From NCBI GenBank assembly GCA_009664345.1, contig CP043547.1:2756709-2820708 (forward strand): a DNA stretch of 64,000 nt, given 5' to 3'. This stretch comes from Planctomycetales bacterium 10988. Lineage in GTDB: Bacteria; Planctomycetota; Planctomycetia; Pirellulales; Pb10988. Under the pieces are notes generated by a model. That model ran no database searches. It was given only the letters and a program-made list of their open reading frames with translations, and had not been told where the DNA came from. Shown here in pieces: positions 1 to 64,000 of the stretch. How positions within the stretch are numbered: position 1 is the stretch's first letter; each line of letters starts with the position of its first letter. Position numbers and translations under genes: made by a program.

Positions 1-1458
1 ATGGGCACTGAGGAGCCATTCAACCGCTTTTTCCATACCCGGTTCTTCCCGTTTCCAACCCGTATATTGCCGACAGAGAATCGCCTCGGCAGTCATTGAT
101 TGCCGGGGGCCCATGTTGGGTTGATAGCCATAGCGGCTGCCGATTTGATCCGTTTGAACTTGGTTGAGAAAGTTCGTCGCTTTTTCCAGCGTTTCTTCAG
201 GCACTTGCAAGGAAGCCGTGCGGGCACTTTGCAGAGCCATCAATTGCCAACCCAACACACTCGTGTCCCCGCGTTGGCCGGGCGAATATCTCCACCCTCC
301 GCCGGAGTGCTGTGCATTGATAATATAGTCAATTCCTTTTTGGGCGGGTTCTCGCAATTCAGGGTCTCGCGTCAAGGCATAGGCTTCGCACATGGCCAAA
401 GTCGCTTGAGCATGGGCGTACATATTCCCGACCCCTTTACCCCGCCAGTCCCCATCACGAAGTTGTGCCCTTCTCAACCAGTAGAGAGCATTTCCAACGG
501 TCTCTTGATATTTGCCCGATTTGTGGGTCTGTCCGGCTCCCAAGAAGGGCAGCACCCCCAAAGCCGTTCCTGCCGTATCGCTACGGCTGCCGCCAAATTG
601 TTCAAGCCGCCACCGTCCGTCGTTCCACTGAACTTTGGCTAGCCACCGTAGACCTTTTGCGACGGCCGATTCACTGGCGGTCGTTCCCCCGAAGGCTTGC
701 ACCAACTTTCCGCGAGAGGCTTCTCCGCGTCCATCGAACATGCCGACGGCGCCCACGCTTAACTTCGAGGCAGCCGGCTGAACTTCGATCGGTTGAAGTT
801 CCAACATCTCCATCTGGGCATTCGCTGGCGGTTCGTTGAAGGGATTATCTTCCACGAATTGCTCAGGGTCCGGGGAAAGCACTTCAACTTCAAACTCTTC
901 GAACTCTTCAAAATCGACTTCTTCCAACAGTTCCTGATCTTGATCGAGTTCTTCCTCGGCTTGCTTGTCGGAGATGCGGACACTCAGTTCAAACGGTTTT
1001 TCTTTTCGAAATTCGTTCAAAGCCAAAAAAGCCAAGAGAATGAGAATCAACACATGAAAGAGCAAACTCGCCAAAAAAGCGGGCGTTTCTCGAATTTGAT
1101 CACGAAGCCAAAGACGGAAATTGCCCTGTTCGGCTTCTTCTTGCAAACGACGCCGCACACCGATCGGTTTGAAGGCGGCGATTTTACGACGATTGGCTAC
1201 GCGATTGACACTGACTTTGCGAGGCCCTGATTTCGAAGGCGGTTGCGTACCGGGAGATTGCGAAAGTGGCCGAGCCACGGGAATGGGAATATGCGGCAAA
1301 GGCGAATCTTGGACAGGTCTGGCAGCCGGGCGATCAGCTTGAGACGGTTCCGGCTTCTTCACTTCCGGCGTTTCCTGGTCCGTAGTGGTCATAGATGGCG
1401 AAGCATGTCGCTCTTCAGCAGCCGAGGTGGAGCCGTCCTGATTTTTCCCATTGGACAT
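1..1458 (-). CDS. Toroid-fold (prenyltransferase/squalene-oxidase repeat) membrane protein, 3' end cut by the window edge
   Basis: The minus-strand frame is open from an ATG at 1458 to position 1 (486 codons, no stop), so the C-terminus lies outside the window. Residues 1-110 are polar and Pro/Ser/Lys/Arg-rich. One hydrophobic helix follows at about 125-147 (TPAFLASLLFHVLILILLAF), then a very acidic linker. From about residue 240 there are repeated helix-rich units with the signature of alpha/alpha-toroid proteins: GLRWLAKVQWNDGRW, ALYWLRRAQLRDGDW and GIDYIINAQHSGGGW. These resemble the QW-type repeats of squalene/hopene cyclases and prenyltransferases. In planctomycetes such proteins are usually annotated as prenyltransferase/squalene oxidase repeat proteins without known enzymatic activity. 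I see no DxDD cyclase motif in the visible part, so a binding or scaffold role is as likely as catalysis. The single helix suggests a cytoplasmic N-terminus and an extracytoplasmic toroid. Confidence 0.8.
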   Translation of the reverse strand, partial: MSNGKNQDGSTSAAEERHASPSMTTTDQETPEVKKPEPSQADRPAARPVQDSPLPHIPIPVARPLSQSPGTQPPSKSGPRKVSVNRVANRRKIAAFKPIGVRRRLQEEAEQGNFRLWLRDQIRETPAFLASLLFHVLILILLAFLALNEFRKEKPFELSVRISDKQAEEELDQDQELLEEVDFEEFEEFEVEVLSPDPEQFVEDNPFNEPPANAQMEMLELQPIEVQPAASKLSVGAVGMFDGRGEASRGKLVQAFGGTTASESAVAKGLRWLAKVQWNDGRWRLEQFGGSRSDTAGTALGVLPFLGAGQTHKSGKYQETVGNALYWLRRAQLRDGDWRGKGVGNMYAHAQATLAMCEAYALTRDPELREPAQKGIDYIINAQHSGGGWRYSPGQRGDTSVLGWQLMALQSARTASLQVPEETLEKATNFLNQVQTDQIGSRYGYQPNMGPRQSMTAEAILCRQYTGWKREEPGMEKAVEWLLSAH

Positions 1459-1933
1459 GTGATCTAACCCGTCCTCATCTCGAAAAGTCCTGGAGAATTG
1501 CCGTATTTCGGCTCGGCCAGGCTGGTGGTATCGTCTGGTTTGGCAGTCGTGATTGTCTCTTGATATCCGAAAGTGTTTGATTGAACTTCACTTGGTATCC
1601 CTTCTCAAGAGGCAAATTTCAGACCAAATTCCCTTTTTTCACAAACGAAAGGTGGCTTGGGTTTTCAACAAACCCGTCAAGGAAAAACCATCAAAAACAA
1701 GAGTGGTAACCTTCCATTTTAACCACTGCGTTCATTTTGAACAACTTTTTCTCACCCACAAGCCTGGAGTTTTCGGGGAAAAACTTTCTAATTTCCTCCT
1801 AGCAATTCCAGACTTTCCGTGTAGTTTAGAGCAAGATGCAGAAAGTCGTGATGCCTTTTGACTTGTGGCAATCTTAGCTTCCTCTCGAATCGCGAATCAG
1901 GCAATCAACCGAGCGTCTCCTCTGGGCGAATGA
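1459..1933. other. Intergenic region between divergent genes
   Basis: About 475 bases separate the minus-strand toroid gene from the plus-strand K+ channel gene. The short open frames here have no recognisable protein features. Both genes must have their promoters in this interval; no specific promoter, operator or repeat could be assigned by eye. Confidence 0.5.
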
Positions 1934-3025
1934 ATGCAAACTTCGGTTCAAAAAATCTTTCTAGGTTCGATCTTTTTTCTCCTGACCAGCTTCATTGCCG
2001 TGATTGGTTATTGGCTGGCCGGTTGGGAATTGCTCGATGCGATTTATATGGTGGTCATCACCATCTATGGCGTCGGTTACGGCGAAGTGCAGCCCGTCGA
2101 ACACCCGGTCCTCAAGATTTTTACCATGGTGGTGATCATCGCGGGATGTTCGTCGGCGATTTATGTCATCGGGGGCTTTGTGCAGATGCTCGCCGAAGGG
2201 GAAATCAACCGGGTTCTTGAGGTGCGACGAATGACGAAAGGGATTGATAAGCTGACGGATCATGCCATTATCTGTGGATATGGTCGGGTTGGCCAGATTT
2301 TGGCTCGGGATTTAAAACAGGTAAACCACCCTTTTGTCGTGATCGATTCCAATGCCGATCGCCTCCGCGAAGCCGAATCGCAAGGCTTTTGGGTGATTTT
2401 GGGAAATGCCTCTGAGGAAGAGATTTTAGAAGCCGCTGGCATTCAGCGTGCCCGCTCCTTGGCAACGGTGCTTCCCGATGATGCTATGAATGTCTTCATT
2501 ACCTTGACGGCACGGGACTTAAACGAAAGTTTAAAGATCTATGCCCGCGGTCAACACCCTTCGACAGAGAAAAAACTCATTCGCTCCGGGGCAAATCACA
2601 TTGTACTCCCCGCAGCCATCGGTGCATCGAAGATCGCCTCGATGATCACCTGCCCTTCCGCAGAGACGCTTCTTTCGGAAGATGAACATAAAATCCGTCT
2701 CAATGAAGAGTTACGGATGATCGGCCTCAAAGTTACCGAGGTTCCTATCACAAAGGATTCTTCCCTGATTGGCGAACAGTTGCAAGAAGTCGAGGTCGAA
2801 GCCAAAGGGGGGTTTGTCATTATCGCGGTCGTCAGGGCTGATCAAAGCGTTCTCTCACATCCTCCACTGGATACCGTTCTGGAAGTCGAGGATCGGATTG
2901 TCATTTTAGGCCATGAAGAACATCTGCCGAAAATCAGCCAAAAGGCAAGCCGGGCTTCCAAGAGAACTACTTGGCGAGGGGCGACCTTGGATACCAAAAA
3001 GAAGAAGGGACTGAAGGACCTTTAG
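1934..3025 (+). CDS. Two-TM potassium channel with RCK (TrkA-N/TrkA-C) domain
   Basis: A 363-aa protein with the plan of prokaryotic RCK-gated K+ channels: TM1 (about residues 7-30), pore helix and selectivity filter (ITIYGVGYGEVQPV, about 45-60), TM2 (about 62-90), then a cytosolic Rossmann RCK domain beginning with the nucleotide-binding loop GYGRVGQ (about residue 115) and a TrkA-C-like region (about 255-330). The tail is Lys-rich. The filter keeps the GYG core, but GVGYGE replaces the commoner TVGYGD. The family conducts K+ across the inner membrane and is gated by ligands bound to the RCK ring. The gene converges on the EEP-fold gene, with 17 bases between the two stops. The ATG at 1934 is used because TM1 follows at once. 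Confidence 0.9.
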   Translation: MQTSVQKIFLGSIFFLLTSFIAVIGYWLAGWELLDAIYMVVITIYGVGYGEVQPVEHPVLKIFTMVVIIAGCSSAIYVIGGFVQMLAEGEINRVLEVRRMTKGIDKLTDHAIICGYGRVGQILARDLKQVNHPFVVIDSNADRLREAESQGFWVILGNASEEEILEAAGIQRARSLATVLPDDAMNVFITLTARDLNESLKIYARGQHPSTEKKLIRSGANHIVLPAAIGASKIASMITCPSAETLLSEDEHKIRLNEELRMIGLKVTEVPITKDSSLIGEQLQEVEVEAKGGFVIIAVVRADQSVLSHPPLDTVLEVEDRIVILGHEEHLPKISQKASRASKRTTWRGATLDTKKKKGLKDL

Positions 3026-3042
3026 AAGCGGCGAGAAACTTT

Positions 3043-4164
3043 TTAACTTTGGACATTCTCTTCAAGTAGCTCCTTGACTTCTAACTCTTCGACTTCGTCA
3101 CCTTCAGCGAGTTGCGCAAGGGTTGCTTTCCCGTTCGTTTCGACATGCGAAGACTCTTCCTTCTCGGCAATCGCCGTTTGAACATTCCAACAGATTTCCG
3201 CACAAACTGCTAGGTGATCCGAAAGGACATCCGGCAAGACTTGATAATTGCAAAACTCAAGTTCCGGCGAAAGAAAAACCCAATCGATCCGGCTTTTGCC
3301 AAAGGGAAACGTTGAATACTCCCGGAGACATTCCGGTTGATAGGCTTTGAGATTGAGTGACTTCGCCAGAAAGGGCAAGGTGCGTTCCCCCGTTAGCCGC
3401 ATCGCGCCATTGCGTGTTTTCTTACGAACCGGCCACTGGCAATTGAAATCCCCAAGGATGATGCGAGGGCGGTCTCGTTCCAAGAGCGTGCGTACCATCC
3501 GTTTGATTTGCTGCTTTCGCACAGCCGGCAAGGCAAAGTCCAAATGAACGCTGACTACATCTATCGAGGGATAAGGCTTTTCCGGCCAATCAAAACTGCT
3601 AACCACAAATCCTTTCGATGGAGTCGGAGGCGAAGGCGCAAAAGCAATCGAAAGCGGGTCTTTCAGCGGTTCCCGAGAAAGAATCGCCGTCCCGTAACGA
3701 AGCCGCATGCCATGCACATGCTCTCCGTGAATGGCATAGGGCAGGTCCGCCTTCTCCGCCACATAGTAACCATGGTCGAAATTTCCACTCCACAACGAAG
3801 GCCGGTCTGCCTCCTGCAAGGCCACCACGGTCGGGCATTCTCGGCGAATCACTTCCGCGGCGGCTTCGAGGTTTTCCTTAATCTTTTCCGTACTTTGAAA
3901 AACCTGGTGACTCCCATTACGGCGACCATGTGCGAGGTTAAGACTCAAGACTTTAATAGTTCCTTGAGGGGGAAATTCCGGATCGGGCTGATCTTCCTCT
4001 TCCTGCTCTCCCAAAATCACTTCAGGAATGAGGGCCTGAAAGGCTTGCACTAAGGGCTGATGCCGAGATTTCCCCCGCATCACGAGAGGAAAGAGGAGCA
4101 AAAACAGAATTCCTCCCAGAAACATCCCGACCGAAACACCGACAATCCACAGCATCTTTATCAC
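3043..4164 (-). CDS. Membrane-anchored endonuclease/exonuclease/phosphatase (EEP) family protein
   Basis: A 373-aa protein. An N-terminal hydrophobic segment (about residues 4-29) forms a membrane anchor or uncleaved signal. The EEP fold follows with its usual landmarks in order: IKVLSLNLAHGRR (metal-site Asn), VALQEADRPS (metal-binding Glu), HLDF, ILGDFNCQWP (catalytic Asp/Asn) and the terminal SDHLAVCAEI (catalytic Asp-His pair). The last ~45 residues are acidic. Members cleave phosphodiester bonds in DNA, RNA, inositol phosphates or sphingolipids, and substrate cannot be read from sequence. The anchor suggests it works at or outside the membrane, where phospholipid or extracellular DNA would be candidate substrates (inference). 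Confidence 0.85.
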   Translation of the reverse strand: MIKMLWIVGVSVGMFLGGILFLLLFPLVMRGKSRHQPLVQAFQALIPEVILGEQEEEDQPDPEFPPQGTIKVLSLNLAHGRRNGSHQVFQSTEKIKENLEAAAEVIRRECPTVVALQEADRPSLWSGNFDHGYYVAEKADLPYAIHGEHVHGMRLRYGTAILSREPLKDPLSIAFAPSPPTPSKGFVVSSFDWPEKPYPSIDVVSVHLDFALPAVRKQQIKRMVRTLLERDRPRIILGDFNCQWPVRKKTRNGAMRLTGERTLPFLAKSLNLKAYQPECLREYSTFPFGKSRIDWVFLSPELEFCNYQVLPDVLSDHLAVCAEICWNVQTAIAEKEESSHVETNGKATLAQLAEGDEVEELEVKELLEENVQS

Positions 4165-4825
4165 TTCTTTCAGACGATGGGGCCACGGATTTACCCCCGT
4201 TGAAATTCTATCGAAAGTAAGAATATCAACCTACTTAAGAGATTCCGATACATTCCGGGAATGATTTCAATAATCTCCGGTAATAATTTTTCGAGTTTAC
4301 AAAAAAAGAGGAAATCCCCCGCTAGTTGTCTTCCCTCAGTTTGATAGTATGACCACTGCCTGAGAAAAACAGGTGAAAATAGTATGCAGATATGATGCCA
4401 GTATTAAAAATGGCCTTCAAATCCGAGGCTTCCCCCCACCGTTAATTACTGCTATCATACAAACCCAACCTTTCTTCTACTCCGATAAGGGCAGCTCATC
4501 TAATTAGGACAACAAGGTAGAAGATTCGACTTTCTTCTTTGCCGGCAATCATAGGGACAGCATTCTGGCAACTAACACGCAAGCTTTCACCGACTTTTCT
4601 AATTGCAGAAGTATTAAACGAGCGTAGAACGTTCACAACGAGCCTTTGGGACAGGGCTTCAAATCGCTGTGACAGTTCGTCTAACCTTCTCACCAAATAT
4701 CTAGTAATAAAGTAGTTATTGTACGTCGAAGACCATTTCTCTCATCACCGGAATGACCGTGGAAACCTCGGAAATTCCTGCATCTTAGATCCTCGTAGGC
4801 AGGTAAATATCCACCAACTATCAAG
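4165..4825. other. Long intergenic region, no convincing gene
   Basis: About 660 bases. A 66-codon minus-strand frame at 4496-4696 has no homology I recognise and uses a GTG start, so it is not called. The region lies between the divergent EEP-fold and Rrf2 genes and must contain their promoters. Around 4350 there is a weak match to the GACCACTG core of the IS5-type inverted repeat found elsewhere in the window. Confidence 0.4.
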
Positions 4826-5227
4826 ATGATCTCTCAAACCACAGAATATGCATTACGGGCCGTTGTTTACTTAGCAGGTCAACGGGGGGCATCCTGTACG
4901 ACTCAGCAAATCGCAGCTGCTACCCAAGTTCCCTCGGGCTATCTTTCGAAGGTCCTGCAAGGTCTCAGCCGTGCGGGTCTGGTCGATGCCCAACGAGGGC
5001 TACGCGGCGGTTTTCGACTGTTGAACTCCCCGACGGAGTTGACGATGCTCGATGTCATGAACGCGATCGATCCCTTTCGCAAAACGGACCCAAGTGGGTT
5101 TGCAACCCATGAACCAGATGATGTCAATCTTCTGCCCTTGCAAGAAGCCCTCTTTAGTATCACGCATCAAACCGAGGACCTCTTCCGAGCGGTCGTCATC
5201 GCCGACTTAGTGAAAGCCGATTCGTAA
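4826..5227 (+). CDS. Rrf2 family transcriptional regulator
   Basis: A 133-aa protein with the typical Rrf2 opening, ISQTTEYALRAVVYLA, a winged helix-turn-helix (TTQQIAAATQVPSGYLSKVL) and the wing motif GLRGGFRL, followed by a dimerisation helix. Rrf2 proteins such as IscR, NsrR and CymR bind DNA as dimers and respond to Fe-S status, nitric oxide or cysteine supply. The three-Cys cluster of IscR/NsrR is absent: the only Cys is in the HTH (GASCTTQQ). It therefore probably does not carry an Fe-S cluster and senses something else, perhaps through a protein partner as CymR does. It is followed by a 79-bp MITE-like element. Confidence 0.9.
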   Translation: MISQTTEYALRAVVYLAGQRGASCTTQQIAAATQVPSGYLSKVLQGLSRAGLVDAQRGLRGGFRLLNSPTELTMLDVMNAIDPFRKTDPSGFATHEPDDVNLLPLQEALFSITHQTEDLFRAVVIADLVKADS

Positions 5228-5280
5228 GACGAATCGCTTGATTGCAGACAACGGACAGATGCGATAAAGTTGTGGTTTAA

Positions 5281-5359
5281 GAGTTTGTGGACAAAAGTTA
5301 TTTGAAAGTCACTTTATATCAAGTGTTTTCCAATTCTGTCGAGTTTTGACCACTGGCTC
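5281..5359. mobile_element. 79-bp MITE-like element related to the IS at 26.2 kb
   Basis: The left end GAGTTTGTGGACAAAAG (5281-5297) and the right end, read on the minus strand as GAGCCAGTGGTCAAAAC (5343-5359), form inverted repeats. They match the terminal repeat GAGCCTGTGGTCAAAAC of the IS5-type element at 26204-27093. TAA flanks both sides (5278-5280 and 5360-5362), which fits a 3-bp TNA-type target duplication. There is no coding capacity. It lies between the Rrf2 gene and the M24 peptidase gene and could influence transcription of the latter. Confidence 0.65.
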
Positions 5360-5436
5360 TAAGGATGTGAGTTCTAGGCAACTCCTGTCAGGAACTCCAG
5401 TGGCTGCACCATTCCTCTCTTGACACTTGGCATCGC

Positions 5437-6525
5437 ATGGACCATTTGGAATCACGTCGCAAGAAACTTCGTCGCTTATTAAAAAAGAATCACCTCCCTG
5501 CTCTCTTGATTTCCACGGAAGAGAACGTCACCTACTTAACCGGATTCACCGGAGATAGCACCTATCTTCTTTTCACTTCCGAAGAAGAAATCCTCCTCAG
5601 CGATGCACGCTATACAGAGCAAATCAGCCAAGAAGCTCCCGGCATGAAGGCCGAGATTCGCGGCACCGGGGAAACGCTCAGCGATATTTTACAGCGATTG
5701 CTAGAGACATTGAAGCTGAACGAACTCGGCGTCGAAGGGGCCAATCTTTCCATTGCGACCTTCAACGCCTTGCAAAAAAAATGCGAAGGGGTCGAGCTAC
5801 TTCCTCAAGAGGGACTCGTCGAAGAATTGCGGCAAATCAAGGATAAAACCGAAATTGCCATCATTCGAGCAGCAGTCGAAGTCGCCGAACGGGCTTTTGG
5901 AGTCGTTCGAGCCGGCTTGCGTCCGGAGCAAACGGAAAAGGAAGTCGCCGATATCATCGAGTATCAAGTACGGCTATTCGGCGGAAGTTGTACGAGTTTT
6001 CCTCCGATTGTCGCCGCCGGGCCGCAATCCGCCCTGCCGCATGCCACTCCGACCTCGATGAAACTAGGCGAATCGCCTTTTATTCTCTTTGACTGGGGGG
6101 CACGCGTGGACGGCTATTGCAGCGATATGACGCGGATGGTCTTTACCGATCGCGTTCCCAAGAAGATGGAAAAGATTTACAAGATCGTCTTGGAAGCCCA
6201 CGAAAAAGCGGTTGCAGCCATCAAACCGGGCATCGATACCGATGAAGTGGATCACATCGCCAGGAAACATATCACCGATGCCGGCTTCGGCGAAGCGTTT
6301 GGGCATAGCCTCGGTCATGGAATTGGCCTGCAAATTCACGAAGGCCCGACCCTTTCCAAACGTCGCAGCCAAGAATTAAAACCCGGCATGATTGTCACGG
6401 TCGAGCCAGGAATTTACCTACCGGGCTCATGCGGAGTTCGCATCGAAGACGATATTCTTGTCACTCGCAAAGGCCACGAAAACTTGACGAGTCTGCCCAA
6501 AAGCTTTGAATCCGCCTTTGTTTAA
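5437..6525 (+). CDS. M24 family Xaa-Pro aminopeptidase/dipeptidase
   Basis: A 362-aa cytoplasmic metallopeptidase with an N-terminal creatinase-type domain (about 1-130) and a C-terminal pita-bread M24 domain (about 138-362). All five metal ligands of the family are visible: D219 and D230 (FDWGARVDGYCSDMTR), H294 (GHSLGHGIGL), E323 (TVEPGIYLP) and E337 (RIEDDILV). The family removes residues N-terminal to proline or splits Xaa-Pro dipeptides, usually with Mn or Co. Length and domain order are normal for bacterial PepQ/YpdF-type enzymes. It lies 174 bases upstream of the FtsH/MoxR locus on the same strand, but nothing ties it functionally to that locus. Confidence 0.93.
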   Translation: MDHLESRRKKLRRLLKKNHLPALLISTEENVTYLTGFTGDSTYLLFTSEEEILLSDARYTEQISQEAPGMKAEIRGTGETLSDILQRLLETLKLNELGVEGANLSIATFNALQKKCEGVELLPQEGLVEELRQIKDKTEIAIIRAAVEVAERAFGVVRAGLRPEQTEKEVADIIEYQVRLFGGSCTSFPPIVAAGPQSALPHATPTSMKLGESPFILFDWGARVDGYCSDMTRMVFTDRVPKKMEKIYKIVLEAHEKAVAAIKPGIDTDEVDHIARKHITDAGFGEAFGHSLGHGIGLQIHEGPTLSKRRSQELKPGMIVTVEPGIYLPGSCGVRIEDDILVTRKGHENLTSLPKSFESAFV

Positions 6526-6699
6526 AGCGAACCTTCCGCTGTCGAATCTCTCACCATTTTTGAGAAAAGCAAAAACTTTCTCAATCAAAAACTTCTCATC
6601 CTCGGCAATCGCCATAAAATAGAGAGAGGGCAAGGCGGCCATGGCTGCTTTGCTTCCAGACAAAACCTATCTTTTCGACCCAACTCCCAGAGGTTTGCC

Positions 6700-7269
6700 A
6701 TGAGCCGTGCCTATCGCATTCAAGTTCGAGAAACCCTCAAACGTGTCTTTCGCACGGGAGACGCCGTGGCGACCGACTTGGAACTTTTGGAAATTCTGCC
6801 GAAAGAAGAGATGGCCGCGCTCCTCAAAGAGGAATTGCAAGGCCGGGGTTTCTCCGACGAAGAGGGAAAACTTCAGCGAACCCAAGGCAATATCATCATC
6901 AAGGTCGATCCCGCCACCGCTCAGGTTACTGTGGAAGCAGAATGTGAAGAAGAGGTGACCCTCTCCTCCGAACAAGTCGGCAATGCCTACGACGACGCCG
7001 GACCGAACGCTAAAGAAACCCGCGAAAAACTCCGAGAGACGGCGAAGGAGGACTTGATCGAACAAGCCGAGCGGCAAAAATCTCAGCTCCAAAGTCAAAC
7101 GACTGACCAATTGGAAACCGAACTTCAGGGCCTCCGCGAAGAGTTGGATCAAGTCGTCAATCGAGTCACCGCGGAAGCGTTAAAACGAAAAGCCGCCCAG
7201 CTTGGCAACATCAAAGAACTGTCAGAAGATGAAGAGACCGGCTCAATGACCATCGTCGTAGAACTTTAA
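6700..7269 (+). CDS. 189-aa first gene of the FtsH/MoxR/VWA-type locus (unknown function)
   Basis: A soluble acidic protein. It begins with a compact predicted alpha/beta part (residues ~1-85), including a hydrophobic beta hairpin, GNIIIKVDPATAQVTVEAE. A Glu/Lys/Gln-rich helix follows (about 105-165) that looks like a coiled coil, then a terminal strand, SMTIVVEL. AGAGG lies just before the ATG at 6700. I do not recognise an enzyme. Its position, size and beta-hairpin start fit the small 'X' components found beside FtsH-like and MoxR ATPases in so-called ternary systems (recalled from the literature, not searched). A role as adaptor or substrate-recognition partner for the adjacent protease is inference. 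Confidence 0.7.
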   Translation: MSRAYRIQVRETLKRVFRTGDAVATDLELLEILPKEEMAALLKEELQGRGFSDEEGKLQRTQGNIIIKVDPATAQVTVEAECEEEVTLSSEQVGNAYDDAGPNAKETREKLRETAKEDLIEQAERQKSQLQSQTTDQLETELQGLREELDQVVNRVTAEALKRKAAQLGNIKELSEDEETGSMTIVVEL

Positions 7270-7433
7270 TTTTTTTTAAACAAACGTATCCAACATCTAT
7301 TAAACATTAAAAACAAAAAACGCTTTTTGCTGTTAACTTTTTTAGTGCTTTTCTATTGTTAAAAATTTTAAACACTGGATCAAAAGTTAACACGCTTCTT
7401 TCTATTCCCCTTCTTTTCAGTTAAAGCGTTTCC
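7270..7433 (+). promoter_or_regulatory. AT-rich leader before the FtsH-like gene
   Basis: This 164-base stretch is strikingly AT-rich compared with both neighbours. It contains poly-A/T runs and two GTTAAC-like sites (about 7333 and 7386). It separates the 189-aa gene from the FtsH-like gene and may carry a promoter or regulatory site for the rest of the locus. No exact -35/-10 pair can be assigned with confidence. Confidence 0.35.
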
Positions 7434-9539
7434 ATGTCATTGCAGGTACCTGAGAGCGAACTTCCGATTGAATTAAATCCCTCGCAGGCAGTGGAAGCCG
7501 CCTATGCCGAGGAACTCGCGACCATCACTTCGGACCTACACCGAGGACTTCCCGTCTTGGTCGAATGTGATAAAGACTTGGCTCCTTATTTATATGTCGG
7601 TCTCCGCACGCGATTAAAACAAGTTGGGTTACAGTGTGCATATTTAGATGGTCGCAGTGCGGGAAATGTCAGCAATAACCAACCGGAAAACCTCGGCGGC
7701 GGCTTTCTGCGAACGTTGTTAAATCAATTACGAGACACCGTCCGCGGGGCAGTCGGAAGCCGCGTGGTGATCCTGCCGCATCTTGATTTGCTGGTCACGG
7801 GACAAGGGGGGCTGACGGCGGAAGCCCGTGAAGTCATTCCGCTGCTCTATGAAAATCCGGAGCTTGTTTGGCTTGGTTTTAAAGACCCTTCGTTCCCGCT
7901 GCCCAAAGTGATTGAACATCTCTTTCCCCATCATTACAGCATCCTCGGGGTCGCGCGTCCTCGCTTGCAACATTTAATCACCCAGCGAGAAGCCCGCAAG
8001 TTTGGCCGGAATTTTCAACCTTGGTCCCTCTATAAATATGTCTCCGGGATCAATGCGGTCCGCCTGCGAAAACTTTTATCAAGTCTGGAAGGGGAAGATT
8101 ATCCTGCCCAGCCGACGCAAGCCTATCAACAGATTCGTCAACAGACCGTTGCCGGTGAGCTAGAGATGCCGCAGGTCGATCTGCAAAAAGAGATCGGCGG
8201 CTACAGCCAAGTCAAAAAGCGAATCCAGCAAGAAATCCTCGACATTCTTACATTGAAAGAAAATGAAAACGATGCCGACCATATTCGGCAAATGGAAGAC
8301 TTGATCCCTCGCGGCATTATCTTTTGGGGTCCGCCAGGAACGGGAAAGACCCTCTTTGCCAAAGCGATTGCCACAGCCATCGGAGCGGCGTTGACAGTGG
8401 TTTCCGGGCCGGAATTGAAAAGCCGTTGGGTCGGTGAAAGTGAAGAACGTTTGCGACAAATCTTCCGCCGTGCCCGCCAATCCGCCCCGGCGTTGATTGT
8501 GTTCGACGAATTGGATTCCTTCGCCAGTGCCCGCGGAACGTATACCGGAAGCGGCGTTGAACATTCGATGGTCAACCAACTCCTCACGGAAATGGATGGC
8601 TTTCACAAAGAGGAACTGGTCTTTGTCATCGGTACCACGAACTTGGTGGAGAGCGTCGATCCTGCCCTGTTGCGGCCGGGGCGTTTTGAATTTCATTTGC
8701 AAATTCCCTATCCCGTCGCGGAGGACCGCCGCGAAATCTTGAAGATTTACGATCGTTCGATGAATCTCCAGATGACCGACGAGGCCCTGGAATATACCGT
8801 CAAGCGGACGTCCGAACCGGTCCCGTCCGCTGCCGCGGGGATGCTCTACACGGGCGATCATCTCCATGCCCTCTGCCGGGCGACTGCTCGGATGCGGCTG
8901 CGGGAGAGGATCACCGATGCGACCGATTCCAAGTTAATCGACCGGGCCTTAACCGAATGGATTGAACTTCCCAAGATGACGCAAAAAGAGGAACACGTCG
9001 TCGCCACGCACGAGGCCGGCCATGCGGTTGTTTCCCTCTTTTGCGAACACGCTCCGCCCATCGAACGCATCTCGATTCAAGGAGATGTCGCCGGGGCCTT
9101 GGGCTTTGTCCGCTATCAAGACCCGGCCCATCGCTATGTTATCACCAGAGGTCGCTTGCGGGATGATCTGTGTATCTTGCTTGGAGGACGGGTGGCCGAG
9201 CAGCTGTTGCTGGATGACCTTTCGATCGGTTCTTCCGATGATCTTCGCAGGGCAACCTCCATCGCCAGGGCATTGGTGGAAGAGTTTGGAATGGGCGGCG
9301 ATTTGGTAGGCATCGGTCGCTATCAGCAAGAAGATCGTCCGAGTCGGCATCCTCAACTTTCCCCGGAAAAACTTGCCCAACTCGATCGGCGAGTCGAGGA
9401 AATTTTGCAAGAGGCCCAACAAAGAGCAACGGACATTCTTACCGAAAACCGAGGACTTTTGGAAACCTTGCGGGATATGCTCTTCGAAAAGAAAGTCCTC
9501 GACGCCACCACGCTGGCTTCCCTCACGGCAAACGTCTAA
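7434..9539 (+). CDS. FtsH-like AAA+ ATPase with M41 zinc peptidase domain, lacking membrane helices
   Basis: A 701-aa ATP-dependent protease-type protein. Residues 1-240 form a soluble N-terminal domain unlike that of canonical FtsH: there are no transmembrane helices. The AAA+ domain has Walker A GPPGTGKT (299-306), Walker B LIVFDELDS, and the second-region signature TTNLVESVDPALLRPGRFEF with the arginine finger. The M41 domain has the intact zinc site HEAGH (526-530) and the third-ligand Asp in GSSDDLRRA (about D603). All catalytic residues are therefore present. Housekeeping FtsH degrades membrane and short-lived proteins; this variant should be cytosolic or recruited to the membrane by partners. 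It is embedded between locus-specific unknown genes, so it is probably the proteolytic engine of a dedicated system rather than the cell's general FtsH. Confidence 0.92.
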   Translation: MSLQVPESELPIELNPSQAVEAAYAEELATITSDLHRGLPVLVECDKDLAPYLYVGLRTRLKQVGLQCAYLDGRSAGNVSNNQPENLGGGFLRTLLNQLRDTVRGAVGSRVVILPHLDLLVTGQGGLTAEAREVIPLLYENPELVWLGFKDPSFPLPKVIEHLFPHHYSILGVARPRLQHLITQREARKFGRNFQPWSLYKYVSGINAVRLRKLLSSLEGEDYPAQPTQAYQQIRQQTVAGELEMPQVDLQKEIGGYSQVKKRIQQEILDILTLKENENDADHIRQMEDLIPRGIIFWGPPGTGKTLFAKAIATAIGAALTVVSGPELKSRWVGESEERLRQIFRRARQSAPALIVFDELDSFASARGTYTGSGVEHSMVNQLLTEMDGFHKEELVFVIGTTNLVESVDPALLRPGRFEFHLQIPYPVAEDRREILKIYDRSMNLQMTDEALEYTVKRTSEPVPSAAAGMLYTGDHLHALCRATARMRLRERITDATDSKLIDRALTEWIELPKMTQKEEHVVATHEAGHAVVSLFCEHAPPIERISIQGDVAGALGFVRYQDPAHRYVITRGRLRDDLCILLGGRVAEQLLLDDLSIGSSDDLRRATSIARALVEEFGMGGDLVGIGRYQQEDRPSRHPQLSPEKLAQLDRRVEEILQEAQQRATDILTENRGLLETLRDMLFEKKVLDATTLASLTANV

Positions 9540-9636
9540 AATAAATAAGAGCTAGCGGTCAAAATCCGACGGAATTGGAAAACAGGGTTTTTAGTCCGAG
9601 CCTCCAAAAACGACTCCTCTTTAGCGAGTGCAAATC

Positions 9637-9912
9637 ATGGCGGAAATGACGATCGAACTTCGAGTTGATCCCCAAACCGGTAAGCGGGATATCCTCATCG
9701 GACTCCGTTCGGACGCCGACGCGCTTCCTATGGAGCATGAACAACATCACCGCGAGCTAGTCAATAAACTGCTTGAAAAAGGGATCATCACCGAGGAGGA
9801 AATCGGCAAAGTGATCGTCGAGCGGGAGCAACCGGCCGAAGAAGAGCTTCCGCAAACCGAGGCGGAATCGACCCCCGAACAGGCCCGACAAGCCCACGCG
9901 GAGGGTAACTAG
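9637..9912 (+). CDS. Small acidic protein of the FtsH/MoxR/VWA-type locus
   Basis: About 91 aa from the ATG at 9637; an in-frame GTG at 9628 would add three residues. A strand-turn-strand opening, TIELRVDPQTGKRDILIGL, echoes the hairpin in the first gene of the locus. A helical middle (EHEQHHRELVNKLLEKG) and a low-complexity Glu/Ala/Pro tail follow. It has no Cys or catalytic signature. The stop is separated by three bases from the GTG start of the next gene, so translation is probably coupled. I read it as a conserved small accessory component whose function is unknown. Confidence 0.7.
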   Translation: MAEMTIELRVDPQTGKRDILIGLRSDADALPMEHEQHHRELVNKLLEKGIITEEEIGKVIVEREQPAEEELPQTEAESTPEQARQAHAEGN

Positions 9913-9915
9913 ATC

Positions 9916-12900
9916 GTGTCGTCTTCGCATCCGGTGTTGCATTTCCCTAACCTTCAAACGCTTCGTCTGGCCATCACCAGCAAGCTGCTCCCCACGCACA
10001 TTTTGGGGCAACCCACCAGAGGTCATCGTTCGGAAAAGGGCGATCTGTGGATTGAATTTCCCCACCCTTTGGAGAAGCAAACGCATCACGGACTGCATCA
10101 GCTCAATATCCAAACGGGTACGAAATCCCCACCTCTGAAGGAAAAAGTGCAAACGTGGTTCGAGTGGTTCCCTTTGCAAAAAGAGGCCGATCCCGTTCAC
10201 GATGAGCGTACTTCCATCCTCTTTTGGGTTGAAGACCCGCAGTCGCTCAACGAACTCATCTTTGAAATGTTACGGCTGGGCAACGACCGCCAGCGGTTTG
10301 CCATGATCATTCCCAAAGGCCGCCGAGGTGTTGGTCAACATTTCCTTCGCGTCCTTGGTCCTCCTTATTTTACCTTGGCCCGTGCCCAAGCCAGTGAGAG
10401 CCTTCCGCAACCGATCACTGCGTATTATCAACAACGCGATCGAGTCTGGGTGCCGTGGGGAAAGCAACATCCATTGGGAGATTTCCTGCGACCTCCTAAA
10501 AACTACTTTTTGCTTATTCCTCCGCAAGGCAAGTGGGAACTGTTCCCCGAGGTCCCCTTCCGTGACATTTATGAACTGACCGAGTTTCAGCTCCCCCGCC
10601 CAGCTCAACAACCAGCCGCTCTTGAATGGGAGAAACGTTTTCAAGTTCCTTTGAAATTGATTCGCCATCAAACGGCCGAACCGGCGGAGTTGTGGGTACT
10701 TCAGGAAAATGCCAATGAGCAGTTGGAAAAGCTCGTCCAAACCGCGGACGACCGGCTCTTGGAAAGGCTCACCTTCGCGGCCACGACCGATGACTCCGAG
10801 CCGATCCTCGTCTTGCGGGCACGCCCTTCTCGCGAAAAGCCTCCGGTATTGGGGCTGCAAGCGATTCGCTTTCGGCGTTTTTTTAACCTGCCGAATTTGT
10901 TCCTTCCGATCGATCAAACGATTTCGCCCCCGCTACGTCGCGATGTTGTGCAAAGGATTTTGGCCACCGACTCGCAATCCATCACTTGGCTCCATCCCAC
11001 TGGCGACGGATCGTTTCAGCAGGAATCGATGCCGGAAGGAAGTTTTCAGCCGCTTCGGCAGTGGGTCGATTATCTGCTGGAGCAAGAGCGAAAACCTTTG
11101 GAGACTTGGCAAAACGCGATGCAATTCGCCTTCGAACCGTTTATTTGCAACGACGATTTGACCTACGCTTCTTCAGAAAAGTCGCTGTCGGAAGAAGGTT
11201 CCTCCATGGACTTACCTTCCGCGGACTTCTTTCCTGAAGAGGAAAACTCGAAGTCGGAAACAAAAGAATCCGAACCAACACGAGAACAGGAAAAGGCCCC
11301 TTCCCCGCAACCGCCGCAAGAATCGTCCTCGCAGATGCTGCCCGCCCCGGACCATACTCGGCAGCGATTGCAGACATTGGAAAACGAGTATTTAGAGCAA
11401 GACTTTCATCTTTCTCCTGCGGAACGAATTGCCTTGTGGACCGAGATGGCCTTCCTAAATACCGAATTGAAGCAGTCATCGGACACCGCCAGTTGTTGGT
11501 TGCATGCCCTTTGGCTGGAGGAAAACCTCGATCCTTCCCAATGCCAAGCGTGGTTCATGGCGGAAGCCCAAGAACATGAACTCGCTCACGAGGCTCCGAC
11601 CCCGGCCTGGGAAGACCTGCTCGAAAAGGATACTTGGACGACTTCCGAAGCCCGCCTGATCATTGCATTACTCGTCTTCCTGCAAGCCCAAGCCACTGCT
11701 CAGCCTGGCGAACGGACCTCTTGGCAAAATTGGCTGCCTCGGCACGTAGAGAAAATACAGCAAAAGATGGAAGCTCAAGAACGAACGCTTCCGCTAAGGG
11801 CGATCTGGCTGGCGTGGCGGGCGATTGCCCACTTCTCTGGCGATGATGTTCTCAGCTTGGCACGGGCACGCGATCGCATTTTGGCTCGGCTGCATCTCCG
11901 CGGCGTCAGTCCCGACCTGGAACTCCCTCGTTTTCTGCGGGTTTCCGGCACTCAGTCCAGCGATCGACTCCGCCAAGTCGGCCAACACCTGGAAGCCCTC
12001 CGCGATCAAATTCAAACTTGGATTGAGGATTCGGAAGAGGAGGCCCTGATCAATCCAAATGAAGAAGCCCGCGAAGCGACCCAAGCCTACGCGGATTACA
12101 TTTTTGCTTTCGGAGCCGCGACACTTCACCGGACAGGGCTTGCGGATGAATGTTTGGAAAGTGCCCTTGTCCGACTCCCCTCAAATGATGCCGTTCATGA
12201 TTGTTTACGAGAAAGTTTTGAATACCGAATTCAACAGCGGCTCCAAGGCGATTCTCCCAGGGATCGGTTGCCGCCATCGATTCAAGAAAAGCTGGAACTT
12301 CTGACAAGTGATCAGTTTTTTATTTATGACAAATGGCGGCATCACTCCCGAATTCTGGAACCTAATGAACAACCGGATCGCTTTCGTAGACATCTCGATG
12401 AAGACTTAGTCCATCGCCTTGCCCGGCTTTCGGATTTACAAGATCGAGAAGAAGTGCTGGAAGGGATTCAACCGTATCTTGAGCCCGCAACTTTCGAGCA
12501 GGCCCAACTTGCCGATCAAGTAACGATATTAAAAACTGCCTTGGAACTATCACTCCGGTTGGGGGAAAGTTTTGCAAGGGAAAGTCTTTCACGACTAAGA
12601 GAAACCTATCACACCATTCAACAGAACCTAAAAAGCATTTTTTGGAAGATCTCCATTGAACAAGAGATCCAATTGATCGAACGGGCCTTCATCACCGCCG
12701 GTCATTATAATCTTTCCCAAGAAATAGAAATTTGGATTGCTCACTTTCGAGCAATTCTCAAGAAAGACTTTGATAATCAATCCTTAAAAGCGATCAGCAC
12801 ACTTTTTACCCATGGCTTGAAAAGTTTAAATAAAGTCGGCATGCGGCAAGAGATGAACCAACTCTTGGAAGAAACATCGCAACGAGCAGAACGTTGGCTC

Positions 12901-13374
12901 CGTCAGGCACAAGCTGACACGCCAGAAAACCCCGAAACTAAAGCAGAACAACTTCAGTTCCAACTTCAACTCACTGCGGCACATGCCATGCTGGCCCCGG
13001 AAGAAACCAGTTTTGAAGGAAATACAATCATTCACGAAACGCGGTCACTCCTTTTCAGTCAACGATTGAAAACAAAATCTAAACTAGCGTTGGCTTGTTG
13101 TTATGTGGAAGTTTTAAGTCAGGCCTCGCTAGAACAAATCTTACCATTACTAGAAGAAATATTTCAACAACTTCAAGGACTTGCTTATGATCTATCCATC
13201 AATAAAGATCACTACTGTTATCCTCAGCTAAAGTTTATTGAAACGGTTGTTCTGTTATTTGTCAGCGACGAATTGACACTCGACCGCAAAGTTCAGCAAC
13301 GGCTTGAACAAGAAGAATATGAACTTCGACGGCGTATTCACCGTGAAATGGAACAAGCACTTCAATCAATGTAA
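9916..13374 (+). CDS. 1152-aa large component of the FtsH/MoxR/VWA-type locus (unknown function)
   Basis: A GTG start (MSSSHPVLHF) lies three bases after the preceding stop. Three parts are visible: an N-terminal alpha/beta region (about 1-410) with many aromatic and Pro residues; an acidic Ser/Glu/Pro linker of low complexity (about 420-480); and a long almost wholly helical region (about 480-1152), rich in Leu, Gln, Glu and Trp with TPR/HEAT-like spacing. No signal peptide, membrane helix, nucleotide-binding loop or nuclease/protease motif is seen. Codons become AT-richer from about 12.3 kb. It probably serves as the scaffold or sensor of the locus (inference). It is the largest piece without a recognisable domain and the best candidate for new biology here. 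Confidence 0.75.
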   Translation: MSSSHPVLHFPNLQTLRLAITSKLLPTHILGQPTRGHRSEKGDLWIEFPHPLEKQTHHGLHQLNIQTGTKSPPLKEKVQTWFEWFPLQKEADPVHDERTSILFWVEDPQSLNELIFEMLRLGNDRQRFAMIIPKGRRGVGQHFLRVLGPPYFTLARAQASESLPQPITAYYQQRDRVWVPWGKQHPLGDFLRPPKNYFLLIPPQGKWELFPEVPFRDIYELTEFQLPRPAQQPAALEWEKRFQVPLKLIRHQTAEPAELWVLQENANEQLEKLVQTADDRLLERLTFAATTDDSEPILVLRARPSREKPPVLGLQAIRFRRFFNLPNLFLPIDQTISPPLRRDVVQRILATDSQSITWLHPTGDGSFQQESMPEGSFQPLRQWVDYLLEQERKPLETWQNAMQFAFEPFICNDDLTYASSEKSLSEEGSSMDLPSADFFPEEENSKSETKESEPTREQEKAPSPQPPQESSSQMLPAPDHTRQRLQTLENEYLEQDFHLSPAERIALWTEMAFLNTELKQSSDTASCWLHALWLEENLDPSQCQAWFMAEAQEHELAHEAPTPAWEDLLEKDTWTTSEARLIIALLVFLQAQATAQPGERTSWQNWLPRHVEKIQQKMEAQERTLPLRAIWLAWRAIAHFSGDDVLSLARARDRILARLHLRGVSPDLELPRFLRVSGTQSSDRLRQVGQHLEALRDQIQTWIEDSEEEALINPNEEAREATQAYADYIFAFGAATLHRTGLADECLESALVRLPSNDAVHDCLRESFEYRIQQRLQGDSPRDRLPPSIQEKLELLTSDQFFIYDKWRHHSRILEPNEQPDRFRRHLDEDLVHRLARLSDLQDREEVLEGIQPYLEPATFEQAQLADQVTILKTALELSLRLGESFARESLSRLRETYHTIQQNLKSIFWKISIEQEIQLIERAFITAGHYNLSQEIEIWIAHFRAILKKDFDNQSLKAISTLFTHGLKSLNKVGMRQEMNQLLEETSQRAERWLRQAQADTPENPETKAEQLQFQLQLTAAHAMLAPEETSFEGNTIIHETRSLLFSQRLKTKSKLALACCYVEVLSQASLEQILPLLEEIFQQLQGLAYDLSINKDHYCYPQLKFIETVVLLFVSDELTLDRKVQQRLEQEEYELRRRIHREMEQALQSM

Positions 13375-13455
13375 ACTTTGAATAACCTTATACAACGATT
13401 ACAAACAAAGAACACAATCTGTCACCTTCCACTTCAGGTTTTGTAAAAATTTATC

Positions 13456-14478
13456 ATGGCACAGGCAATTTCCGATCCCGACTGGACCTTTGAACAATTA
13501 CAAAATGAAGCGGAATCCATCCGCACGCGTTTGCATCATTTTCGCAATTCGCTGGGACGTTTCTTTGTTGAAAAGCAAGAGATCATTGACTTGATGGTCA
13601 TCGCCGCCGTCGCTCAAGAACCTTTACTCTTGGTCGGTCCACCCGGCACCGCAAAATCGGACCTTGTCTTGAAATTCAAAGACGCGATGAATCTGCCGGG
13701 TGAAGATTATTTTGAATATATGTTAACTCGTTTTAGTGAGCCGTCGGAGATTGTCGGTCCTATTGATATCAATCAACTTCGTGAAGGAAAATATATACGC
13801 CGCGAGCAAGGGAAACTTCCGACCGCGCGGGTGGCATTTTTGGATGAAATCTTTAAATCCAATTCGGCGATTCTCAATATTCTCCTCACCATTATCAATG
13901 AACGAAAATTCTACCAAGACGGAGTTCCCCAACCGGTTCGCTTACAAGTCCTCTTTGCCGCAACCAATGAAATCCCAGAACACGGAGAACTTTCCGCTTT
14001 AAAGGATCGCTTTGTACTGAAAGTTGAAAGTCAATCCGTTCAGAAAAACCACTTTGAAGCCCTGATCGATTCCGGCTTGCAAGCAGAAGTTCATCGTGTG
14101 TTGCAACAGAAACCATGGATGGAAGACCATGCAAATTTAACGGATTTTGTAAAAGCCCACCGTTATTTAACGTTTCTTTTTGGAAGACAAGAAAACACAA
14201 CTCAAGAAGAAACATTCAACGATCGCCAAATCTTTTTTCCTACAGAAATTTTTCAAGAATTTCAACGATTGGTTTCAACACTCGTTCAGGAAGAAAAGAT
14301 CGCCATCAGTGATCGAAAGCTTGTCAAACTTTATAAACTTCTACGAACACGAGCCTGGCTCTTTGCTGGGGGGACCGTCAGTCGAGATGATTTACGACTC
14401 TTAACCTATTTAGGGGAAACCCATGAAGAGATGGCTATTCTTAGAGAAAAAGTCCCTCTCTACTTAGGACTTGCTTAA
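13456..14478 (+). CDS. MoxR family AAA+ ATPase
   Basis: A 340-aa protein with a single AAA+ module of the MoxR/RavA kind: Walker A GPPGTAKS (61-68), Walker B VAFLDE (126-131) followed by FKSNSAILN, sensor-1 region LFAATNEIPEHGELSALKDRF, and a helical lid reaching the C-terminus. MoxR ATPases usually act as chaperones that activate a partner with a VWA domain. Here the next gene encodes a VWA-like protein, so a MoxR-VWA pair is likely. It is in the same direction as the FtsH-like gene and 81 bases after the 1152-aa gene. No clear Shine-Dalgarno precedes the ATG. Confidence 0.92.
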   Translation: MAQAISDPDWTFEQLQNEAESIRTRLHHFRNSLGRFFVEKQEIIDLMVIAAVAQEPLLLVGPPGTAKSDLVLKFKDAMNLPGEDYFEYMLTRFSEPSEIVGPIDINQLREGKYIRREQGKLPTARVAFLDEIFKSNSAILNILLTIINERKFYQDGVPQPVRLQVLFAATNEIPEHGELSALKDRFVLKVESQSVQKNHFEALIDSGLQAEVHRVLQQKPWMEDHANLTDFVKAHRYLTFLFGRQENTTQEETFNDRQIFFPTEIFQEFQRLVSTLVQEEKIAISDRKLVKLYKLLRTRAWLFAGGTVSRDDLRLLTYLGETHEEMAILREKVPLYLGLA

Positions 14479-14536
14479 CATTATGACTATACAATAAAGA
14501 GTTAGTTGAAAAGATAAAAATATATAAAATCGCTTT

Positions 14537-14543
14537 GCGGAGG
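14537..14543 (+). promoter_or_regulatory. Strong ribosome binding site that sets a GTG start
   Basis: GCGGAGG lies 7 bases before the GTG at 14551. It is the strongest Shine-Dalgarno sequence in this locus and supports GTG as the true start of the 501-aa VWA-like protein. Confidence 0.65.
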
Positions 14544-14550
14544 TTCCTTC

Positions 14551-16056
14551 GTGTGCCCTTTTATTCTCAATCATCTCGAAGACCCAACGCAATTTCAGAC
14601 AGAATTAAAATCCTTTGTCTGTCAGAGTTTTTCTTTTTCCCGGATCGCCCCTTTTCAAGAAAGTCTTTATCAACAAACGTTGCGAGTCGCTTGGGAAATG
14701 GCTTCTGAAGGATATGAAGTTCTCCCGCTGGGAATCATTGCGGATGTTTGTTCCTTGGCTTCGCTTCTATCCCCCGATGCAACTTATGACACACCTCTTC
14801 TTTTTTCTTCGTTCTTCTCAGAAAAGTCAACCAAGTTAGACAACGAACTTCAGCTCGTTTTACGTCAATATGAAGATTATGTTATGGGTAAACTTTATCT
14901 TGATGCCAGTGTCAGTGAAGCGTTTCGTTTATTAATTCACTATCGAGACCGTGATTCCGATCGGGCGATTGCTTTTTTATTTCAACAATGGATGAGTCGT
15001 GCAAATTTAGGTGGCATTGAATGGAATCCTGCTTGGTTAAAACAATTGCAATCTCTTCCGTGGGACGAAGTTCATCACTCGATGGAATGGGTCAAAGAAG
15101 ATTCTACCTTTCAAGAATCGTTAAAAAGCCATTATAAAGAAGTCATCGAAAAGACAAGAGATTTAGGAAGCCTTTTCGGAAAGGAAGACCTTTTCGAATT
15201 GCAACACCGGACGGCGATTGCCGGGTTTTCACAGCGGTTGGCGCTACGACAAATTTTACACTATTCGCAAATTTTCACCGAACACTTTAACGAACTTTCT
15301 TTAAAGCCCCGTCCACGAGCGGCGTTTATCTCTACAAAATTTCATCAATCCGAAAGCTATCCCACCGGAGGCTATGCCTCACTTTCTACTCGTGGGTCGA
15401 TTGAAAGTTTACTTTATTCTCAACTTGCTTATATGGAAAAAGAGGAACGGCCTGACCTCTTTGATGTTTATTATTTACGAAATGAACTTCTCTATTACTC
15501 TCGGGATGAAAATCTTTTCTTTCGTCGTCGTATTCGTTTTTATTGGGTCTTTCATCCCAGTTTAACAGAAACCCGACGGAAGGACCGGGAACTCCCTACC
15601 CAACGGATTATTTTACTTTGTGCCTTGTTGCGTGCGGCCTGGTTGTTGATTCAACGGGAGTTAGGAAAGGAAGCGTTAGCTTTAGACTTTATTTTTTTAG
15701 AACCAAACAACTCTATACACCACACACATCCCCTTTCTTTGGAATATCAGTTAATTCAACAACTTTTTCAAAGTGATCTCGAACGCGGAGATGTCAAGCT
15801 GCAAATGCTGTCGGAAGAATCCTTGCGAAGAAATTTAACGGCAACTCGAAAGTCAGAAGTTTGCCATCCGCTCTGGCTCACTTGTGAAAAGATCGCCGAA
15901 CAGGAATCGATGAGAGATTTTTCTGTTCTTTATTTCAATCAACCGCTTCCCCGTCTGCTGGAACCTTTGCCTTCTTCTGAAGGTGAAGAGTTACGAACGG
16001 GTCTTGAAGCCTGGAGTCAGACGTTTGAAAATTTTTTAAGAGAGTGGATTGAATAG
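14551..16056 (+). CDS. VWA-like protein with degenerate metal site, last gene of the FtsH/MoxR locus
   Basis: 501 aa with a GTG start. The N-terminal half (to about 255) is helical and unrecognised. The C-terminal half has the conserved-looking stretch GGYASLSTRGSIESLL (from G273), then ELLYYSRDENLFFRRRIRFY (from E312), leading into a hydrophobic strand ending YWVFHPSL. That strand occupies the place of the VWA MIDAS (normally DxSxS), and the helix and strand pattern after it (ALLRAAWLLIQREL, then LALDFIFL) fits a VWA Rossmann fold. HPS replaces the acidic motif, so metal-dependent ligand binding is probably lost. Adjacency to MoxR fits the MoxR-VWA pairing. The VWA assignment rests on pattern and context only. 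Confidence 0.7.
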   Translation: MCPFILNHLEDPTQFQTELKSFVCQSFSFSRIAPFQESLYQQTLRVAWEMASEGYEVLPLGIIADVCSLASLLSPDATYDTPLLFSSFFSEKSTKLDNELQLVLRQYEDYVMGKLYLDASVSEAFRLLIHYRDRDSDRAIAFLFQQWMSRANLGGIEWNPAWLKQLQSLPWDEVHHSMEWVKEDSTFQESLKSHYKEVIEKTRDLGSLFGKEDLFELQHRTAIAGFSQRLALRQILHYSQIFTEHFNELSLKPRPRAAFISTKFHQSESYPTGGYASLSTRGSIESLLYSQLAYMEKEERPDLFDVYYLRNELLYYSRDENLFFRRRIRFYWVFHPSLTETRRKDRELPTQRIILLCALLRAAWLLIQRELGKEALALDFIFLEPNNSIHHTHPLSLEYQLIQQLFQSDLERGDVKLQMLSEESLRRNLTATRKSEVCHPLWLTCEKIAEQESMRDFSVLYFNQPLPRLLEPLPSSEGEELRTGLEAWSQTFENFLREWIE

Positions 16057-16339
16057 CAAGTAATTTTGTCTCCTCAAAAGAAACACCTTCTCTTATGTAA
16101 CCAATAAGCCGATTAATCTAATTTTACGTTCTATACACACTCCTTCGAAGTATGACACTTTCTTCTACCGATATAGAATCAGTGAGGGAAGTAAAATCAA
16201 TTAAAGGATGATGACCTCGAAGAAGCTTCATGTGGGTTTGCAGACAAAATATCGAAACTCGTTTCCCCTGGCGAACTTTTTAAACTAGGATAGAAACAGG
16301 TCCCTCTCGATTGGCGGGCATTCGAATACTCTTGAAAGA

Positions 16340-17632
16340 ATGAAATTGAGGACGACGATGCGAAGTGGAGGCGTCTTCCTGGTAATCGGTTTAATCAGCT
16401 GGATGGCAATTCAAAGTCCAGCACCGGCTCAGATTTTAGAACAAATTATGATTCCCCCCTCGTCGGCAAATCGTTACGGTTTGCACCGGGCTTGGGTTTC
16501 GACGGTTGGGGTCGATCGATCGGTCGAGCGTGTTGAAAGCATCGCGTACAACCGGGGATTGCTATTGGTTAAGACTTCAACGAATACCTTGCATGCCGTG
16601 GATGCGAAGACTGGCCGTACTCTTTGGAAGACCCAAGTCGGGGGGATTCTGGGGGCAAGTGGTACGCCGGCGGCCAATGCAACGGCTGTTTGTATTATCA
16701 GCAATGACATTCTTTATTTATTTGATCGGCAAACGGGTCGTGTGTTGGGCGAAGTCGAACTTCCGGCGGTCCCTTTCTGCGGGCCGTCGATGTCGGATTC
16801 TTATGTCTATATTCCCTTGTCGAATGGTACTTTGGCCAGTTATAGCATTCGCCCGGATGTGAATGGTGAATATGATATGGCCAGGGTTTGGAATTACGGG
16901 ATCAGTGCGATTCTCATTGATCCGGCGGTGGTTACGCAGGAATCGGTTTGCTGGGCTTCGCGGAATGGAACGGTTGTCAGCTCCGATCTGGATGATCGAA
17001 ATATCCGTTTTCAATTTGAAACGATTGGCGGCATCAGTGGGCCGCTGGCCGCACGCCATCCTTATCTGTTCATCCCCAGTCGCGACAACGGCATTACCAC
17101 CGTGGGAATCGATTCCGGTCCGCTCTCTGGTCGGACGATTTGGCGATATAATGCGGGTGGCCCCGTGATTGATCAGCCGGTTCCCATTGGAAATACCCTT
17201 TATATTGTGCGAGATTTGTTTGGGATGATTGCTTTGGAAATCGAAACCGAAGCAGCACGCCGGGCGCGATTTGGAGAGATCGATAGCGCGGATGTGAAGA
17301 GTACCGGAGGGAATGTTTTCTGGATTTCTCGTGGGGTCGATAAGTTCCTCGCTGCGAGTCCGACGCGGGTTTATGCCGCGGATGCTAACGGTCGCATGCT
17401 CATTTTACATGCTCGTACCGGAGCACGTTTGGGGACTCTGCCGACGGAATCCTCGACTATCAAGCTTTCCAATATGCAAGATGATCGCATCTTCCTCTGC
17501 TCCAGCACGGGGATTCTTCAGTGCTTGCATGAAATCGATTTGGTCGATCCCGTGCAGTATAACTTGCCGGAAGAAAACCTGGGGCCGACCATTCAACAGG
17601 GTCAGAACTTGGAAACTCGCCTCGCTCGCTAA
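16340..17632 (+). CDS. Secreted PQQ-type beta-propeller protein
   Basis: 430 aa with an N-terminal signal peptide (hydrophobic core VFLVIGLISWMAI, cleavage near PAPAQ). Repeated propeller blades follow: LHAVDAKTGRTLWKTQVGG, LYLFDRQTGRVLGEV, MLILHARTGARLG. This is the PQQ-binding-like repeat fold, but such planctomycete proteins usually lack the dehydrogenase catalytic residues and probably act in the periplasm as binding or structural proteins. Two starts are possible: ATG 16340 or ATG 16358. The second has GAGG at good spacing and gives a cleaner signal peptide. The gene stands alone and ends at a bidirectional hairpin shared with the facing cyclase gene. Confidence 0.85.
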   Translation: MKLRTTMRSGGVFLVIGLISWMAIQSPAPAQILEQIMIPPSSANRYGLHRAWVSTVGVDRSVERVESIAYNRGLLLVKTSTNTLHAVDAKTGRTLWKTQVGGILGASGTPAANATAVCIISNDILYLFDRQTGRVLGEVELPAVPFCGPSMSDSYVYIPLSNGTLASYSIRPDVNGEYDMARVWNYGISAILIDPAVVTQESVCWASRNGTVVSSDLDDRNIRFQFETIGGISGPLAARHPYLFIPSRDNGITTVGIDSGPLSGRTIWRYNAGGPVIDQPVPIGNTLYIVRDLFGMIALEIETEAARRARFGEIDSADVKSTGGNVFWISRGVDKFLAASPTRVYAADANGRMLILHARTGARLGTLPTESSTIKLSNMQDDRIFLCSSTGILQCLHEIDLVDPVQYNLPEENLGPTIQQGQNLETRLAR

Positions 17633-17664
17633 GTTGAGCGTCGCAAAGAAAAGCAGCGAATCAA

Positions 17665-17703
17665 TCCCCGGGAAGTAGTGGTTCTTCTACTATTTTCCGG
17701 GGA
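17665..17703. terminator. Hairpin between convergent genes
   Basis: TCCCCGGGAAGTAGT (17665-17679) pairs with 17689-17703 over 15 positions including two G-T wobbles, around a 9-base loop. It sits after the propeller gene and spans the stop codon of the cyclase gene. There is no long T-run, so it could slow polymerase from both sides or protect the 3' ends. Confidence 0.6.
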
Positions 17704-19528
17704 TTTCCCATTCTCGGGGATAATCTTCACGGTTGGAAGTCAGGGCCTCCACTGCTCGCGAGAGGAGCAACAAGGAAGGGCCATCGTCCGGGAAAGAAGC
17801 CAAGAGATTTCCCAAAATCCGCGTGGTATGCCGAGGCTGCCCCGATTCAAAGGCCTTGAGGGCTTCTTCATAGCTTTGTTTCAAAGTCTGCCACTGATAG
17901 TCGGGATGCCCCTTCAATTCATAAAGTGTGACTGGCTCGAAGATATTCACAGCCTTGGCACAACAGAGTTTGCGAGTGGGGCTACTCACGGCTAGATGCA
18001 TGAAGGTCGCCTCGGAAATCAGGAGCCTGACCCCGAGATATTTGGTGGCTCCTTGGATGCGACTGGCCAAGTTCACGGTATTCCCCAGCGGGCCGTATTT
18101 AAATTTCTGAGAGGAACCCGTGTTGCCGACCCGAGCGGTTCCGGTGTTGATGCCGATGCCCAAATCCATCGGCTCTCGGAGGGTCTCCTCCCAATCGCGA
18201 TTGAGGTCCGTCACCGTGTTGAGCATCGCCAACGCGGCCTCGCACGCCATATTAGCATGATCGGAGACCGCCGACGGTGCCCCCCACATGGCCATCAATT
18301 CATCCCCGATGTAATCGACCAAGACCCCATCATGTTCCAAGACGCACCGGGAAAGCCTCGTCATGACATCCCCGATCCAATCCAAAGTTCGGGCAGGACC
18401 AAGATGACGGCTGATTCGGCTAAAGGCCCGAATGTCGCAGAAAAGGAGCGTAATTTCGCAATCTTTTCCTTGTAACAGGTCCGGTTGCGTTGCTAATTCC
18501 TGGGCAAGTTGCGGAGTGAAAAATTGCTCAAAGCGAATTTTGGCCGCCAAGGCCGCCTGCTCCTGATCGACGCGAGCCAACCCCGCCGCGACGGCGGAAG
18601 CGATCAACTCCATCAACATCGCTTCTAGATCGGTGATCCGGGAATGATTGCCAAAGACGGGGTCCGATTGTTGCAAACCATAAAGAACGGCCACTAAATC
18701 CGAATTCGAATCTAAGATGGGAGCCGCGACCACGGCAGGTTGTTCGGAATAAGTATCGACGGTCTCTTCGAAAGTCGGGACTTCCCAAACTGGCTTGCGG
18801 TCCTTGGCCAGCTGATCGAGCAGCGTTTGATTGAATTCTTCCTCCAAGGCTTCGGAGTCTTCCAATCGGGTCGCTTTCCCGGCCTGCTGCCAACCTTTTT
18901 CGGTCTTTCGCAAGACAAACCCGGTGTCCATTCCGACAATTTCCACCACGGCTCGGGCGGCTTTTTCATAAAATTCCGAGGATTCCGAAGCAGACTGAAA
19001 GACCCCGATCACCGTTTGCAGCCAACGGAGCAACTTGCGAAGCTCTTCCCCTTCCGTCCGAAGATGGGGAAAGCGGAGGCCTTCCATTTCCATTGCACCA
19101 GGCGGAAGGGTCGCATCCGGCAGGGTATTGATTTGGCTGGGGGCGGCAACGGGTTCAACGCGAATCGTTTTATTTCCCAACCGCATCAGCAAGGGCAACC
19201 CGACTTCGGCCTCTTGCAGCGGCGGAAGCAACTCGCCATTTCCCAACTGCACCGGCCGCTTCTCGCTTAAATTTTGCAGATGGAAACGCTCACGAGAGAT
19301 TGGCTTAAGGAAGAGATGCTTTCGAGAAATCACCTTCTCGCCCCGGTTGGCGATCACCAGACGAGAGCTTGCAGGCGAACCATTTTCATGAGGAACCGTG
19401 GGCTGTCCCCATTGAAAAGTTTCCTCGGATATTGTCTGTCGGCCTAATTCCAACGCATGATTGAAAGTCGTCGTGAACAGAAGTTGCAGATTCTCATAGA
19501 TCGAAAGTTGCCAGGAATCTGCCATCAA
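17690..19528 (-). CDS. FHA-GAF-class III adenylate/guanylate cyclase
   Basis: 612 aa. The N-terminal ~130 residues look like an FHA phosphothreonine-binding domain (RLVIANRGEKVISRKHLFL, FHLQNLSEKRPVQLGNG). A GAF-type sensor region follows (about 165-330), then a class III cyclase homology domain (about 360-530) with both metal-binding Asp sites, ITLLFCDIRAFSRIS and VDYIGDELMAMWG, plus GIGINTGTARVGNTG and NTVNLASRIQ. A helical TPR-like tail ends the protein. It should make cAMP or cGMP in the cytosol; purine choice is not obvious. It lies 32 bases downstream of the site-2 protease gene on the same strand, so the two are probably co-transcribed. Confidence 0.88.
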   Translation of the reverse strand: MMADSWQLSIYENLQLLFTTTFNHALELGRQTISEETFQWGQPTVPHENGSPASSRLVIANRGEKVISRKHLFLKPISRERFHLQNLSEKRPVQLGNGELLPPLQEAEVGLPLLMRLGNKTIRVEPVAAPSQINTLPDATLPPGAMEMEGLRFPHLRTEGEELRKLLRWLQTVIGVFQSASESSEFYEKAARAVVEIVGMDTGFVLRKTEKGWQQAGKATRLEDSEALEEEFNQTLLDQLAKDRKPVWEVPTFEETVDTYSEQPAVVAAPILDSNSDLVAVLYGLQQSDPVFGNHSRITDLEAMLMELIASAVAAGLARVDQEQAALAAKIRFEQFFTPQLAQELATQPDLLQGKDCEITLLFCDIRAFSRISRHLGPARTLDWIGDVMTRLSRCVLEHDGVLVDYIGDELMAMWGAPSAVSDHANMACEAALAMLNTVTDLNRDWEETLREPMDLGIGINTGTARVGNTGSSQKFKYGPLGNTVNLASRIQGATKYLGVRLLISEATFMHLAVSSPTRKLCCAKAVNIFEPVTLYELKGHPDYQWQTLKQSYEEALKAFESGQPRHTTRILGNLLASFPDDGPSLLLLSRAVEALTSNREDYPREWEIPGK

Positions 19529-19560
19529 TGAAACTGTCTAGAAGTTTTGAAAGTTTAAAG

Positions 19561-20616
19561 TTAAGAGCTTTTGCGAGAGCCGTTCTTGCGGGTGCGTTCA
19601 CTCACGCGTTTGGCAAGTTTCCGTTCTTCTTCGGTGAGATTTTCCCAACCGACTTCGTGAATGCGAATCAAGATTTCATCGAACTTTCGCTCTTCTTCCA
19701 AGGCCACTTGCCGCTCGCGTTCCGAACGCAAGGCTCGACGGCTATCGAGCCATTTTTGAAACGGCCCCAAGTCGGGTTGCGGTTCCTGCTTGGCGTCGAT
19801 ATCTCGTTCAAGACTGGTATACCCTTGCGAGAAATCGTAGCCAAGATAATGTTCGGGTTCTTCGGGAAGGTCTTGCGTTTTGGGCGAATCGACTTCGGCA
19901 CTGCCAAAACAAAAGACACCCAACATCAAGAGCGTCACTGCGGCGACCGGATAATGAGGCGACAAAATCAAGCCAAGGGCAAAGAGCGAAATCGCGGTAA
20001 TCCGCGTGGCACAGGCAACCCAATGCGAGGCCATTTGATAACCCAAGCGTCGCCAGAGAATCGCCTTGAGAATCTGTGCCCCATCCAAGGGAGAAGCAGG
20101 CAAAAGATTGACCAACATCAACAGCCAATTGGCCCAAAAAACCAAGGCCAAGACCTGAAGCCCGGTGTTTTCCAATTGCGGTGGAGCGAGAACGACAACC
20201 AAGTCCATCATGGGAATTTGAAAGGCCAAGATGAACGGCAATACGATCAGACAGACCAGAAGATTGGTCAAAGGCCCCGCCGAGGCGAGGATCAATTCCT
20301 GTCGAGCGGCGGCTTGATCATCATAAATCCAATGCGGAAATTGCGGCGAAACCAAGCCACCCAAAGGCCAAAGCGTCAGCTCTCGTACTTCGAGTTGTTT
20401 CCGAGAGGCCACCCAGGCATGCCCGATTTCGTGGATTAAAACACTTCCCAGCAGGATTCCGAGAACGAGAAGTCCCCAACCTACCGCACCGGCTGTTTCC
20501 ATTTGGCTACAGATATAGAGCCAATAGATTCCATAAAGGACAAACAGCAGATGGATATTCAGCGCGACCCCGCGAGGTCGCAACAACATGAGTTTCCAAC
20601 CCAGTAAATCTCGCAT
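19561..20616 (-). CDS. Site-2 protease family zinc metalloprotease (M50)
   Basis: 351-aa integral membrane protease. The zinc motif HEIGH (62-66) lies in a hydrophobic segment, and the second motif, NLLPASPLDG with D178 as third ligand, lies in another. Several further hydrophobic helices lie between about 20 and 235. The last ~110 residues are a charged cytosolic tail ending in Lys/Arg. M50 proteases cut transmembrane substrates such as anti-sigma factors or sporulation factors inside the membrane. No CBS or PDZ domain is seen. The protein is immediately upstream of the cyclase gene, hinting that intramembrane proteolysis and cyclic-nucleotide signalling may be linked (inference). Confidence 0.9.
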   Translation of the reverse strand: MRDLLGWKLMLLRPRGVALNIHLLFVLYGIYWLYICSQMETAGAVGWGLLVLGILLGSVLIHEIGHAWVASRKQLEVRELTLWPLGGLVSPQFPHWIYDDQAAARQELILASAGPLTNLLVCLIVLPFILAFQIPMMDLVVVLAPPQLENTGLQVLALVFWANWLLMLVNLLPASPLDGAQILKAILWRRLGYQMASHWVACATRITAISLFALGLILSPHYPVAAVTLLMLGVFCFGSAEVDSPKTQDLPEEPEHYLGYDFSQGYTSLERDIDAKQEPQPDLGPFQKWLDSRRALRSERERQVALEEERKFDEILIRIHEVGWENLTEEERKLAKRVSERTRKNGSRKSS

Positions 20617-21017
20617 GCTTTATCACCGGCACATACTGGTTGATAGAATGGAGAAGGCAAGCTACCTTGAGACAAGTCTCGCGACCTGGCCACCGTTCGA
20701 ATCTTGCTTGCTACCGCCAAAACCGTACGTCAAATCATCTACGTTTCTTCGTTGCCTTCCCTGCCATTCTTCAACGACTCATCAAGAAGTCGAGGAGAAA
20801 GCCCCAAAATTCCGGCAACAAGAAGCTTTGAAATTTCCTGGTCTACTCTTCCTTCCGAGAGACCAATGGAATAACTTTTATCCTAACAATCTTTTTTTCT
20901 TTCGGCAATCAATAGTTTGCAGAGGAAGCGGACAAAAACGAAACCCGGAAGCATTCTTTTCGGATACCGCCGAAGAAGACGGCTTTCTCTGCCAGCCAAC
21001 GACTGATAGGAGCGAAC
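20617..21017. other. Intergenic region between divergent M50 and Nudix genes
   Basis: About 400 bases with no convincing gene; overlapping short frames lack any domain signature. A small hairpin CCGCCGAAGAAGACGG lies near 20969 in the Nudix leader, and TAGGAGCG directly precedes the Nudix start. Confidence 0.45.
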
Positions 21018-21545
21018 ATGGAAGAGGCTTCTCCCCAATGCGTGTTGGAAACCAGCCGGTTTCGGGTAATGCGGCATCGTTGGAAGGACGCCCAAGGCCG
21101 AGAAGTTCAGCGGGAGCTACTCGAACACCCCGGCGCGGTCGTTCTCCTGCCGGAACTCGAAGACGGTCGCATCTGCCTCATTCGCAACCACCGCGTTGCC
21201 GTGGGAAAAACTCTGATTGAGCTACCTGCCGGAACGCGTGATCCAGAGGAAGACCCGGAAACCACCGCCTTTCGGGAACTTCAAGAAGAAACAGGCTATC
21301 AAGCGAAAAAGCTGGAATTATTGCACGTTTTTTATACTGCTCCGGGCATCATGAATGAAAAAATGTACTTCTTCCATGCCACCGGATTGACCTTGGGGGA
21401 GCGACAATTGGATGCCGGTGAGGAAATCGAAACCCTGCTGCTCGATTGGGAAGGCATTCAAGAACTCTTCAATCAACGACAAATCGAAGATGCGAAAACC
21501 CTCGTCGCTTTATTATGGTACGAACGGCTCCGCCGAAATGGTTGA
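21018..21545 (+). CDS. Nudix hydrolase, ADP-ribose pyrophosphatase type
   Basis: 175-aa protein with a perfect Nudix box: a Gly, then the invariant REL-QEETG core in FRELQEETGY, spaced exactly as GX5EX7REUXEEXGU. The N-terminal strands (VLLPELEDGRICLIRNHRVA) and the TAPGIMNEKMYFF loop resemble ADP-ribose/sugar-nucleotide pyrophosphatases of the NudF group, which hydrolyse ADP-ribose to AMP and ribose 5-phosphate with Mg. TAGGAGCG before the ATG supports the start. The protein is cytoplasmic, and its role is presumably housekeeping. Confidence 0.9.
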   Translation: MEEASPQCVLETSRFRVMRHRWKDAQGREVQRELLEHPGAVVLLPELEDGRICLIRNHRVAVGKTLIELPAGTRDPEEDPETTAFRELQEETGYQAKKLELLHVFYTAPGIMNEKMYFFHATGLTLGERQLDAGEEIETLLLDWEGIQELFNQRQIEDAKTLVALLWYERLRRNG

Positions 21546-21756
21546 CAGAAACTCAAAGAAGCTGGGACTTATGCCCGTTTTTCCTCAGGAAAAGATGCTG
21601 CAAATTTGTTGCCTCTCTAGGCAAAAATAGCTGCAAAGCCATGAATTAAGCAAAGATTAAAATATCGAATGTCATTACCTTCAATCGTAACCCTTTGTCG
21701 GGCAGCAAGACAAAGAGGAACGAACCGAGAAGAACCCTTCAATCGGGAATGAGTCC

Positions 21757-22203
21757 ATGGAACCAGAGAAAAACCCTCCTGCTCAACCGGAAGCGAATCC
21801 TTTCGAAGCCCCCAAATCTTCGCGGTTCGCAAATGAGGATTTACCCGACGAATTAGGAGAAAGTCCTTATGGGAAGATGGGACTAAAGTTCTCGATCTAT
21901 GCGTGGCTTTGCGTGATCTTAATGCCTGTCTTAGCGATGTTCATGGGCATGCTGGGCGGAATCCTGAAAAACGAGGACATTCTCATGATCATCATCCTAC
22001 CTCTCCAAGGGATTCTCATGATCGGCACGATTCTCCTTTCTCTTCTTGGCCTAGTTTGTAGCGCTCGAGGAATCAAAGCACCGAAGAACACCAACGCCAT
22101 TTTAGGGATGATCTTCTCGGTGCCACTTTGCCTCTTTTGGGGAGCGATTATCCTCTTCGCGATCTTCTGTACCTTCTTTATTATCGCCGCAGCCACGCAA
22201 TGA
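21757..22203 (+). CDS. Small membrane protein, DUF4190-like
   Basis: 148 aa: a polar Pro/Glu-rich N-terminus (about 45 residues), then three or four hydrophobic helices (FSIYAWLCVILMPVLAMFMG; ILMIIILPLQGILMIGTILL; NAILGMIFSVPLCLFWGAII and the following segment). The plan of a short cytosolic head with a GLVCSARGIK-like loop between helices resembles DUF4190-type proteins, which are common and uncharacterised. The function is unknown. Confidence 0.7.
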   Translation: MEPEKNPPAQPEANPFEAPKSSRFANEDLPDELGESPYGKMGLKFSIYAWLCVILMPVLAMFMGMLGGILKNEDILMIIILPLQGILMIGTILLSLLGLVCSARGIKAPKNTNAILGMIFSVPLCLFWGAIILFAIFCTFFIIAAATQ

Positions 22204-22311
22204 TAAACTTGTTACTTGATGCAAAAGAAGGGTAAACAGATATACGCTCGCTTCATCATAAAACAAATGATAACAACGGCTTACTTAAACATCCCCTCCC
22301 GAAAACCGACC

Positions 22312-23325
22312 ATGGCACGCAACGAACAACTCATACGACAACTGAAACTCTTGCAAATCCTGGAAGCTTCTCGCTATGGGATGAAGTTGGAAGAGTTACG
22401 CGAGGAACTTACCGCCGATCTGGGGCTTACCAAACTCTCGGACCGGACCGTTCGCCGAGACTTGCAGGCCCTGCAAATGGCAGGCATTCATGTCGATACT
22501 GAAGAAGTCCAACGCGGCACGGTTTGGAAACTTTCGCAAGACTTGAAAGATCGGCCTACCGTCTCCCCTTCCTTGACGGAACTCCTTGCTCTGGCGATGG
22601 TTCGGGAATTAGCACTCCCCCTCAATGGAACTCCCTATTGGCAAGGGTTGGAGGCTTTGTGGAATCGGCTCCGCGAAACGATTCCCGAATCGGTCTGGAA
22701 GCACTTTGACCGCCGCCGGCAAATGTTCACCGTTCGCGGAACCCCGGTGAAGTCGTATGTCAAACAAGAAGGGATCATGGCAACCCTCAATCGGGCCATT
22801 TTGCAAAATCGCATTGTGGAAATCGATTACCAATCGCGAACCCAAGACAGTTTCAAAACCCGAAAGATCAAACCGTATGCGATTGTTTTTTTCAAAGGGA
22901 GCCTCTATGTACTGGCTGCGGACTGCCAAGACCCGCCCGATGCGGAGGTCCGCCACTTCAAATTAGACCGCTTTCACAAAGCCACCACCCTGGACGATTA
23001 TTTTAAACCGCCGGAAGATTTTGATCCCGAAGAACATTTTTCCGACAGTATAGGTATCTTTAAGTCAGGCGAGGCACAGGAGTTCCGCATTCGACTCCAC
23101 CAAGAAGTTGTCCTTTGGGTGGGTGAAACTCCCTGGCATCCCAAACAACGAATCGAACAAAATGAAGATGGCGACGCTATTCTTATTATCCCTTCTGCTT
23201 ATGAAGAAGAGATCATTCCTCAAGTGCTAGCATTGAATGTCAAGGCTGAAATCCTAGCACCGCAAGCATGTCGCGAACGGATGGCCCAACTTCTCCAACA
23301 CTTGGCGAAATCCTACACCGAATAG
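22312..23325 (+). CDS. HTH-WYL transcriptional regulator
   Basis: 337 aa from the ATG at 22312 (MARNEQLIRQ); an upstream in-frame ATG at 22216 would add 32 residues with no domain. The N-terminal DeoR-type winged HTH (about 1-75) contains LSDRTVRRDLQALQMAGI. The WYL domain (about 145-235) contains IDYQSRTQDSFKTRKIKPYA and FKGSLYVLAADC, where SLY replaces the WYL triplet. A WCX-type C-terminal extension completes the fold. WYL regulators sense nucleic-acid or nucleotide ligands and control diverse genes, sometimes defence or DNA-damage genes. The target is unknown. Confidence 0.9.
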   Translation: MARNEQLIRQLKLLQILEASRYGMKLEELREELTADLGLTKLSDRTVRRDLQALQMAGIHVDTEEVQRGTVWKLSQDLKDRPTVSPSLTELLALAMVRELALPLNGTPYWQGLEALWNRLRETIPESVWKHFDRRRQMFTVRGTPVKSYVKQEGIMATLNRAILQNRIVEIDYQSRTQDSFKTRKIKPYAIVFFKGSLYVLAADCQDPPDAEVRHFKLDRFHKATTLDDYFKPPEDFDPEEHFSDSIGIFKSGEAQEFRIRLHQEVVLWVGETPWHPKQRIEQNEDGDAILIIPSAYEEEIIPQVLALNVKAEILAPQACRERMAQLLQHLAKSYTE

Positions 23326-23778
23326 CTCGGGAAGGTTCTTTTTGCTCCCAATCGGTAGAAATTGGGCAACATTTACGGTCTTTGGCATAGTCCTTAGCAA
23401 GGGAATGGATTATAGTTAAAGAAAGGATTTTAAGATCACGATCAAAATGATCATCTAAGTGATCTTTCGAAGAGTCACCAAGAAACCACTGATTTTGACT
23501 CGCAGCGCACCGATTCGTGCTTCAAGCGAATTCTTCACAAATCACCACAAGACTCTCCTGAGCAATATTAGAGCGTGTGGTCAAAAGCAAATTGAAGGCC
23601 ACCTTTTTAGGTGTTTCCCTACTTCTGAGAGTTTTTGACCACTGGCTCTAATATTGCTCAAATCCTTCCAACGAACAGAATTCACAAAACGCTTGTTCGG
23701 AAAAGCGGTGAAGAAACCCCTGTCTGTTGACCCCAGTCAGGCAAATTACCTAACCTCGGGTGAACGAAAGACGTTCTC
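23326..23778. other. Intergenic leader of the sulfite/nitrite reductase gene
   Basis: About 450 bases. It contains the palindromic element at 23559-23660, with no coding sequence recognised. A small hairpin, CCCAAT...ATTGGG, lies near 23348-23367, just after the WYL regulator stop. Confidence 0.45.
23559..23660. mobile_element. Palindromic ~100-bp MITE-like element upstream of the siroheme reductase gene
   Basis: The left arm (23559-23586) starts TGAGCAATATTAGAGC and ends GTGGTCAAAA. The right arm (23633-23660) is its reverse complement with two mismatches over 28 positions. The inner part (GAGCxxGTGGTCAAAA) matches the ends of the IS5-type element at 26204-27093. The outer 12 bases are themselves inverted rather than directly repeated, so either the element is longer than its relatives or it inserted into an existing palindrome. 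As RNA it would form a long hairpin ahead of the reductase gene. Confidence 0.6.
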
Positions 23779-25482
23779 ATGACAGAAAATACAGAAACCA
23801 AAAAAAGAAGTGTCGTTGAAGACTTCAAAGACGAGAGCAATTATCTCCGTGGAGAGATTGCCGAAGAATTGGTCGATGACCGTGATTTCTTTGGAAAAGA
23901 AAGTATTCAACTCCTCAAACATCACGGAACCTACCAGCAAGACAATCGCGACGAGCGACGCAATGCCCGCAAGTCTGGCAAGGGAAAAGCGTATAGCTTC
24001 ATGCTGCGAACGGCGATCCCTGGCGGAAAGCTCACCAGCGATCAGCTCTTGTCGGAAATCGACCTTTGCGATGAGTTGGGAAATACCACGCTTCGCGTCA
24101 CGACTCGCCAGGCGTTGCAACTTCATGGCATTCTCAAAGAGAACCTGAAAGAAACCATCAAGCGGATTAATGACGTGCAACTCTCGACTTTGGCTGCTTG
24201 CGGCGATGTCTGCCGAAATGTCATGTGCTCGCCGGCTCCGTTTGATCGACCTGTCTACCACGACATGCAAGCTCTTTCCGACGAGATCGCCAAAGTCCTG
24301 GCCCCGAAGACTTCTGCCTATCACGAACTTTGGCTGAAAGATGACGAAAGTGGCGAAAAGGAACTCGTCGGCGGAGGCGAACCCGATCATGAACCGATCT
24401 ATGGCAAAACCTATCTGCCACGGAAGTTCAAAATCGCCATTGCCGAGCCGGAAGAAAACAGTGCGGACATCTATGCGAACGATGTCGGCCTGTTGGCCAT
24501 CTCCGAAAATGACAAGATCATCGGCTACAACGTCCTCGTCGGGGGCGGCATGGGAACGACGCCGAATGTCGATAAGTGTTTCCCGGCGATTGGCCAACCG
24601 ATGACCTTCGCCACACCGGATAAAGTGGTCGATGTCTTGGTGGCGATTGTCAAAGTCCAACGCGATTTCGGCAACCGCGAAGACCGCAAAAATGCCCGGA
24701 TGAAATACCTGATCGCCAACTGGGGACTGGAAAAGTTCAAGGCGAAAGTCGAAGAGTATTACGGCGAATCGCTGCCTGAACCGAGCCCCATCAAAGTCCA
24801 AGAAGCCAAACATCTCCTCGGTTGGTACGAACAGGGCGACGGCAAATGGTTCTATGGCCTGTATGTCGAAAACGGTCGCATCAAAGACGAAGGTGATTTT
24901 CGCTTGAAAGCCGCTTTGCGAAAGATTCTGACGGAAATCAAACCCTCGATTCGACTTACACCGACTCAAAACATCATCTTCGCCGACTTGGCGGAAGAAG
25001 ACAAAGCGAAGCTCGAATCGATCCTCACCTCGCACGGAGTGCCGTTATCGAAAGATCACTCACCCATGCGTCGTTTGGCGATGGCCTGCCCTGCCCTACC
25101 GTATTGCGGTTTGGCCTTGGCCGAAAGCGAACGAGCGATGCCTTCGATGATGGATGATCTCGACACCGCGCTAAAGGAACTTGGGCTGGGCGAAGAAATT
25201 TTCTCTGTCCACATAACCGGTTGCCCGAACGGCTGTGCCCGACCTTATAACTCCGATATCGGAATCGTGGGACGTTCGCCGGACAAATACACCCTCTTCC
25301 TCGGTGGGCATGTCTTGGGCAATCGCCTTAGTTTCCAATTTCGTGATAAGGTTCGCACTAAAGACGTCATTCCCACCCTTAAAGAAATCCTTGCTCGCTT
25401 CAAAGAAGAACGCCAAGGCGAAGAATCCTTCGGCGACTTCTGCCAACGCATCGGCCCCGAAGCCCTCGGTGCTGAAGCGTAG
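23779..25482 (+). CDS. sir: Siroheme-[4Fe-4S] ferredoxin-type sulfite (or nitrite) reductase
   Basis: 567-aa two-fold-repeat reductase. The Fe-S/siroheme Cys residues are C437 and C443 (CPALPYC) and C482 and C486 (GCPNGC), and siroheme-binding basic residues occur in the N-terminal repeat (TTRQALQLHG). The CPALPYCGLALAESER motif resembles sulfite reductase beta subunits more than ferredoxin-nitrite reductases, so assimilatory sulfite-to-sulfide reduction is the better guess; nitrite reduction cannot be excluded. Six electrons would come from ferredoxin or a flavoprotein, as no flavin domain is fused. It is cytoplasmic, transcribed singly, and followed by a strong terminator. Confidence 0.9.
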   Translation: MTENTETKKRSVVEDFKDESNYLRGEIAEELVDDRDFFGKESIQLLKHHGTYQQDNRDERRNARKSGKGKAYSFMLRTAIPGGKLTSDQLLSEIDLCDELGNTTLRVTTRQALQLHGILKENLKETIKRINDVQLSTLAACGDVCRNVMCSPAPFDRPVYHDMQALSDEIAKVLAPKTSAYHELWLKDDESGEKELVGGGEPDHEPIYGKTYLPRKFKIAIAEPEENSADIYANDVGLLAISENDKIIGYNVLVGGGMGTTPNVDKCFPAIGQPMTFATPDKVVDVLVAIVKVQRDFGNREDRKNARMKYLIANWGLEKFKAKVEEYYGESLPEPSPIKVQEAKHLLGWYEQGDGKWFYGLYVENGRIKDEGDFRLKAALRKILTEIKPSIRLTPTQNIIFADLAEEDKAKLESILTSHGVPLSKDHSPMRRLAMACPALPYCGLALAESERAMPSMMDDLDTALKELGLGEEIFSVHITGCPNGCARPYNSDIGIVGRSPDKYTLFLGGHVLGNRLSFQFRDKVRTKDVIPTLKEILARFKEERQGEESFGDFCQRIGPEALGAEA

Positions 25483-25489
25483 ATAGTGG

Positions 25490-25531
25490 TTAGTGACCAG
25501 GGGCCAGGATTTAGAGGCCAGGGATTAGGGA
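25490..25531 (+). repeat. Short imperfect tandem repeat
   Basis: The motif GGCCAGG(G)ATTAG recurs in this stretch (AGGGGCCAGGATTTAG then AGGCCAGGGATTAGGG). It lies between the stop of the reductase gene and its terminator. I see nothing functional in it. Confidence 0.35.
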
Positions 25532-25546
25532 ATTGAAGAGAATTTT

Positions 25547-25594
25547 GGCGAGAAGTTGCGAGTGCCCCCCACTCATGACTTCTCGCCTTTTTTT
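25547..25594 (+). terminator. Rho-independent terminator of the siroheme reductase gene
   Basis: GGCGAGAAGT (25547-25556) pairs perfectly with ACTTCTCGCC (25578-25587), followed by seven T. It ends transcription before the convergent leucine-rich repeat fragment. Confidence 0.9.
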
Positions 25595-25649
25595 GTAGGG
25601 AGAGAGGGAGTGGGGAATTGATGAGGTGCTCTCTAACCCTATTAAATCA

Positions 25650-26203
25650 CTACTCTTCTCTATCGAGATAGGCAATCATATCCTCTATACAAGAAATTTC
25701 TCCCGGTAGGCTTGCCCAAAAGGGAGTATGCTCAAGAGAAATTCCCTTCAGATTTGGCAATTCAAGTATTTCTTTTGCAAGTGTTTTTAAAGGATTCTCA
25801 TCTATATGAAGTTCTTCTAAACTCTCCATCCGATTCATACTTGAAGGGAGTTCCTCAATCCGATTATCTGTCACGGTCAATAGTTTTAGTTTTGTTAGAT
25901 TTCCGATCGTCTCGGGTAAACTCGTTAATAGATTTTCATCGAGCGACAACTGCTCTAGATTATGAAGACTACCGATCTCTTCTGAGAGAGACTCTAGCTG
26001 AATATCTCTCAGATCAAGTATTTGGAGATGCTTCATAGAAAAGATACATTCCGGAAGAAATGAAAATTGATTTACGAGTAAAACAAGTTCTTTGATATTT
26101 ATCAGATTACTGAAGCTATCAGGAAGTGTTCTAAGTTTATTTTGATGAAGGCCAAGATCGTTTAATAATCTCAATTCTCCAAACGACTCTGGTAAGAAGC
26201 TTA
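25650..26203 (-). pseudogene. Leucine-rich repeat protein, 5' end lost at an IS insertion
   Basis: About seven LRR units of ~23 residues are visible (LEQLSLDENLLTSLPETIGN, LKLLTVTDNRIEELPSSM and similar), of the bacterial LxxLxLxxNxLxxLPxxI type. The last ORF start available inside is a TTG at 26174. However, the LRR pattern continues upstream in frame (LPESFGEL) right up to the IS left end at 26204, where it stops. Sequence beyond the IS on the same strand has an in-frame stop and no LRR. The gene therefore appears to be the 3' remnant of a longer LRR protein. LRR proteins bind other proteins; the specific role is unknown. A functional short protein starting at TTG remains possible. Confidence 0.7.
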
Positions 26204-26237
26204 GAGCCTGTGGTCAAAACTGCTTTTTGAGTTGTTT

Positions 26238-26676
26238 CTAGGTGATCATGGTACACGCTAAGGTGACAAAAACTTCGTACATGGAGGCTCGGCGTTCCCG
26301 CCGGATGCCGACGCGGCGATACTGTTTGAGCCACGAAATCGTCCGCTCCACTGGCCAACGTTGTCCCCCTAGGCCAGCCCCGGAGTCTTGGCCGCGTTGC
26401 GGTATTTCTGCCTCGATGCCACAACCTGCCAGCAAATTCAACAACGGCCCGGAGGTGTAACCGGCATCCGCCCGAATCCGCTTGGGCTTGGTGGGCGGTC
26501 GACCTGCCATGCCGCCGAGACGAGGAAAATGCACAAGCGAAAGCGGCAGCAAAAAGCCGACGTCGTGTTCGTTCGCGGCGGAGACCTGCACCGCCAGCGG
26601 GACGCCCTGGGAGTCGGTCATGACATTCAGTTTGCTGCCGCTGCGGCCTCGGTCGGTCGGGTTGGGGCCGCATTTT
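26238..26676 (-). CDS. IS5-type transposase, C-terminal part (orfB, reached by -1 frameshift)
   Basis: Read from the slip site, this frame runs GPNPTDRGRSGSKLNVMTD, then QGVPLAVQVSAANEHDV, RIRADAGYTSG (second catalytic Asp) and PVERTISWLKQYRRVGIRRE (catalytic Glu). It is the RNase H-like DDE core of the family. It has no start codon or ribosome site of its own worth trusting: an ATG-initiated version would begin at 26621, inside the catalytic domain. It is therefore expected only as a fusion with orfA. It ends 34 bases from the left terminal repeat. Confidence 0.85.
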
Positions 26677-27016
26677 CGCCTCCGCAGGGGGCTTTGACGA
26701 GCCCGCCGTCGATCAGCACTTCGGCCAGGTCCAGGCCTCCGGCGGCCCGGAGTCGGATGAGCAGATGAGCCGCGATCGCCTCGAATAATCCCAGGTCATT
26801 CCAGGCGTTCAGCCGTCGGCGGACCGTCTTCTCGCTGGCACCCAGCTCGGTGGGGAACTCTCGCCAGCCGATGCCGGTCTTGCACAGAAAGAGGACGCAA
26901 GCGAAGACCGTGCGGTTCTGCACTGGCGGCCGTCCGCCCTTGTGAGAACGTCGATAGGTCGGAAAGAGGGGTCCGATCTGAGTCCATAGTTTATCTGTCA
27001 GTAGTCGACTAGCCAT
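26627..27016 (-). CDS. IS5-type transposase, N-terminal part (orfA)
   Basis: About 129 aa from the ATG at 27016 (MASRLLTDKLW), preceded by GGAGGGAC at good spacing. It contains the family DUF4096-type opening (LWTQIGPLFPTYRRSHKGGRP), the TGIGWREFP motif and the first catalytic Asp in EVLIDGGLVKAP. It ends in a low-complexity Ala tail after reading past the slip site: minus-strand GCGAAAATGC, with the A-run at 26673-26676. A -1 slip on AAAA restores GGEKCGPNPTDRG, the usual family sequence. The short orfA product alone could act as a DNA-binding regulator. Confidence 0.85.
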   Translation of the reverse strand: MASRLLTDKLWTQIGPLFPTYRRSHKGGRPPVQNRTVFACVLFLCKTGIGWREFPTELGASEKTVRRRLNAWNDLGLFEAIAAHLLIRLRAAGGLDLAEVLIDGGLVKAPCGGENAAPTRPTEAAAAAN

Positions 27017-27123
27017 GCGAGTCCCTCCGTGGAAAAAAGGGTTATTCTCCACATTCAGAGAAATTCGCAAAGATCAGTTCTGACCACAGGCTCTTAGGGA
27101 TTCATCTTGGCGTTTGTTTATTT

Positions 27124-27450
27124 GTGGTATTTATGATCGGCGTTTGGGCCTTTAGAGCTCCTATTTCTTATGGTGTTCAGTTTCGGGCGGAATTTTCTAC
27201 CGTTCCCGAGAGCGATGAAGCTTTCATTACTTGGCTTGATGAGGAACCGGAGGTTTGGCAAGTGTTGGTCATCAGAGAGCCAAGTCAGGATCCGGATACG
27301 CAATGGCTTCGGCTGCATATTGGGCATTGTCAGAATCCATTGGGATATCCCGCCTTTCCTGAGATGGACAAAATCAATGCCAAGCTGAAGGAACTTGGCT
27401 ATGTGCCGGTGAAAGATGGCTTTCAGCGATCGACCCGTATCGATTCCTGA
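27124..27450 (+). CDS. Small hypothetical protein beside the IS
   Basis: About 108 aa. Start GTG 27124 or ATG 27133. It has a short hydrophobic N-terminus (VVFMIGVWAF), then a soluble alpha/beta part, VQFRAEFSTVPESDEAFITW, and a C-terminal helix, DKINAKLKELGYVPVKDGF. The hydrophobic coding frame stays open upstream to the IS edge, so the original N-terminus may have been longer and cut by the insertion. No family recognised. Confidence 0.5.
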   Translation: MVFMIGVWAFRAPISYGVQFRAEFSTVPESDEAFITWLDEEPEVWQVLVIREPSQDPDTQWLRLHIGHCQNPLGYPAFPEMDKINAKLKELGYVPVKDGFQRSTRIDS

Positions 27451-27604
27451 CGGGATTTCGATTCTAGGTGTTGAACTTTGCAGGGAATTCCGTTTGAAAA
27501 CAAGGTGCGATGGTTGCGTTTGCTCGCGGGAGCGAACACAATCAAACGTGTTTCAAAAAATAAATACCCGTTTATGTCCCTAGGTAGTTGACCCCCAGGA
27601 AACG

Positions 27605-28633
27605 ATGATGAAAAAACAGCTAAAAAGAGGGTGTTTTATTCTATTCGGTCTCTGTTTGCTTTCTTACTGTGCCGGCGGCTTGGCCGATGAGAATAAAGAC
27701 CAGCTTACAATTCCCCTTGGCTTGCCCAAGATGTGGATCCCCGGTGGGAACCCGCATTCCGCAGCCAAAGTGGAGCTTGGAAAGCAGCTTTACTTCGATC
27801 CGAGGCTTTCTCGGGATGAAACCGTCAGTTGTGCGACTTGCCATGATCCGAATAAAGGCTGGACGGATGGATTCCAGTTTTCCACAGGGATTGAAGGGCA
27901 ATTAGGCGGACGGAATGCCCCGACGATTATCAATTCGGCCTATTCTTACTTTCAATTTTGGGATGGTCGGGCGATGCATTTGGAAGGGCAAGCTCTTGGG
28001 CCCATTCAAAACCCGATCGAAATGGGAATGACGATGGGCGAAGTCGTCGAGCGATTGAATGGTGTGGAAGGATATCGGGCTCAGTTCCAAGAAGTCTTTG
28101 GCACCGAAGTCACCGAGGAAAATATTGCCAAAGCGATCGCTGCCTTTGAACGAACCATTTTATCGGGAAATGCTCCTTATGATCGCTTTGTTTCCGGGGA
28201 TGAGTCGGCTTTGAGCGAATCGGCTCAGCGGGGAATGGAGATTTTCTTCAACAAAGGAAACTGCTCGGCTTGCCATGCGGGACCGAATTTCTCCGATGGT
28301 GGCTTTCATAATATTGGCGTCGGGATGGACCAAGAGGACCCAGATATCGGTCGCTATAAAATTAGTAAACTCTTGGGCGATCGCGGTTCTTTTAAAACTC
28401 CGATGCTACGAGAGATCGCCAGGACGGCCCCTTATATGCACAATGGAAGTTTGAAGACCTTGGAGGAGGTCGTCGATTTCTACAATAAAGGGGGCGTTCC
28501 GAATCCGCAGATGGATGAAGAAATCTTTCCGTTGAATCTAACCGACAAAGAACAAGCCGATTTAGTGCAATTCCTGCGGGAAGGACTTTCGAGCGAAGAG
28601 TACCCCCATGTGGAACCGCCGGAGTTGCCGTAA
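27605..28633 (+). CDS. Di-heme cytrochrome c peroxidase (CCP/MauG family)
   Basis: 342 aa with a signal peptide (hydrophobic core CFILFGLCLLSYCAGGLA). Two CxxCH heme sites are seen: C76-C79-H80 (VSCATCHDPN) and C220-C223-H224 (NCSACHAGPNF). Family landmarks include GRNAPTIINSAY, FWDGRA and GSFKTPMLREIARTAPYMHN. Periplasmic enzymes of this family reduce H2O2 with electrons from small cytochromes, while MauG-like members oxidise protein substrates; the sequence does not separate the two. AGGAAACG precedes the ATG. It is a single gene. Confidence 0.92.
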   Translation: MMKKQLKRGCFILFGLCLLSYCAGGLADENKDQLTIPLGLPKMWIPGGNPHSAAKVELGKQLYFDPRLSRDETVSCATCHDPNKGWTDGFQFSTGIEGQLGGRNAPTIINSAYSYFQFWDGRAMHLEGQALGPIQNPIEMGMTMGEVVERLNGVEGYRAQFQEVFGTEVTEENIAKAIAAFERTILSGNAPYDRFVSGDESALSESAQRGMEIFFNKGNCSACHAGPNFSDGGFHNIGVGMDQEDPDIGRYKISKLLGDRGSFKTPMLREIARTAPYMHNGSLKTLEEVVDFYNKGGVPNPQMDEEIFPLNLTDKEQADLVQFLREGLSSEEYPHVEPPELP

Positions 28634-28912
28634 TAGGTTTTCTTTGTTGATCAATAAGTGAAGAAAAGTAAAGGGTTTTTCTTGCTTACGGTGACCGAGG
28701 GTTGAATCGGCGCTAAAATGTTGCAACGATCTTTAGGAGGCTTGATTCTCTCAGCAATGAATCACGAAGGGGCAACACGGCTGAATAGGTTCCTTTCTGA
28801 GAGCGGCCGCTTATGTGAAGGCTATTAATTACTATTTACACACCTTCGATACTTTCCTTTTTCATCTGACGTCCTCCCTTTGATTGAACACCTTCTTTTA
28901 AGGAGCTAACGA

Positions 28913-29920
28913 ATGCTTCATGTGATGCGTGCCCTCATTTTGGGCAGTTTGCTGTTTTCAGTTGCCACCGCCGAAGAATACAAGACCACCGTGGTTCTCT
29001 CGGGTTTGAATAATCCGTGTGGAGTCGCCGTTCATCCCAGCGGTCGAGTTTATGTTGCCGAAAGTGGTGCTTTACAAGTCGTTCGTGTTAACAAAGTTGG
29101 CGAGAACGCCAAGGCTGTGCCGGTCATCACCGACTTTCCGAAAGATGTCTACGGCAAAGGCCCCATGTACGACATCGGCCCGTTGGGTTTGGCTTTCTTG
29201 ACGGGGAAAATGTTGATTGTCGGGGGAGGTGGAAATCCGGACGGCAGCGAACTTCTCCGCGTTTATGAACTTCCCAAAGGACGCGAAACGATCAAAGCCG
29301 AACAGATGAAATACTCGCTTGGACCGATGGAGCCTGGCGAAGCGACTTCCAAAGGGGAAGGAAACTTCTATGGCTTGGCCGTTGATAATCGTGGCATCTA
29401 TGTCACTGCCAATGGCGACGATACCAAAGGCTGGGTTTTGAAAGCTCCGCTGAAAAAGAAAGTCCCGCAAGGTCTCGAACCGTTTATTGCCACCAAAGAA
29501 GCGGTCATGGTCGATGCCCCGGTAGGGATTACCATCTGCTCCGAAGGCAATCTCGTTGTCGGCCAAATGGGTGAAATCACCGTGCCGCTCGATAGTCTCG
29601 TAACGGTCTATGATGCGAAAAGCGGACAAATGTTAAATAACTACCGTACGAACCTCTTTGATATTGCCGCCATGGGCACTTCGCCTTCGGGGGGAATTTA
29701 TGCTTTGGACTTCGCTTGGATGGATACCACCCAAGGCAGCTTGAGCAAGATTGAAATGTCTGCTGGTGAAGCGGAAGTCACCAAATTGATGTCCCTCGAT
29801 AAGCCGACCGCGATGGCCTTCGATAAAGAAGGACGGATGTTCGTCACCGTCATCGGCACCCCGGAAGATGGCTCCGATAAGCCCAATGGGAAGCTGTTGA
29901 TGATCGAAGGCGATTTCTAA
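28913..29920 (+). CDS. Secreted NHL/SMP-30-like beta-propeller protein
   Basis: 335 aa with a short signal peptide (MRALILGSLLFSVATAEE). Propeller blades have the NHL/SMP-30 pattern: LNNPCGVAVHPSGRVYVAES, FYGLAVDNRGIYVTANGD, PVGITICSEGNLVVGQMG, PTAMAFDKEGRMFVTVIG. No catalytic assignment is possible; lactonase-type activity or simple ligand binding are both open. AAGGAG lies 7-8 bases before the ATG. It is a monocistronic gene with a good terminator at 29953. Confidence 0.82.
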   Translation: MLHVMRALILGSLLFSVATAEEYKTTVVLSGLNNPCGVAVHPSGRVYVAESGALQVVRVNKVGENAKAVPVITDFPKDVYGKGPMYDIGPLGLAFLTGKMLIVGGGGNPDGSELLRVYELPKGRETIKAEQMKYSLGPMEPGEATSKGEGNFYGLAVDNRGIYVTANGDDTKGWVLKAPLKKKVPQGLEPFIATKEAVMVDAPVGITICSEGNLVVGQMGEITVPLDSLVTVYDAKSGQMLNNYRTNLFDIAAMGTSPSGGIYALDFAWMDTTQGSLSKIEMSAGEAEVTKLMSLDKPTAMAFDKEGRMFVTVIGTPEDGSDKPNGKLLMIEGDF

Positions 29921-29952
29921 GCGAATCGTTTTGACATTCTGATAAAAGATAG

Positions 29953-29986
29953 AACAGCGTGGGCATTTGCTCACGCTGTTTTTGTC
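29953..29986 (+). terminator. Rho-independent terminator of the NHL-like gene
   Basis: AACAGCGTGGGCA pairs with TGCTCACGCTGTT (29953-29980; one G-T wobble), followed by TTTGTCTTT. Confidence 0.85.
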
Positions 29987-30081
29987 TTTATGGCTTCTTC
30001 TGCTAAAATTCATTCTGATTGCTTTTAGGTACTTTTCGAGAAAGTACAAGAACTGTCTTTTTTGAGTAGGAAGTTGGCGGC

Positions 30082-30642
30082 GTGGAAACAGTTTTCTGGA
30101 AACCGATGGATGATGAACCAGAGGAAGAACTCGATTTTCGGCCCAAGGAGAACCGTCGAGAAAACGAGGCCGAGGCCAATGATTTTTATTTGTTGAATGA
30201 ACAGGCCAGCCAGAATGAGACTCGTCCCATCATCACCCGAGATGAGCCGCTTCGCCCTCAGCCGCAGGACGAAGAGGAGTCCGCGGCCCCCTATTCGCTT
30301 GAGCCTGAAGCGGAAAAGGAAGCAAAGCCCAAAGCGAAACCGAAAAAGGTCCGGCTAGGGTTTGAGGAGTCGGAAGAAGAGGATGAGAAAGAGGTTCCAA
30401 GTAAAGACGACGATCACCTTTCGATGCGGTTATTACTGACGCTCTTTCTCTTGGGAACGGTGGTCTTTGGTTTGGGGGGATTTATTTCGGCGTCGCTCTT
30501 TGCTGGCTTGGCGGGGGTCGTAACCCTCTTTGCGGCCGTTTTTGAACACTTTGTCAAGCCACGCTCCGTCATTGTCAACGCAATTTGGTGGAGTTTATTC
30601 TTTATTTATCTCTTCGCTATTGGTCGGGCGATCTTTGAATGA
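30082..30642 (+). CDS. Small membrane protein with acidic cytosolic head
   Basis: 186 aa, GTG start at 30082 (an ATG at 30106 is the alternative). Residues 1-115 are highly acidic with Pro/Lys-Ala repeats (KEAKPKAKPKKV). Two or three hydrophobic helices then follow (LLLTLFLLGTVVFGLGGFIS, LFAGLAGVVTLFAAVF, NAIWWSLFFIYLFAIGRAIF). No family recognised; the composition suggests a disordered cytosolic head and membrane anchor. Confidence 0.6.
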   Translation: METVFWKPMDDEPEEELDFRPKENRRENEAEANDFYLLNEQASQNETRPIITRDEPLRPQPQDEEESAAPYSLEPEAEKEAKPKAKPKKVRLGFEESEEEDEKEVPSKDDDHLSMRLLLTLFLLGTVVFGLGGFISASLFAGLAGVVTLFAAVFEHFVKPRSVIVNAIWWSLFFIYLFAIGRAIFE

Positions 30643-31465
30643 TTTGTGCGTAAGTTATTTCTGATTATTGATTTAGGTAGATAGATAGCATGAAGGATTA
30701 ATGAAGAGGCCCATGTTTTCTTGAAAAAATTAGAAAAAACAGTCAAAAAGTTGTTGATGCTTTCACCATACACCTTCTATATTTTATTAAAGATACTCTT
30801 TCTATTTAGGTTCAAAACCTATTTCTTTTGAACCAATTCATCAGAAGATCGTTTCAATAAACAGGTTTGGATCAAGGTAAAGCCTTCATACGCTTTCATT
30901 TCTTTGTGCGGGGATAAAGAAATGGGAGACAAGGCTCGAATTACCTGTTCCAATGAAATGCCTAACTTGTTTATGGAGAGAACATTCGCATGTTTGTTTG
31001 GACGTCGATTCCCGCAAGAAGACGGCATCGCTACTTCACCTTTTCTTATCAAGCGATGCAGACTCTCCCTGCCTGTACCGACGCTTCTCTTTCTATTTTT
31101 GATGCGAGTGGCTTTATCCTCTTTTGGATGATTTCGTCGTCGAAATTCTCTTTTCGGGCATGGTATTTCACCTTTGTGGGTAGCAAAGAGTCCTCAAATA
31201 CTTTCTTAGCCCTGTAATTTTCTTCGATTTCAGCAATGAAAAAGCCAAATGGAGGAGACCGACTCCCAGTAAAACCTTGTTTGCCTGTAGTTGTTAGAAA
31301 ATAGATCTTCGTTGTTTTGTATCGAAATTAACTTCATCTGCTTTGCATAGAACCTTCTTTTTCGCTTAGGGACAAATCACCAGGGCTATCGGGAGCATCA
31401 ATCACCCTTTGGGAATTTGTCCATCCATCATCCTTTTCTTTCGCTGACGTTTACGGAGTTTAGTC
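30643..31465 (+). other. Long leader region of the first TadG/VWA gene
   Basis: About 820 bases with no convincing gene. It shares co-linear short landmarks with the region before the paralogous gene at 35645: an 18-bp identical block at 30902, GATTCCCGCA near 31008, and TAGGGACAAATC at 31367. This suggests the upstream region was duplicated along with the gene and has since diverged. Confidence 0.5.
30902..30919 (+). repeat. Copy 1 of an 18-bp block shared by two VWA-gene leaders
   Basis: CTTTGTGCGGGGATAAAG, identical to 35048-35065. It lies 564 bases before the start of the first TadG/VWA gene. It may be a promoter or operator element, or a remnant of the duplicated leader. Confidence 0.6.
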
Positions 31466-33241
31466 ATGTCCTGGCAAGCCGCTCGTTCCTTGCAAGTAGG
31501 GGCTTCTCAACGAATCCCCGTTGCTGCTGATTCTGCCAAATCGTTCCGCCGTCGAAGCCGAGAAGGGATCATCTTGGTCCTTTCCACCTTTATAATGGTG
31601 ATCATTTTCGCCATGGCCGCCTTTGCGGTTGACTTGGGTTTTATTGTATTAACGCAAGCCGAACTCCAAAACGCGGCGGATGCCTCGACGCTTGCCGCAG
31701 TCATTGAGTTAGGGGGGCAACTATCGGCTGACGATGCGAAGTCCGCCGCCATGGCCGAAGCTAAAAAAGTAGCTGCGATGAATGTCGCGGCAGGCCGTCC
31801 GGTGACGCTGTATGATGCTGATATCGATGTCGGAACGCGAACGAAAGACGAAAATGGATACGTTGAATCCTGGGGAGGGGAAGGGCCCTATAATGCCGTT
31901 CGCACCACGCCGCGTCGTACGAACGCAGACCCTAACGCTCCGGATGGACGATTAGAGCTTTTCTTTGCCGACGTCATGTATCACCTTAACAACAAAGATG
32001 CCTATTTAGCTTCTTTGACAGCGGTTGCCCGTGCTCACCTGACTCCTCGGGATATGGTCTTTGTGATCGATCGAAGTGGATCAATGAACTCGGATACTCT
32101 ATGGCCAAGCGGCGGGTCTTCTTCCGAAGTTGAGGCCATTTGTAAAAAGTTATTTGGAGGAAATCCTGACTGGAATGCAAGAGAGAGTACCCACTGGAAT
32201 AGTTTGAACTATTTTCCTGGTTATGAGGACCTTTATGAATGGGCTCTTGATCGAGAGATGTTTGATAGGTCCAGAAATGGCACAAACCTAACTCAAGAGC
32301 AATTTTTTGATCAAGAGTTCCCTGCAGATGAACTTCCTTGGGGGGTGAACTCAAATCATCACTGGAGGCATTGGAAGTGGGAAGCCTTTTGTGATTTTCA
32401 ATGGAGGCGAGATAGCCGCCATAACAACTTCCGAACCTATTCCTATTGGGGAGGTAGCTGGTCCAGTTGGGGAAACAATCAATACCGAAAGTTTAGCCTT
32501 CGCCAATATGTTACCTTCTTGACCTTGAATGGATATCTGCCCGCTTTCCGTAACCAATCTTTTAATGAATTGAGACGCTGGGGCAGTGGCTCCAATGATT
32601 ATGAACTTTATCCGCTTCCCATTCAAACAGGTGCTTGGGACGAGGATGATCTTGTTCCTTCCCGACCGATCAATCTCGTGAGAACTGCCGCCTTGGAAGG
32701 GATCACCGAGATGGAAGAAGGGAGCAACTTAGACTCCAATTTCTATGACCAACTAGGCTATGTCAGCTATGGAACGAAAGCGACCAAGGATTATTACTTG
32801 GCGAAAGAACTCGGCGAGGTGAAGAATGCGGCGGCCAATGTGGTCGGCGGGGCGATGTCTGGAAATGGTCTGACGAACATTCAAATGGGAATCAAGCTCG
32901 GTCGGCAGGTATTGCTCGATACAGATAACAATGCCCGCGAATTTACCACGAAAGTCCTGGTACTATTGAGTGATGGTCTTCCTAATATTTATGACGATTA
33001 TGGAAACTACAATCAGTACAATGCTAAAGTCAACTCGATTTATCAGGCGGAACAAACCGCTGCTGCCGGGATCTACATTCATACCATTGCCTTGGGTTCG
33101 GGGGCAGATCGTGACTTGATGGATGATATTGCAGAGATTGGTCGTGGTTCTTCCTTCTATGCAAGTACCTCGAACCAAAATGATCTCACATCGATTTTTG
33201 TGGATATTGCTAAGGATCGTTTAGGGAAGTTCTTTAAATAA
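31466..33241 (+). CDS. TadE/G-like anchored protein with VWA domain (copy 1)
   Basis: 591 aa. An N-terminal Arg-rich stretch precedes a TadE/TadG-type membrane helix (about 34-60, GIILVLSTFIMVIIFAMAAF) and the family motif AVDLGFIVLTQAELQNAADA. A VWA domain follows with an intact MIDAS, D202-x-S204-x-S206 (VFVIDRSGSM), interrupted by a large Trp/Asn/Tyr-rich insertion (about 210-410). It resumes with VLLSDGLPN and HTIALGSGADRDLMDDIA. TadG-like proteins are exported through Flp/Tad-type systems or anchored at the envelope, and VWA domains bind proteins through metal. It is paralogous to the gene at 35645 along its whole length. Confidence 0.88.
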   Translation: MSWQAARSLQVGASQRIPVAADSAKSFRRRSREGIILVLSTFIMVIIFAMAAFAVDLGFIVLTQAELQNAADASTLAAVIELGGQLSADDAKSAAMAEAKKVAAMNVAAGRPVTLYDADIDVGTRTKDENGYVESWGGEGPYNAVRTTPRRTNADPNAPDGRLELFFADVMYHLNNKDAYLASLTAVARAHLTPRDMVFVIDRSGSMNSDTLWPSGGSSSEVEAICKKLFGGNPDWNARESTHWNSLNYFPGYEDLYEWALDREMFDRSRNGTNLTQEQFFDQEFPADELPWGVNSNHHWRHWKWEAFCDFQWRRDSRHNNFRTYSYWGGSWSSWGNNQYRKFSLRQYVTFLTLNGYLPAFRNQSFNELRRWGSGSNDYELYPLPIQTGAWDEDDLVPSRPINLVRTAALEGITEMEEGSNLDSNFYDQLGYVSYGTKATKDYYLAKELGEVKNAAANVVGGAMSGNGLTNIQMGIKLGRQVLLDTDNNAREFTTKVLVLLSDGLPNIYDDYGNYNQYNAKVNSIYQAEQTAAAGIYIHTIALGSGADRDLMDDIAEIGRGSSFYASTSNQNDLTSIFVDIAKDRLGKFFK

Positions 33242-33276
33242 GCTGCTGACGATCGATCAAAGAAACTGAAAACCGA

Positions 33277-33311
33277 AACCTCCCTCGTATCCATTCGAGG
33301 GAGGTTTTTTT
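33277..33311 (+). terminator. Rho-independent terminator of VWA copy 1
   Basis: AACCTCCCTCG (33277-33287) pairs perfectly with CGAGGGAGGTT (33296-33306), followed by a T-run. The stem nearly matches the terminator of VWA copy 2 at 37455. Confidence 0.92.
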
Positions 33312-33485
33312 GTGGAAAAAGCCTTCCTTTGGCAAATTCCCCTCGATTTAGCCTGAAGTTAAACTAAGCTAAGAGCAAGATCGAGATATTTATCACCTAA
33401 GCTGTTTGCTTGAAAAAGAGAGTTCTTCCTATTCAGGCAACAGAGTTCATCTTTTCTTTTTTCAGAATATGTGGTAGCGATAACG

Positions 33486-34694
33486 ATGAGTTTTTCGCCA
33501 TTGAATCGTCGAGAAATGCTGACGCAGTTATCTACTGCTTGTGCTGCTGGGACTTGGCTCTCCGGCGCCGGCTCGGCCTTGGCAGCCGGATTAACTTCGC
33601 AGCCGGGCAAGTCGATGGAAATGATGCATGAGCAATATTTCATCACTTGGCGTCCCAAATTCCAAACCCAATCGATTGCCTTTCAGCCAGAATTTGAATC
33701 GGATGCCACAAAATTCGGGCTCCTTTTCCCCGCCCCTTCGAAACCGATTTCCAGCACGTTGCCGAGCGATTTGTTCGTTTTGCTAGGCATGTATACTCAG
33801 CTTGATGATATCAGCTATCGGGATTACGACCCCAAATCCATCTTCTATCCAGACCAAGAAGTTGAGCCGATTCCCCCTTCGGCACTGGGAGCGTTCAACC
33901 CGTTGCCTGAAAATATTCTTCGACCTGGTGCGATTGCGACGATTCCCCCGGATGAAATTGAAGTCCAAAAGTGGTTCCAGAAAAACCGCTTTAATTACGG
34001 TCCTTATCAAGCAATTATTAAGAGCTATATTGATCAAGGCTGGTTCTTAGCGGCGACTGTCATTGATGTACGCGACGTGAAACGGGTTCCGGACAATACC
34101 TTCATGGGGGTCACACGTCCTATCCGGCTGACCTTTGCCACGCCGGAGCCGGTTGTTCCGCTGCGTATTTCGCAACCCTCGGCCAGCACCGTGATCGGGA
34201 CGACTTATTATATTGTCGCACCCGAGAAGATGGATTTTGCCGGGGAAGAAAGCTATCAAACGAATTGGCAACTTAGATGGAGTAAAGGCTACGATAATCT
34301 CATTTCCTCCAAACGCACCGGCAAATTGGATGATTGGTTGAAGTGGGTGAAGAAAAATGAGCGACAACTGAAAATCCAAAAGCTCAAAGATGAACGCGAT
34401 GGGAAGATGAGAAGCGAGTTGGAATTCGCCAAGGCGATCTCGATTTCCGATTTGGCCGCCATGAATGGCCGGACACCTTATCGAGGAATCTATCAGCCAA
34501 TCGCTAAAGAAATGTCCAAGTTACGATCCCTCTTGGCCAGTGATTACTATATGACCAAGATTTATCGGGCCGTCGAGAAGAAAGAGTTGAACGATTCGTT
34601 GAAGCTCCAGGTTGCTCAATTCGCTGAAAAGGACGATCCAACCGAATACAGCCGGATGTATCCGATCTGGAAGGACGAAGTCAGCCGTCGTTAG
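33486..34694 (+). CDS. Secreted DUF2330-like protein
   Basis: About 402 aa from ATG 33486 (an in-frame GTG at 33471 adds five). The N-terminus, NRREMLTQLSTACAAGTWLS, followed by AGSALA, looks like a signal peptide with a twin-arginine flavour. The mature part has many beta strands and the pattern of DUF2330-type proteins (YFITWRPKFQTQSIAFQPEF, a Pro-rich middle, PIRLTFATPEPVVPLRIS). The last ~130 residues are helical and charged. Function is unknown. It lies between the two TadG/VWA paralogs on the same strand, perhaps as a functional partner (inference). Confidence 0.65.
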   Translation: MSFSPLNRREMLTQLSTACAAGTWLSGAGSALAAGLTSQPGKSMEMMHEQYFITWRPKFQTQSIAFQPEFESDATKFGLLFPAPSKPISSTLPSDLFVLLGMYTQLDDISYRDYDPKSIFYPDQEVEPIPPSALGAFNPLPENILRPGAIATIPPDEIEVQKWFQKNRFNYGPYQAIIKSYIDQGWFLAATVIDVRDVKRVPDNTFMGVTRPIRLTFATPEPVVPLRISQPSASTVIGTTYYIVAPEKMDFAGEESYQTNWQLRWSKGYDNLISSKRTGKLDDWLKWVKKNERQLKIQKLKDERDGKMRSELEFAKAISISDLAAMNGRTPYRGIYQPIAKEMSKLRSLLASDYYMTKIYRAVEKKELNDSLKLQVAQFAEKDDPTEYSRMYPIWKDEVSRR

Positions 34695-35644
34695 ATTTTT
34701 GAGTTTCGCTCAAGAGTACCTTGAGTCACTTTTTACAATCCGTTTCTCTCTCCTTTGGGTTTTGACTACGGATTCTAAGTAAAAAGCACTTTTTATACTG
34801 CGTTGGCCATAAACTGCCTTTGCGTGCCAAGTTTCAAACGGCTTTCGCGAAGGCATTTTTTTATTGAATTAATCCACCGTTCTTTAAAGGGATTTAAATA
34901 TAAAATTGATGAATTCCTGAAAAAAACGAAATTAGTTATTGAGCTTAATGGGGGCTTTATTTTATAGTCTAGGGTATATATGCTGACCATTAAATTTCTA
35001 GTTAAGATGAACTAGGTATAGAGGTTAGCTTTATAAATTTACATGATCTTTGTGCGGGGATAAAGGTTATGTTGATCAGGTTTTATTTTCTATTTTACGA
35101 CTATTTTTAATTTTAAATAGAAAGTATCAGGTTTTTCTGACATGTTGATTCCCGCATTGAAATGGTATAGCAGCCATTTTGTCCCTTCCTTGGTTGTGCC
35201 GGCAATTGCCCTTCTTTTTGGCACCTTCCTTTTGAATGCGGTGATGAACTTCTTGCTTTCATTAACAGCCGCAACTTCAAGCGATTTCTTTGACCCGAAG
35301 AGCCAGTGGTTAACACCCGACATCAACAGAATGGCACTTGGAAAAAGTGGCGTTCAAGAAACTTTTTCTACAAACATTAAAAGTTTTATGAGCAGTGTTT
35401 CTTTGTTGAATCCATTATTCAAACGAAGGAGGAATTTATATCAGAGCCCGTGATCAAATTCAGCTCTTCCGGAGAAGCATCCAACAAGGTAACTCTCAGG
35501 AGGCTTTTGACCACTCACTTGAAACGATCGACTCGTTGAGCATAGCGTTCCTACCTTTGTCATAGGGGACAAATCTGGAGGACGGGCATTTCATCTTCCA
35601 GGGGTCCTAACATATTTTTTAGTGTCGTTTAACGGAGTTTTCTC
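34695..35644 (+). other. Long leader region of the second TadG/VWA gene
   Basis: About 950 bases. A degenerate IS5-type end (TTTTGACTACGGATTCTAAG) lies near 34758 and a shorter one (TTTTGACCACT) near 35508. The 18-bp block at 35048 and TAGGGGACAAATC at 35563 parallel the leader of copy 1. A 103-codon frame at 35142-35453 has a hydrophobic N-terminus, but its counterpart in the other leader does not keep the frame, so I do not call it. Confidence 0.45.
35048..35065 (+). repeat. Copy 2 of the 18-bp block shared by two VWA-gene leaders
   Basis: CTTTGTGCGGGGATAAAG, identical to 30902-30919, 597 bases before the start of the second TadG/VWA gene. Spacing to the gene is similar to copy 1. Confidence 0.6.
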
Positions 35645-37408
35645 ATGACGTGGCAAGCTGCTCGATCCGCACATTTAATAGGGGCTAACAGTCCAACTTC
35701 TTCCTTTCGTCGCCGTTGCCGAGGTGGAATCATCTTGGTCCTTTCTACGTTTATCATGGTCATTGTCTTTGCTATGGCTGCCTTTGCGGTTGACCTAGGG
35801 TATATCGTATTGACGCAAGCCGAGCTTCAAAACGCGGCGGATGCTGCGACCTTAGCATCCGTAGTCGAGTTGACCGACGAAGCTTATGAAACAAACGCGG
35901 AAGCAAAACAAGGGGCAATCGACGAAGCCAAAAAAGTCGCTTTGATGAACGTTGCCGCAGGACGACCGGTAACCCTCTACGATGGCGATATTGATATCGG
36001 AACGCGGATCAAAAACGCATCCGGCTATGAAGAGACCTGGGGAGGAGAGGGACCGTACAATGCGGTGCGAACAACCCCTCGACGGGATGCCAATAATCCA
36101 GATGCTCCGGATGGGCGTCTTGAACTGTTCTTCGCCGATGTGATGTATCACCTCAATGGTGAGGATGCTTACCTTGCTTCCTTGAACGCAACCTCACGAG
36201 CCCACCTTAGTCCTCGGGATTTGGTTTATGTGATCGACCGCAGTGGTTCCATGAATCACGATACGGAATGGGGGATGGGGGCCGGGCGATCTGAAACCGA
36301 GGCCATCGCGAAAGCCATGTTCGGTGGAAACCCCATCTGGAACGGGGGAGAACAAAAACATTGGTCTTCGACCAAAAGCACTCCACCATATCAAGATGTT
36401 TATAACTGGGCCCTGAATAAGAAGATGTTTGATAAAAGTAAGAATGGAACGAATCTTACCCAGACACAATTCTTCGACCAGGAATTTCCTGCTGATGAGC
36501 TTCCCTCAAGTGCCGGCAGTAATCAACATTGGAGGCATTGGAAATGGCATTCCTTCCTCGATTATCAATGGGGCGTCTGGGATAATAATAATAGCGCTAG
36601 TCTCTATCATCAGGATGGGAATTATCGAAACCGAAATCTTGATGATCTTTACGGTCGTCTTAGTATTCGGCTGTATATTTCTTATCTGGCCTTGAATGGG
36701 TATCTGCCGGCCTTCAAAGGGCAGCGTTTCCATTACCCTAACGAAGGGTCTTCCTATAGTAATAAGAAACTTTTCCCGTTACCGATTCCTTCCGGGGATT
36801 ATGTCAATCATCCTTTTGTGCCTTCGCAGCCGATCAACATCGTGCGGAATGCCTCTTTGGAGGGAATCGGTGAAATGGAATCCGGGAACGCCGGGTCCGC
36901 AACGACGGATTTCTATGATCAACTTGGCTATGTCAGTTACGGGACGATCGCCAAGAAGGACTTTCTTTTGATGCGGGACCTGACTGACCTTGAAATCGCC
37001 GCGGCGAATATCGTAGGGGGGGCCCGAGGTGGGAATGGAAATACGAATGTCGAAATGGGGATTCGTTACGGTCGCGATGTTCTTTTGAACTCGCCCAATT
37101 CTCGACTCTTTGCCACGAAGGTGCTGATTGTGTTGAGTGATGGGATCGCCAACCGTTATGGCAATAATGGAAATAGTGGGACCTCCACCGCGAAATCGAA
37201 GTGTTACGAAGCTGCCCAAATGTGTGCGGATAGTGGGATTTTTATCCACACGATCGCCTTAGGGGATGATGCCGACCTTACATTAATGCAGAACATTGCA
37301 GACATCGGCAAAGGAACGGCTTTCTTCGCGGATCGGGATAATCAAACGGACCTTTCAGAAATCTTCGTCGCGATTTCGAGAGACCGCTTAGGCAAGCTCT
37401 TTAAATAA
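35645..37408 (+). CDS. TadE/G-like anchored protein with VWA domain (copy 2)
   Basis: 587 aa, collinear with the protein at 31466: the same start (TWQAARS), the same membrane helix and TadG motif (AVDLGYIVLTQAELQNAADA), the same MIDAS (VYVIDRSGSMNHD), and the same insertion motif, GTNLTQTQFFDQEFPADELP, then HWRHWKW. The insertion (about 210-400) is the most divergent part, which fits a ligand-specific role. It ends in the same RDRLGKLFK tail as copy 1. It is probably envelope-anchored with the VWA domain outside the cytoplasm. Gene, leader and terminator all resemble copy 1, so the whole transcription unit was duplicated. Confidence 0.88.
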   Translation: MTWQAARSAHLIGANSPTSSFRRRCRGGIILVLSTFIMVIVFAMAAFAVDLGYIVLTQAELQNAADAATLASVVELTDEAYETNAEAKQGAIDEAKKVALMNVAAGRPVTLYDGDIDIGTRIKNASGYEETWGGEGPYNAVRTTPRRDANNPDAPDGRLELFFADVMYHLNGEDAYLASLNATSRAHLSPRDLVYVIDRSGSMNHDTEWGMGAGRSETEAIAKAMFGGNPIWNGGEQKHWSSTKSTPPYQDVYNWALNKKMFDKSKNGTNLTQTQFFDQEFPADELPSSAGSNQHWRHWKWHSFLDYQWGVWDNNNSASLYHQDGNYRNRNLDDLYGRLSIRLYISYLALNGYLPAFKGQRFHYPNEGSSYSNKKLFPLPIPSGDYVNHPFVPSQPINIVRNASLEGIGEMESGNAGSATTDFYDQLGYVSYGTIAKKDFLLMRDLTDLEIAAANIVGGARGGNGNTNVEMGIRYGRDVLLNSPNSRLFATKVLIVLSDGIANRYGNNGNSGTSTAKSKCYEAAQMCADSGIFIHTIALGDDADLTLMQNIADIGKGTAFFADRDNQTDLSEIFVAISRDRLGKLFK

Positions 37409-37454
37409 TGAGGCTCTTTGTTTGATGCTTCGAGCGTTCATTTACCAATAGAAA

Positions 37455-37490
37455 AACCTCCCTTGAACTGAATCAAGGGAGGTTTCTTTA
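37455..37490. terminator. Bidirectional terminator between VWA copy 2 and fabF
   Basis: AACCTCCCTTG pairs perfectly with CAAGGGAGGTT (37455-37483). T-rich sequence follows on the plus strand (TTCTTTA), and TTTTTC follows on the minus strand, so it can serve both convergent genes. Confidence 0.88.
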
Positions 37491-37515
37491 TATTCTACAC
37501 TATTGATATCGTTGT

Positions 37516-38802
37516 TTAGTTTCCGTCGTATTGGCCAACGATGAGGGTAATGTTTTGACCACCAAAGCCAAAGCTATTGCTCAAAGCAACTTGGCAATCA
37601 ATCTCTCGGGCTTCATTGGGAACATAGTCCAAATCGCAGTCCGGATCGGCATTTTCATAGTTGATCGTCGGCGGAATGACATTGTCTCGAATGGCCATCA
37701 GCGAGACCATCAGTTCGGTTGCTCCAGCGGCTGCTATCAAGTGGCCCATCATACTTTTCGTGCTAGAAACCGGCACTTTGTAAGCTTGATCTTCAAAGAC
37801 TTTTTTAATCGCGAGCGATTCGACTTGATCGTTGACTTTGGTGCTGGTGCCGTGGGCATTGATGTAGTCAATGTCTTCCGGCTTGAGTCCGGCATCTTCC
37901 AAGGCCATGCGTAAGCAGGCGGCTGCCCCGCGACCTTCGGGATGCGTATCGGTGATACGGTAAGCATCGGCGGTTGAGCCATAGCCTAGGAGTTCGCCGT
38001 AGATTTGGGCACCACGCTCACGGGCGTGATCTAAATCTTCGAGAATCAACATGGCGGAGCCTTCACCGAGAATGAAGCCATCGCGGTTGCGATCGAAGGG
38101 GCGAGAGGCTCGTTGAGGTTCATCGTTGGCAGTACTCAAAGCCGTCAGCAAATTAAAGCCGGTGACGCCGAAGGGGTGGATCATACTGTGCGTTCCGCCA
38201 GAAAGCATCAAGTCGGCATCGCCGCGGCGGATCATTTCGACCGCTTCGCCGATCGCTTGGCTGCTGGCAGCACAGGCCGTCAGGCAGTTGGCGTTCGGAC
38301 CTTGGGCATTGAACATTCCCGCCAAGTGCCCAGCAGGCATATTCGGTTCTTGTTCCATTTCGCGGACGGGATGCAGGATCTCCAACCCTGCTCGGCTGAA
38401 GGCCCCGACATCGAGGTCGCCGTTTTGCAAAGCAGCAGTCATCATTTGACTGAAACGGTCGAAGTCTTGTTGTCCTTCCCCACTGCCAAGATAAACGCCA
38501 AACCGCGTTGGGTCGAAGTCGCTTTCTTTTAGACCTGCATCAAGATAGGCCTGTTTGGCGGCTCCAATGACAAAGTGGGTATGCCGACCGGAGTATTTCC
38601 ATTCTTCCGGGTCTTCCCCTTCATGGGTGAGGTCCCAGTTTTTCACTTCGGCAGCAATTTGCGTCGGGAAGTTATCCGCTTCAAACAAGGAAATCCGATC
38701 GACACCCGATTCCCCAGCCAAGAGACGTTTCCAGACCGTTTCGGTCCCCGCGCCCAGCGGCGTAATACAACCCATTCCGGTGACGACGACTCGCCGTTTC
38801 AT
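37516..38802 (-). CDS. fabF: Beta-ketoacyl-ACP synthase II type (FabF)
   Basis: 428-aa condensing enzyme with the Cys-His-His triad: C177 in TACAASSQAIG, His in NAHGTSTKVND, and His in KSMMGHLIAAAGA. The C-terminus has the usual SNSFGFGGQN. It elongates acyl-ACP by decarboxylative condensation with malonyl-ACP in the cytosol. It is the last gene of a four-gene minus-strand set with two hotdog dehydratases and an ACP. The absence of fabD, fabG and fabH here suggests an accessory chain-modifying pathway or a split housekeeping set. AAGGAATCC precedes the ATG. Confidence 0.93.
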   Translation of the reverse strand: MKRRVVVTGMGCITPLGAGTETVWKRLLAGESGVDRISLFEADNFPTQIAAEVKNWDLTHEGEDPEEWKYSGRHTHFVIGAAKQAYLDAGLKESDFDPTRFGVYLGSGEGQQDFDRFSQMMTAALQNGDLDVGAFSRAGLEILHPVREMEQEPNMPAGHLAGMFNAQGPNANCLTACAASSQAIGEAVEMIRRGDADLMLSGGTHSMIHPFGVTGFNLLTALSTANDEPQRASRPFDRNRDGFILGEGSAMLILEDLDHARERGAQIYGELLGYGSTADAYRITDTHPEGRGAAACLRMALEDAGLKPEDIDYINAHGTSTKVNDQVESLAIKKVFEDQAYKVPVSSTKSMMGHLIAAAGATELMVSLMAIRDNVIPPTINYENADPDCDLDYVPNEAREIDCQVALSNSFGFGGQNITLIVGQYDGN

Positions 38803-38969
38803 GGTAGGATTCCTTAGATGCGTTGGAAAATACCTCGCGAAGAAGGCTTTCCGAGCAGCTTAAATAGATATTCTTCAGCGAAGTCTTGGCCCGCTGAACT
38901 CCATCGTGTTGAATATTCGACCCGGTTTTCTTTGTGTGAATTCCCTAAGTCATCTATTTTAACTATAGC

Positions 38970-39521
38970 TTACGATGCGTGATGTTTGCCATTTTTCCAA
39001 GATACTTCTTCTGCCGATTGTAATCCAGGCCAATCGTTCCAGCCGAGTTCCTCCAGATTGGGCAGTCGATCGAAGAGACCGAGCTGACGCAAATGCAGGA
39101 GGAAGTCTTGCGGTTGGAAGAGGTTGGGATTTACATGCTCATCGCCAAGGTAAGCGTAAACCATTTCCAACTCGGCTTGCAGTTCGCCATCGACTTGGCT
39201 GGTGGCCGAAACCATGGCCCCTTCATCCATCAACATTTCGATTTCTACCGTATAGGTTAAGGTTTCCCCAGCGACCACGGGGCGATAGAACGAGACCTTG
39301 GGAATTTTCGCCAAGACGACACGTTTGGTAAATTGCGTGGTCTCGCCGACGAGGACTCCGCCGGTTTGGGCGATCCCTTCGGTAATCAGCGAGTTCGGCA
39401 TGTTCGGATAACCCGGGTAGTGATCGTGCAGGTGTTCCTCGGCAAGGCTGACGTTTTTAATGGCCTTGGCACGAACGCCGGGCTGAAACTCGATAAATTT
39501 GTCAATCCATATCCAGCGCAT
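38970..39521 (-). CDS. FabZ-like hotdog dehydratase (variant)
   Basis: 183 aa. The single-hotdog catalytic pair is present: H34 (DHYPGYPNMPN) and E48 (LITEGIAQTGG). The stretch PNMPNSLITEG departs from the usual PVMPGVLxxEA, with Asn replacing the conserved Gly after MP. It has a longer C-terminal tail (about 35 residues) than FabZ. It should dehydrate 3-hydroxyacyl-ACP or act as a related hotdog enzyme. It lies 167 bases upstream of fabF. Not a duplicate of housekeeping FabZ in detail, so substrate preference may differ. Confidence 0.85.
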   Translation of the reverse strand: MRWIWIDKFIEFQPGVRAKAIKNVSLAEEHLHDHYPGYPNMPNSLITEGIAQTGGVLVGETTQFTKRVVLAKIPKVSFYRPVVAGETLTYTVEIEMLMDEGAMVSATSQVDGELQAELEMVYAYLGDEHVNPNLFQPQDFLLHLRQLGLFDRLPNLEELGWNDWPGLQSAEEVSWKNGKHHAS

Positions 39522-39779
39522 ACAGGTGTTCCGGTCCTAATAAGCGATCGAGAAAAGAGGAACGTCTCACGACGAACAATCTAAGGGGTTGGACAAACCA
39601 CAACACGTTTATTTACTTGGAAACAATTTCCCAAGGGGTTGTCCAGAGGCTTGCAGAAAAGCGGTCCGCTTCGTGAGCCTCCCGCCTGAAGAGGCCCAGC
39701 GAAATCGGTTGGTGATCGCTTCTTAGCCCCGCATCCATCGGGTGATGGAGCGGTAGCCAAGAGTGATACGTTTATCCGA

Positions 39780-40169
39780 CTAGGAAGCAGCTAATTTGCT
39801 TTCGACGTAGCGGCAAATCATCTGCACCGTGAACAGATTGGCGAAGTTTTGCACTTCGGGATTCTTGGAAAATTCTTCCAGATCGGCAAACGGCATCCGT
39901 TCGCGAACTTGTTGCAATCCTTCGTCGGTGAACTTGCCATCCACGACGTAATTTGGATCGTTCAACAAATTGTCTGGGAAAAGTTCTCCTCGCGGAATCT
40001 TGATATCAAAAGCTTTTTCCAAACGAAAAATAATATCAAGAAAATCGATCGACTCTGCTTCCAGGTCTCCGATGAGGCTCGCCTCTGGGGTGACATCTTC
40101 TTCATCAACCCCCAGGGCATCTTCTAAAGCAGTCCGAACTTTCTCGAAAATTTCTTCTTTCGTTGGCAT
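39780..40169 (-). CDS. Acyl carrier protein with an insertion
   Basis: 129 aa, compared with ~78 for ordinary ACP. The phosphopantetheine-attachment Ser is S40 in GDLEAESIDFLDI (DSL-type motif, here ESI). The C-terminal helix TVQMICRYVESKLA matches ACP helix IV. Between helices II and IV there is an extra segment of about 45 residues (NDPNYVVDGKFTDEGLQQV, then MPFADLEEF). It probably carries growing acyl chains between the two hotdog enzymes and FabF. The insertion may be a docking surface (inference). Confidence 0.88.
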   Translation of the reverse strand: MPTKEEIFEKVRTALEDALGVDEEDVTPEASLIGDLEAESIDFLDIIFRLEKAFDIKIPRGELFPDNLLNDPNYVVDGKFTDEGLQQVRERMPFADLEEFSKNPEVQNFANLFTVQMICRYVESKLAAS

Positions 40170-40420
40170 TGCGTATCCTTCCTAGTTTTCCTATTTTAGT
40201 TAAAAAGGGTTATTTCTCTCTATTTCGCCCTCAAAGTCGACCCCAGGCGACTCTGGAGAGAGGTTCTCGGCACAAATTCCAAAAAACTTGAATCCGTCCT
40301 GCAGTGAGTAAGCCACCCAAGGCAAAGCAGATCAAGTGGTTGAAGCAACTTCCCCGTCATGCGAATCGGTTGCAACGATCGCTGAGTCCCCCAAGAAGTC
40401 TCTTCTTTTACGATAAACAT

Positions 40421-40936
40421 TTAGCGAACTTTCTCGGCCACAGCGGATGCCATTTCGGTGGCAACCAGCGGTCGATGAAGGACGGCCATTTGCTCTTGAA
40501 GATGCTGAATCAACCGTTGATCGGCAGCGCTTCGCAAGGGGTCCTGATCCGCTAAATTGTAACGATTGAGTACCAAACGAGCCGTTAAGGTTGAACGGTC
40601 TTCCACCCAACCTTCGGCCTTCACTTTGCACTCGTCATCGGCCATGCCCATGAGCTTGACCTTGAGTGTTAATGTCTGCCCCGGCTTGACGAAACTGGCG
40701 AACCGGACATTGCGGGCTTGTTTCAACAGCACCATGCTATGCGCAAAGTCTTCTGTTGCACGAATCAGCCACGCGGAAGCCTGGGTCATTGCTTCGAGCA
40801 TCAGCACACCTGGCATCACGGGAAAACCCGGGAAGTGGTCTGCTAGATATTCTTCGGCAAGCGAGAGATTCTTGACGGCAACGATCTCTTCACCCGGTCG
40901 CAGATCGACAATCCGATCGATTAGTGTAAATTGCAT
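40421..40936 (-). CDS. fabZ: 3-hydroxyacyl-ACP dehydratase (FabZ-like)
   Basis: 171 aa with the canonical hotdog signature DHFPGFPVMPGVLMLEAMTQ (catalytic H34 and E48). Start and spacing resemble the protein at 38970, to which it is paralogous. It dehydrates 3-hydroxyacyl-ACP to trans-2-enoyl-ACP in fatty-acid synthesis. It is first in the minus-strand order dehydratase, ACP, dehydratase, FabF; gaps of 167-258 bases between these genes are unusually wide for a single operon. Confidence 0.9.
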   Translation of the reverse strand: MQFTLIDRIVDLRPGEEIVAVKNLSLAEEYLADHFPGFPVMPGVLMLEAMTQASAWLIRATEDFAHSMVLLKQARNVRFASFVKPGQTLTLKVKLMGMADDECKVKAEGWVEDRSTLTARLVLNRYNLADQDPLRSAADQRLIQHLQEQMAVLHRPLVATEMASAVAEKVR

Positions 40937-41824
40937 ACCACTACTCGATTTACTTTCAATTCCAAAAAGAGGCCCTCAAGTGATGGAGGCTTTCCGTAAA
41001 GTCCGCCCATTCACTGTATTCTAAGATATTCCGTGTGCCGGGATGGCAAAAAATCGACATTTCCGAAAAGTTTTCTATAGCTCTCTAGAAATTCGATGCT
41101 GTTTTCTTACTGATCGGAAAAGGAATCGTTTCTTAATGACCTTATCTTGAAAAAGCCATCGTTCCCTTGTAAATCAGTGCAGGAATCTCCGTCTTTGGTT
41201 GTAAGTGTCGACCAATGTTTGAGTTGATCGAGAAACACCAGAACGGAATCGAGTTTCAGAGAGAAGAAGTTTTTCAGACGAAGATTTCACGGAAAGTACC
41301 GAATCGAGGTATCCTTCTGGAAAAATTCCAAAAAAGAATGACTCGCATCCGCACGAGCCATTTGCTACTTCTATCTTACTCTATTCTTCCTTATGTTTTC
41401 GAAGTAGGCGCGGTGAGGTTGGGATCAGCGACCAAAATTTGAAAAAATCCCTGTTCCAACCCGTTAAGCTTACCTAGTCCCTAGAAAGAAATGAGTAATC
41501 GCTTCTTATTATAGCGATTAAAGAGAATATGCAGACCCCTTGGGTCCGTTAATTTTCATGTGAGAGGAAACGGAGGATTTGCCCGATCGGTTCATTCCTT
41601 TTTTCATTTCTTTGGATTTCTCAATGGTTGATGGATCAATGAAATAGCCCTTTCGGACAAGGCCTTACTGGGAATTTCTCTCTCACTCGGCTTGATTCAG
41701 AGGCCCGAAGATTTCAAGATAGAGGGCGAAGCGCGGAAGGATTTCATCAAGCAGAGAAGGAACGTTTGATAGGAGCTTCTTTCTCGAACGTTTTCATTTT
41801 CGACAAGCATCAAAGGCGGTCTTC
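40937..41824. other. Long intergenic region between divergent units
   Basis: About 890 bases without a supported gene. A 75-codon plus frame near 41215 has no family features. The region must hold the promoter of the fab-like set (minus strand) and of the zinc-ribbon gene (plus strand). No repeat or structured element stood out. Confidence 0.4.
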
Positions 41825-42103
41825 ATGTCCGTTCATCCGGGACAAGGCGCGATTAAAAAATGTCCTAACAATAAATATCAATGTGACTTACGTTGTAAGT
41901 ATCACCGCTTTGACGAACCGGATGGTTCGCTGCGAATCGACACCTGGGAGTTGCGTTGCATGGATTGTGGATTGCGGGAGACCGAGGCCTTTCGCAGTGA
42001 TGAAATTGATCCGGAAGAGGAGAATCCGCTCGAATGTCCTTACTGTCAATTTTGTGCCGAGACCCCGATGTTCAATCCTTGTCAAAAGGGGACTTCCGCC
42101 TAA
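41825..42103 (+). CDS. Small Cys-rich putative zinc-ribbon protein
   Basis: 92 aa with Cys pairs typical of zinc binding: CPNNKYQCDLRC near the start, CMDCGLRE in the middle, and CPYCQFC near the end, plus one further Cys (FNPCQKG). The rest is hydrophilic with an acidic stretch, SDEIDPEEENPLE. The regular spacing and the absence of a signal peptide suggest a soluble zinc-stabilised protein, perhaps nucleic-acid or protein binding. Family unknown to me. Start ATG 41825; ribosome site weak. Confidence 0.6.
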   Translation: MSVHPGQGAIKKCPNNKYQCDLRCKYHRFDEPDGSLRIDTWELRCMDCGLRETEAFRSDEIDPEEENPLECPYCQFCAETPMFNPCQKGTSA

Positions 42104-42464
42104 AAAAATAAAATGTGAAAAGAGTTTCAAAAAATTAAACCCTCCTCGGATCTGGTTAGAAAAATGGTGGGAAAATAGGCCAATTTTTCTACTTGCAAGG
42201 GTTTTTTGAATTCCTGTATTTTTCTTCGCTCTGCTTGTTTTCTTTCGTGCTTTGTTGATATTACAATAAACATTGGAAATGATTGATGCGTTTTGAAGCT
42301 TCGCGAATGATAGCTTGATTCCTCTTTCATTTAGGAATCAACTACCTGCCTATGACCTCCGGGGATTGAATGGAATCGATGGAAGTCAATTTCTTATTCA
42401 ACCCATTTGCTTCCTACCTCGGAACCGTCCTTTATTGACTAGGGAACCTCACCAGGAGATTTAG
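42104..42464 (+). other. Intergenic region before the tandem propeller genes
   Basis: About 360 bases, AT-rich at the start (AAAAAAATAAAATG follows the zinc-ribbon stop). No gene supported. It should contain the promoter of the two-gene propeller operon. Confidence 0.4.
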
Positions 42465-44726
42465 ATGCTAGTGACGGATTGTTGGAAAAAAAGCCTCTCA
42501 TGGGGAGTAACGTGTGCTTTACTCCTGGGGGGAATTGTCGAAATCGCCTCTGCGGATTGGCCCCACTGGCGGGGACCAGAACAAGACGGGGTCTCTCGCG
42601 AGACTGATTTGCCGGATAGCTGGTCGCTTGAGTCGGGTGAAAATGTCCTTTGGACCTCGGATATCGGGGGACGTGCCGCTCCGATCATTTTGAATAACCG
42701 TGTCTTCTTGAACTGCCGAACCGCGGATGAAGTCGGTGATCCTGCCACCAAAATCCACGCCCAAGAACAAGTCGTTTGTTGGGATGCGGAAACGGGCGAC
42801 CTGCTTTGGAAAGATCGCTTCAACGTTTTCCAAACTGATATCCCCGCTCCTCGTGTTGGCTGGGCCAGCATGTGTGGCGATACGGAAACCGGCTATGTTT
42901 ATATGCACTCGGTGGCCGGGATATTTCGTTGCTATGATCAAGATGGCAATGTGATCTGGGAACACTCCTTGGCTGAAGAGTATGGAAAGATTTCCGGCTA
43001 TGGGGGAAGAACCCAAACTCCGATCATTGATGAAGATCGCGTTATCATCAGCTTCATGTGCATGAACTGGGGCGAAACGAAATCGCCTCCGCCGAAGCAA
43101 ACCTATTATGCGTTCGACAAAAAAGATGGCCGCCTTCTTTGGGTTTCCGCACCCGGTGGCGCTCCTTATGACACCAATTACTCCGTGCCGATTGTCCGTG
43201 TGATCAATGGCACGCGAATGCTGATCGGGGGCAACAGCGATGGTGGTGTCTATGGCATCAACGCCCGGACCGGCGAACCGATCTGGGGCTATCGCATTTC
43301 GCGTCGTGGTTTGAATGCCTCGCCGGTCGTGGATGGTAACTATGTTTACATTGCCTCCGGTGAAGACAATATCGACAATGTCGCCTTTGGTCGGATTCAA
43401 TGCTTGGATGTGACGGTGGGAACCGGCGATTTGACCGAACATCCTGATGCCAGCGTCTGGCGGATCGATGGAATCAAGGCTGGCTTCACTAGTCCCTTGG
43501 TGAAAGATGGCATCCTTTATATGGTCTCCGACACCGGCATGCTTTATGCCATTGATGGTCAAAAAGGGCATGTTCTTTGGAGCCATAAAATCGGAACCGT
43601 TGGGAAAGGCTCGCCGGTTTGGGCCGATGGCAAACTTTATGTCATGGAAGTCAACGGCGGGATTCACATCCTGAAACCGAATCGTGAAGGCGTTGAAGTT
43701 CTTTCCAAAAATGTTCTTTCTGCACAAGTCGGCAAAGGTTTGGATGAAATTTATGCCTCGCCGGCAATCAGCGATGGACGCGTGGTGTTCGTCACGCGTG
43801 ACCGAACGATTTGCATTGGAAAAGAGAATTGGAACGCCAAAGAGAACCAAGGCGAAGTTCCTCCAATGGAAAAAGAGACCGCTGCTCAAGATGAGATTGC
43901 CATGGTGCAACTGGTCCCCTACGAAGCCAGTGTTCAAGGGGGCGAGTCGATCAACTATGAACTTCTTTGTTATGATTCGAATGGTCGTTTGATCAAAAAG
44001 GTCAAGCCGGAACTCAAACCGCAAGCGGATTTGGCGAGTGTCAAAGTAAAAGGCACCAAGCTCATCACTCCGAAAAAGCCAGAAACGAATCTTGCTGGTC
44101 ATGTCACCGCTGAGTTTGAAGGAATGTCCGCCACGAGTCGGGTCCGTGTTTATGCCCCGCTTCCTTGGAAATGGGACTTCACTGGTTATGAAGAGAAAGC
44201 CGTTCCCGGAACGTGGGTCCGTGCTTTTCTGGCCTTGCAGCCGGAAGAACTCGATGGCGATACCGTCATGAAAAGTAGTGCCGGGAAAGGCCGTCCGAGT
44301 ACCTATATTTGGCTTGGCCCTTCGGAAATGAGTGGCTATACGATTCAAAGCGATGTCATGGGGCGTGATGAACGGTTCCGCATGCCGAGCATTGGAATCA
44401 CCTGCCAACGCTACAACTTGATCCTGAAAGGAAATAACAGCAGTCTGACCATTCAAAGCTGGGCTCCGCATCTGCGGATGGCTGTGGAAGACCGTTATAA
44501 CTGGGAGCCGGATATCTGGTATACCATGAAAATGAAGGTCGAAGTCCACGGCGAAGAAGCCAAGATTTACGGCAAAGTTTGGCCTCGGGACGAAGAAGAA
44601 CCGAAAGGGTGGACGATCACCGCAACCGATCCTCATGCCAATAAAGAAGGTAGCCCCGGTCTTTACAACTACTCCTTGGCCGATTGCTACTACGATAACG
44701 TCATTATTACCAAGTCAGAGAAATAG
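42465..44726 (+). CDS. Secreted PQQ-type beta-propeller protein with C-terminal jelly-roll-like domain
   Basis: 753 aa. Signal peptide ([15 protein letters not shown]), then the [13 protein letters not shown] opening that is typical of planctomycete PQQ-like propellers. Blades include [34 protein letters not shown] and [18 protein letters not shown]. After about residue 470 a linker and a beta-rich C-terminal region (about 560-750) resemble LamG/3-keto-disaccharide-hydrolase-type jelly rolls ([20 protein letters not shown]). No PQQ-dehydrogenase metal ligands could be assigned. It is probably a periplasmic binding or polymer-handling protein. AGGAG precedes the ATG, and it is first of a two-gene operon. 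Confidence 0.85.
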
Positions 44727-44740
44727 AAGGAATCTCGAGA

Positions 44741-46267
44741 ATGAATCAATCAAGTCGATTCTGGCCCTGGGGTGGTCTGACCCTGATTGTCTTAGGGGTC
44801 TTAGGAAGTGCGATCTATCTGACGCATGTACAAGCCGATACTGATGGTGCCCAGGAAACGGTGCGAACCGGCGACTGGTCCATGTGGGGAGGCGATAACT
44901 CCCGGAATATGGTTTCCAAAGCGAAGAACGTTGATTTCTCCTTTGTTCCGCCGACCGATTACGATGATCCGAAGAATGTTCTTTGGACCGCGAAACTCGG
45001 TTCGCAAACCTATGGGAACCCGACCGTCGCTTCCGGAAAAGTTCTCGTTGGAACCAATAATGGGAATGAATATCGTCCTCATCACGAAGGTGATCGCGGG
45101 GTTGTTCTCTGTTTTGATGAGAAAAATGGCGACCTCCTATGGCAGCTCACCCGCGAAAAGCTGGAAGCTGGCCGCGTCAATGACTGGCCCGAACAGGGGA
45201 TCTGCTCGACACCTTGTGTGGAAGGAAATCGCGTATATGTGATTACCAACCGTTGCGAATTCATGTGCCTTGATTTGGAAGGCTTCCACGACGGCGAAAA
45301 CGATGGTCCTTACAAGGATGAAGTCGATACCGAAGAGTTGGATGCGGATATCATCTGGAGCCTCGATATGATCGAGGAATTCGGCGTGTTCCCGCACAAC
45401 TTGGCTACCAGTTCCCCGTTGATCTACGAAGAGATGGTCTATGGCCTGACCTCCAACGGGGTCGATGAAGCCCACTTGGAAGTCCCTTCTCCGCGTTCTC
45501 CTTGTTTTGTGGCGTTAAACAAAATGACCGGGGAACTCGTTTGGTACGACAATACGCCTGCCGACAAAATCCTGCATGGTCAATGGAGTTCGCCAGCCCT
45601 AGGCGTTGTGAATGGGAAAGCCCAAGTTTACTTCCCTGGTGGTGATGGTTGGCTCTACGCTTTGGATGCCAAAACCGGCGATCATATTTGGCAATTCGAC
45701 CTCAATCCGAAGGATTCCGTTTGGGTTCTCGGTGGTCGAGGAACTCGCAATGCGATCATTTCCACCCCGGTTTTCTATGATAACAGCGTCATCCTAGGAG
45801 TCGGGCAAGACCCTGAACACGGCGAAGGCGTTGGCCACCTCTATCGTATTGATGCCACCAAAACCGACGACGTAACCGAAAGTGGCAAGATTTGGCACTA
45901 TGGCGATGTCGATGAAGATGGCGAAATGATCTATCGTCGTACGATCTCGACCGTTGCCGTGACCGATGGCCTGGTCTTTGCCGCCGATCTCAGCGGGTTC
46001 TTGCACTGTATCGATTTCGAAACTGGGGAACGCTATTGGGAAGGTGATCTCTTGGCTGCCGTTTGGGGGTCTCCCATGGTCATCGATGGACGCGTGTTGA
46101 TCGGGGACGAAGATGGCGAACTGGCAATGTTCGAAGTGAGCAAAGAGGAAAATGTGATTGAAGAGCTTCTCTTTAATTCCTCGATTTACAGTACGCCAAC
46201 GTTAGCCAATGGCAAGCTGTTTGTCACGGATCGCTCACAATTATACTGTTTTGAGGTACAACCGTAG
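44741..46267 (+). CDS. Secreted PQQ-type beta-propeller protein, second gene of a pair
   Basis: 508 aa, 14 bases after the preceding stop with AAGGAA before the ATG, so co-transcribed. An N-terminal hydrophobic anchor or signal ([20 protein letters not shown]) is followed by [12 protein letters not shown] and propeller blades ([54 protein letters not shown]). Three Cys lie within one stretch ([24 protein letters not shown]). Extracytoplasmic; reaction unknown. Works presumably with the upstream propeller. Confidence 0.85.
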
Positions 46268-46320
46268 GAAAATTGCTCTCCTACGAAGATACGCGTGCCG
46301 AACAAAATGGCTCGATCATC

Positions 46321-46354
46321 AAGCAGGCCGGTTGGAAGTTTCTTCTGACTGGCC
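46321..46354 (+). terminator. Rho-independent terminator of the propeller pair
   Basis: AAGCAGGCCGGT pairs with ACTGGCCTGCTT (one imperfect position) at 46321-46350, followed by TTTT. Confidence 0.8.
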
Positions 46355-46463
46355 TGCTTTTTGCATGGTTACAAGAAGCATTTTCGCCATTTTCTTTCAG
46401 TATCTCCGAGGGGAGGATTGAAAGCTTTGATAGAGATTGAGGAAGTCAGCCGAAGGAGCATCT

Positions 46464-47825
46464 ATGTTAGGGAGTCATTTAATAGAGAAATTTTGGAAAA
46501 CCACCTCGGCTTTGATTCCGCACTCTGAACCAAAGCGAACCACCTGGGAAGAAGAATCCGCCGGTTGCCGATTACGCTTGGAACTTGACCAGACCGGAAC
46601 CAGCTTCAAATGCGGTTCTCGACTAACAGGGATGATCCAGCTATCGGTTGCCGAGCCGCGAGTTGTCGAAGAAATCCGTCTCTCTTTGATTGCCAATGGG
46701 AAAGCGAGCAACGAACCCTTAGCCAATGAGACGGTTTTAGAAGAAGATTATCCCGATCTGCCTACCTTGCAACCGGATGGGGGATTCGAATATCAATTCT
46801 CATTGATCTTGCCAAACAAGCCTGTCAGTTATGAAGGCGAATTGTTCTCCATCTCTTGGTTTTTAGTAGTGGAAGTTCAGTTCGAAGAATCGATTGAATT
46901 GAAGGTATCACGCCCATTTCGCCTGGTCCATCGAGACGAAAAGCCGATGAACGTACACGAGGACCACTCAACGATGGGCTATCGTCCTAAGGTTCGCCGT
47001 CGCCGGAAGCCGGAAAATGAAAAATCGCTGAGCCTGAAAGAGAAGCGTTCATTGATCGCGGTTGGAGTCGCGGCTTTGGCCTGTATCGGGACCATGTTCA
47101 TTTCGACCCTCTATCTCTGGATCGGTGGAATCGGTTTGGGGATTTTAGCCTTAGGGACTGCCGGATGGTGGGGCTATCGCCAGCGTCGGCCTTATGCCGC
47201 GAAAGAGCAATTCGAGCAGATTGAAGTCGGCTTGGGAACGATCGACAATCCGCGACGTGTCTTTCGACCGGGCGAGGGGATTCCTTGTTGGGTCCGCTTG
47301 CAACCTTCGAAAAGAGCCATTTATCTCAAGCGGGTTACGGCCAAGTTGATTGCTCAAGAGAAACTCAACTTTCAAACCGCTGACGTCTCAGGAACCGGGA
47401 GTTGGGAGAATGGAGCACCTGCGTCCGTTTCTTCTGAAACCCCTCCCACCGGAGAGATGCTGACCGCGGTCAAGTCAAAACAATCCGTTAAAGAACAGGT
47501 GGCGGATGCCCGGATCACTCGATCGCTGACGACTTTCGAGCGGGAGCAGCTGCTCTGTACTTCACAAACGATCGGTCCTCAAGACATTGTCGATTTGGAT
47601 GACCGCATCCGCTTGCCGTTTGATGCCCCGGTTTCCGTTCATCTTGGACCTTGTCAGTTACAATGGTATCTCCAAGTCGAGATCGCCATCACCGGCAAGC
47701 AGCCTTGGAAGCAACTTCTTCCTTTTGAAGTGGAACCGCTTCCGCCGCTGACCGATGAACTCGAAGAGAAAATGGCCCCGATCCCCGAATCGCGAAAGGT
47801 CGAGGTCGATTTGGATACTTGGTAG
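46464..47825 (+). CDS. Membrane protein with arrestin-like N-terminal domain
   Basis: 453 aa from ATG 46464, chosen because AAGGAG lies 6-7 bases upstream; the longer frame from TTG 46437 lacks this. Residues ~35-165 form a beta-sandwich with arrestin/Spo0M-like features (FKCGSRLTGMIQL, FEYQFSLILP, SISWFLVVEVQF). A charged linker and two hydrophobic helices follow (SLIAVGVAALACIGTMFIST; YLWIGGIGLGILALGTAGWW). The C-terminal domain is beta-rich and again arrestin-like (IRLPFDAPVSV, LQWYLQVEIAI). So it may have two sandwich domains split by a membrane hairpin. No enzyme motif; a protein-binding or trafficking role is inference. Confidence 0.65.
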   Translation: MLGSHLIEKFWKTTSALIPHSEPKRTTWEEESAGCRLRLELDQTGTSFKCGSRLTGMIQLSVAEPRVVEEIRLSLIANGKASNEPLANETVLEEDYPDLPTLQPDGGFEYQFSLILPNKPVSYEGELFSISWFLVVEVQFEESIELKVSRPFRLVHRDEKPMNVHEDHSTMGYRPKVRRRRKPENEKSLSLKEKRSLIAVGVAALACIGTMFISTLYLWIGGIGLGILALGTAGWWGYRQRRPYAAKEQFEQIEVGLGTIDNPRRVFRPGEGIPCWVRLQPSKRAIYLKRVTAKLIAQEKLNFQTADVSGTGSWENGAPASVSSETPPTGEMLTAVKSKQSVKEQVADARITRSLTTFEREQLLCTSQTIGPQDIVDLDDRIRLPFDAPVSVHLGPCQLQWYLQVEIAITGKQPWKQLLPFEVEPLPPLTDELEEKMAPIPESRKVEVDLDTW

Positions 47826-48221
47826 ACATCTCTCAGCCAAGGAATAATTAGACAAAATTTTAGAGCCATTGCCCGAAAGCTCCTTCAAGATTGATAATCT
47901 GGAGGAGCTTTTTTATTGATTGTTGTGGAAAATATTTTGATTGAGCGTTTTCTATTCATTGGGGATTGAGATGTTTGTGGGGAACTCTATCTTCCTTAAA
48001 ATCTATGCAAATAGCAGTCTTTTTGAAGGCGGCCTTATGTGAAGAATACAAATACCCTAAGTAGGTGGGTTGTTTTCTTTGGTTCTGTTTACTAACCTTG
48101 TGTCTTGCTTTAGTCGTCGAGTGATCTCCGATTTTTTGAGGGTGAACTTCTCAGTCGAACCGATCGCCTTCCCTCCGTCTTTCGTAATCTTCCCCCTCCT
48201 TCCAGTGGAGCGTTTTGATTC
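47826..48221 (+). other. Intergenic region before the first giant repeat protein
   Basis: About 400 bases. It holds the terminator of the arrestin-like gene (47876-47914) and the leader of the giant gene. No additional gene is supported. Confidence 0.45.
47876..47914 (+). terminator. Rho-independent terminator of the arrestin-like gene
   Basis: AAAGCTCCTTCA pairs with TGGAGGAGCTTT (one G-T position) followed by TTTT. Confidence 0.85.
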
Positions 48222-51200
48222 ATGGCTTGGTCAAAATCTTTCAAGAAACAGAAAAAAAATAATCGTTTGAATGAGTCTCTCTATTTAGAACAACTTGAGC
48301 AACGGCAACTGCTGGCAGGCGATCCGGTCTTACTTGAGATCAATGTCGGAGGCGGGAGTTCCAGCCCGACCGATTTTGAAGATGTCAACGGCACCCTCTT
48401 CTTCCGTGCCAATGATGGAGCTAATGGTGTAGAGTTGTGGATGAGCGATGGGACCTCAGCCGGCACCACTTTGGTTAAAGATATCCTGTCTGGCTCATCA
48501 AGCTCGACTCCGAATCAATTGACGAACGTCAATGGCACACTCTTTTTCGAAGCCAATGATGGAAGCGGCGATGGACTCTGGCGAAGTGACGGAACTTCAG
48601 CCGGGACGTATCTGATTAAAACCTTCAGTGACGGCTTTAATGAACCCGAAGCGGTAGGCAGTCTCTTCTTCTTTAGAGCTAATGGAGATGCTTTTGGTAC
48701 AGAGCTCTGGGTCAGCGATGGGACTTCCGCTGGAACCGTGAGGCTGTCGGATATTAACACAGGTGGCAGTACGAATATTTCGAATACTACCAATGTCAAT
48801 GGCACGTTGTTTTTCCGTGCTGATGATGCGGGCTCCTATGGGGCTGAGGTTTGGAAATCCGATGGAACGACCGCCGGGACGGAGCTTCTCAAAGATATTT
48901 TCGCTGGGTCGGGAGGTTCAAATCCTGGAGAATTTGTAGCGGCCGGGAGTACCTTATTCTTCTACGCACGAAATAATAGTTATCCTCATAACCCTTGGAT
49001 CAGCGATGGGACGAGCGCGGGAACTGAGTTAATCAAAGTTATCAACACGGGAACTGACTACCAAGATAATTATACCGAAGTGAATGGGACGCTGTTTTTC
49101 ATAGCTTTAAACGGTTCCGTAGGAGAGGAAGTTTTCGTAAGTGATGGGACTTCCGCGGGAACGGATGTTGTCAAGGATATTGTTGCCGGAGGTGGAAGCA
49201 GCAATCCTAACTTCTTAATCAATGTGAATGGTACTCTCTTTTTCGAAGCCAACGATGGTACAAACGGGGAAGAGCCTTGGTTCAGTGATGGTTCCTCTGC
49301 CGGCACGATGCAGCTTGCCAACATTAACCCTTGTGGAAATTCCGATCCTTTCTACTTTACCTCGTTCGATAACTCTGTCTACTTCCGAGCGAACGATGGC
49401 AGCGGACATGAACTCTGGGTCAGTAATGGAACCAGTGGTGGGACTTCTCTTGTCAAAGACCTCAATGCCGGTGGGGGTTCCAATGTGGCAAATCTCACCG
49501 TTTCGGGGTCAAACCTCTTCTTCACTGCCAATGATGGAAGTAATGGTACCGAACTTTGGGTGATTTCGAATGATTCAACGCCGCCGACTTTGGAAATCAC
49601 GCCCGATGGACTGATCACCAACCAAAGTTCAACAACGTTTACGTTCCAATTTTCCGAAGAGGTAACGGGTTTCACCGCCGATGATGTGACCTTTGATGGG
49701 GATGTGAATACCAACGGGTTTGTCAGCAAGGGCACGTTCACCGCCGTTGATGGCGATACTTATACGCTGGAAGTCTTCTATTCGAATGCCAATGGTGATC
49801 TGATTGTGAATGTTGCCGATGATGTGGCGATCGATGGAGCAGGCAACGGCAACGATGGCGATTCGGCTACGATTACCTACGATAGCGTCGCTCCGACCTT
49901 GGAAATTACCCCGGATGGAACCTCGACGAATGCCGGTTCGACGCTCTTTACCTTTCAATTTTCTGAAGGGGTCACCGGTTTCACGATCGACGATGTGGAC
50001 CTGATGAGTAGCGGTCCGATCGTAACTCCTGGCACATTCACCGCGGTTGATGAAGATACTTATACTCTGGAAGTTTTTCACTCCAACGGTAACGGCGATA
50101 TCATCGTGTCGGTCGATGCCGATGAGGCCACCGATGCTGCAGGCAATGGGAATCTCGGCGATTCGGCCACGGTCACCTATGATACCATCGCTCCGACCTT
50201 GGAAATCACGCCCGATGGAACGATTACGAATTCCGAAATCATTCTGTTCACGTTTGAATTCTCCGAAGATGTCACGGGCTTTACGACGGGTGACGTCGTT
50301 GTGACCAATGGAACGAAAGGCATTTTCAACGCAACCGATGGGAATACCTATACCCTCACGGTCACGCCGACCGCGGATGGGGATGTCACCGTGACGGTCG
50401 CGGATGCGGTCGCTCAAGATGCTGCTACGAATGATAACACCGGCGATATGGCCACGGTTACCTATGATGGAACCGCCCCGACGGTTGCGGTCACACCGGA
50501 TAATCTATTGACCAACATGGCCACCACCCTCTTCACGTTTGAGTTTTCCGAAGAGGTCTTTGACTTCACCGCCGATGATGTCATGGTAACCAATGGCACG
50601 AAGGGCACCTTCACGGCCGTCGATGGAGATACTTACACTCTCGAAGTCACCGCGGTCGCCGATGGGGATGTGATTGTCAACGCTTTGGCCGATGGAGCAA
50701 TGGACGCTGCCGGCAATGGGAACGTCGTCGGAAGTGCCACGGTTACCTACGATGGCACCGCTCCGACAGTGATCATCACGCCCGATAGCGGCGTCACCAA
50801 CGACGATCCGATCACGTTCACCTTTGAGTTCTCCGAAGAGATTTTTGAATTTATCGAAGACGATGTCATGATCACCGGCGGGGTTGGCAGCAATTTCACC
50901 ATGGTCGATGGCGATACCTATACCATTGATGTCACGCCGGATGCCGATGGCGATATCACCGTGAGTGTGGCCGATGAAGGTGCCGAAGACGAAGCCGGGA
51001 ATTTACTTGCCGGGGATATGGCGACCATCGAGTATGACGGCACGGCTCCGACTTTGGAGATCTCGCCCGATACCGGAGAAACGAACGATGATCCGATTCT
51101 CTTTCTCTTTGTCTTCTCAGAAGATGTCACCGGTTTTGAATCCAGCGACATCATAGTGACCGGAGGAACGGCGGGGACGTTTACGACCATCGATGATGAC

Positions 51201-52463
51201 ATCTACACCCTCGAAGTAACGCCGGATGAAGAAGATGGCGACGTGACGGTGACAGTGGCCGATGCGGTGGCTCAAGATGCCGCGATGAATGACAATGTCG
51301 GCGATTCCGCGACGATCACTTATAACGCCATCGACGAGAAATCGCTGATCGTCACCGGGTCCGATGCCGGCGATGGCATCGTGCGGGTCTTCGATGAAAC
51401 CGGCACCGAGCTGATGAGCTTCTTCCCCTACACCGAGGCCTTTACCGGCGGCGTTCGCGTCGCCACCGGAGATATTAATGGCGACGGCGTTCTCGATATC
51501 GTCACGGCGGCCGGACCAGGGGGCGGCCCGAGAGTGAGCGTCTTCGATAGTGAAACCGGCGAACTGATTACCGGCGGCGTTAATGACTTCTTTGCCTATG
51601 CCCCGACAATTACCACCGGGGTCTTCGTGGCAGTCGGCGATGTGAATGACGATGGCTACGACGACATCATCACTTCGCCCGATGCCGGGGGCGGCCCGCA
51701 TATCAAGGTCTTCAGCGGAGAAGATGGTTCGGTCCTCACCGAGTTTTACGCATATGCCTCGACGATTACCGTCGGCGTTCGCGTGGCAGCCGGGGATATC
51801 GATGGCAATGGCACCGCCGAAGTGATCACCGCTCCGGGACCAGGGGGCGGCCCGCACGTCCGCGTCTTCGATGGACAAACCGGAGCCCAAATGGCAGGGG
51901 CCGCGACGAACTTTTATGCGTATGCCGCGAATGTCACCACCGGGGTCTTTGTCGCTTCCGGCGATGTGGATGGCGATGGCTTCGACGACATCATCACCGC
52001 TCCGGGAGCAGGCGGCGGCCCGCATGTGAAGGTCTTCAGTTCCGACGATGCCTCGCTGCTTCAGAACTTCTACGCTTATGATCCATCGTTCGTCGGTGGC
52101 GTTCGTGTCGGTGCGGCGGATATCAACCAAGACGGCTATGCGGATATCTTGACCGTGCCTGGTCCTTCGGGGGGACCGCATACCAGGGCGTTTGACGGCA
52201 CGGACCTTTCGGACCTGGCGAGTTTCTTCTCCGGAGATTCGGGCAATACTGATGGCCTCTTTGTCGCCGGTGGTATCAGTTTGGTTCCCATCGAGCTCGG
52301 ACCATTTTCAAGTTTACTGATTACGTCGACTGAGGAAGAAACCCCGGAAGATCTTACTCCCGAGGACCTGCAAAAGAAAAAATCCTGGTATGATGAAGTG
52401 GATGAATTTTATCAAAATGCCGATAAAATTGATAAACTCTTTAGCGGTCTAGGAATCGAATAG
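48222..52463 (+). CDS. Giant surface protein 1: LEPR leader, 8 ELWxSDGTSAGT repeats, 6 Ig-like domains, FG-GAP repeats
   Basis: 1413 aa. A basic N-terminus leads to LEQLEQRQLLAGD (22-34), the planctomycete LEPR-XLL-type leader. Eight full ELWxSDGTSAGT units and one truncated unit follow (about 45-445), each preceded by VNGTLFF. Then come six Ig-like domains of ~85 aa beginning APTLEITPDG (about 450-1045). Five FG-GAP/VCBS-type repeats with acidic calcium-binding loops (GDINGDGVLDIVTAAGPGGG) follow to about 1330, and the protein ends with KSWYDEVDEFYQNADKIDK and LFSGLGIE. The folds suggest an extracellular, calcium-stabilised adhesin or surface-layer component. The C-terminal tail is shared with the proteins at 52711 and 59069. 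Confidence 0.88.
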   Translation: MAWSKSFKKQKKNNRLNESLYLEQLEQRQLLAGDPVLLEINVGGGSSSPTDFEDVNGTLFFRANDGANGVELWMSDGTSAGTTLVKDILSGSSSSTPNQLTNVNGTLFFEANDGSGDGLWRSDGTSAGTYLIKTFSDGFNEPEAVGSLFFFRANGDAFGTELWVSDGTSAGTVRLSDINTGGSTNISNTTNVNGTLFFRADDAGSYGAEVWKSDGTTAGTELLKDIFAGSGGSNPGEFVAAGSTLFFYARNNSYPHNPWISDGTSAGTELIKVINTGTDYQDNYTEVNGTLFFIALNGSVGEEVFVSDGTSAGTDVVKDIVAGGGSSNPNFLINVNGTLFFEANDGTNGEEPWFSDGSSAGTMQLANINPCGNSDPFYFTSFDNSVYFRANDGSGHELWVSNGTSGGTSLVKDLNAGGGSNVANLTVSGSNLFFTANDGSNGTELWVISNDSTPPTLEITPDGLITNQSSTTFTFQFSEEVTGFTADDVTFDGDVNTNGFVSKGTFTAVDGDTYTLEVFYSNANGDLIVNVADDVAIDGAGNGNDGDSATITYDSVAPTLEITPDGTSTNAGSTLFTFQFSEGVTGFTIDDVDLMSSGPIVTPGTFTAVDEDTYTLEVFHSNGNGDIIVSVDADEATDAAGNGNLGDSATVTYDTIAPTLEITPDGTITNSEIILFTFEFSEDVTGFTTGDVVVTNGTKGIFNATDGNTYTLTVTPTADGDVTVTVADAVAQDAATNDNTGDMATVTYDGTAPTVAVTPDNLLTNMATTLFTFEFSEEVFDFTADDVMVTNGTKGTFTAVDGDTYTLEVTAVADGDVIVNALADGAMDAAGNGNVVGSATVTYDGTAPTVIITPDSGVTNDDPITFTFEFSEEIFEFIEDDVMITGGVGSNFTMVDGDTYTIDVTPDADGDITVSVADEGAEDEAGNLLAGDMATIEYDGTAPTLEISPDTGETNDDPILFLFVFSEDVTGFESSDIIVTGGTAGTFTTIDDDIYTLEVTPDEEDGDVTVTVADAVAQDAAMNDNVGDSATITYNAIDEKSLIVTGSDAGDGIVRVFDETGTELMSFFPYTEAFTGGVRVATGDINGDGVLDIVTAAGPGGGPRVSVFDSETGELITGGVNDFFAYAPTITTGVFVAVGDVNDDGYDDIITSPDAGGGPHIKVFSGEDGSVLTEFYAYASTITVGVRVAAGDIDGNGTAEVITAPGPGGGPHVRVFDGQTGAQMAGAATNFYAYAANVTTGVFVASGDVDGDGFDDIITAPGAGGGPHVKVFSSDDASLLQNFYAYDPSFVGGVRVGAADINQDGYADILTVPGPSGGPHTRAFDGTDLSDLASFFSGDSGNTDGLFVAGGISLVPIELGPFSSLLITSTEEETPEDLTPEDLQKKKSWYDEVDEFYQNADKIDKLFSGLGIE

Positions 52464-52514
52464 TCAAGAGAATCCTTTGCTGATCATTCGACTAGCAAAA
52501 AGTAGTTTTTAGAA

Positions 52515-52551
52515 GCGAGAGAATTTTACGGAAGGTTCTCTCGCTTTTTTT
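52515..52551 (+). terminator. Rho-independent terminator of giant protein 1 gene
   Basis: GCGAGAGAA (52515-52523) pairs with TTCTCTCGC (52535-52543), followed by a run of T. Confidence 0.92.
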
Positions 52552-52710
52552 GTGTTCTCCAGAAGTCCCCAGAAATGGCTGCGCCTGGAGCAGAGTGGTG
52601 CGAAATTTTGTAACGTTGTTAGACCTTGTGATCTTTCAGCGATATAGTCAGGGTTCGTTGTTGCTTAACGTTGCCTAGGTTATCGAATTTGCCTAATCAG
52701 GAATCTTTGT

Positions 52711-55272
52711 ATGTGGCCCAACTTCTTCCAGCGCAAAAAGTCCCCGAGTTCCGAAGTCAAAGCAGAGGCGACTCTCCATCTTGAGCAACTCGAAGGGCGG
52801 CAACTCCTCTCCGGTGATCCCATTTTGTTGGATGTCAATCCGATGGGAAATTCACAACCCTACCGCCTGGAAGAGATGAACGGAACGCTGTTCTTTACGG
52901 GCTTCAATGGAAATTCCGGCCAGGAACTTTTTAAGAGCGATGGGACTTCCAGTGGCACCGAGATTGTCAAAATGATTTCGCCAAGCGGTGGCTCCCCTCG
53001 CTACTTGACCAATGTGAGCGGCACGCTGTTCTTTAATGCCTACGGCGGGGATGCTCAGGGGGCGGAACTTTGGAAGAGTGATGGCACCTCGGCCGGAACC
53101 GTTTTGGTGAAGGATATCGACGCGACGTATATGAGAAGTTCCGGCCCGCAGGAACTTACCAACGTCAATGGCACGCTTTTCTTCCGTGCCAATGAGCCTT
53201 CCACAGGTTTCGAACTTTGGATGAGCGATGGGACTTCCGCCGGGACTGTTCTGGTCAAAGATATTGATCCCAATGTGGATACCGGTCCCTTTTATGATTA
53301 TCCCCAGAGTTCGTTCCCGGATCATCTTACCAATGTCAACGGGACACTCTTCTTTACTGCCGACGATGGAAGTAACGGCGTGGAACTTTGGATGAGTGAT
53401 GGGACTTCTGCCGGGACGATGCTCCTCACGGATATCAATCCCTTTGGCGATGCGACCCCGGAGAATTTGATCAACATCGATGGCACGCTCTATTTTTCGG
53501 CCAATTCCGGAGCCAATTCATCCGAGGTCGAACTCTGGATAAGCGATGGCACCTCGCTCGGGACCGTGCTTGTCAAGGATATCAATCCAGGAGCCGCCAA
53601 CTCGAATCCAGCCAACTTCACCAATGTCGACGGTACACTCTTCTTTACTGCCGATGATGGAAGTAACGGTGTCGAACTTTGGATGAGTAATGGCACTTCC
53701 GCCGGTACGCAATTGGTGAAAGACCTGACCTCTGGCGGAGATACTTCGTTTGGGGAACTGATCAATGTCAATGGCACGCTCTTTTTCGTGGCGAATGATG
53801 CTTCTTCCGGCTTGGAACTTTGGAAGACGGATGGGACTTCCGCCGGAACGGAACTTGTCAAAGACCTGAATCCGGGAGCGGATGACTCTTCCCCGGAATT
53901 CTTGGAGAACGTCAACGGCACCCTCTTCTTTGGAGCCAACGACGGCAGCAGCGGTTACGAATTGTGGATGAGTGATGGGACATCGAGCGGAACGATTGTC
54001 GTCAACGATCTGAACCCGATGAATGACGACTTCTATTATTACGCCGGTTTCATGAAGAATATCAACGGCACGCTCTTCTTTAGTGCCAACGATGGCGTAA
54101 ATGGTCGAGAACTATGGGTCTTGCGGACAGACCCGGAAGAGCCACTCTTGGTCACAGGGAGTGATGCCGGTGAACCTTCGACGGTGCGGGTCTTCGACAG
54201 TGCCGGGACCGAGCTGTTGAACTTCATGCCGTATGGAAGTCTGGATATCGGCGTGCGAGTCGCGACTGGAGATGTCAATGGTGATGGCGTGATGGACATC
54301 GTCACCGCGGCCGGACCGACCGGAGGCCCGCACATTCAGGTCTTCGATAGTCGAACCGGAGAACTTCTGACGACCGGTCCGAATAACTTTTACGCCTATG
54401 ATCCTTCGCTCTTGATGGGGGTCTTCGTTGCCGTCGGCGATGTGAACAACGATGGCTATGACGACATCATCACCGGAGCCGATACCACCGGCGAACCGCA
54501 TGTGCGGGTCTTTAGTGGGCGAACCGGCGAAGTGATTACCGAGTTTTACGCTTACCTTATCGACTTCAAAGGGGGCGTCCGCGTCGCGGTTGGGGATGTC
54601 GATGGCGATTTTCGTAAGGAAATCATCACCGGCGCGGGGCCAGGCGGCGGGCCGCATGTTCGCGTTTTTGATGGCAATAACTCCGTTGGAGTGCCGATCG
54701 GGGGAGCCGCGACGGACTTTTATGCCTACGTGCCCAGTTTCACCGGCGGGGTTTATGTCGCTTCTGGTGATGTCAATAACGATATGCTCGACGACATCAT
54801 CACCGGACCCGGCTCAACAGGGGACCCGCTCGTTCGCGTCTTTAGTTCGGCGGATGCAGCACTTTTACAAAATTTTTATGCTTACAGCACGGACTTCAAA
54901 GGAGACGTTCGCGTCGCTTCGACGGATGTCGATGGCGATGGAATTGCCGACATTCTCACCGCTCCCGGTTCGCCGGGCGGTCCGCATGTGCGGGCTTTCA
55001 GCGGAGTGGACTTGTCCGATCTTTCCAATTTCTACTCAGGTTCGCCAACGAACTTCGATGGCATCTTCATTTCCGGTAGTCAAACAATGGCCGCCCTCAT
55101 GCCGACTTCGGCCCCGCTTTCGAGCTTCTTTGTAACCGAAGAGACCGATCCTCCCGCGGATCAAAACCCGGAAGAGGCTGCCTCGAAAAAATCTTGGGAA
55201 GAAGATACCGAAGAGTTCTATCAATCCGCCGAAAAAATTGACAAGCTCTTCAGTGGTCTTGGAATCGAATAA
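52711..55272 (+). CDS. Giant surface protein 2: LEPR leader, 8 ELWxSDGTSAGT repeats, FG-GAP repeats
   Basis: 853 aa. It has the same plan as the protein at 48222 but without Ig-like domains: LEQLEGRQLLSGD leader (about 24-36), eight ELWxSDGTSAGT units and a truncated ninth (about 45-465), then five FG-GAP-type repeats (GDVNGDGVMDIVTAAGPTGG, GDVNNDGYDDIITGAD and others). It ends in the shared tail KSWEEDTEEFYQSAEKIDK and LFSGLGIE. It is likely exported and surface-located. The truncated last repeat reads ELWVLRTDP and joins the FG-GAP part directly. Confidence 0.88.
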   Translation: MWPNFFQRKKSPSSEVKAEATLHLEQLEGRQLLSGDPILLDVNPMGNSQPYRLEEMNGTLFFTGFNGNSGQELFKSDGTSSGTEIVKMISPSGGSPRYLTNVSGTLFFNAYGGDAQGAELWKSDGTSAGTVLVKDIDATYMRSSGPQELTNVNGTLFFRANEPSTGFELWMSDGTSAGTVLVKDIDPNVDTGPFYDYPQSSFPDHLTNVNGTLFFTADDGSNGVELWMSDGTSAGTMLLTDINPFGDATPENLINIDGTLYFSANSGANSSEVELWISDGTSLGTVLVKDINPGAANSNPANFTNVDGTLFFTADDGSNGVELWMSNGTSAGTQLVKDLTSGGDTSFGELINVNGTLFFVANDASSGLELWKTDGTSAGTELVKDLNPGADDSSPEFLENVNGTLFFGANDGSSGYELWMSDGTSSGTIVVNDLNPMNDDFYYYAGFMKNINGTLFFSANDGVNGRELWVLRTDPEEPLLVTGSDAGEPSTVRVFDSAGTELLNFMPYGSLDIGVRVATGDVNGDGVMDIVTAAGPTGGPHIQVFDSRTGELLTTGPNNFYAYDPSLLMGVFVAVGDVNNDGYDDIITGADTTGEPHVRVFSGRTGEVITEFYAYLIDFKGGVRVAVGDVDGDFRKEIITGAGPGGGPHVRVFDGNNSVGVPIGGAATDFYAYVPSFTGGVYVASGDVNNDMLDDIITGPGSTGDPLVRVFSSADAALLQNFYAYSTDFKGDVRVASTDVDGDGIADILTAPGSPGGPHVRAFSGVDLSDLSNFYSGSPTNFDGIFISGSQTMAALMPTSAPLSSFFVTEETDPPADQNPEEAASKKSWEEDTEEFYQSAEKIDKLFSGLGIE

Positions 55273-55302
55273 CGGCCCACTTCAAAAACTTCAACCATTC
55301 AC

Positions 55303-55337
55303 AAGGCGAGGGTGCCCATTATCCTCGCCTTTTTTAT
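55303..55337 (+). terminator. Rho-independent terminator of giant protein 2 gene
   Basis: AAGGCGAGG (55303-55311) pairs perfectly with CCTCGCCTT (55323-55331), followed by TTTT. Confidence 0.9.
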
Positions 55338-55485
55338 TTGTCGAGAAGTTATTTCTATTCGGTATAAGATATCGAATGCCTTTGACTGTTAGGCAATCAG
55401 AAGGGAATCGGTTAGAATCGTAAAAGTGTCCAAAGAATGACAACTACTGTCATCTTTAACCTCACTTTTACTTTAGAGAAGTTAA

Positions 55486-56781
55486 ATGCGAATATTTAAA
55501 ACAATTTGGGTCTGTGTTTTTCTATTCTTGATTTTGGCATCTAGCCAAACGGCTACTGGTCAGGCTCCAATGATAAGTATTGAGGATTCTGATTTCCTAG
55601 AGATGCAGTGGGAGAGAGATATTGAGAAGTTTATCTTTACCCCCGATGGATCAAAGCTCATCACCATCTCTGAATTAACGATACGGCCTTCACCAACGAT
55701 TATTGGTGTATGGGATCTGAATGAAAGGAAACTGCTTTATGATCGAACTGTTTTACTTCCTGATGTTCAGTACAAAGGTTTTCAAGGGTTTGGCGAGATC
55801 AATAGTATTCAAACAGCGTGGGCTGATGATGGAGAAACTTTATTGATAAAAAGTAGTTGGATGGAAAGATCTGCAAGTAAATTGCTTATTTTCCGATTGG
55901 AAACCGGTGAGATGTGGGATTTGGAGATCAAAGGTTTAGAGAATCAAGTAGTGGGTGATTTTACTTATGATAGGAAGACAAGAGTTTTATTCGATGATAG
56001 ATCACTCTATATTCGACTCGAACCGAGCTTGATCTCGGCTAAGCTCGTTAAGCCAGTAAAACAAGTCGAAGAACGCTTAAACAGAGTGCATCAACTTAAA
56101 ATTTCTAACTCAGGGAAGTATCTTATTGCCTGTCAACTTGATAAGGACCCGATCAAGGATAAGCCTTTAACAATCTTTACCAAGGCAGATAATAATACAA
56201 AATTGGTGATTTATAAACTACCCGATCTTCTCCCGATAGCAGAACTCTATCTAAAAGACTTTATCCCTCCTCATCTCTTGATGAATCTTACACTTGAGGA
56301 ACTTGAGCTACACTTCGAATTTACTACTGATGAACTGCTGCTCTTTATGAAATATGGAGGGCTCTATCGGTGGAACTATAAGACTAACAAAATAATTGCA
56401 AAAAATAGACTTATGAATGAATTTCATCCCTGGGAAGTGGATAAAGATTATCAAGGGTTTACTTATCTTTATGACTTGCGATTGCTCTCTATGTTTGTAA
56501 AGTTTGGAGAGGCGACGAGCTTTATTTTCTTCAATAAAGAAACGCTCAATGAAGGTGTCCACGGTTCGCTAGCTCATCGAGTTACTCTTGTAGAAGTGGA
56601 TAACATTTCTAATAAGATTGCATTTGAGTTTGACCCTAACACTAAAGTATTTGCAAGTCCGGAAGACTTTTATGGAAGGAATCAGAATGTTCCCAAGGAT
56701 ACCTTCTATTTTGGTGTCCTTAATGTAAATAAGTTATTAGAAAAAAAGGCATCAGAACTAGTGAAGGAAAATAAGAATTAA
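55486..56781 (+). CDS. Secreted WD40/beta-propeller-like hypothetical protein
   Basis: 431 aa with a signal peptide (TIWVCVFLFLILASSQTATG). Repeating strand patterns such as IEKFIFTPDGSKLITISELT, then IIGVWDLNERKLLYDRTVLL, NSIQTAWADDGETLLIKSSW and VHQLKISNSGKYLIACQL fit WD40-like propeller blades. Codons and base composition are clearly AT-richer than those of the flanking giant-protein and catalase genes, suggesting separate origin. No catalytic motif; role unknown. Confidence 0.65.
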   Translation: MRIFKTIWVCVFLFLILASSQTATGQAPMISIEDSDFLEMQWERDIEKFIFTPDGSKLITISELTIRPSPTIIGVWDLNERKLLYDRTVLLPDVQYKGFQGFGEINSIQTAWADDGETLLIKSSWMERSASKLLIFRLETGEMWDLEIKGLENQVVGDFTYDRKTRVLFDDRSLYIRLEPSLISAKLVKPVKQVEERLNRVHQLKISNSGKYLIACQLDKDPIKDKPLTIFTKADNNTKLVIYKLPDLLPIAELYLKDFIPPHLLMNLTLEELELHFEFTTDELLLFMKYGGLYRWNYKTNKIIAKNRLMNEFHPWEVDKDYQGFTYLYDLRLLSMFVKFGEATSFIFFNKETLNEGVHGSLAHRVTLVEVDNISNKIAFEFDPNTKVFASPEDFYGRNQNVPKDTFYFGVLNVNKLLEKKASELVKENKN

Positions 56782-57085
56782 GAAAATATTGAAATTACAA
56801 AACCCGCTTAATAATTATCTTTCAAGACGAAACCTGTCCCCTTGATTTGCTTCTAACCGTTTAAGAGCCCTCTGGGTACCAAGCAACTTCGCCCTCAACT
56901 GGCCACTCAACCCGTCTGGACCTATAAAACATTACTGAGCCACAGAAGTAAGCTCCAGTCTAGTAAAGGTAAAAGATATAGGTAGGTAATATGGCGAATT
57001 GCCGACGCCTTGCCTTCTCCCTGAAGTGTCAAGCCTAAACAGACGCATTTGGATTTGATCACCTGCAAATCAAAAGGTAGCTACG
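56782..57085 (+). other. Intergenic region before catalase
   Basis: About 300 bases, no gene supported. AT-rich just after the preceding stop, GC-richer near the catalase start. Catalase promoter presumably here; no operator was recognised. Confidence 0.4.
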
Positions 57086-58594
57086 ATGACGAAACCACGC
57101 GAGCAAGACCTCCGATCCGAACGCCCGACGATGACGACCAACGAAGGGTTGCCAGTCGGGGACAATCAAAATTCCCGCACCGCTGGTCGCTTTGGACCGA
57201 TCACCTTTGATGATTTTCTCCTCTTTGAAAAGACCGCCCATTTCAATCGCGAGCGGATTCCTGAACGGGTCGTTCATGCCAAGGGTTCGGGGGCGTTCGG
57301 AACCTTTACGGTCACCAATCCCGAAATTGCCCAGAAATATTGCAAGGCCAAGCTCTTTGAAACGGTCGGCAAACAAACAGAAATGGTCGCCCGGTTTTCC
57401 ACCGTCGGGGGAGAGAAAGGTTCAGCCGATGCCGAACGCGATCCCCGAGGTTTCGCCTTGAAGTTTTATACCGAAGAGGGAAACTGGGACATGGTCGGCA
57501 ACAATACGCCGGTCTTCTTTATCCGCGACCCTTTGAAATTCTCCGACTTTATTCACACCCAAAAACGGATGCCCGCGAGTGGACTAAAAGACCCGCAAAT
57601 GATGTGGGATTTTTGGTCGATGGCCCCGGAGTCGCTCCATCAAGTGATGATTTTGTTTAGTGATCGCGGCATTCCCGCCACATATCGCCACATGAACGGC
57701 TATTCCTCGCATACTTTCAGCGTCATCAATCACGAAGGCGAACGGTTTTGGATCAAGATTCATTGTAAAACCCAGCAAGGAATCAAAAATCTCCGCGCGG
57801 ACGAAGCCCAAGAGGTAATGGGCAAAGACCCCGATCATGCTCGCCGCGATCTCAACGAGGCCATCGAAGCAGGAAAGTTTCCCAAGTGGAAAATGTTCTG
57901 GCAAATCATGCCGGAGGAAGAAGCCCTCGGCTATCGCATTCACCCCTTTGATCTTTCCAAGGTCTGGCCGCATAGCGACTATCCGCTCACGGAAGTCGGT
58001 GAGTTTGAACTCAATCGCAACCCGGAAAACTTCTTTGCCGAGATTGAACAAGTTGCCTTCAGCCCGGTGAATATCGTTCCCGGCATCGGTTATTCTCCCG
58101 ACAAGATGTTGCAAGGCCGGCTGTTTAGTTATCCCGATGCTCACCGTTATCGCTTGGGAACCAACTATCAACAAATCCCCGTCAACAAGCCGAAATGCCC
58201 GATGCACAGCTACAACAAAGATGGACAAATGCGCGTGGATGGCAACAGCGGCGGCTGCCCGGTCTATGAACCCAACACCTTCGCTGGACCGATTGCTCGA
58301 CCGGAACATACCGATCCCGCCTTAAAAATCGATGCGGAATTCGTTGCCCGCTTTGATGACTGGCATTCCGGATTTGAGGTTGACGATTATCAACAACCGG
58401 GCGATCTTTATCGCTTGATGAACGAAGATCAAAAAGAGCAACTCGTCGAGAATCTCACTTCGAGCATGGAATCGATTCCCGAACGAATTAAAAAGGCCGT
58501 CGTTCCCATGTGGGCAAAATGTGATCAAGACCTTGGTGAACGCTTGAGTAAATCCCTCGGTGTTCCCATCGATGAAGCCGCCATGATGGTTTAA
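57086..58594 (+). CDS. katA: Monofunctional heme catalase (clade-3-like, small subunit)
   Basis: 502 aa. The catalytic His is H64 ([12 protein letters not shown]), the distal-side Asn lies in [14 protein letters not shown], and the heme-ligand Tyr is Y349 ([14 protein letters not shown]). Length fits the small-subunit catalases that also bind NADPH. It dismutates hydrogen peroxide to water and oxygen in the cytosol. No signal peptide. AAAAGGTAG precedes the ATG. It is monocistronic with a strong terminator and probably induced by oxidative stress, though no OxyR or PerR box was identified. Confidence 0.95.
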
Positions 58595-58665
58595 ATTTCA
58601 CATCGCTCGAAGATTAAATTCGCCTGAACTCTATCATTGTAAAAGATAGTTCATACATTAACCTC

Positions 58666-58709
58666 AGCCTGGGAACCTTCAGCAGAAGAGTTCTTCCCAG
58701 GCTTTTTTT
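58666..58709 (+). terminator. Rho-independent terminator of the catalase gene
   Basis: AGCCTGGGAA (58666-58675) pairs perfectly with TTCCCAGGCT (58694-58703), followed by seven T. Confidence 0.92.
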
Positions 58710-58904
58710 GTTGAATTCTATATTCTATTCCAACAGATCATGAAAAAAAGATAAAAGTCTGCGACATCCAGACTGCTTTATCGTACCTAGGGGTGTAGGC
58801 CTTCATGAAATAGACCAAAGTAAAAACTTAATGTAAACAAGAGAGTGCGACGATGTTCGGCACTTTCGTACATTTCCCAGCTTCCAGCCTTTTCTCGTGA
58901 GAAG

Positions 58905-58974
58905 TCTGACAAAACTGATTTGAGAAAGCTTCAAAGGCGAGTGTTTTTCCTTTGAATCAGGAGGTTTTGTCAGA
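58905..58974 (+). repeat. Interrupted palindrome in the leader of giant protein 3 gene
   Basis: TCTGACAAAA (58905) pairs with TTTTGTCAGA (58965-58974); inside it CTGATT (58915) pairs with AATCAG (58955) and CAAAGG (58932) pairs with CCTTTG (58949). It could fold as a long branched or bulged hairpin about 95 bases before the start. It may be a regulatory leader, an operator, or a small mobile element; its ends do not match the IS5-type repeats. Confidence 0.55.
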
Positions 58975-59068
58975 GTCACTGAACTTCCCTGTTGAGAAAG
59001 CATCCATCAAAGATGTTTACGAGAAAGGTACGCGCTGAGGAATGATAATCAAACCCAGGAGCGTGATC

Positions 59069-62000
59069 ATGACTTTGTTTTCAGGCTTAACGAAATCGAA
59101 AGAACGACAATATCAATCTCGCCTCAGCGACCATCGCGATACCACTTTGCAATTAGAACAGCTCGAAGCCCGCACTCTCCTCGCCGCCGATCCACTGGTC
59201 ATCGATCTGAATCCAGAAGGTGAAAGTCCTTTCCCTCGTTTCTTCACCGAAGTAAACGACTTGATTTATTTCAGTGGGAGGAAGGAGCGTTTTTTGCAGG
59301 GTGTCTGGAGTACCGACGGTACTTCTGAAGGCACGAATTTAGTTGCGGAAATTCCTTCAAGAGAAATTGGATCTCTGGAAGAGATGAATGGTGATTTGTA
59401 CTTTTTAACCTATTCCTCAAACATTTCATCACACCTTTGGAAAACGGATGGAACCACATCCGAAACTACAAAGATTGAAGGTATTCGTGCTGATAGTCGA
59501 CCGCCTATAGATTATGTTCTGCCTCATGGATGGGAACAGCCCGATTATCAAAGGTTACATAATATCAACGGTTCGCTTTTTTTCCTGGCAGATGATGGGA
59601 TTCATGGGCGAGAGTTGTGGAAAAGTAATGGGACTTCAGGGGGTACGGAGTTGGTCAAGGATATTAATCCAGGCGGTGCGCATTCGGAGCCTGTTCATTT
59701 CATGAATGTTAATGGAGCATTATTCTTTATCGCGAATTCCGATGAGTTATGGAAAAGTGATGGAACCTCTGAGGGAACTGTCTTTGTTACGGACATTGGT
59801 TCAGATGTTTTTCAGAATGAATTTCTGTACCTCACGGTTGATGAAGAAATTTTCTTTACTATCAATGGCCGTTTATGGAAAAGTGATGGGACCGAAGCAG
59901 GAACTTTTAAGCTTACAAAGAGTTTTCAAGGAAATTTTTCTTCCTTGACCGAGGTCAATGGTACTATTTATTTCACAGGTTATCGCAATCTACACGACTC
60001 AATCGAGCTTTGGAGGATCAATGATTCAAAGGATGGAATTATAGGAATTAAAAAATTTACTGACTGGACTCTCGCGAATCCTGATAATTTAACCAATGTA
60101 AATGGAACGTTATTCTTTTCAGCTGACACAGATACCTCTGATGGAAGAGGCGTTTGGAAAAGCGACGGAACTTCTGCAGGCACGGTACTTGTTAAAGCGG
60201 TTGACTTACCTTTAGTTGACATACATATGGATTACGATCCTCAGTTTGTTAATTTAAATGGTACTCTCCATTTTGTTGCGAGTAATATGTTTACCAATAC
60301 ATCCGGACCCATTCTTTGGCAGAGTGATGGGACCTCAGAAGGTACAGTACCTGTTTACGATAATGAAGGGTTTCTTATTCTCCAACCTAATGGTTTGACA
60401 GAGGTCGATGGTTCTTTACTATTCAATGCCACTATCTATGGTTCACAACCTGATCCAGAGTTGTGGATCAGCGATGGGACTTCTTCGGGGACCTTTTTAG
60501 TAAAAGATATTATTTCTGGCCCTCGAAATACATCGCCAAGCTATTTAACAGACCTAAATGGTACCCTATTCTTTTCGGCGGGTACAAGTTTAGGTAGGGA
60601 ACTTTGGAAGAGTGATGGGACTATCGAAGGAACCGAATTGGTGAAAGATATCATTGCAGGTCCTCACGGCAGCGTTCCAAAAGAATTTATCAATATCAAC
60701 GGTACTCTCTACTTTACTGCCAATGATGGAATGCACGGGGTTGAACTTTGGAAAAGTGATGGGACTTCCTCCGGCACGGTACTTGTGAAAGACATTTTTG
60801 AAGGAGATGGAAATTCTTATCCCACTCATTTAACTAATGTCAATGGCACGCTCTATTTTATCGCTGAAAATGAAGAATCCGCTGTGGAACTTTGGAAGAG
60901 TGATGGGACTTCCGGCGGGACCACCTTTGTTCAAGACCTGCAAGTAACTGATTACAGCGTAGAGATTCTTCAAATGCTTGGAGTCGATGACAAGCTCTAT
61001 TTTGTTAAACATGTTCGTTCCTATCCCTCAGATCCTTTTAATGAAGTTTGGGTAAGTGATGGCACGGAGTCAGGTACTTCTCTTCTACACCAAACCGTGT
61101 CTGAAGGCTATTGGCGTAATTTCGAGACTTTCATGTTAACTGGTCTAAACGGCAATCTTCTATTTTTTGCATCGGATCAACATGTGGACTACGAGCTCTG
61201 GTCCACCGATGGAACGGCCGCTGGAACTAATTTAATCAAGGATATCAACCCATACGGCGGTTCTACGAACGTTGGTAGATTGAGGTACGAGCTTACCTAC
61301 GAAATGGTTAACAATACACTTTTTTTTAGTGCAGATGACGGTACAGACACTGGGTTTGATTTGTGGAAAACGGATGGGACTTCCTCAGGTACATCTCTTG
61401 TTAAGGAGATAACAGGTTCTGTAGACGGTCTAACAAACGTAAATGGCACTTTGTTCTTTTCGGTTGTTAAAGAGGATGTCTCTGCCGAGCTCTGGATAAG
61501 CGATGGAACCTCTCAAGGTACGCAACTGGTTAAAAGCTCTTTTTTGACACTTTTAAATGATAGTTATTATCAACGTAAGCCGAGTATAGCTGTATTCGAA
61601 AATAGAATGTATTTCTATGCTCGAGCGACAGTTGACGAGCCTGTAGGTTTATGGGTGACGGATGGAACCTCCTCCGGTACTCAAGTGGTTGAATCAGAAA
61701 TAGTCGGGGGCTTTGAGGAACTCGTTCTTGTTGATGGAAAGCTTTTCGATGTAGATCAATATCCGGCATATAATTATGAACTTTGGGTTTTAGATTTAAC
61801 AGTTCCCACCCTTGCAATCTCGCCGGATGGGGAGACTTCTCATGAGGATTCTATTCTCTTTACCTTCCAGTTTTCGGAAGAGGTAATAGGGTTCGAGGCG
61901 GAGGATATTCAAATCGATGGTGGTATGGCAGGGATGTTTACTGTAATCGATGGCGATACCTATACCCTTGAAGTGCTGCCGACCGAAGATGGAGAAGTTA

Positions 62001-63214
62001 CGGTTTCGGTAGCCTCGGCGGCGGCAATGGATTTGGGGGGAAATACAAATGTCGAAGCGAGTGCCTCTATTCTTTCAGACCGATTCGACGAAATGCCCTT
62101 GATCGCAACCGGAATGGATGCAGGCAGCCCGGCGATGGTGCAAGTTTTCAGCATGTCCGGTAGTGAAGTCATGAGCTTTTACCCCTTCACCGAAAGTTTC
62201 ACCGGTGGGGTTCGGGTGGCGACTGGCGATATCAACGGCGATGGAATTTTAGATATCGTGACTGCGGCAGGACCAGGCGGGGGGCCGCATGTGCAAGTCT
62301 TTGACAGTCAAACGGGTGAACTCATCGAAGGTGGCCTGAATAATTTTTATGCTTACGATCCCCTGTTTACAGGCGGGGTTTTCGTCGCAGTCGGCGATGT
62401 CAATGACGATGGCTTCGACGATATCATTACTTCCGCTGATGCCGGTGGCGGTCCGCATGTGAAGGTATTTAATGGACTCAGTGGCGAAGTATTCACTGAG
62501 TTTTATGCCTACGATCCTAACTTTTTAGGGGGAGTGCGGATTGCCGCTGGTGATATCGATAACGATGGCAAAGCTGAAATCATCACTGGGGCTGGAGCCG
62601 GAGGTGGTCCGCATGTGCGGGTCTTCGAGGGAATGACCGGCGAGCAGTTAACGGGTCCGGTGACGAACTTCTATGCTTATGCCCCGGATATTCTGACAGG
62701 AATTTACGTCGCTAGTGGGGATGTTAACAACGATGGCTTCGCAGATATTATCACTTCGCCAGGAGCCGGTGGCGGTCCACACATCATGGTTTTCAGTTCG
62801 CTCGATGGTTCGATCTTGCATAACTTTTATGCTTACGATCCTGACTTCTTGGGCGGCGTGCGAGTAGGAAGTGCTGATCTGAATCAAGATGGCTTTGCGG
62901 AGATTCTGACGACTCCTGCTACATCAGATGGTTTACAGCCAAAAGCTTTTGATGGCATCGATCGTTCTGACCTGGCGGGTTTCTTGGCCGACGAGTCGGG
63001 GCACTTTATCACTGGCGGAATCAGCTTGATACCGATCGAAGACCCTATAGCGATGTCGAGCTTCTATGTAAGTGAAGAAGAGACACCGTCGGAGGACCCC
63101 CACTTCGAAAGTGTTTCCAAGAAAAAATCCTGGTTTGACGATACGGAAACCTTTTATCAATCCTCTGAAAAAATCGATCGACTTTTTAGTAGGCTAGGGA
63201 TTTGGTCGAGGTAA
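59069..63214 (+). CDS. Giant surface protein 3: LEPR leader, 17 ELWxSDGT-type repeats, 1 Ig-like domain, FG-GAP repeats
   Basis: 1381 aa from ATG 59069, chosen because AGGAG lies 7 bases upstream; an earlier in-frame ATG at 59042 lacks this. LEQLEARTLLAAD leader (about residue 30), about 17 ELWxSDGTxxGT units (one degenerate, LWRINDSKDGI) and a truncated last unit (to about 905), a single Ig-like domain starting VPTLAISPDGETSHED, then five FG-GAP-type repeats with calcium loops, and the shared tail KKSWFDDTETFYQSSEKIDR. The repeat part is AT-richer than the FG-GAP part. It is probably exported and surface-located. The C-terminus differs slightly from its paralogs (LGIWSR instead of LGIE). Confidence 0.88.
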   Translation: MTLFSGLTKSKERQYQSRLSDHRDTTLQLEQLEARTLLAADPLVIDLNPEGESPFPRFFTEVNDLIYFSGRKERFLQGVWSTDGTSEGTNLVAEIPSREIGSLEEMNGDLYFLTYSSNISSHLWKTDGTTSETTKIEGIRADSRPPIDYVLPHGWEQPDYQRLHNINGSLFFLADDGIHGRELWKSNGTSGGTELVKDINPGGAHSEPVHFMNVNGALFFIANSDELWKSDGTSEGTVFVTDIGSDVFQNEFLYLTVDEEIFFTINGRLWKSDGTEAGTFKLTKSFQGNFSSLTEVNGTIYFTGYRNLHDSIELWRINDSKDGIIGIKKFTDWTLANPDNLTNVNGTLFFSADTDTSDGRGVWKSDGTSAGTVLVKAVDLPLVDIHMDYDPQFVNLNGTLHFVASNMFTNTSGPILWQSDGTSEGTVPVYDNEGFLILQPNGLTEVDGSLLFNATIYGSQPDPELWISDGTSSGTFLVKDIISGPRNTSPSYLTDLNGTLFFSAGTSLGRELWKSDGTIEGTELVKDIIAGPHGSVPKEFININGTLYFTANDGMHGVELWKSDGTSSGTVLVKDIFEGDGNSYPTHLTNVNGTLYFIAENEESAVELWKSDGTSGGTTFVQDLQVTDYSVEILQMLGVDDKLYFVKHVRSYPSDPFNEVWVSDGTESGTSLLHQTVSEGYWRNFETFMLTGLNGNLLFFASDQHVDYELWSTDGTAAGTNLIKDINPYGGSTNVGRLRYELTYEMVNNTLFFSADDGTDTGFDLWKTDGTSSGTSLVKEITGSVDGLTNVNGTLFFSVVKEDVSAELWISDGTSQGTQLVKSSFLTLLNDSYYQRKPSIAVFENRMYFYARATVDEPVGLWVTDGTSSGTQVVESEIVGGFEELVLVDGKLFDVDQYPAYNYELWVLDLTVPTLAISPDGETSHEDSILFTFQFSEEVIGFEAEDIQIDGGMAGMFTVIDGDTYTLEVLPTEDGEVTVSVASAAAMDLGGNTNVEASASILSDRFDEMPLIATGMDAGSPAMVQVFSMSGSEVMSFYPFTESFTGGVRVATGDINGDGILDIVTAAGPGGGPHVQVFDSQTGELIEGGLNNFYAYDPLFTGGVFVAVGDVNDDGFDDIITSADAGGGPHVKVFNGLSGEVFTEFYAYDPNFLGGVRIAAGDIDNDGKAEIITGAGAGGGPHVRVFEGMTGEQLTGPVTNFYAYAPDILTGIYVASGDVNNDGFADIITSPGAGGGPHIMVFSSLDGSILHNFYAYDPDFLGGVRVGSADLNQDGFAEILTTPATSDGLQPKAFDGIDRSDLAGFLADESGHFITGGISLIPIEDPIAMSSFYVSEEETPSEDPHFESVSKKKSWFDDTETFYQSSEKIDRLFSRLGIWSR

Positions 63215-63247
63215 ACTAAAAAGTACTTTTTATTAGTAAGAATCACA

Positions 63248-63280
63248 AGAGATCGTGCGAGTTTCGTGCGGTCTCTTTTT
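63248..63280 (+). terminator. Probable terminator of giant protein 3 gene
   Basis: AGAGATCGTGC pairs with the facing half GTGCGGTCTCT (wobbles included), followed by TTTTT. Confidence 0.7.
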
Positions 63281-63395
63281 CGTGGATGGGCAATCAGTGG
63301 CTCTGGAGATCATGGGCCGAGGGCGATATAATTTTCACTTCGAAGTCAGAGCGTCTATGAGAAAATTCTAAAGAAGAGAAGAGGAGCGGTTTGCC

Positions 63396-64000
63396 ATGGA
63401 CCATGGATTTGCGATCATTGGATGCGGCATGATTGCCCGGTTTCATGCCAAAGCGATTGCCGATTTGCCCAACGCCCGGCTCGTTGCTTGTTATAGTCAG
63501 ACGAAAGCCTCGGCGGATCGCTTCGCAGAAGAAGTCGGATGCAAGGCGTATGGCGATCTCGACGAACTCTTGGCCGATCCCGACGTGACCATCGTTTCGA
63601 TTGGGACTCCGAGCGGGGCTCACATGGAACCGGCGGTGGCCGCTGCAAAAGCCGGGAAGCATGTCATTGTCGAAAAGCCGTTGGAAATCACCTTGGCTCG
63701 TTGCGATGCGATGATTGAAGCTTGCAAAGAAAACAATGTAAAACTCTCGACGATTTTTCCTTCGCGGTTCCATGCTTCCAGCAGGGAGATGAAAAGGGCG
63801 ATGGATCAAGGCCGCTTCGGTCGCGTGACCCTCGGCGATGCGATTGTGAAGTGGTATCGCTCGCAGGAGTATTATGACAGCGGGGCCTGGCGGGGAACGT
63901 GGGAACTCGACGGTGGCGGGGCCTTGATGAATCAAGCGATTCACAGCGTCGATCTATTGGCTTGGCTGATGGGGCCGGTCGATTCGATTCAAGCCTATTG
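63396..64000 (+). CDS. Gfo/Idh/MocA family NAD(P)-dependent oxidoreductase, 3' end cut by the window edge
   Basis: The frame is open from ATG 63396 to the end of the window (201 codons visible). N-terminal Rossmann fold with FAIIGCGMIARFHAKAI, the dinucleotide-site stretch VSIGTPSGAHMEPAVAAAKA, and the family catalytic motif EKP in GKHVIVEKPLE. The C-terminal domain begins with GAWRGTWELDGGGALMNQA and the conserved His in AIHSVDLLAW. The family oxidises or reduces sugars, inositols and related compounds; the substrate cannot be read from the part seen. GAGGAGCGG precedes the ATG. Confidence 0.92.
   Translation, partial: MDHGFAIIGCGMIARFHAKAIADLPNARLVACYSQTKASADRFAEEVGCKAYGDLDELLADPDVTIVSIGTPSGAHMEPAVAAAKAGKHVIVEKPLEITLARCDAMIEACKENNVKLSTIFPSRFHASSREMKRAMDQGRFGRVTLGDAIVKWYRSQEYYDSGAWRGTWELDGGGALMNQAIHSVDLLAWLMGPVDSIQAY

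Follow-up and report, generated by a model that had tools for sequence, protein, structure and literature searches.

Six genes of a planctomycete predicted to form an FtsH ternary system of the simpler type, with two candidate partners in a second locus

The window, a stretch of 64,000 nucleotides from the chromosome of Planctomycetales bacterium 10988, harbors between positions 6700 and 16056 six open reading frames, all on the + strand, whose sizes and order agree with those given by an earlier sequence-only reading, and each of which returned a strong Pfam match in a profile search. The first (6700..7269, +) encodes a 189-aa protein of the fvmX5 family (hereafter X5; PF20003, E = 3.4e-61) and precedes the gene of a 701-aa FtsH-type protein (7434..9539, +) that combines an AAA domain (PF00004, E = 3e-40) with a Peptidase_M41 domain (PF01434, E = 1.9e-38). 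Behind it lie a small fvmX3-analog (X3a; 9628..9912, +; PF20002, E = 5e-29), of 94 aa from a GTG or 91 aa from an internal ATG, the latter start agreeing with the size of about 91 aa reported earlier, and fvmX7 (X7; 9916..13374, +; PF20005, E = 4.8e-75), which starts with a GTG and encodes 1152 aa. The run ends with a 340-aa MoxR AAA+ ATPase (13456..14478, +; PF20030 bpMoxR, E = 6.1e-61) and a 501-aa protein, also GTG-initiated (14551..16056, +), for which PF19997 (ivWA, E = 1.3e-32) and PF19996 (ivWA-helical_N, E = 2e-22) were the only matches. Computed from the coordinates, the spacers from 5' to 3' measure 164, 88, 3, 81, and 72 bp. At 16340, the PQQ-propeller gene stands apart as a gene of its own, with a signal-peptide-like start. 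The PQQ, M24 peptidase, and Rrf2 genes on the flanks yielded nothing with phmmer at E <= 1e-3 among the relatives' loci compared, and were therefore not counted as parts.

This gene set corresponds to the FtsH ternary system, which was predicted by comparative genomics (Kaur, Burroughs, Iyer, and Aravind 2020, eLife 9:e52696, PMC7159879), and the identity that the sequence-only reading had put forward is correct both by Pfam match and by this source paper. As described therein, the system comprises an FtsH in which an inactive AAA copy at the N-terminus is followed by an active one, a MoxR with a GxxxTAKS P-loop, and a divergent vWA whose metal-binding aspartates are lost or kept, the simpler type having an all-helical N-domain fused to the vWA; the effector is an adjacent stand-alone gene, either NEFF1 or a radical SAM with a peptide (Kaur et al. 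2020). These authors term the FtsH a chaperone, and neither RtcA nor M41 is mentioned in their main text. In the window, all six genes strongly match Pfam families of ternary systems: the MoxR–vWA couple is present, with PF20030, PF19997, and PF19996 above cut-off, the last of these being the helical N-domain of the simpler type; the vWA is divergent; the MoxR P-loop is a variant, GPPGTAKS, that satisfies GxxxTAKS; the FtsH joins a P-loop-less N-domain to an active AAA; and the 189-, 91-, and 501-aa proteins belong to the fvmX5, fvmX3-analog, and ivWA families. The likeness extends to the fvmX6 and fvmX7 families and to an associated radical-SAM gene, with the difference that X6 and the radical-SAM gene are found here in another locus. 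The six genes are a new member of an already predicted kind. A search covering part of the literature found no FtsH ternary system tested by experiment, in agreement with the earlier remark that none has an experimentally shown function.

The FtsH-type protein consists of an N-region (residues about 1–240) that is conserved and devoid of a P-loop, a description of its sequence and not of its fold, followed by an active AAA+ domain (about 250–510) carrying Walker A and Walker B and by an M41 zinc protease domain (511–701). The GPPGTGKT and HEAGH motifs noticed earlier are both present, together with FDELDS, and in an alignment of 46 rows, window included, GxPGTGKT is found in 46/46, HExxH in 45/46, and the third-ligand Asp in 46/46. 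The catalytic residues of both domains are kept, even though M41 is otherwise fast-diverging, with a median identity of 44% versus 74% for AAA. Because the hydropathy maximum (a 19-residue stretch of mean 1.67, from residue 307) falls within the AAA domain, shortly after the P-loop, a separate membrane anchor is not indicated, and the earlier description of this protein as soluble agrees with that profile. In this regard, the protein shares with canonical membrane FtsH (TIGR01241) the AAA and M41 domains with intact catalytic residues, but differs by its extra P-loop-less N-domain and by the lack of an indicated anchor, and scores 288.9 bits on that model against a cut-off of 600. The neighboring X3a is marked by a conserved segment, D.lp.EHEq.H (38 rows, window included).

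Among solved structures, the closest to the MoxR is RavA (E = 2.5e-34, residues 24–206), and its partner combines a helical N-domain with a divergent vWA. ViaA likewise has a helical N-region and a C-terminal vWA, an architecture resembling that of the window's MoxR partner. The differences from the RavA–ViaA pair of Escherichia coli are nonetheless substantial: the match is limited to the above residues, the MoxR scores 145.3 bits on the RavA model PRK13531, below its cut-off of 681, and the vWA protein has no PDB match by sequence at E <= 1. Nor is the RavA–ViaA system known to include FtsH, X5–X7, or radical SAM. As for the "VWA-like" label of the sequence-only reading, the family assignment stands through PF19997 and PF19996, but no MIDAS (DxSxS) is recognizable in an alignment of 32 rows that includes the window, where an invariant YPxGG...[RK]G...ESLL segment is found in its place.

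The largest protein, X7, was modeled with AlphaFold2 (mean pLDDT 84.4) as an alpha/beta N-domain (1–395), a disordered linker (about 396–477), and an alpha-solenoid (478–1152). The fold search returned alpha-solenoids (importin-beta, retromer, designed repeats), with a best Z of 14.1 over 220 residues, and the best Foldseek E was 6e-3 for a query with the whole protein, N-domain included. This resemblance seems to reflect a common arrangement only, so that "scaffold" remains a guess for what is likely a scaffold or a client binder. The anatomy of the model fits the earlier idea of two AAA+ engines with the 1152-aa protein as a scaffold. X7 also hints at kinship with the beta-propeller MoxR–vWA ternary system (bpX0–bpX4 and bpMoxR in Pfam; Kaur et al. 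2020), whose MoxR is of the same Pfam family: bpX2 matches part of the X7 N-domain, and a PxGGF...RG...LL.S.LAY.E motif is common to both vWA regions. That system has no FtsH, X5, X6, or X3a, and its hallmark, a C-terminal beta-propeller on the vWA, is absent from the window's 501-aa protein; the present genome holds a separate locus of this kind at about 3.50–3.51 Mb. The X7/bpX2 match and the shared non-MIDAS vWA motif link the two types of ternary systems.

No radical-SAM gene lies beside the six genes. Instead, about 141 kb away on the same chromosome, fvmX6 adjoins a radical-SAM gene of the NrdG/PflA-like kind, whose product is nearest to PFL-activase and NrdG and, among solved structures, matches only PFL-activases at E <= 0.001; among the short open reading frames upstream of it, no peptide gene was recognized. 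For X6 itself, Foldseek returned nothing at E <= 0.001, the best VIA Z was 6.9 (170 residues), and no fold match was informative on function. As judged from sequence, both genes belong to the system, which counts eight co-occurring parts, six plus two, and is not the six-gene unit initially proposed.

This extension lies on the distribution of the parts in Planctomycetia. Among 52 genomes encoding X6, ivWA is found in 50, X7 in 48, a matching MoxR in 50, and the radical-SAM enzyme in all 52, where the MoxR tier is our own cut (E of about 1e-46 to 1e-64, below a tier at 1e-89 to 1e-103) and includes a fragment in one genome (G493). Conversely, 28 genomes scored as lacking X6 yielded 0 ivWA, 1 X7, and 1 MoxR, the exceptional genome being an X6 positive that had been missed; these controls were hand-picked before the ivWA, X7, and MoxR results, 26 of them carrying RtcA and 7 coming from family f112. 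For the radical-SAM enzyme, 13 of the 28, picked after those results were known, gave one match of comparable strength and three weaker ones. These counts ignore relatedness, and 45 of the 52 X6-positive genomes come from the same f112, probably Gemmataceae. Four X6-positive genomes are short of parts, namely G531 (ivWA, X7, MoxR; 77% complete), G483 (X7, MoxR; 83% complete), G563 (ivWA, X7; about 1420 pieces), and G554 (X7), which has no such excuse. In a wider sample of the phylum, X7 and X6 were found in 11/392 and 8/392 genomes, respectively; a patchiness deduced from this sample alone would be misleading, because no genome of f112 figures among the rows listed.

The gene order is constant among the loci compared, nearly all of them planctomycete. 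X5 is upstream of FtsH in 37 of 49 FtsH loci with enough contig upstream, and in 24 of the 34 loci (out of 54) with enough contig on both sides, X5 precedes FtsH while X3a and X7 follow it; in one genome (G395), X6-X5-FtsH-X3a-X7-MoxR-vWA forms a single run. In X6-positive genomes, MoxR and X7 are within 12 kb of each other in only 11/48 cases, and MoxR and ivWA in 6/49; of the 48 genomes that have X6, X7, MoxR, and ivWA together, 46 carry them at two or more places, by contig. Since MoxR and vWA are mostly distant from X7 and from each other, the argument for a shared complex comes from co-occurrence instead of operons: what appeared as a gene-neighborhood cassette becomes a part list whose members co-occur even when unlinked, with the radical-SAM enzyme added as a tight partner.

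The reading that we favor, to which we grant about an even chance, is that the six genes are one half of a split, simpler-type FtsH ternary system acting as a soluble, ATP-driven machine that remodels or degrades its clients and possesses a radical-modification arm. The soluble FtsH would assemble into a hexamer, in which the active AAA ring unfolds the client and threads it into the M41 zinc protease, while its highly conserved, P-loop-less N-domain, together with the small X5 and X3a, would dock adaptors. X7 would serve as a scaffold, its long solenoid holding the client or the partner motor, and on it MoxR and the helical-vWA protein could operate as a RavA–ViaA-like remodeling pair. The radical-SAM enzyme, with X6, may modify the client or activate a radical in it, and remodeling and degradation would be the two possible results of a single triage decision. 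The eight-part co-occurrence rests on sequence; the assembly and activities of the machine are what we infer.

A conflict system, as advocated for the class by Kaur et al. (2020), is a possible but rather doubtful alternative: the MoxR–vWA pair would set a threshold, X7 or another part would sense an invader, and FtsH proteolysis with a radical-SAM-modified product would be the effector. This role was inferred for the class, together with an association with a multicellular habit (63/79 for FtsH, Table 1 therein). Several observations go in the same direction, namely the patchy presence inside one genus (g337), where two of five genomes (G455 and G525) have all parts tested and three (G489, G529, and G578) have none, the location of the fastest divergence in the X7 linker, the X7 solenoid, X6, and the M41 domain, and matches of the FtsH AAA part to the PADLOC IetA (3.4e-28, residues 214–460) and TRIP13 models and, weakly, of the radical-SAM enzyme to prokaryotic viperin (5e-4, PADLOC), which look like general family likeness. 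The hallmark of conflict systems is a highly variable effector module beside a core that is constant in close relatives. However, the operon showed no variable effector gene and kept its order across the loci compared, the parts are mostly scattered along the chromosome, unlike a mobile defense cassette, and X5, X3a, X7, vWA, and X6 have no PADLOC match at E <= 0.01. Furthermore, the conflict role put forward by the sequence-only reading found no support in 87 flanking proteins of relatives, which, with no control flanks for comparison, showed no defense-island signal (PADLOC, E <= 1e-10) and no clear defense genes: SspA and a cysteine-desulfurase-like DndA were hit twice each and five other models once each, the strongest of these five being RT-Protease_XI (1.6e-22). 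This sample comprised the longest proteins (200–1300 aa, up to four per locus) of loci L013 to L040, taken up to a residue limit; 4 of the 87 are MoxR-family proteins, and some may be antisense open reading frames. The part list makes the conflict hypothesis testable against quality control. Strains in which a single contig stretch carries much of the module, more than half of it, are Limnoglobus roseus PX52 (L030), Zavarzinella formosa DSM 19928 (L031), and Gemmata sp. IIL30 (L044); vWA was not seen in the three stretches, nor MoxR in the last.

Maturation of a radical or metal enzyme strikes us as unlikely. Here, the MoxR–vWA pair, like RavA–ViaA or chelatases, would aid cofactor insertion, the NrdG/PflA-like enzyme would install a radical or modification, and FtsH would clear failed clients. 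The constant presence of a PFL-activase-like enzyme with X6 speaks for it, as does the proximity of the MoxR to RavA, which in E. coli has been linked to both fumarate reductase and complex I, but no candidate client gene (glycyl-radical enzyme or metalloenzyme) was recognized next to the module in annotated loci. Finally, a chance neighborhood of unrelated housekeeping genes, which could invoke a possibly mixed origin of the locus because the G+C of MoxR (43%) and vWA (42%) is below that of X5, FtsH, and X3a (53–56%), has virtually no probability left, being refuted by the order conserved in relatives and the strong co-occurrence of parts even when unlinked.

Going beyond the split remodel-or-degrade machine, one may imagine a dispersed, obligate eight-part device in which the glycyl-radical-activase-like enzyme marks a client that MoxR–vWA remodels or FtsH destroys, in other words a radical-tagged quality control of ribonucleoproteins, which we hold to be improbable. 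We know of no such pathway. The recruitment of RtcA, the RNA 3'-phosphate cyclase, beside the radical-SAM gene in Gemmataceae would point to such a client, for instance a damaged tRNA, a ribosome, or a tRNA-ligase complex. In 31 of the 52 X6-positive genomes, RtcA is found upstream of X6, the two being separated by one gene (677–1010 bp). The raw association, though strong (RtcA in 45/52 X6-positive versus 65/206 X6-negative genomes), is confounded by family, and this, along with the 65 X6-negative carriers, led us to reject RtcA as a part of the present genome's system. Moreover, in a tree of 16 full-length operonic rows and 48 unlinked rows (the best-scoring among those with a locus sequence), the genome's own RtcA falls outside the operonic branch, with a 100/100 split; it was within a line of Gemmataceae that RtcA entered the operon. 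In one genome (G596), the place of RtcA beside the radical-SAM gene is held by a second, short fragment distinct from the best RtcA match.

The six plus-strand genes that the sequence-only reading had proposed as an FtsH/MoxR/VWA ternary system are present at 6700-16056 of the window, and a check against the Pfam ternary-system families gave a strong match for every protein: in order, fvmX5 (X5), FtsH (AAA and M41), fvmX3-analog (X3a), fvmX7 (X7), bpMoxR and a divergent vWA with a helical N-region (ivWA). The matched names all come from one prediction, that of MoxR-vWA ternary systems by Kaur et al. 2020 (PMC7159879); the part of that paper available to us describes two FtsH types, the simpler of which joins its vWA to a large, wholly helical N-domain. 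As the window has the same fusion together with these families, we assign its locus to this already known class. The ternary-system identity thus stands, whereas the idea of a six-gene unit does not, since two further parts, fvmX6 (X6) and a radical-SAM enzyme, lie elsewhere in the genome. The neighboring Rrf2 regulator and M24 peptidase (upstream) and PQQ-propeller gene (downstream) gave no phmmer match among the loci of relatives. Propeller genes seen in relatives are a WD40 one between X7 and MoxR in the window's nearest relative (L013:15762-17009), and a lipoprotein-like PQQ-propeller gene directly behind X5-FtsH in two Rubripirellula loci (L020:3205-4521, L021:7821-9143; separated by 2 bp or overlapping by 4 bp), beside which X3a and X7 were not found.

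In relatives, the order RtcA (RNA 3'-phosphate cyclase), radical SAM, fvmX6 often precedes X5, and none of the three is found upstream of X5 in the window. When the genome of the window was searched, a single fvmX6 copy came up, on the minus strand at G000:C1:2914176-2915186 (same contig). With the window at 2756709-2820708, this lies about 141 kb past the point where the vWA gene ends; a radical-SAM gene directly precedes fvmX6. This enzyme resembles NrdG and PFL activase (NCBIfam TIGR02491 at 2.6e-28, under its cut-off; solved structure 3c8f at 1.1e-14), and the radical-SAM proteins of FtsH systems are described, in the part of Kaur et al. 2020 (PMC7159879) at hand, as kin to those of Memo-Ammecr1 systems, acting on a peptide.

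The scattered parts keep company across genomes. Counting raw genomes, kinship ignored, X6 occurs in 52 of 258 Planctomycetia (45 of the 52 from family f112), and these carry ivWA (50/52), X7 (48/52), FtsH-type MoxR (50/52), all four together (48/52) and radical SAM (52/52, in G599 as two pieces). The incomplete ones are G531 (77% complete; without ivWA, X7 and MoxR), G483 (83% complete; without X7 and MoxR), G563 (~1420 contigs; without ivWA and X7) and G554 (without X7). Among 28 X6-negative controls, ivWA was never above cut-off (G542 and G403 fell under it), and X7 and MoxR were each found once, both in G542; the radical-SAM profile, run on 13 of the 28, gave four matches (G542 5.9e-88, G566 7e-46, G121 2.9e-45, G430 5e-5). 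A G542 contig carries an uninterrupted X6-X5-FtsH-X3a-X7-MoxR run, its X6 overlooked by the Pfam search and recovered with our own profile (E 1.7e-7). In the 48 genomes with all four parts, X6, X7, MoxR and ivWA are gathered at a single place in 2 genomes and spread over two places in 6, over three in 29 and over four in 11, counted by contig, so that the higher numbers may partly come from broken assemblies; single-contig genomes show three places (G399, G404, G408, G414, G426) or two (G000, G539). Within the window's own order, X6 was found in no other sampled genome.

Of the 52 X6-positive genomes, 31 have RtcA upstream of X6 in the same orientation, one gene apart. Among the 45 that have RtcA, it adjoins the radical-SAM gene in 34, three of them with X6 elsewhere (G533, G513, G596). 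Direct reading of 20 X6 loci showed the radical-SAM gene next to X6 in all and RtcA in 19. In a tree of 65 RtcA proteins, the 16 operonic ones form one group, including one unlinked row (L147), and the own genome's RtcA falls elsewhere, beyond a 100/100 branch; on this basis RtcA was probably recruited once, in the Gemmataceae line, and we reject it as part of the window's system. The main text of Kaur et al. 2020 (PMC7159879), in the part available, does not mention RtcA. A tight RtcA, radical-SAM, fvmX6 run stands ahead of X5-FtsH in Gemmataceae (L048:5949-8889, L109-L128).

The 701-aa FtsH has its hydropathy peak (19-residue mean 1.67) right after the P-loop, within the AAA domain, so nothing points to a separate membrane anchor. 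The motifs kept across 46 aligned rows, window included (GxPGTGKT 46/46, HExxH 45/46, third zinc-ligand Asp 46/46), lead us to expect an active zinc protease; M41 goes unmentioned in the main text of Kaur et al. 2020 (PMC7159879), as partly available. In the 70-85% bin, the N-terminal 240 residues lack a P-loop yet are conserved like the AAA domain (median 72% vs 74%), against 44% for the protease domain. X7 is modeled (40 sequences, mean pLDDT 84.4) as an N-domain of alpha/beta type that a disordered linker connects to a long alpha-solenoid, and X6 (31 sequences, pLDDT 93.2) as almost entirely helical, with no clear PDB match. Across 32 vWA rows no DxSxS is recognizable, its place being occupied by an invariant YPxGG...[RK]G...ESLL segment. 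Gemmata-like loci carry a second tandem X7 gene, X7' (e.g., L048:12980-20649), at ~19-25% to the window's X7 against 29-34% for the first copy, mostly where MoxR is not directly behind (exception L038).

Overall, we propose that the system is probably a soluble machine that remodels or degrades its client, driven by two ATP motors and equipped with an X7 scaffold and a radical-modification arm. Of this, the catalytic residues, the co-occurrence and the X7 solenoid model are shown here; the parts would join into one complex, X7 would serve as scaffold and the radical arm would modify the client. A role in conflict, against quality control, is a candidate: a class-level argument, the general likeness of the FtsH AAA part to the defense ATPase IetA and patchy presence within a genus point to it (in g337, every tested part in G455 and G525, none in G489, G529 and G578), while an unchanging set of genes across the compared loci, the scattering of the genes and no apparent defense-gene enrichment in 87 flanking proteins, scanned without a control set, argue against it. 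At family level, G520 of f5 has every tested part and G266, G291, G315 and G468 are without X6, X7, ivWA and the FtsH-type MoxR tier. Of the five X6-positive genomes in f6, G395, G443 and G463 are complete and G531 and G483 incomplete. Our literature search found no experimental test of an FtsH ternary system, and the two unlinked parts, with their co-occurrence, make the function of an already predicted system testable.

The same genome also encodes a beta-propeller-type ternary locus (L198, G000:C1:3497000-3516999): a Ser/Thr protein kinase, bpX4, bpMoxR, bpX2, a vWA-region protein with bpX0/bpX1, and bpX3. Its bpX2 resembles part of X7, aligning to profile positions 264-375 within the N-domain (E 3.4e-10 when compared singly, 1.6e-7 within a small set). 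Like ivWA, the vWA region of this locus shows PxGGF...RG...LL.S.LAY.E (6.9e-8, single comparison). A closer common ancestor was inferred from P-loop and divergent vWA (Kaur et al. 2020, PMC7159879, in the part available), to which the X7-bpX2 sequence match lends further support.

In the FtsH tree (42 rows, quick method, three long branches), the window is next to L013 (support 90) within a starred group of 13 that has rows from Pirellulaceae and Planctomycetaceae, the Gemmata-like group being apart. MoxR and vWA (13456-16056) have 43% and 42% G+C (GC3 0.40 and 0.36) vs 53-56% (0.56-0.62) in X5, FtsH and X3a. A contig binned as Bacteroidales (L054) bears a full RtcA-radicalSAM-X6-X5-FtsH-X3a-X7-X7' run and sits among Gemmataceae in two trees; it may be a transfer or mis-binned. 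Elsewhere in the window, 31466-37408 is perhaps a pilus locus, with two proteins (591 and 587 aa) whose start is TadE/G-like and whose C-terminus holds a vWA domain, and 48222-63214 encodes three large FG-GAP-repeat proteins (1413, 853 and 1390 aa), two with Big_12 Ig-like domains.
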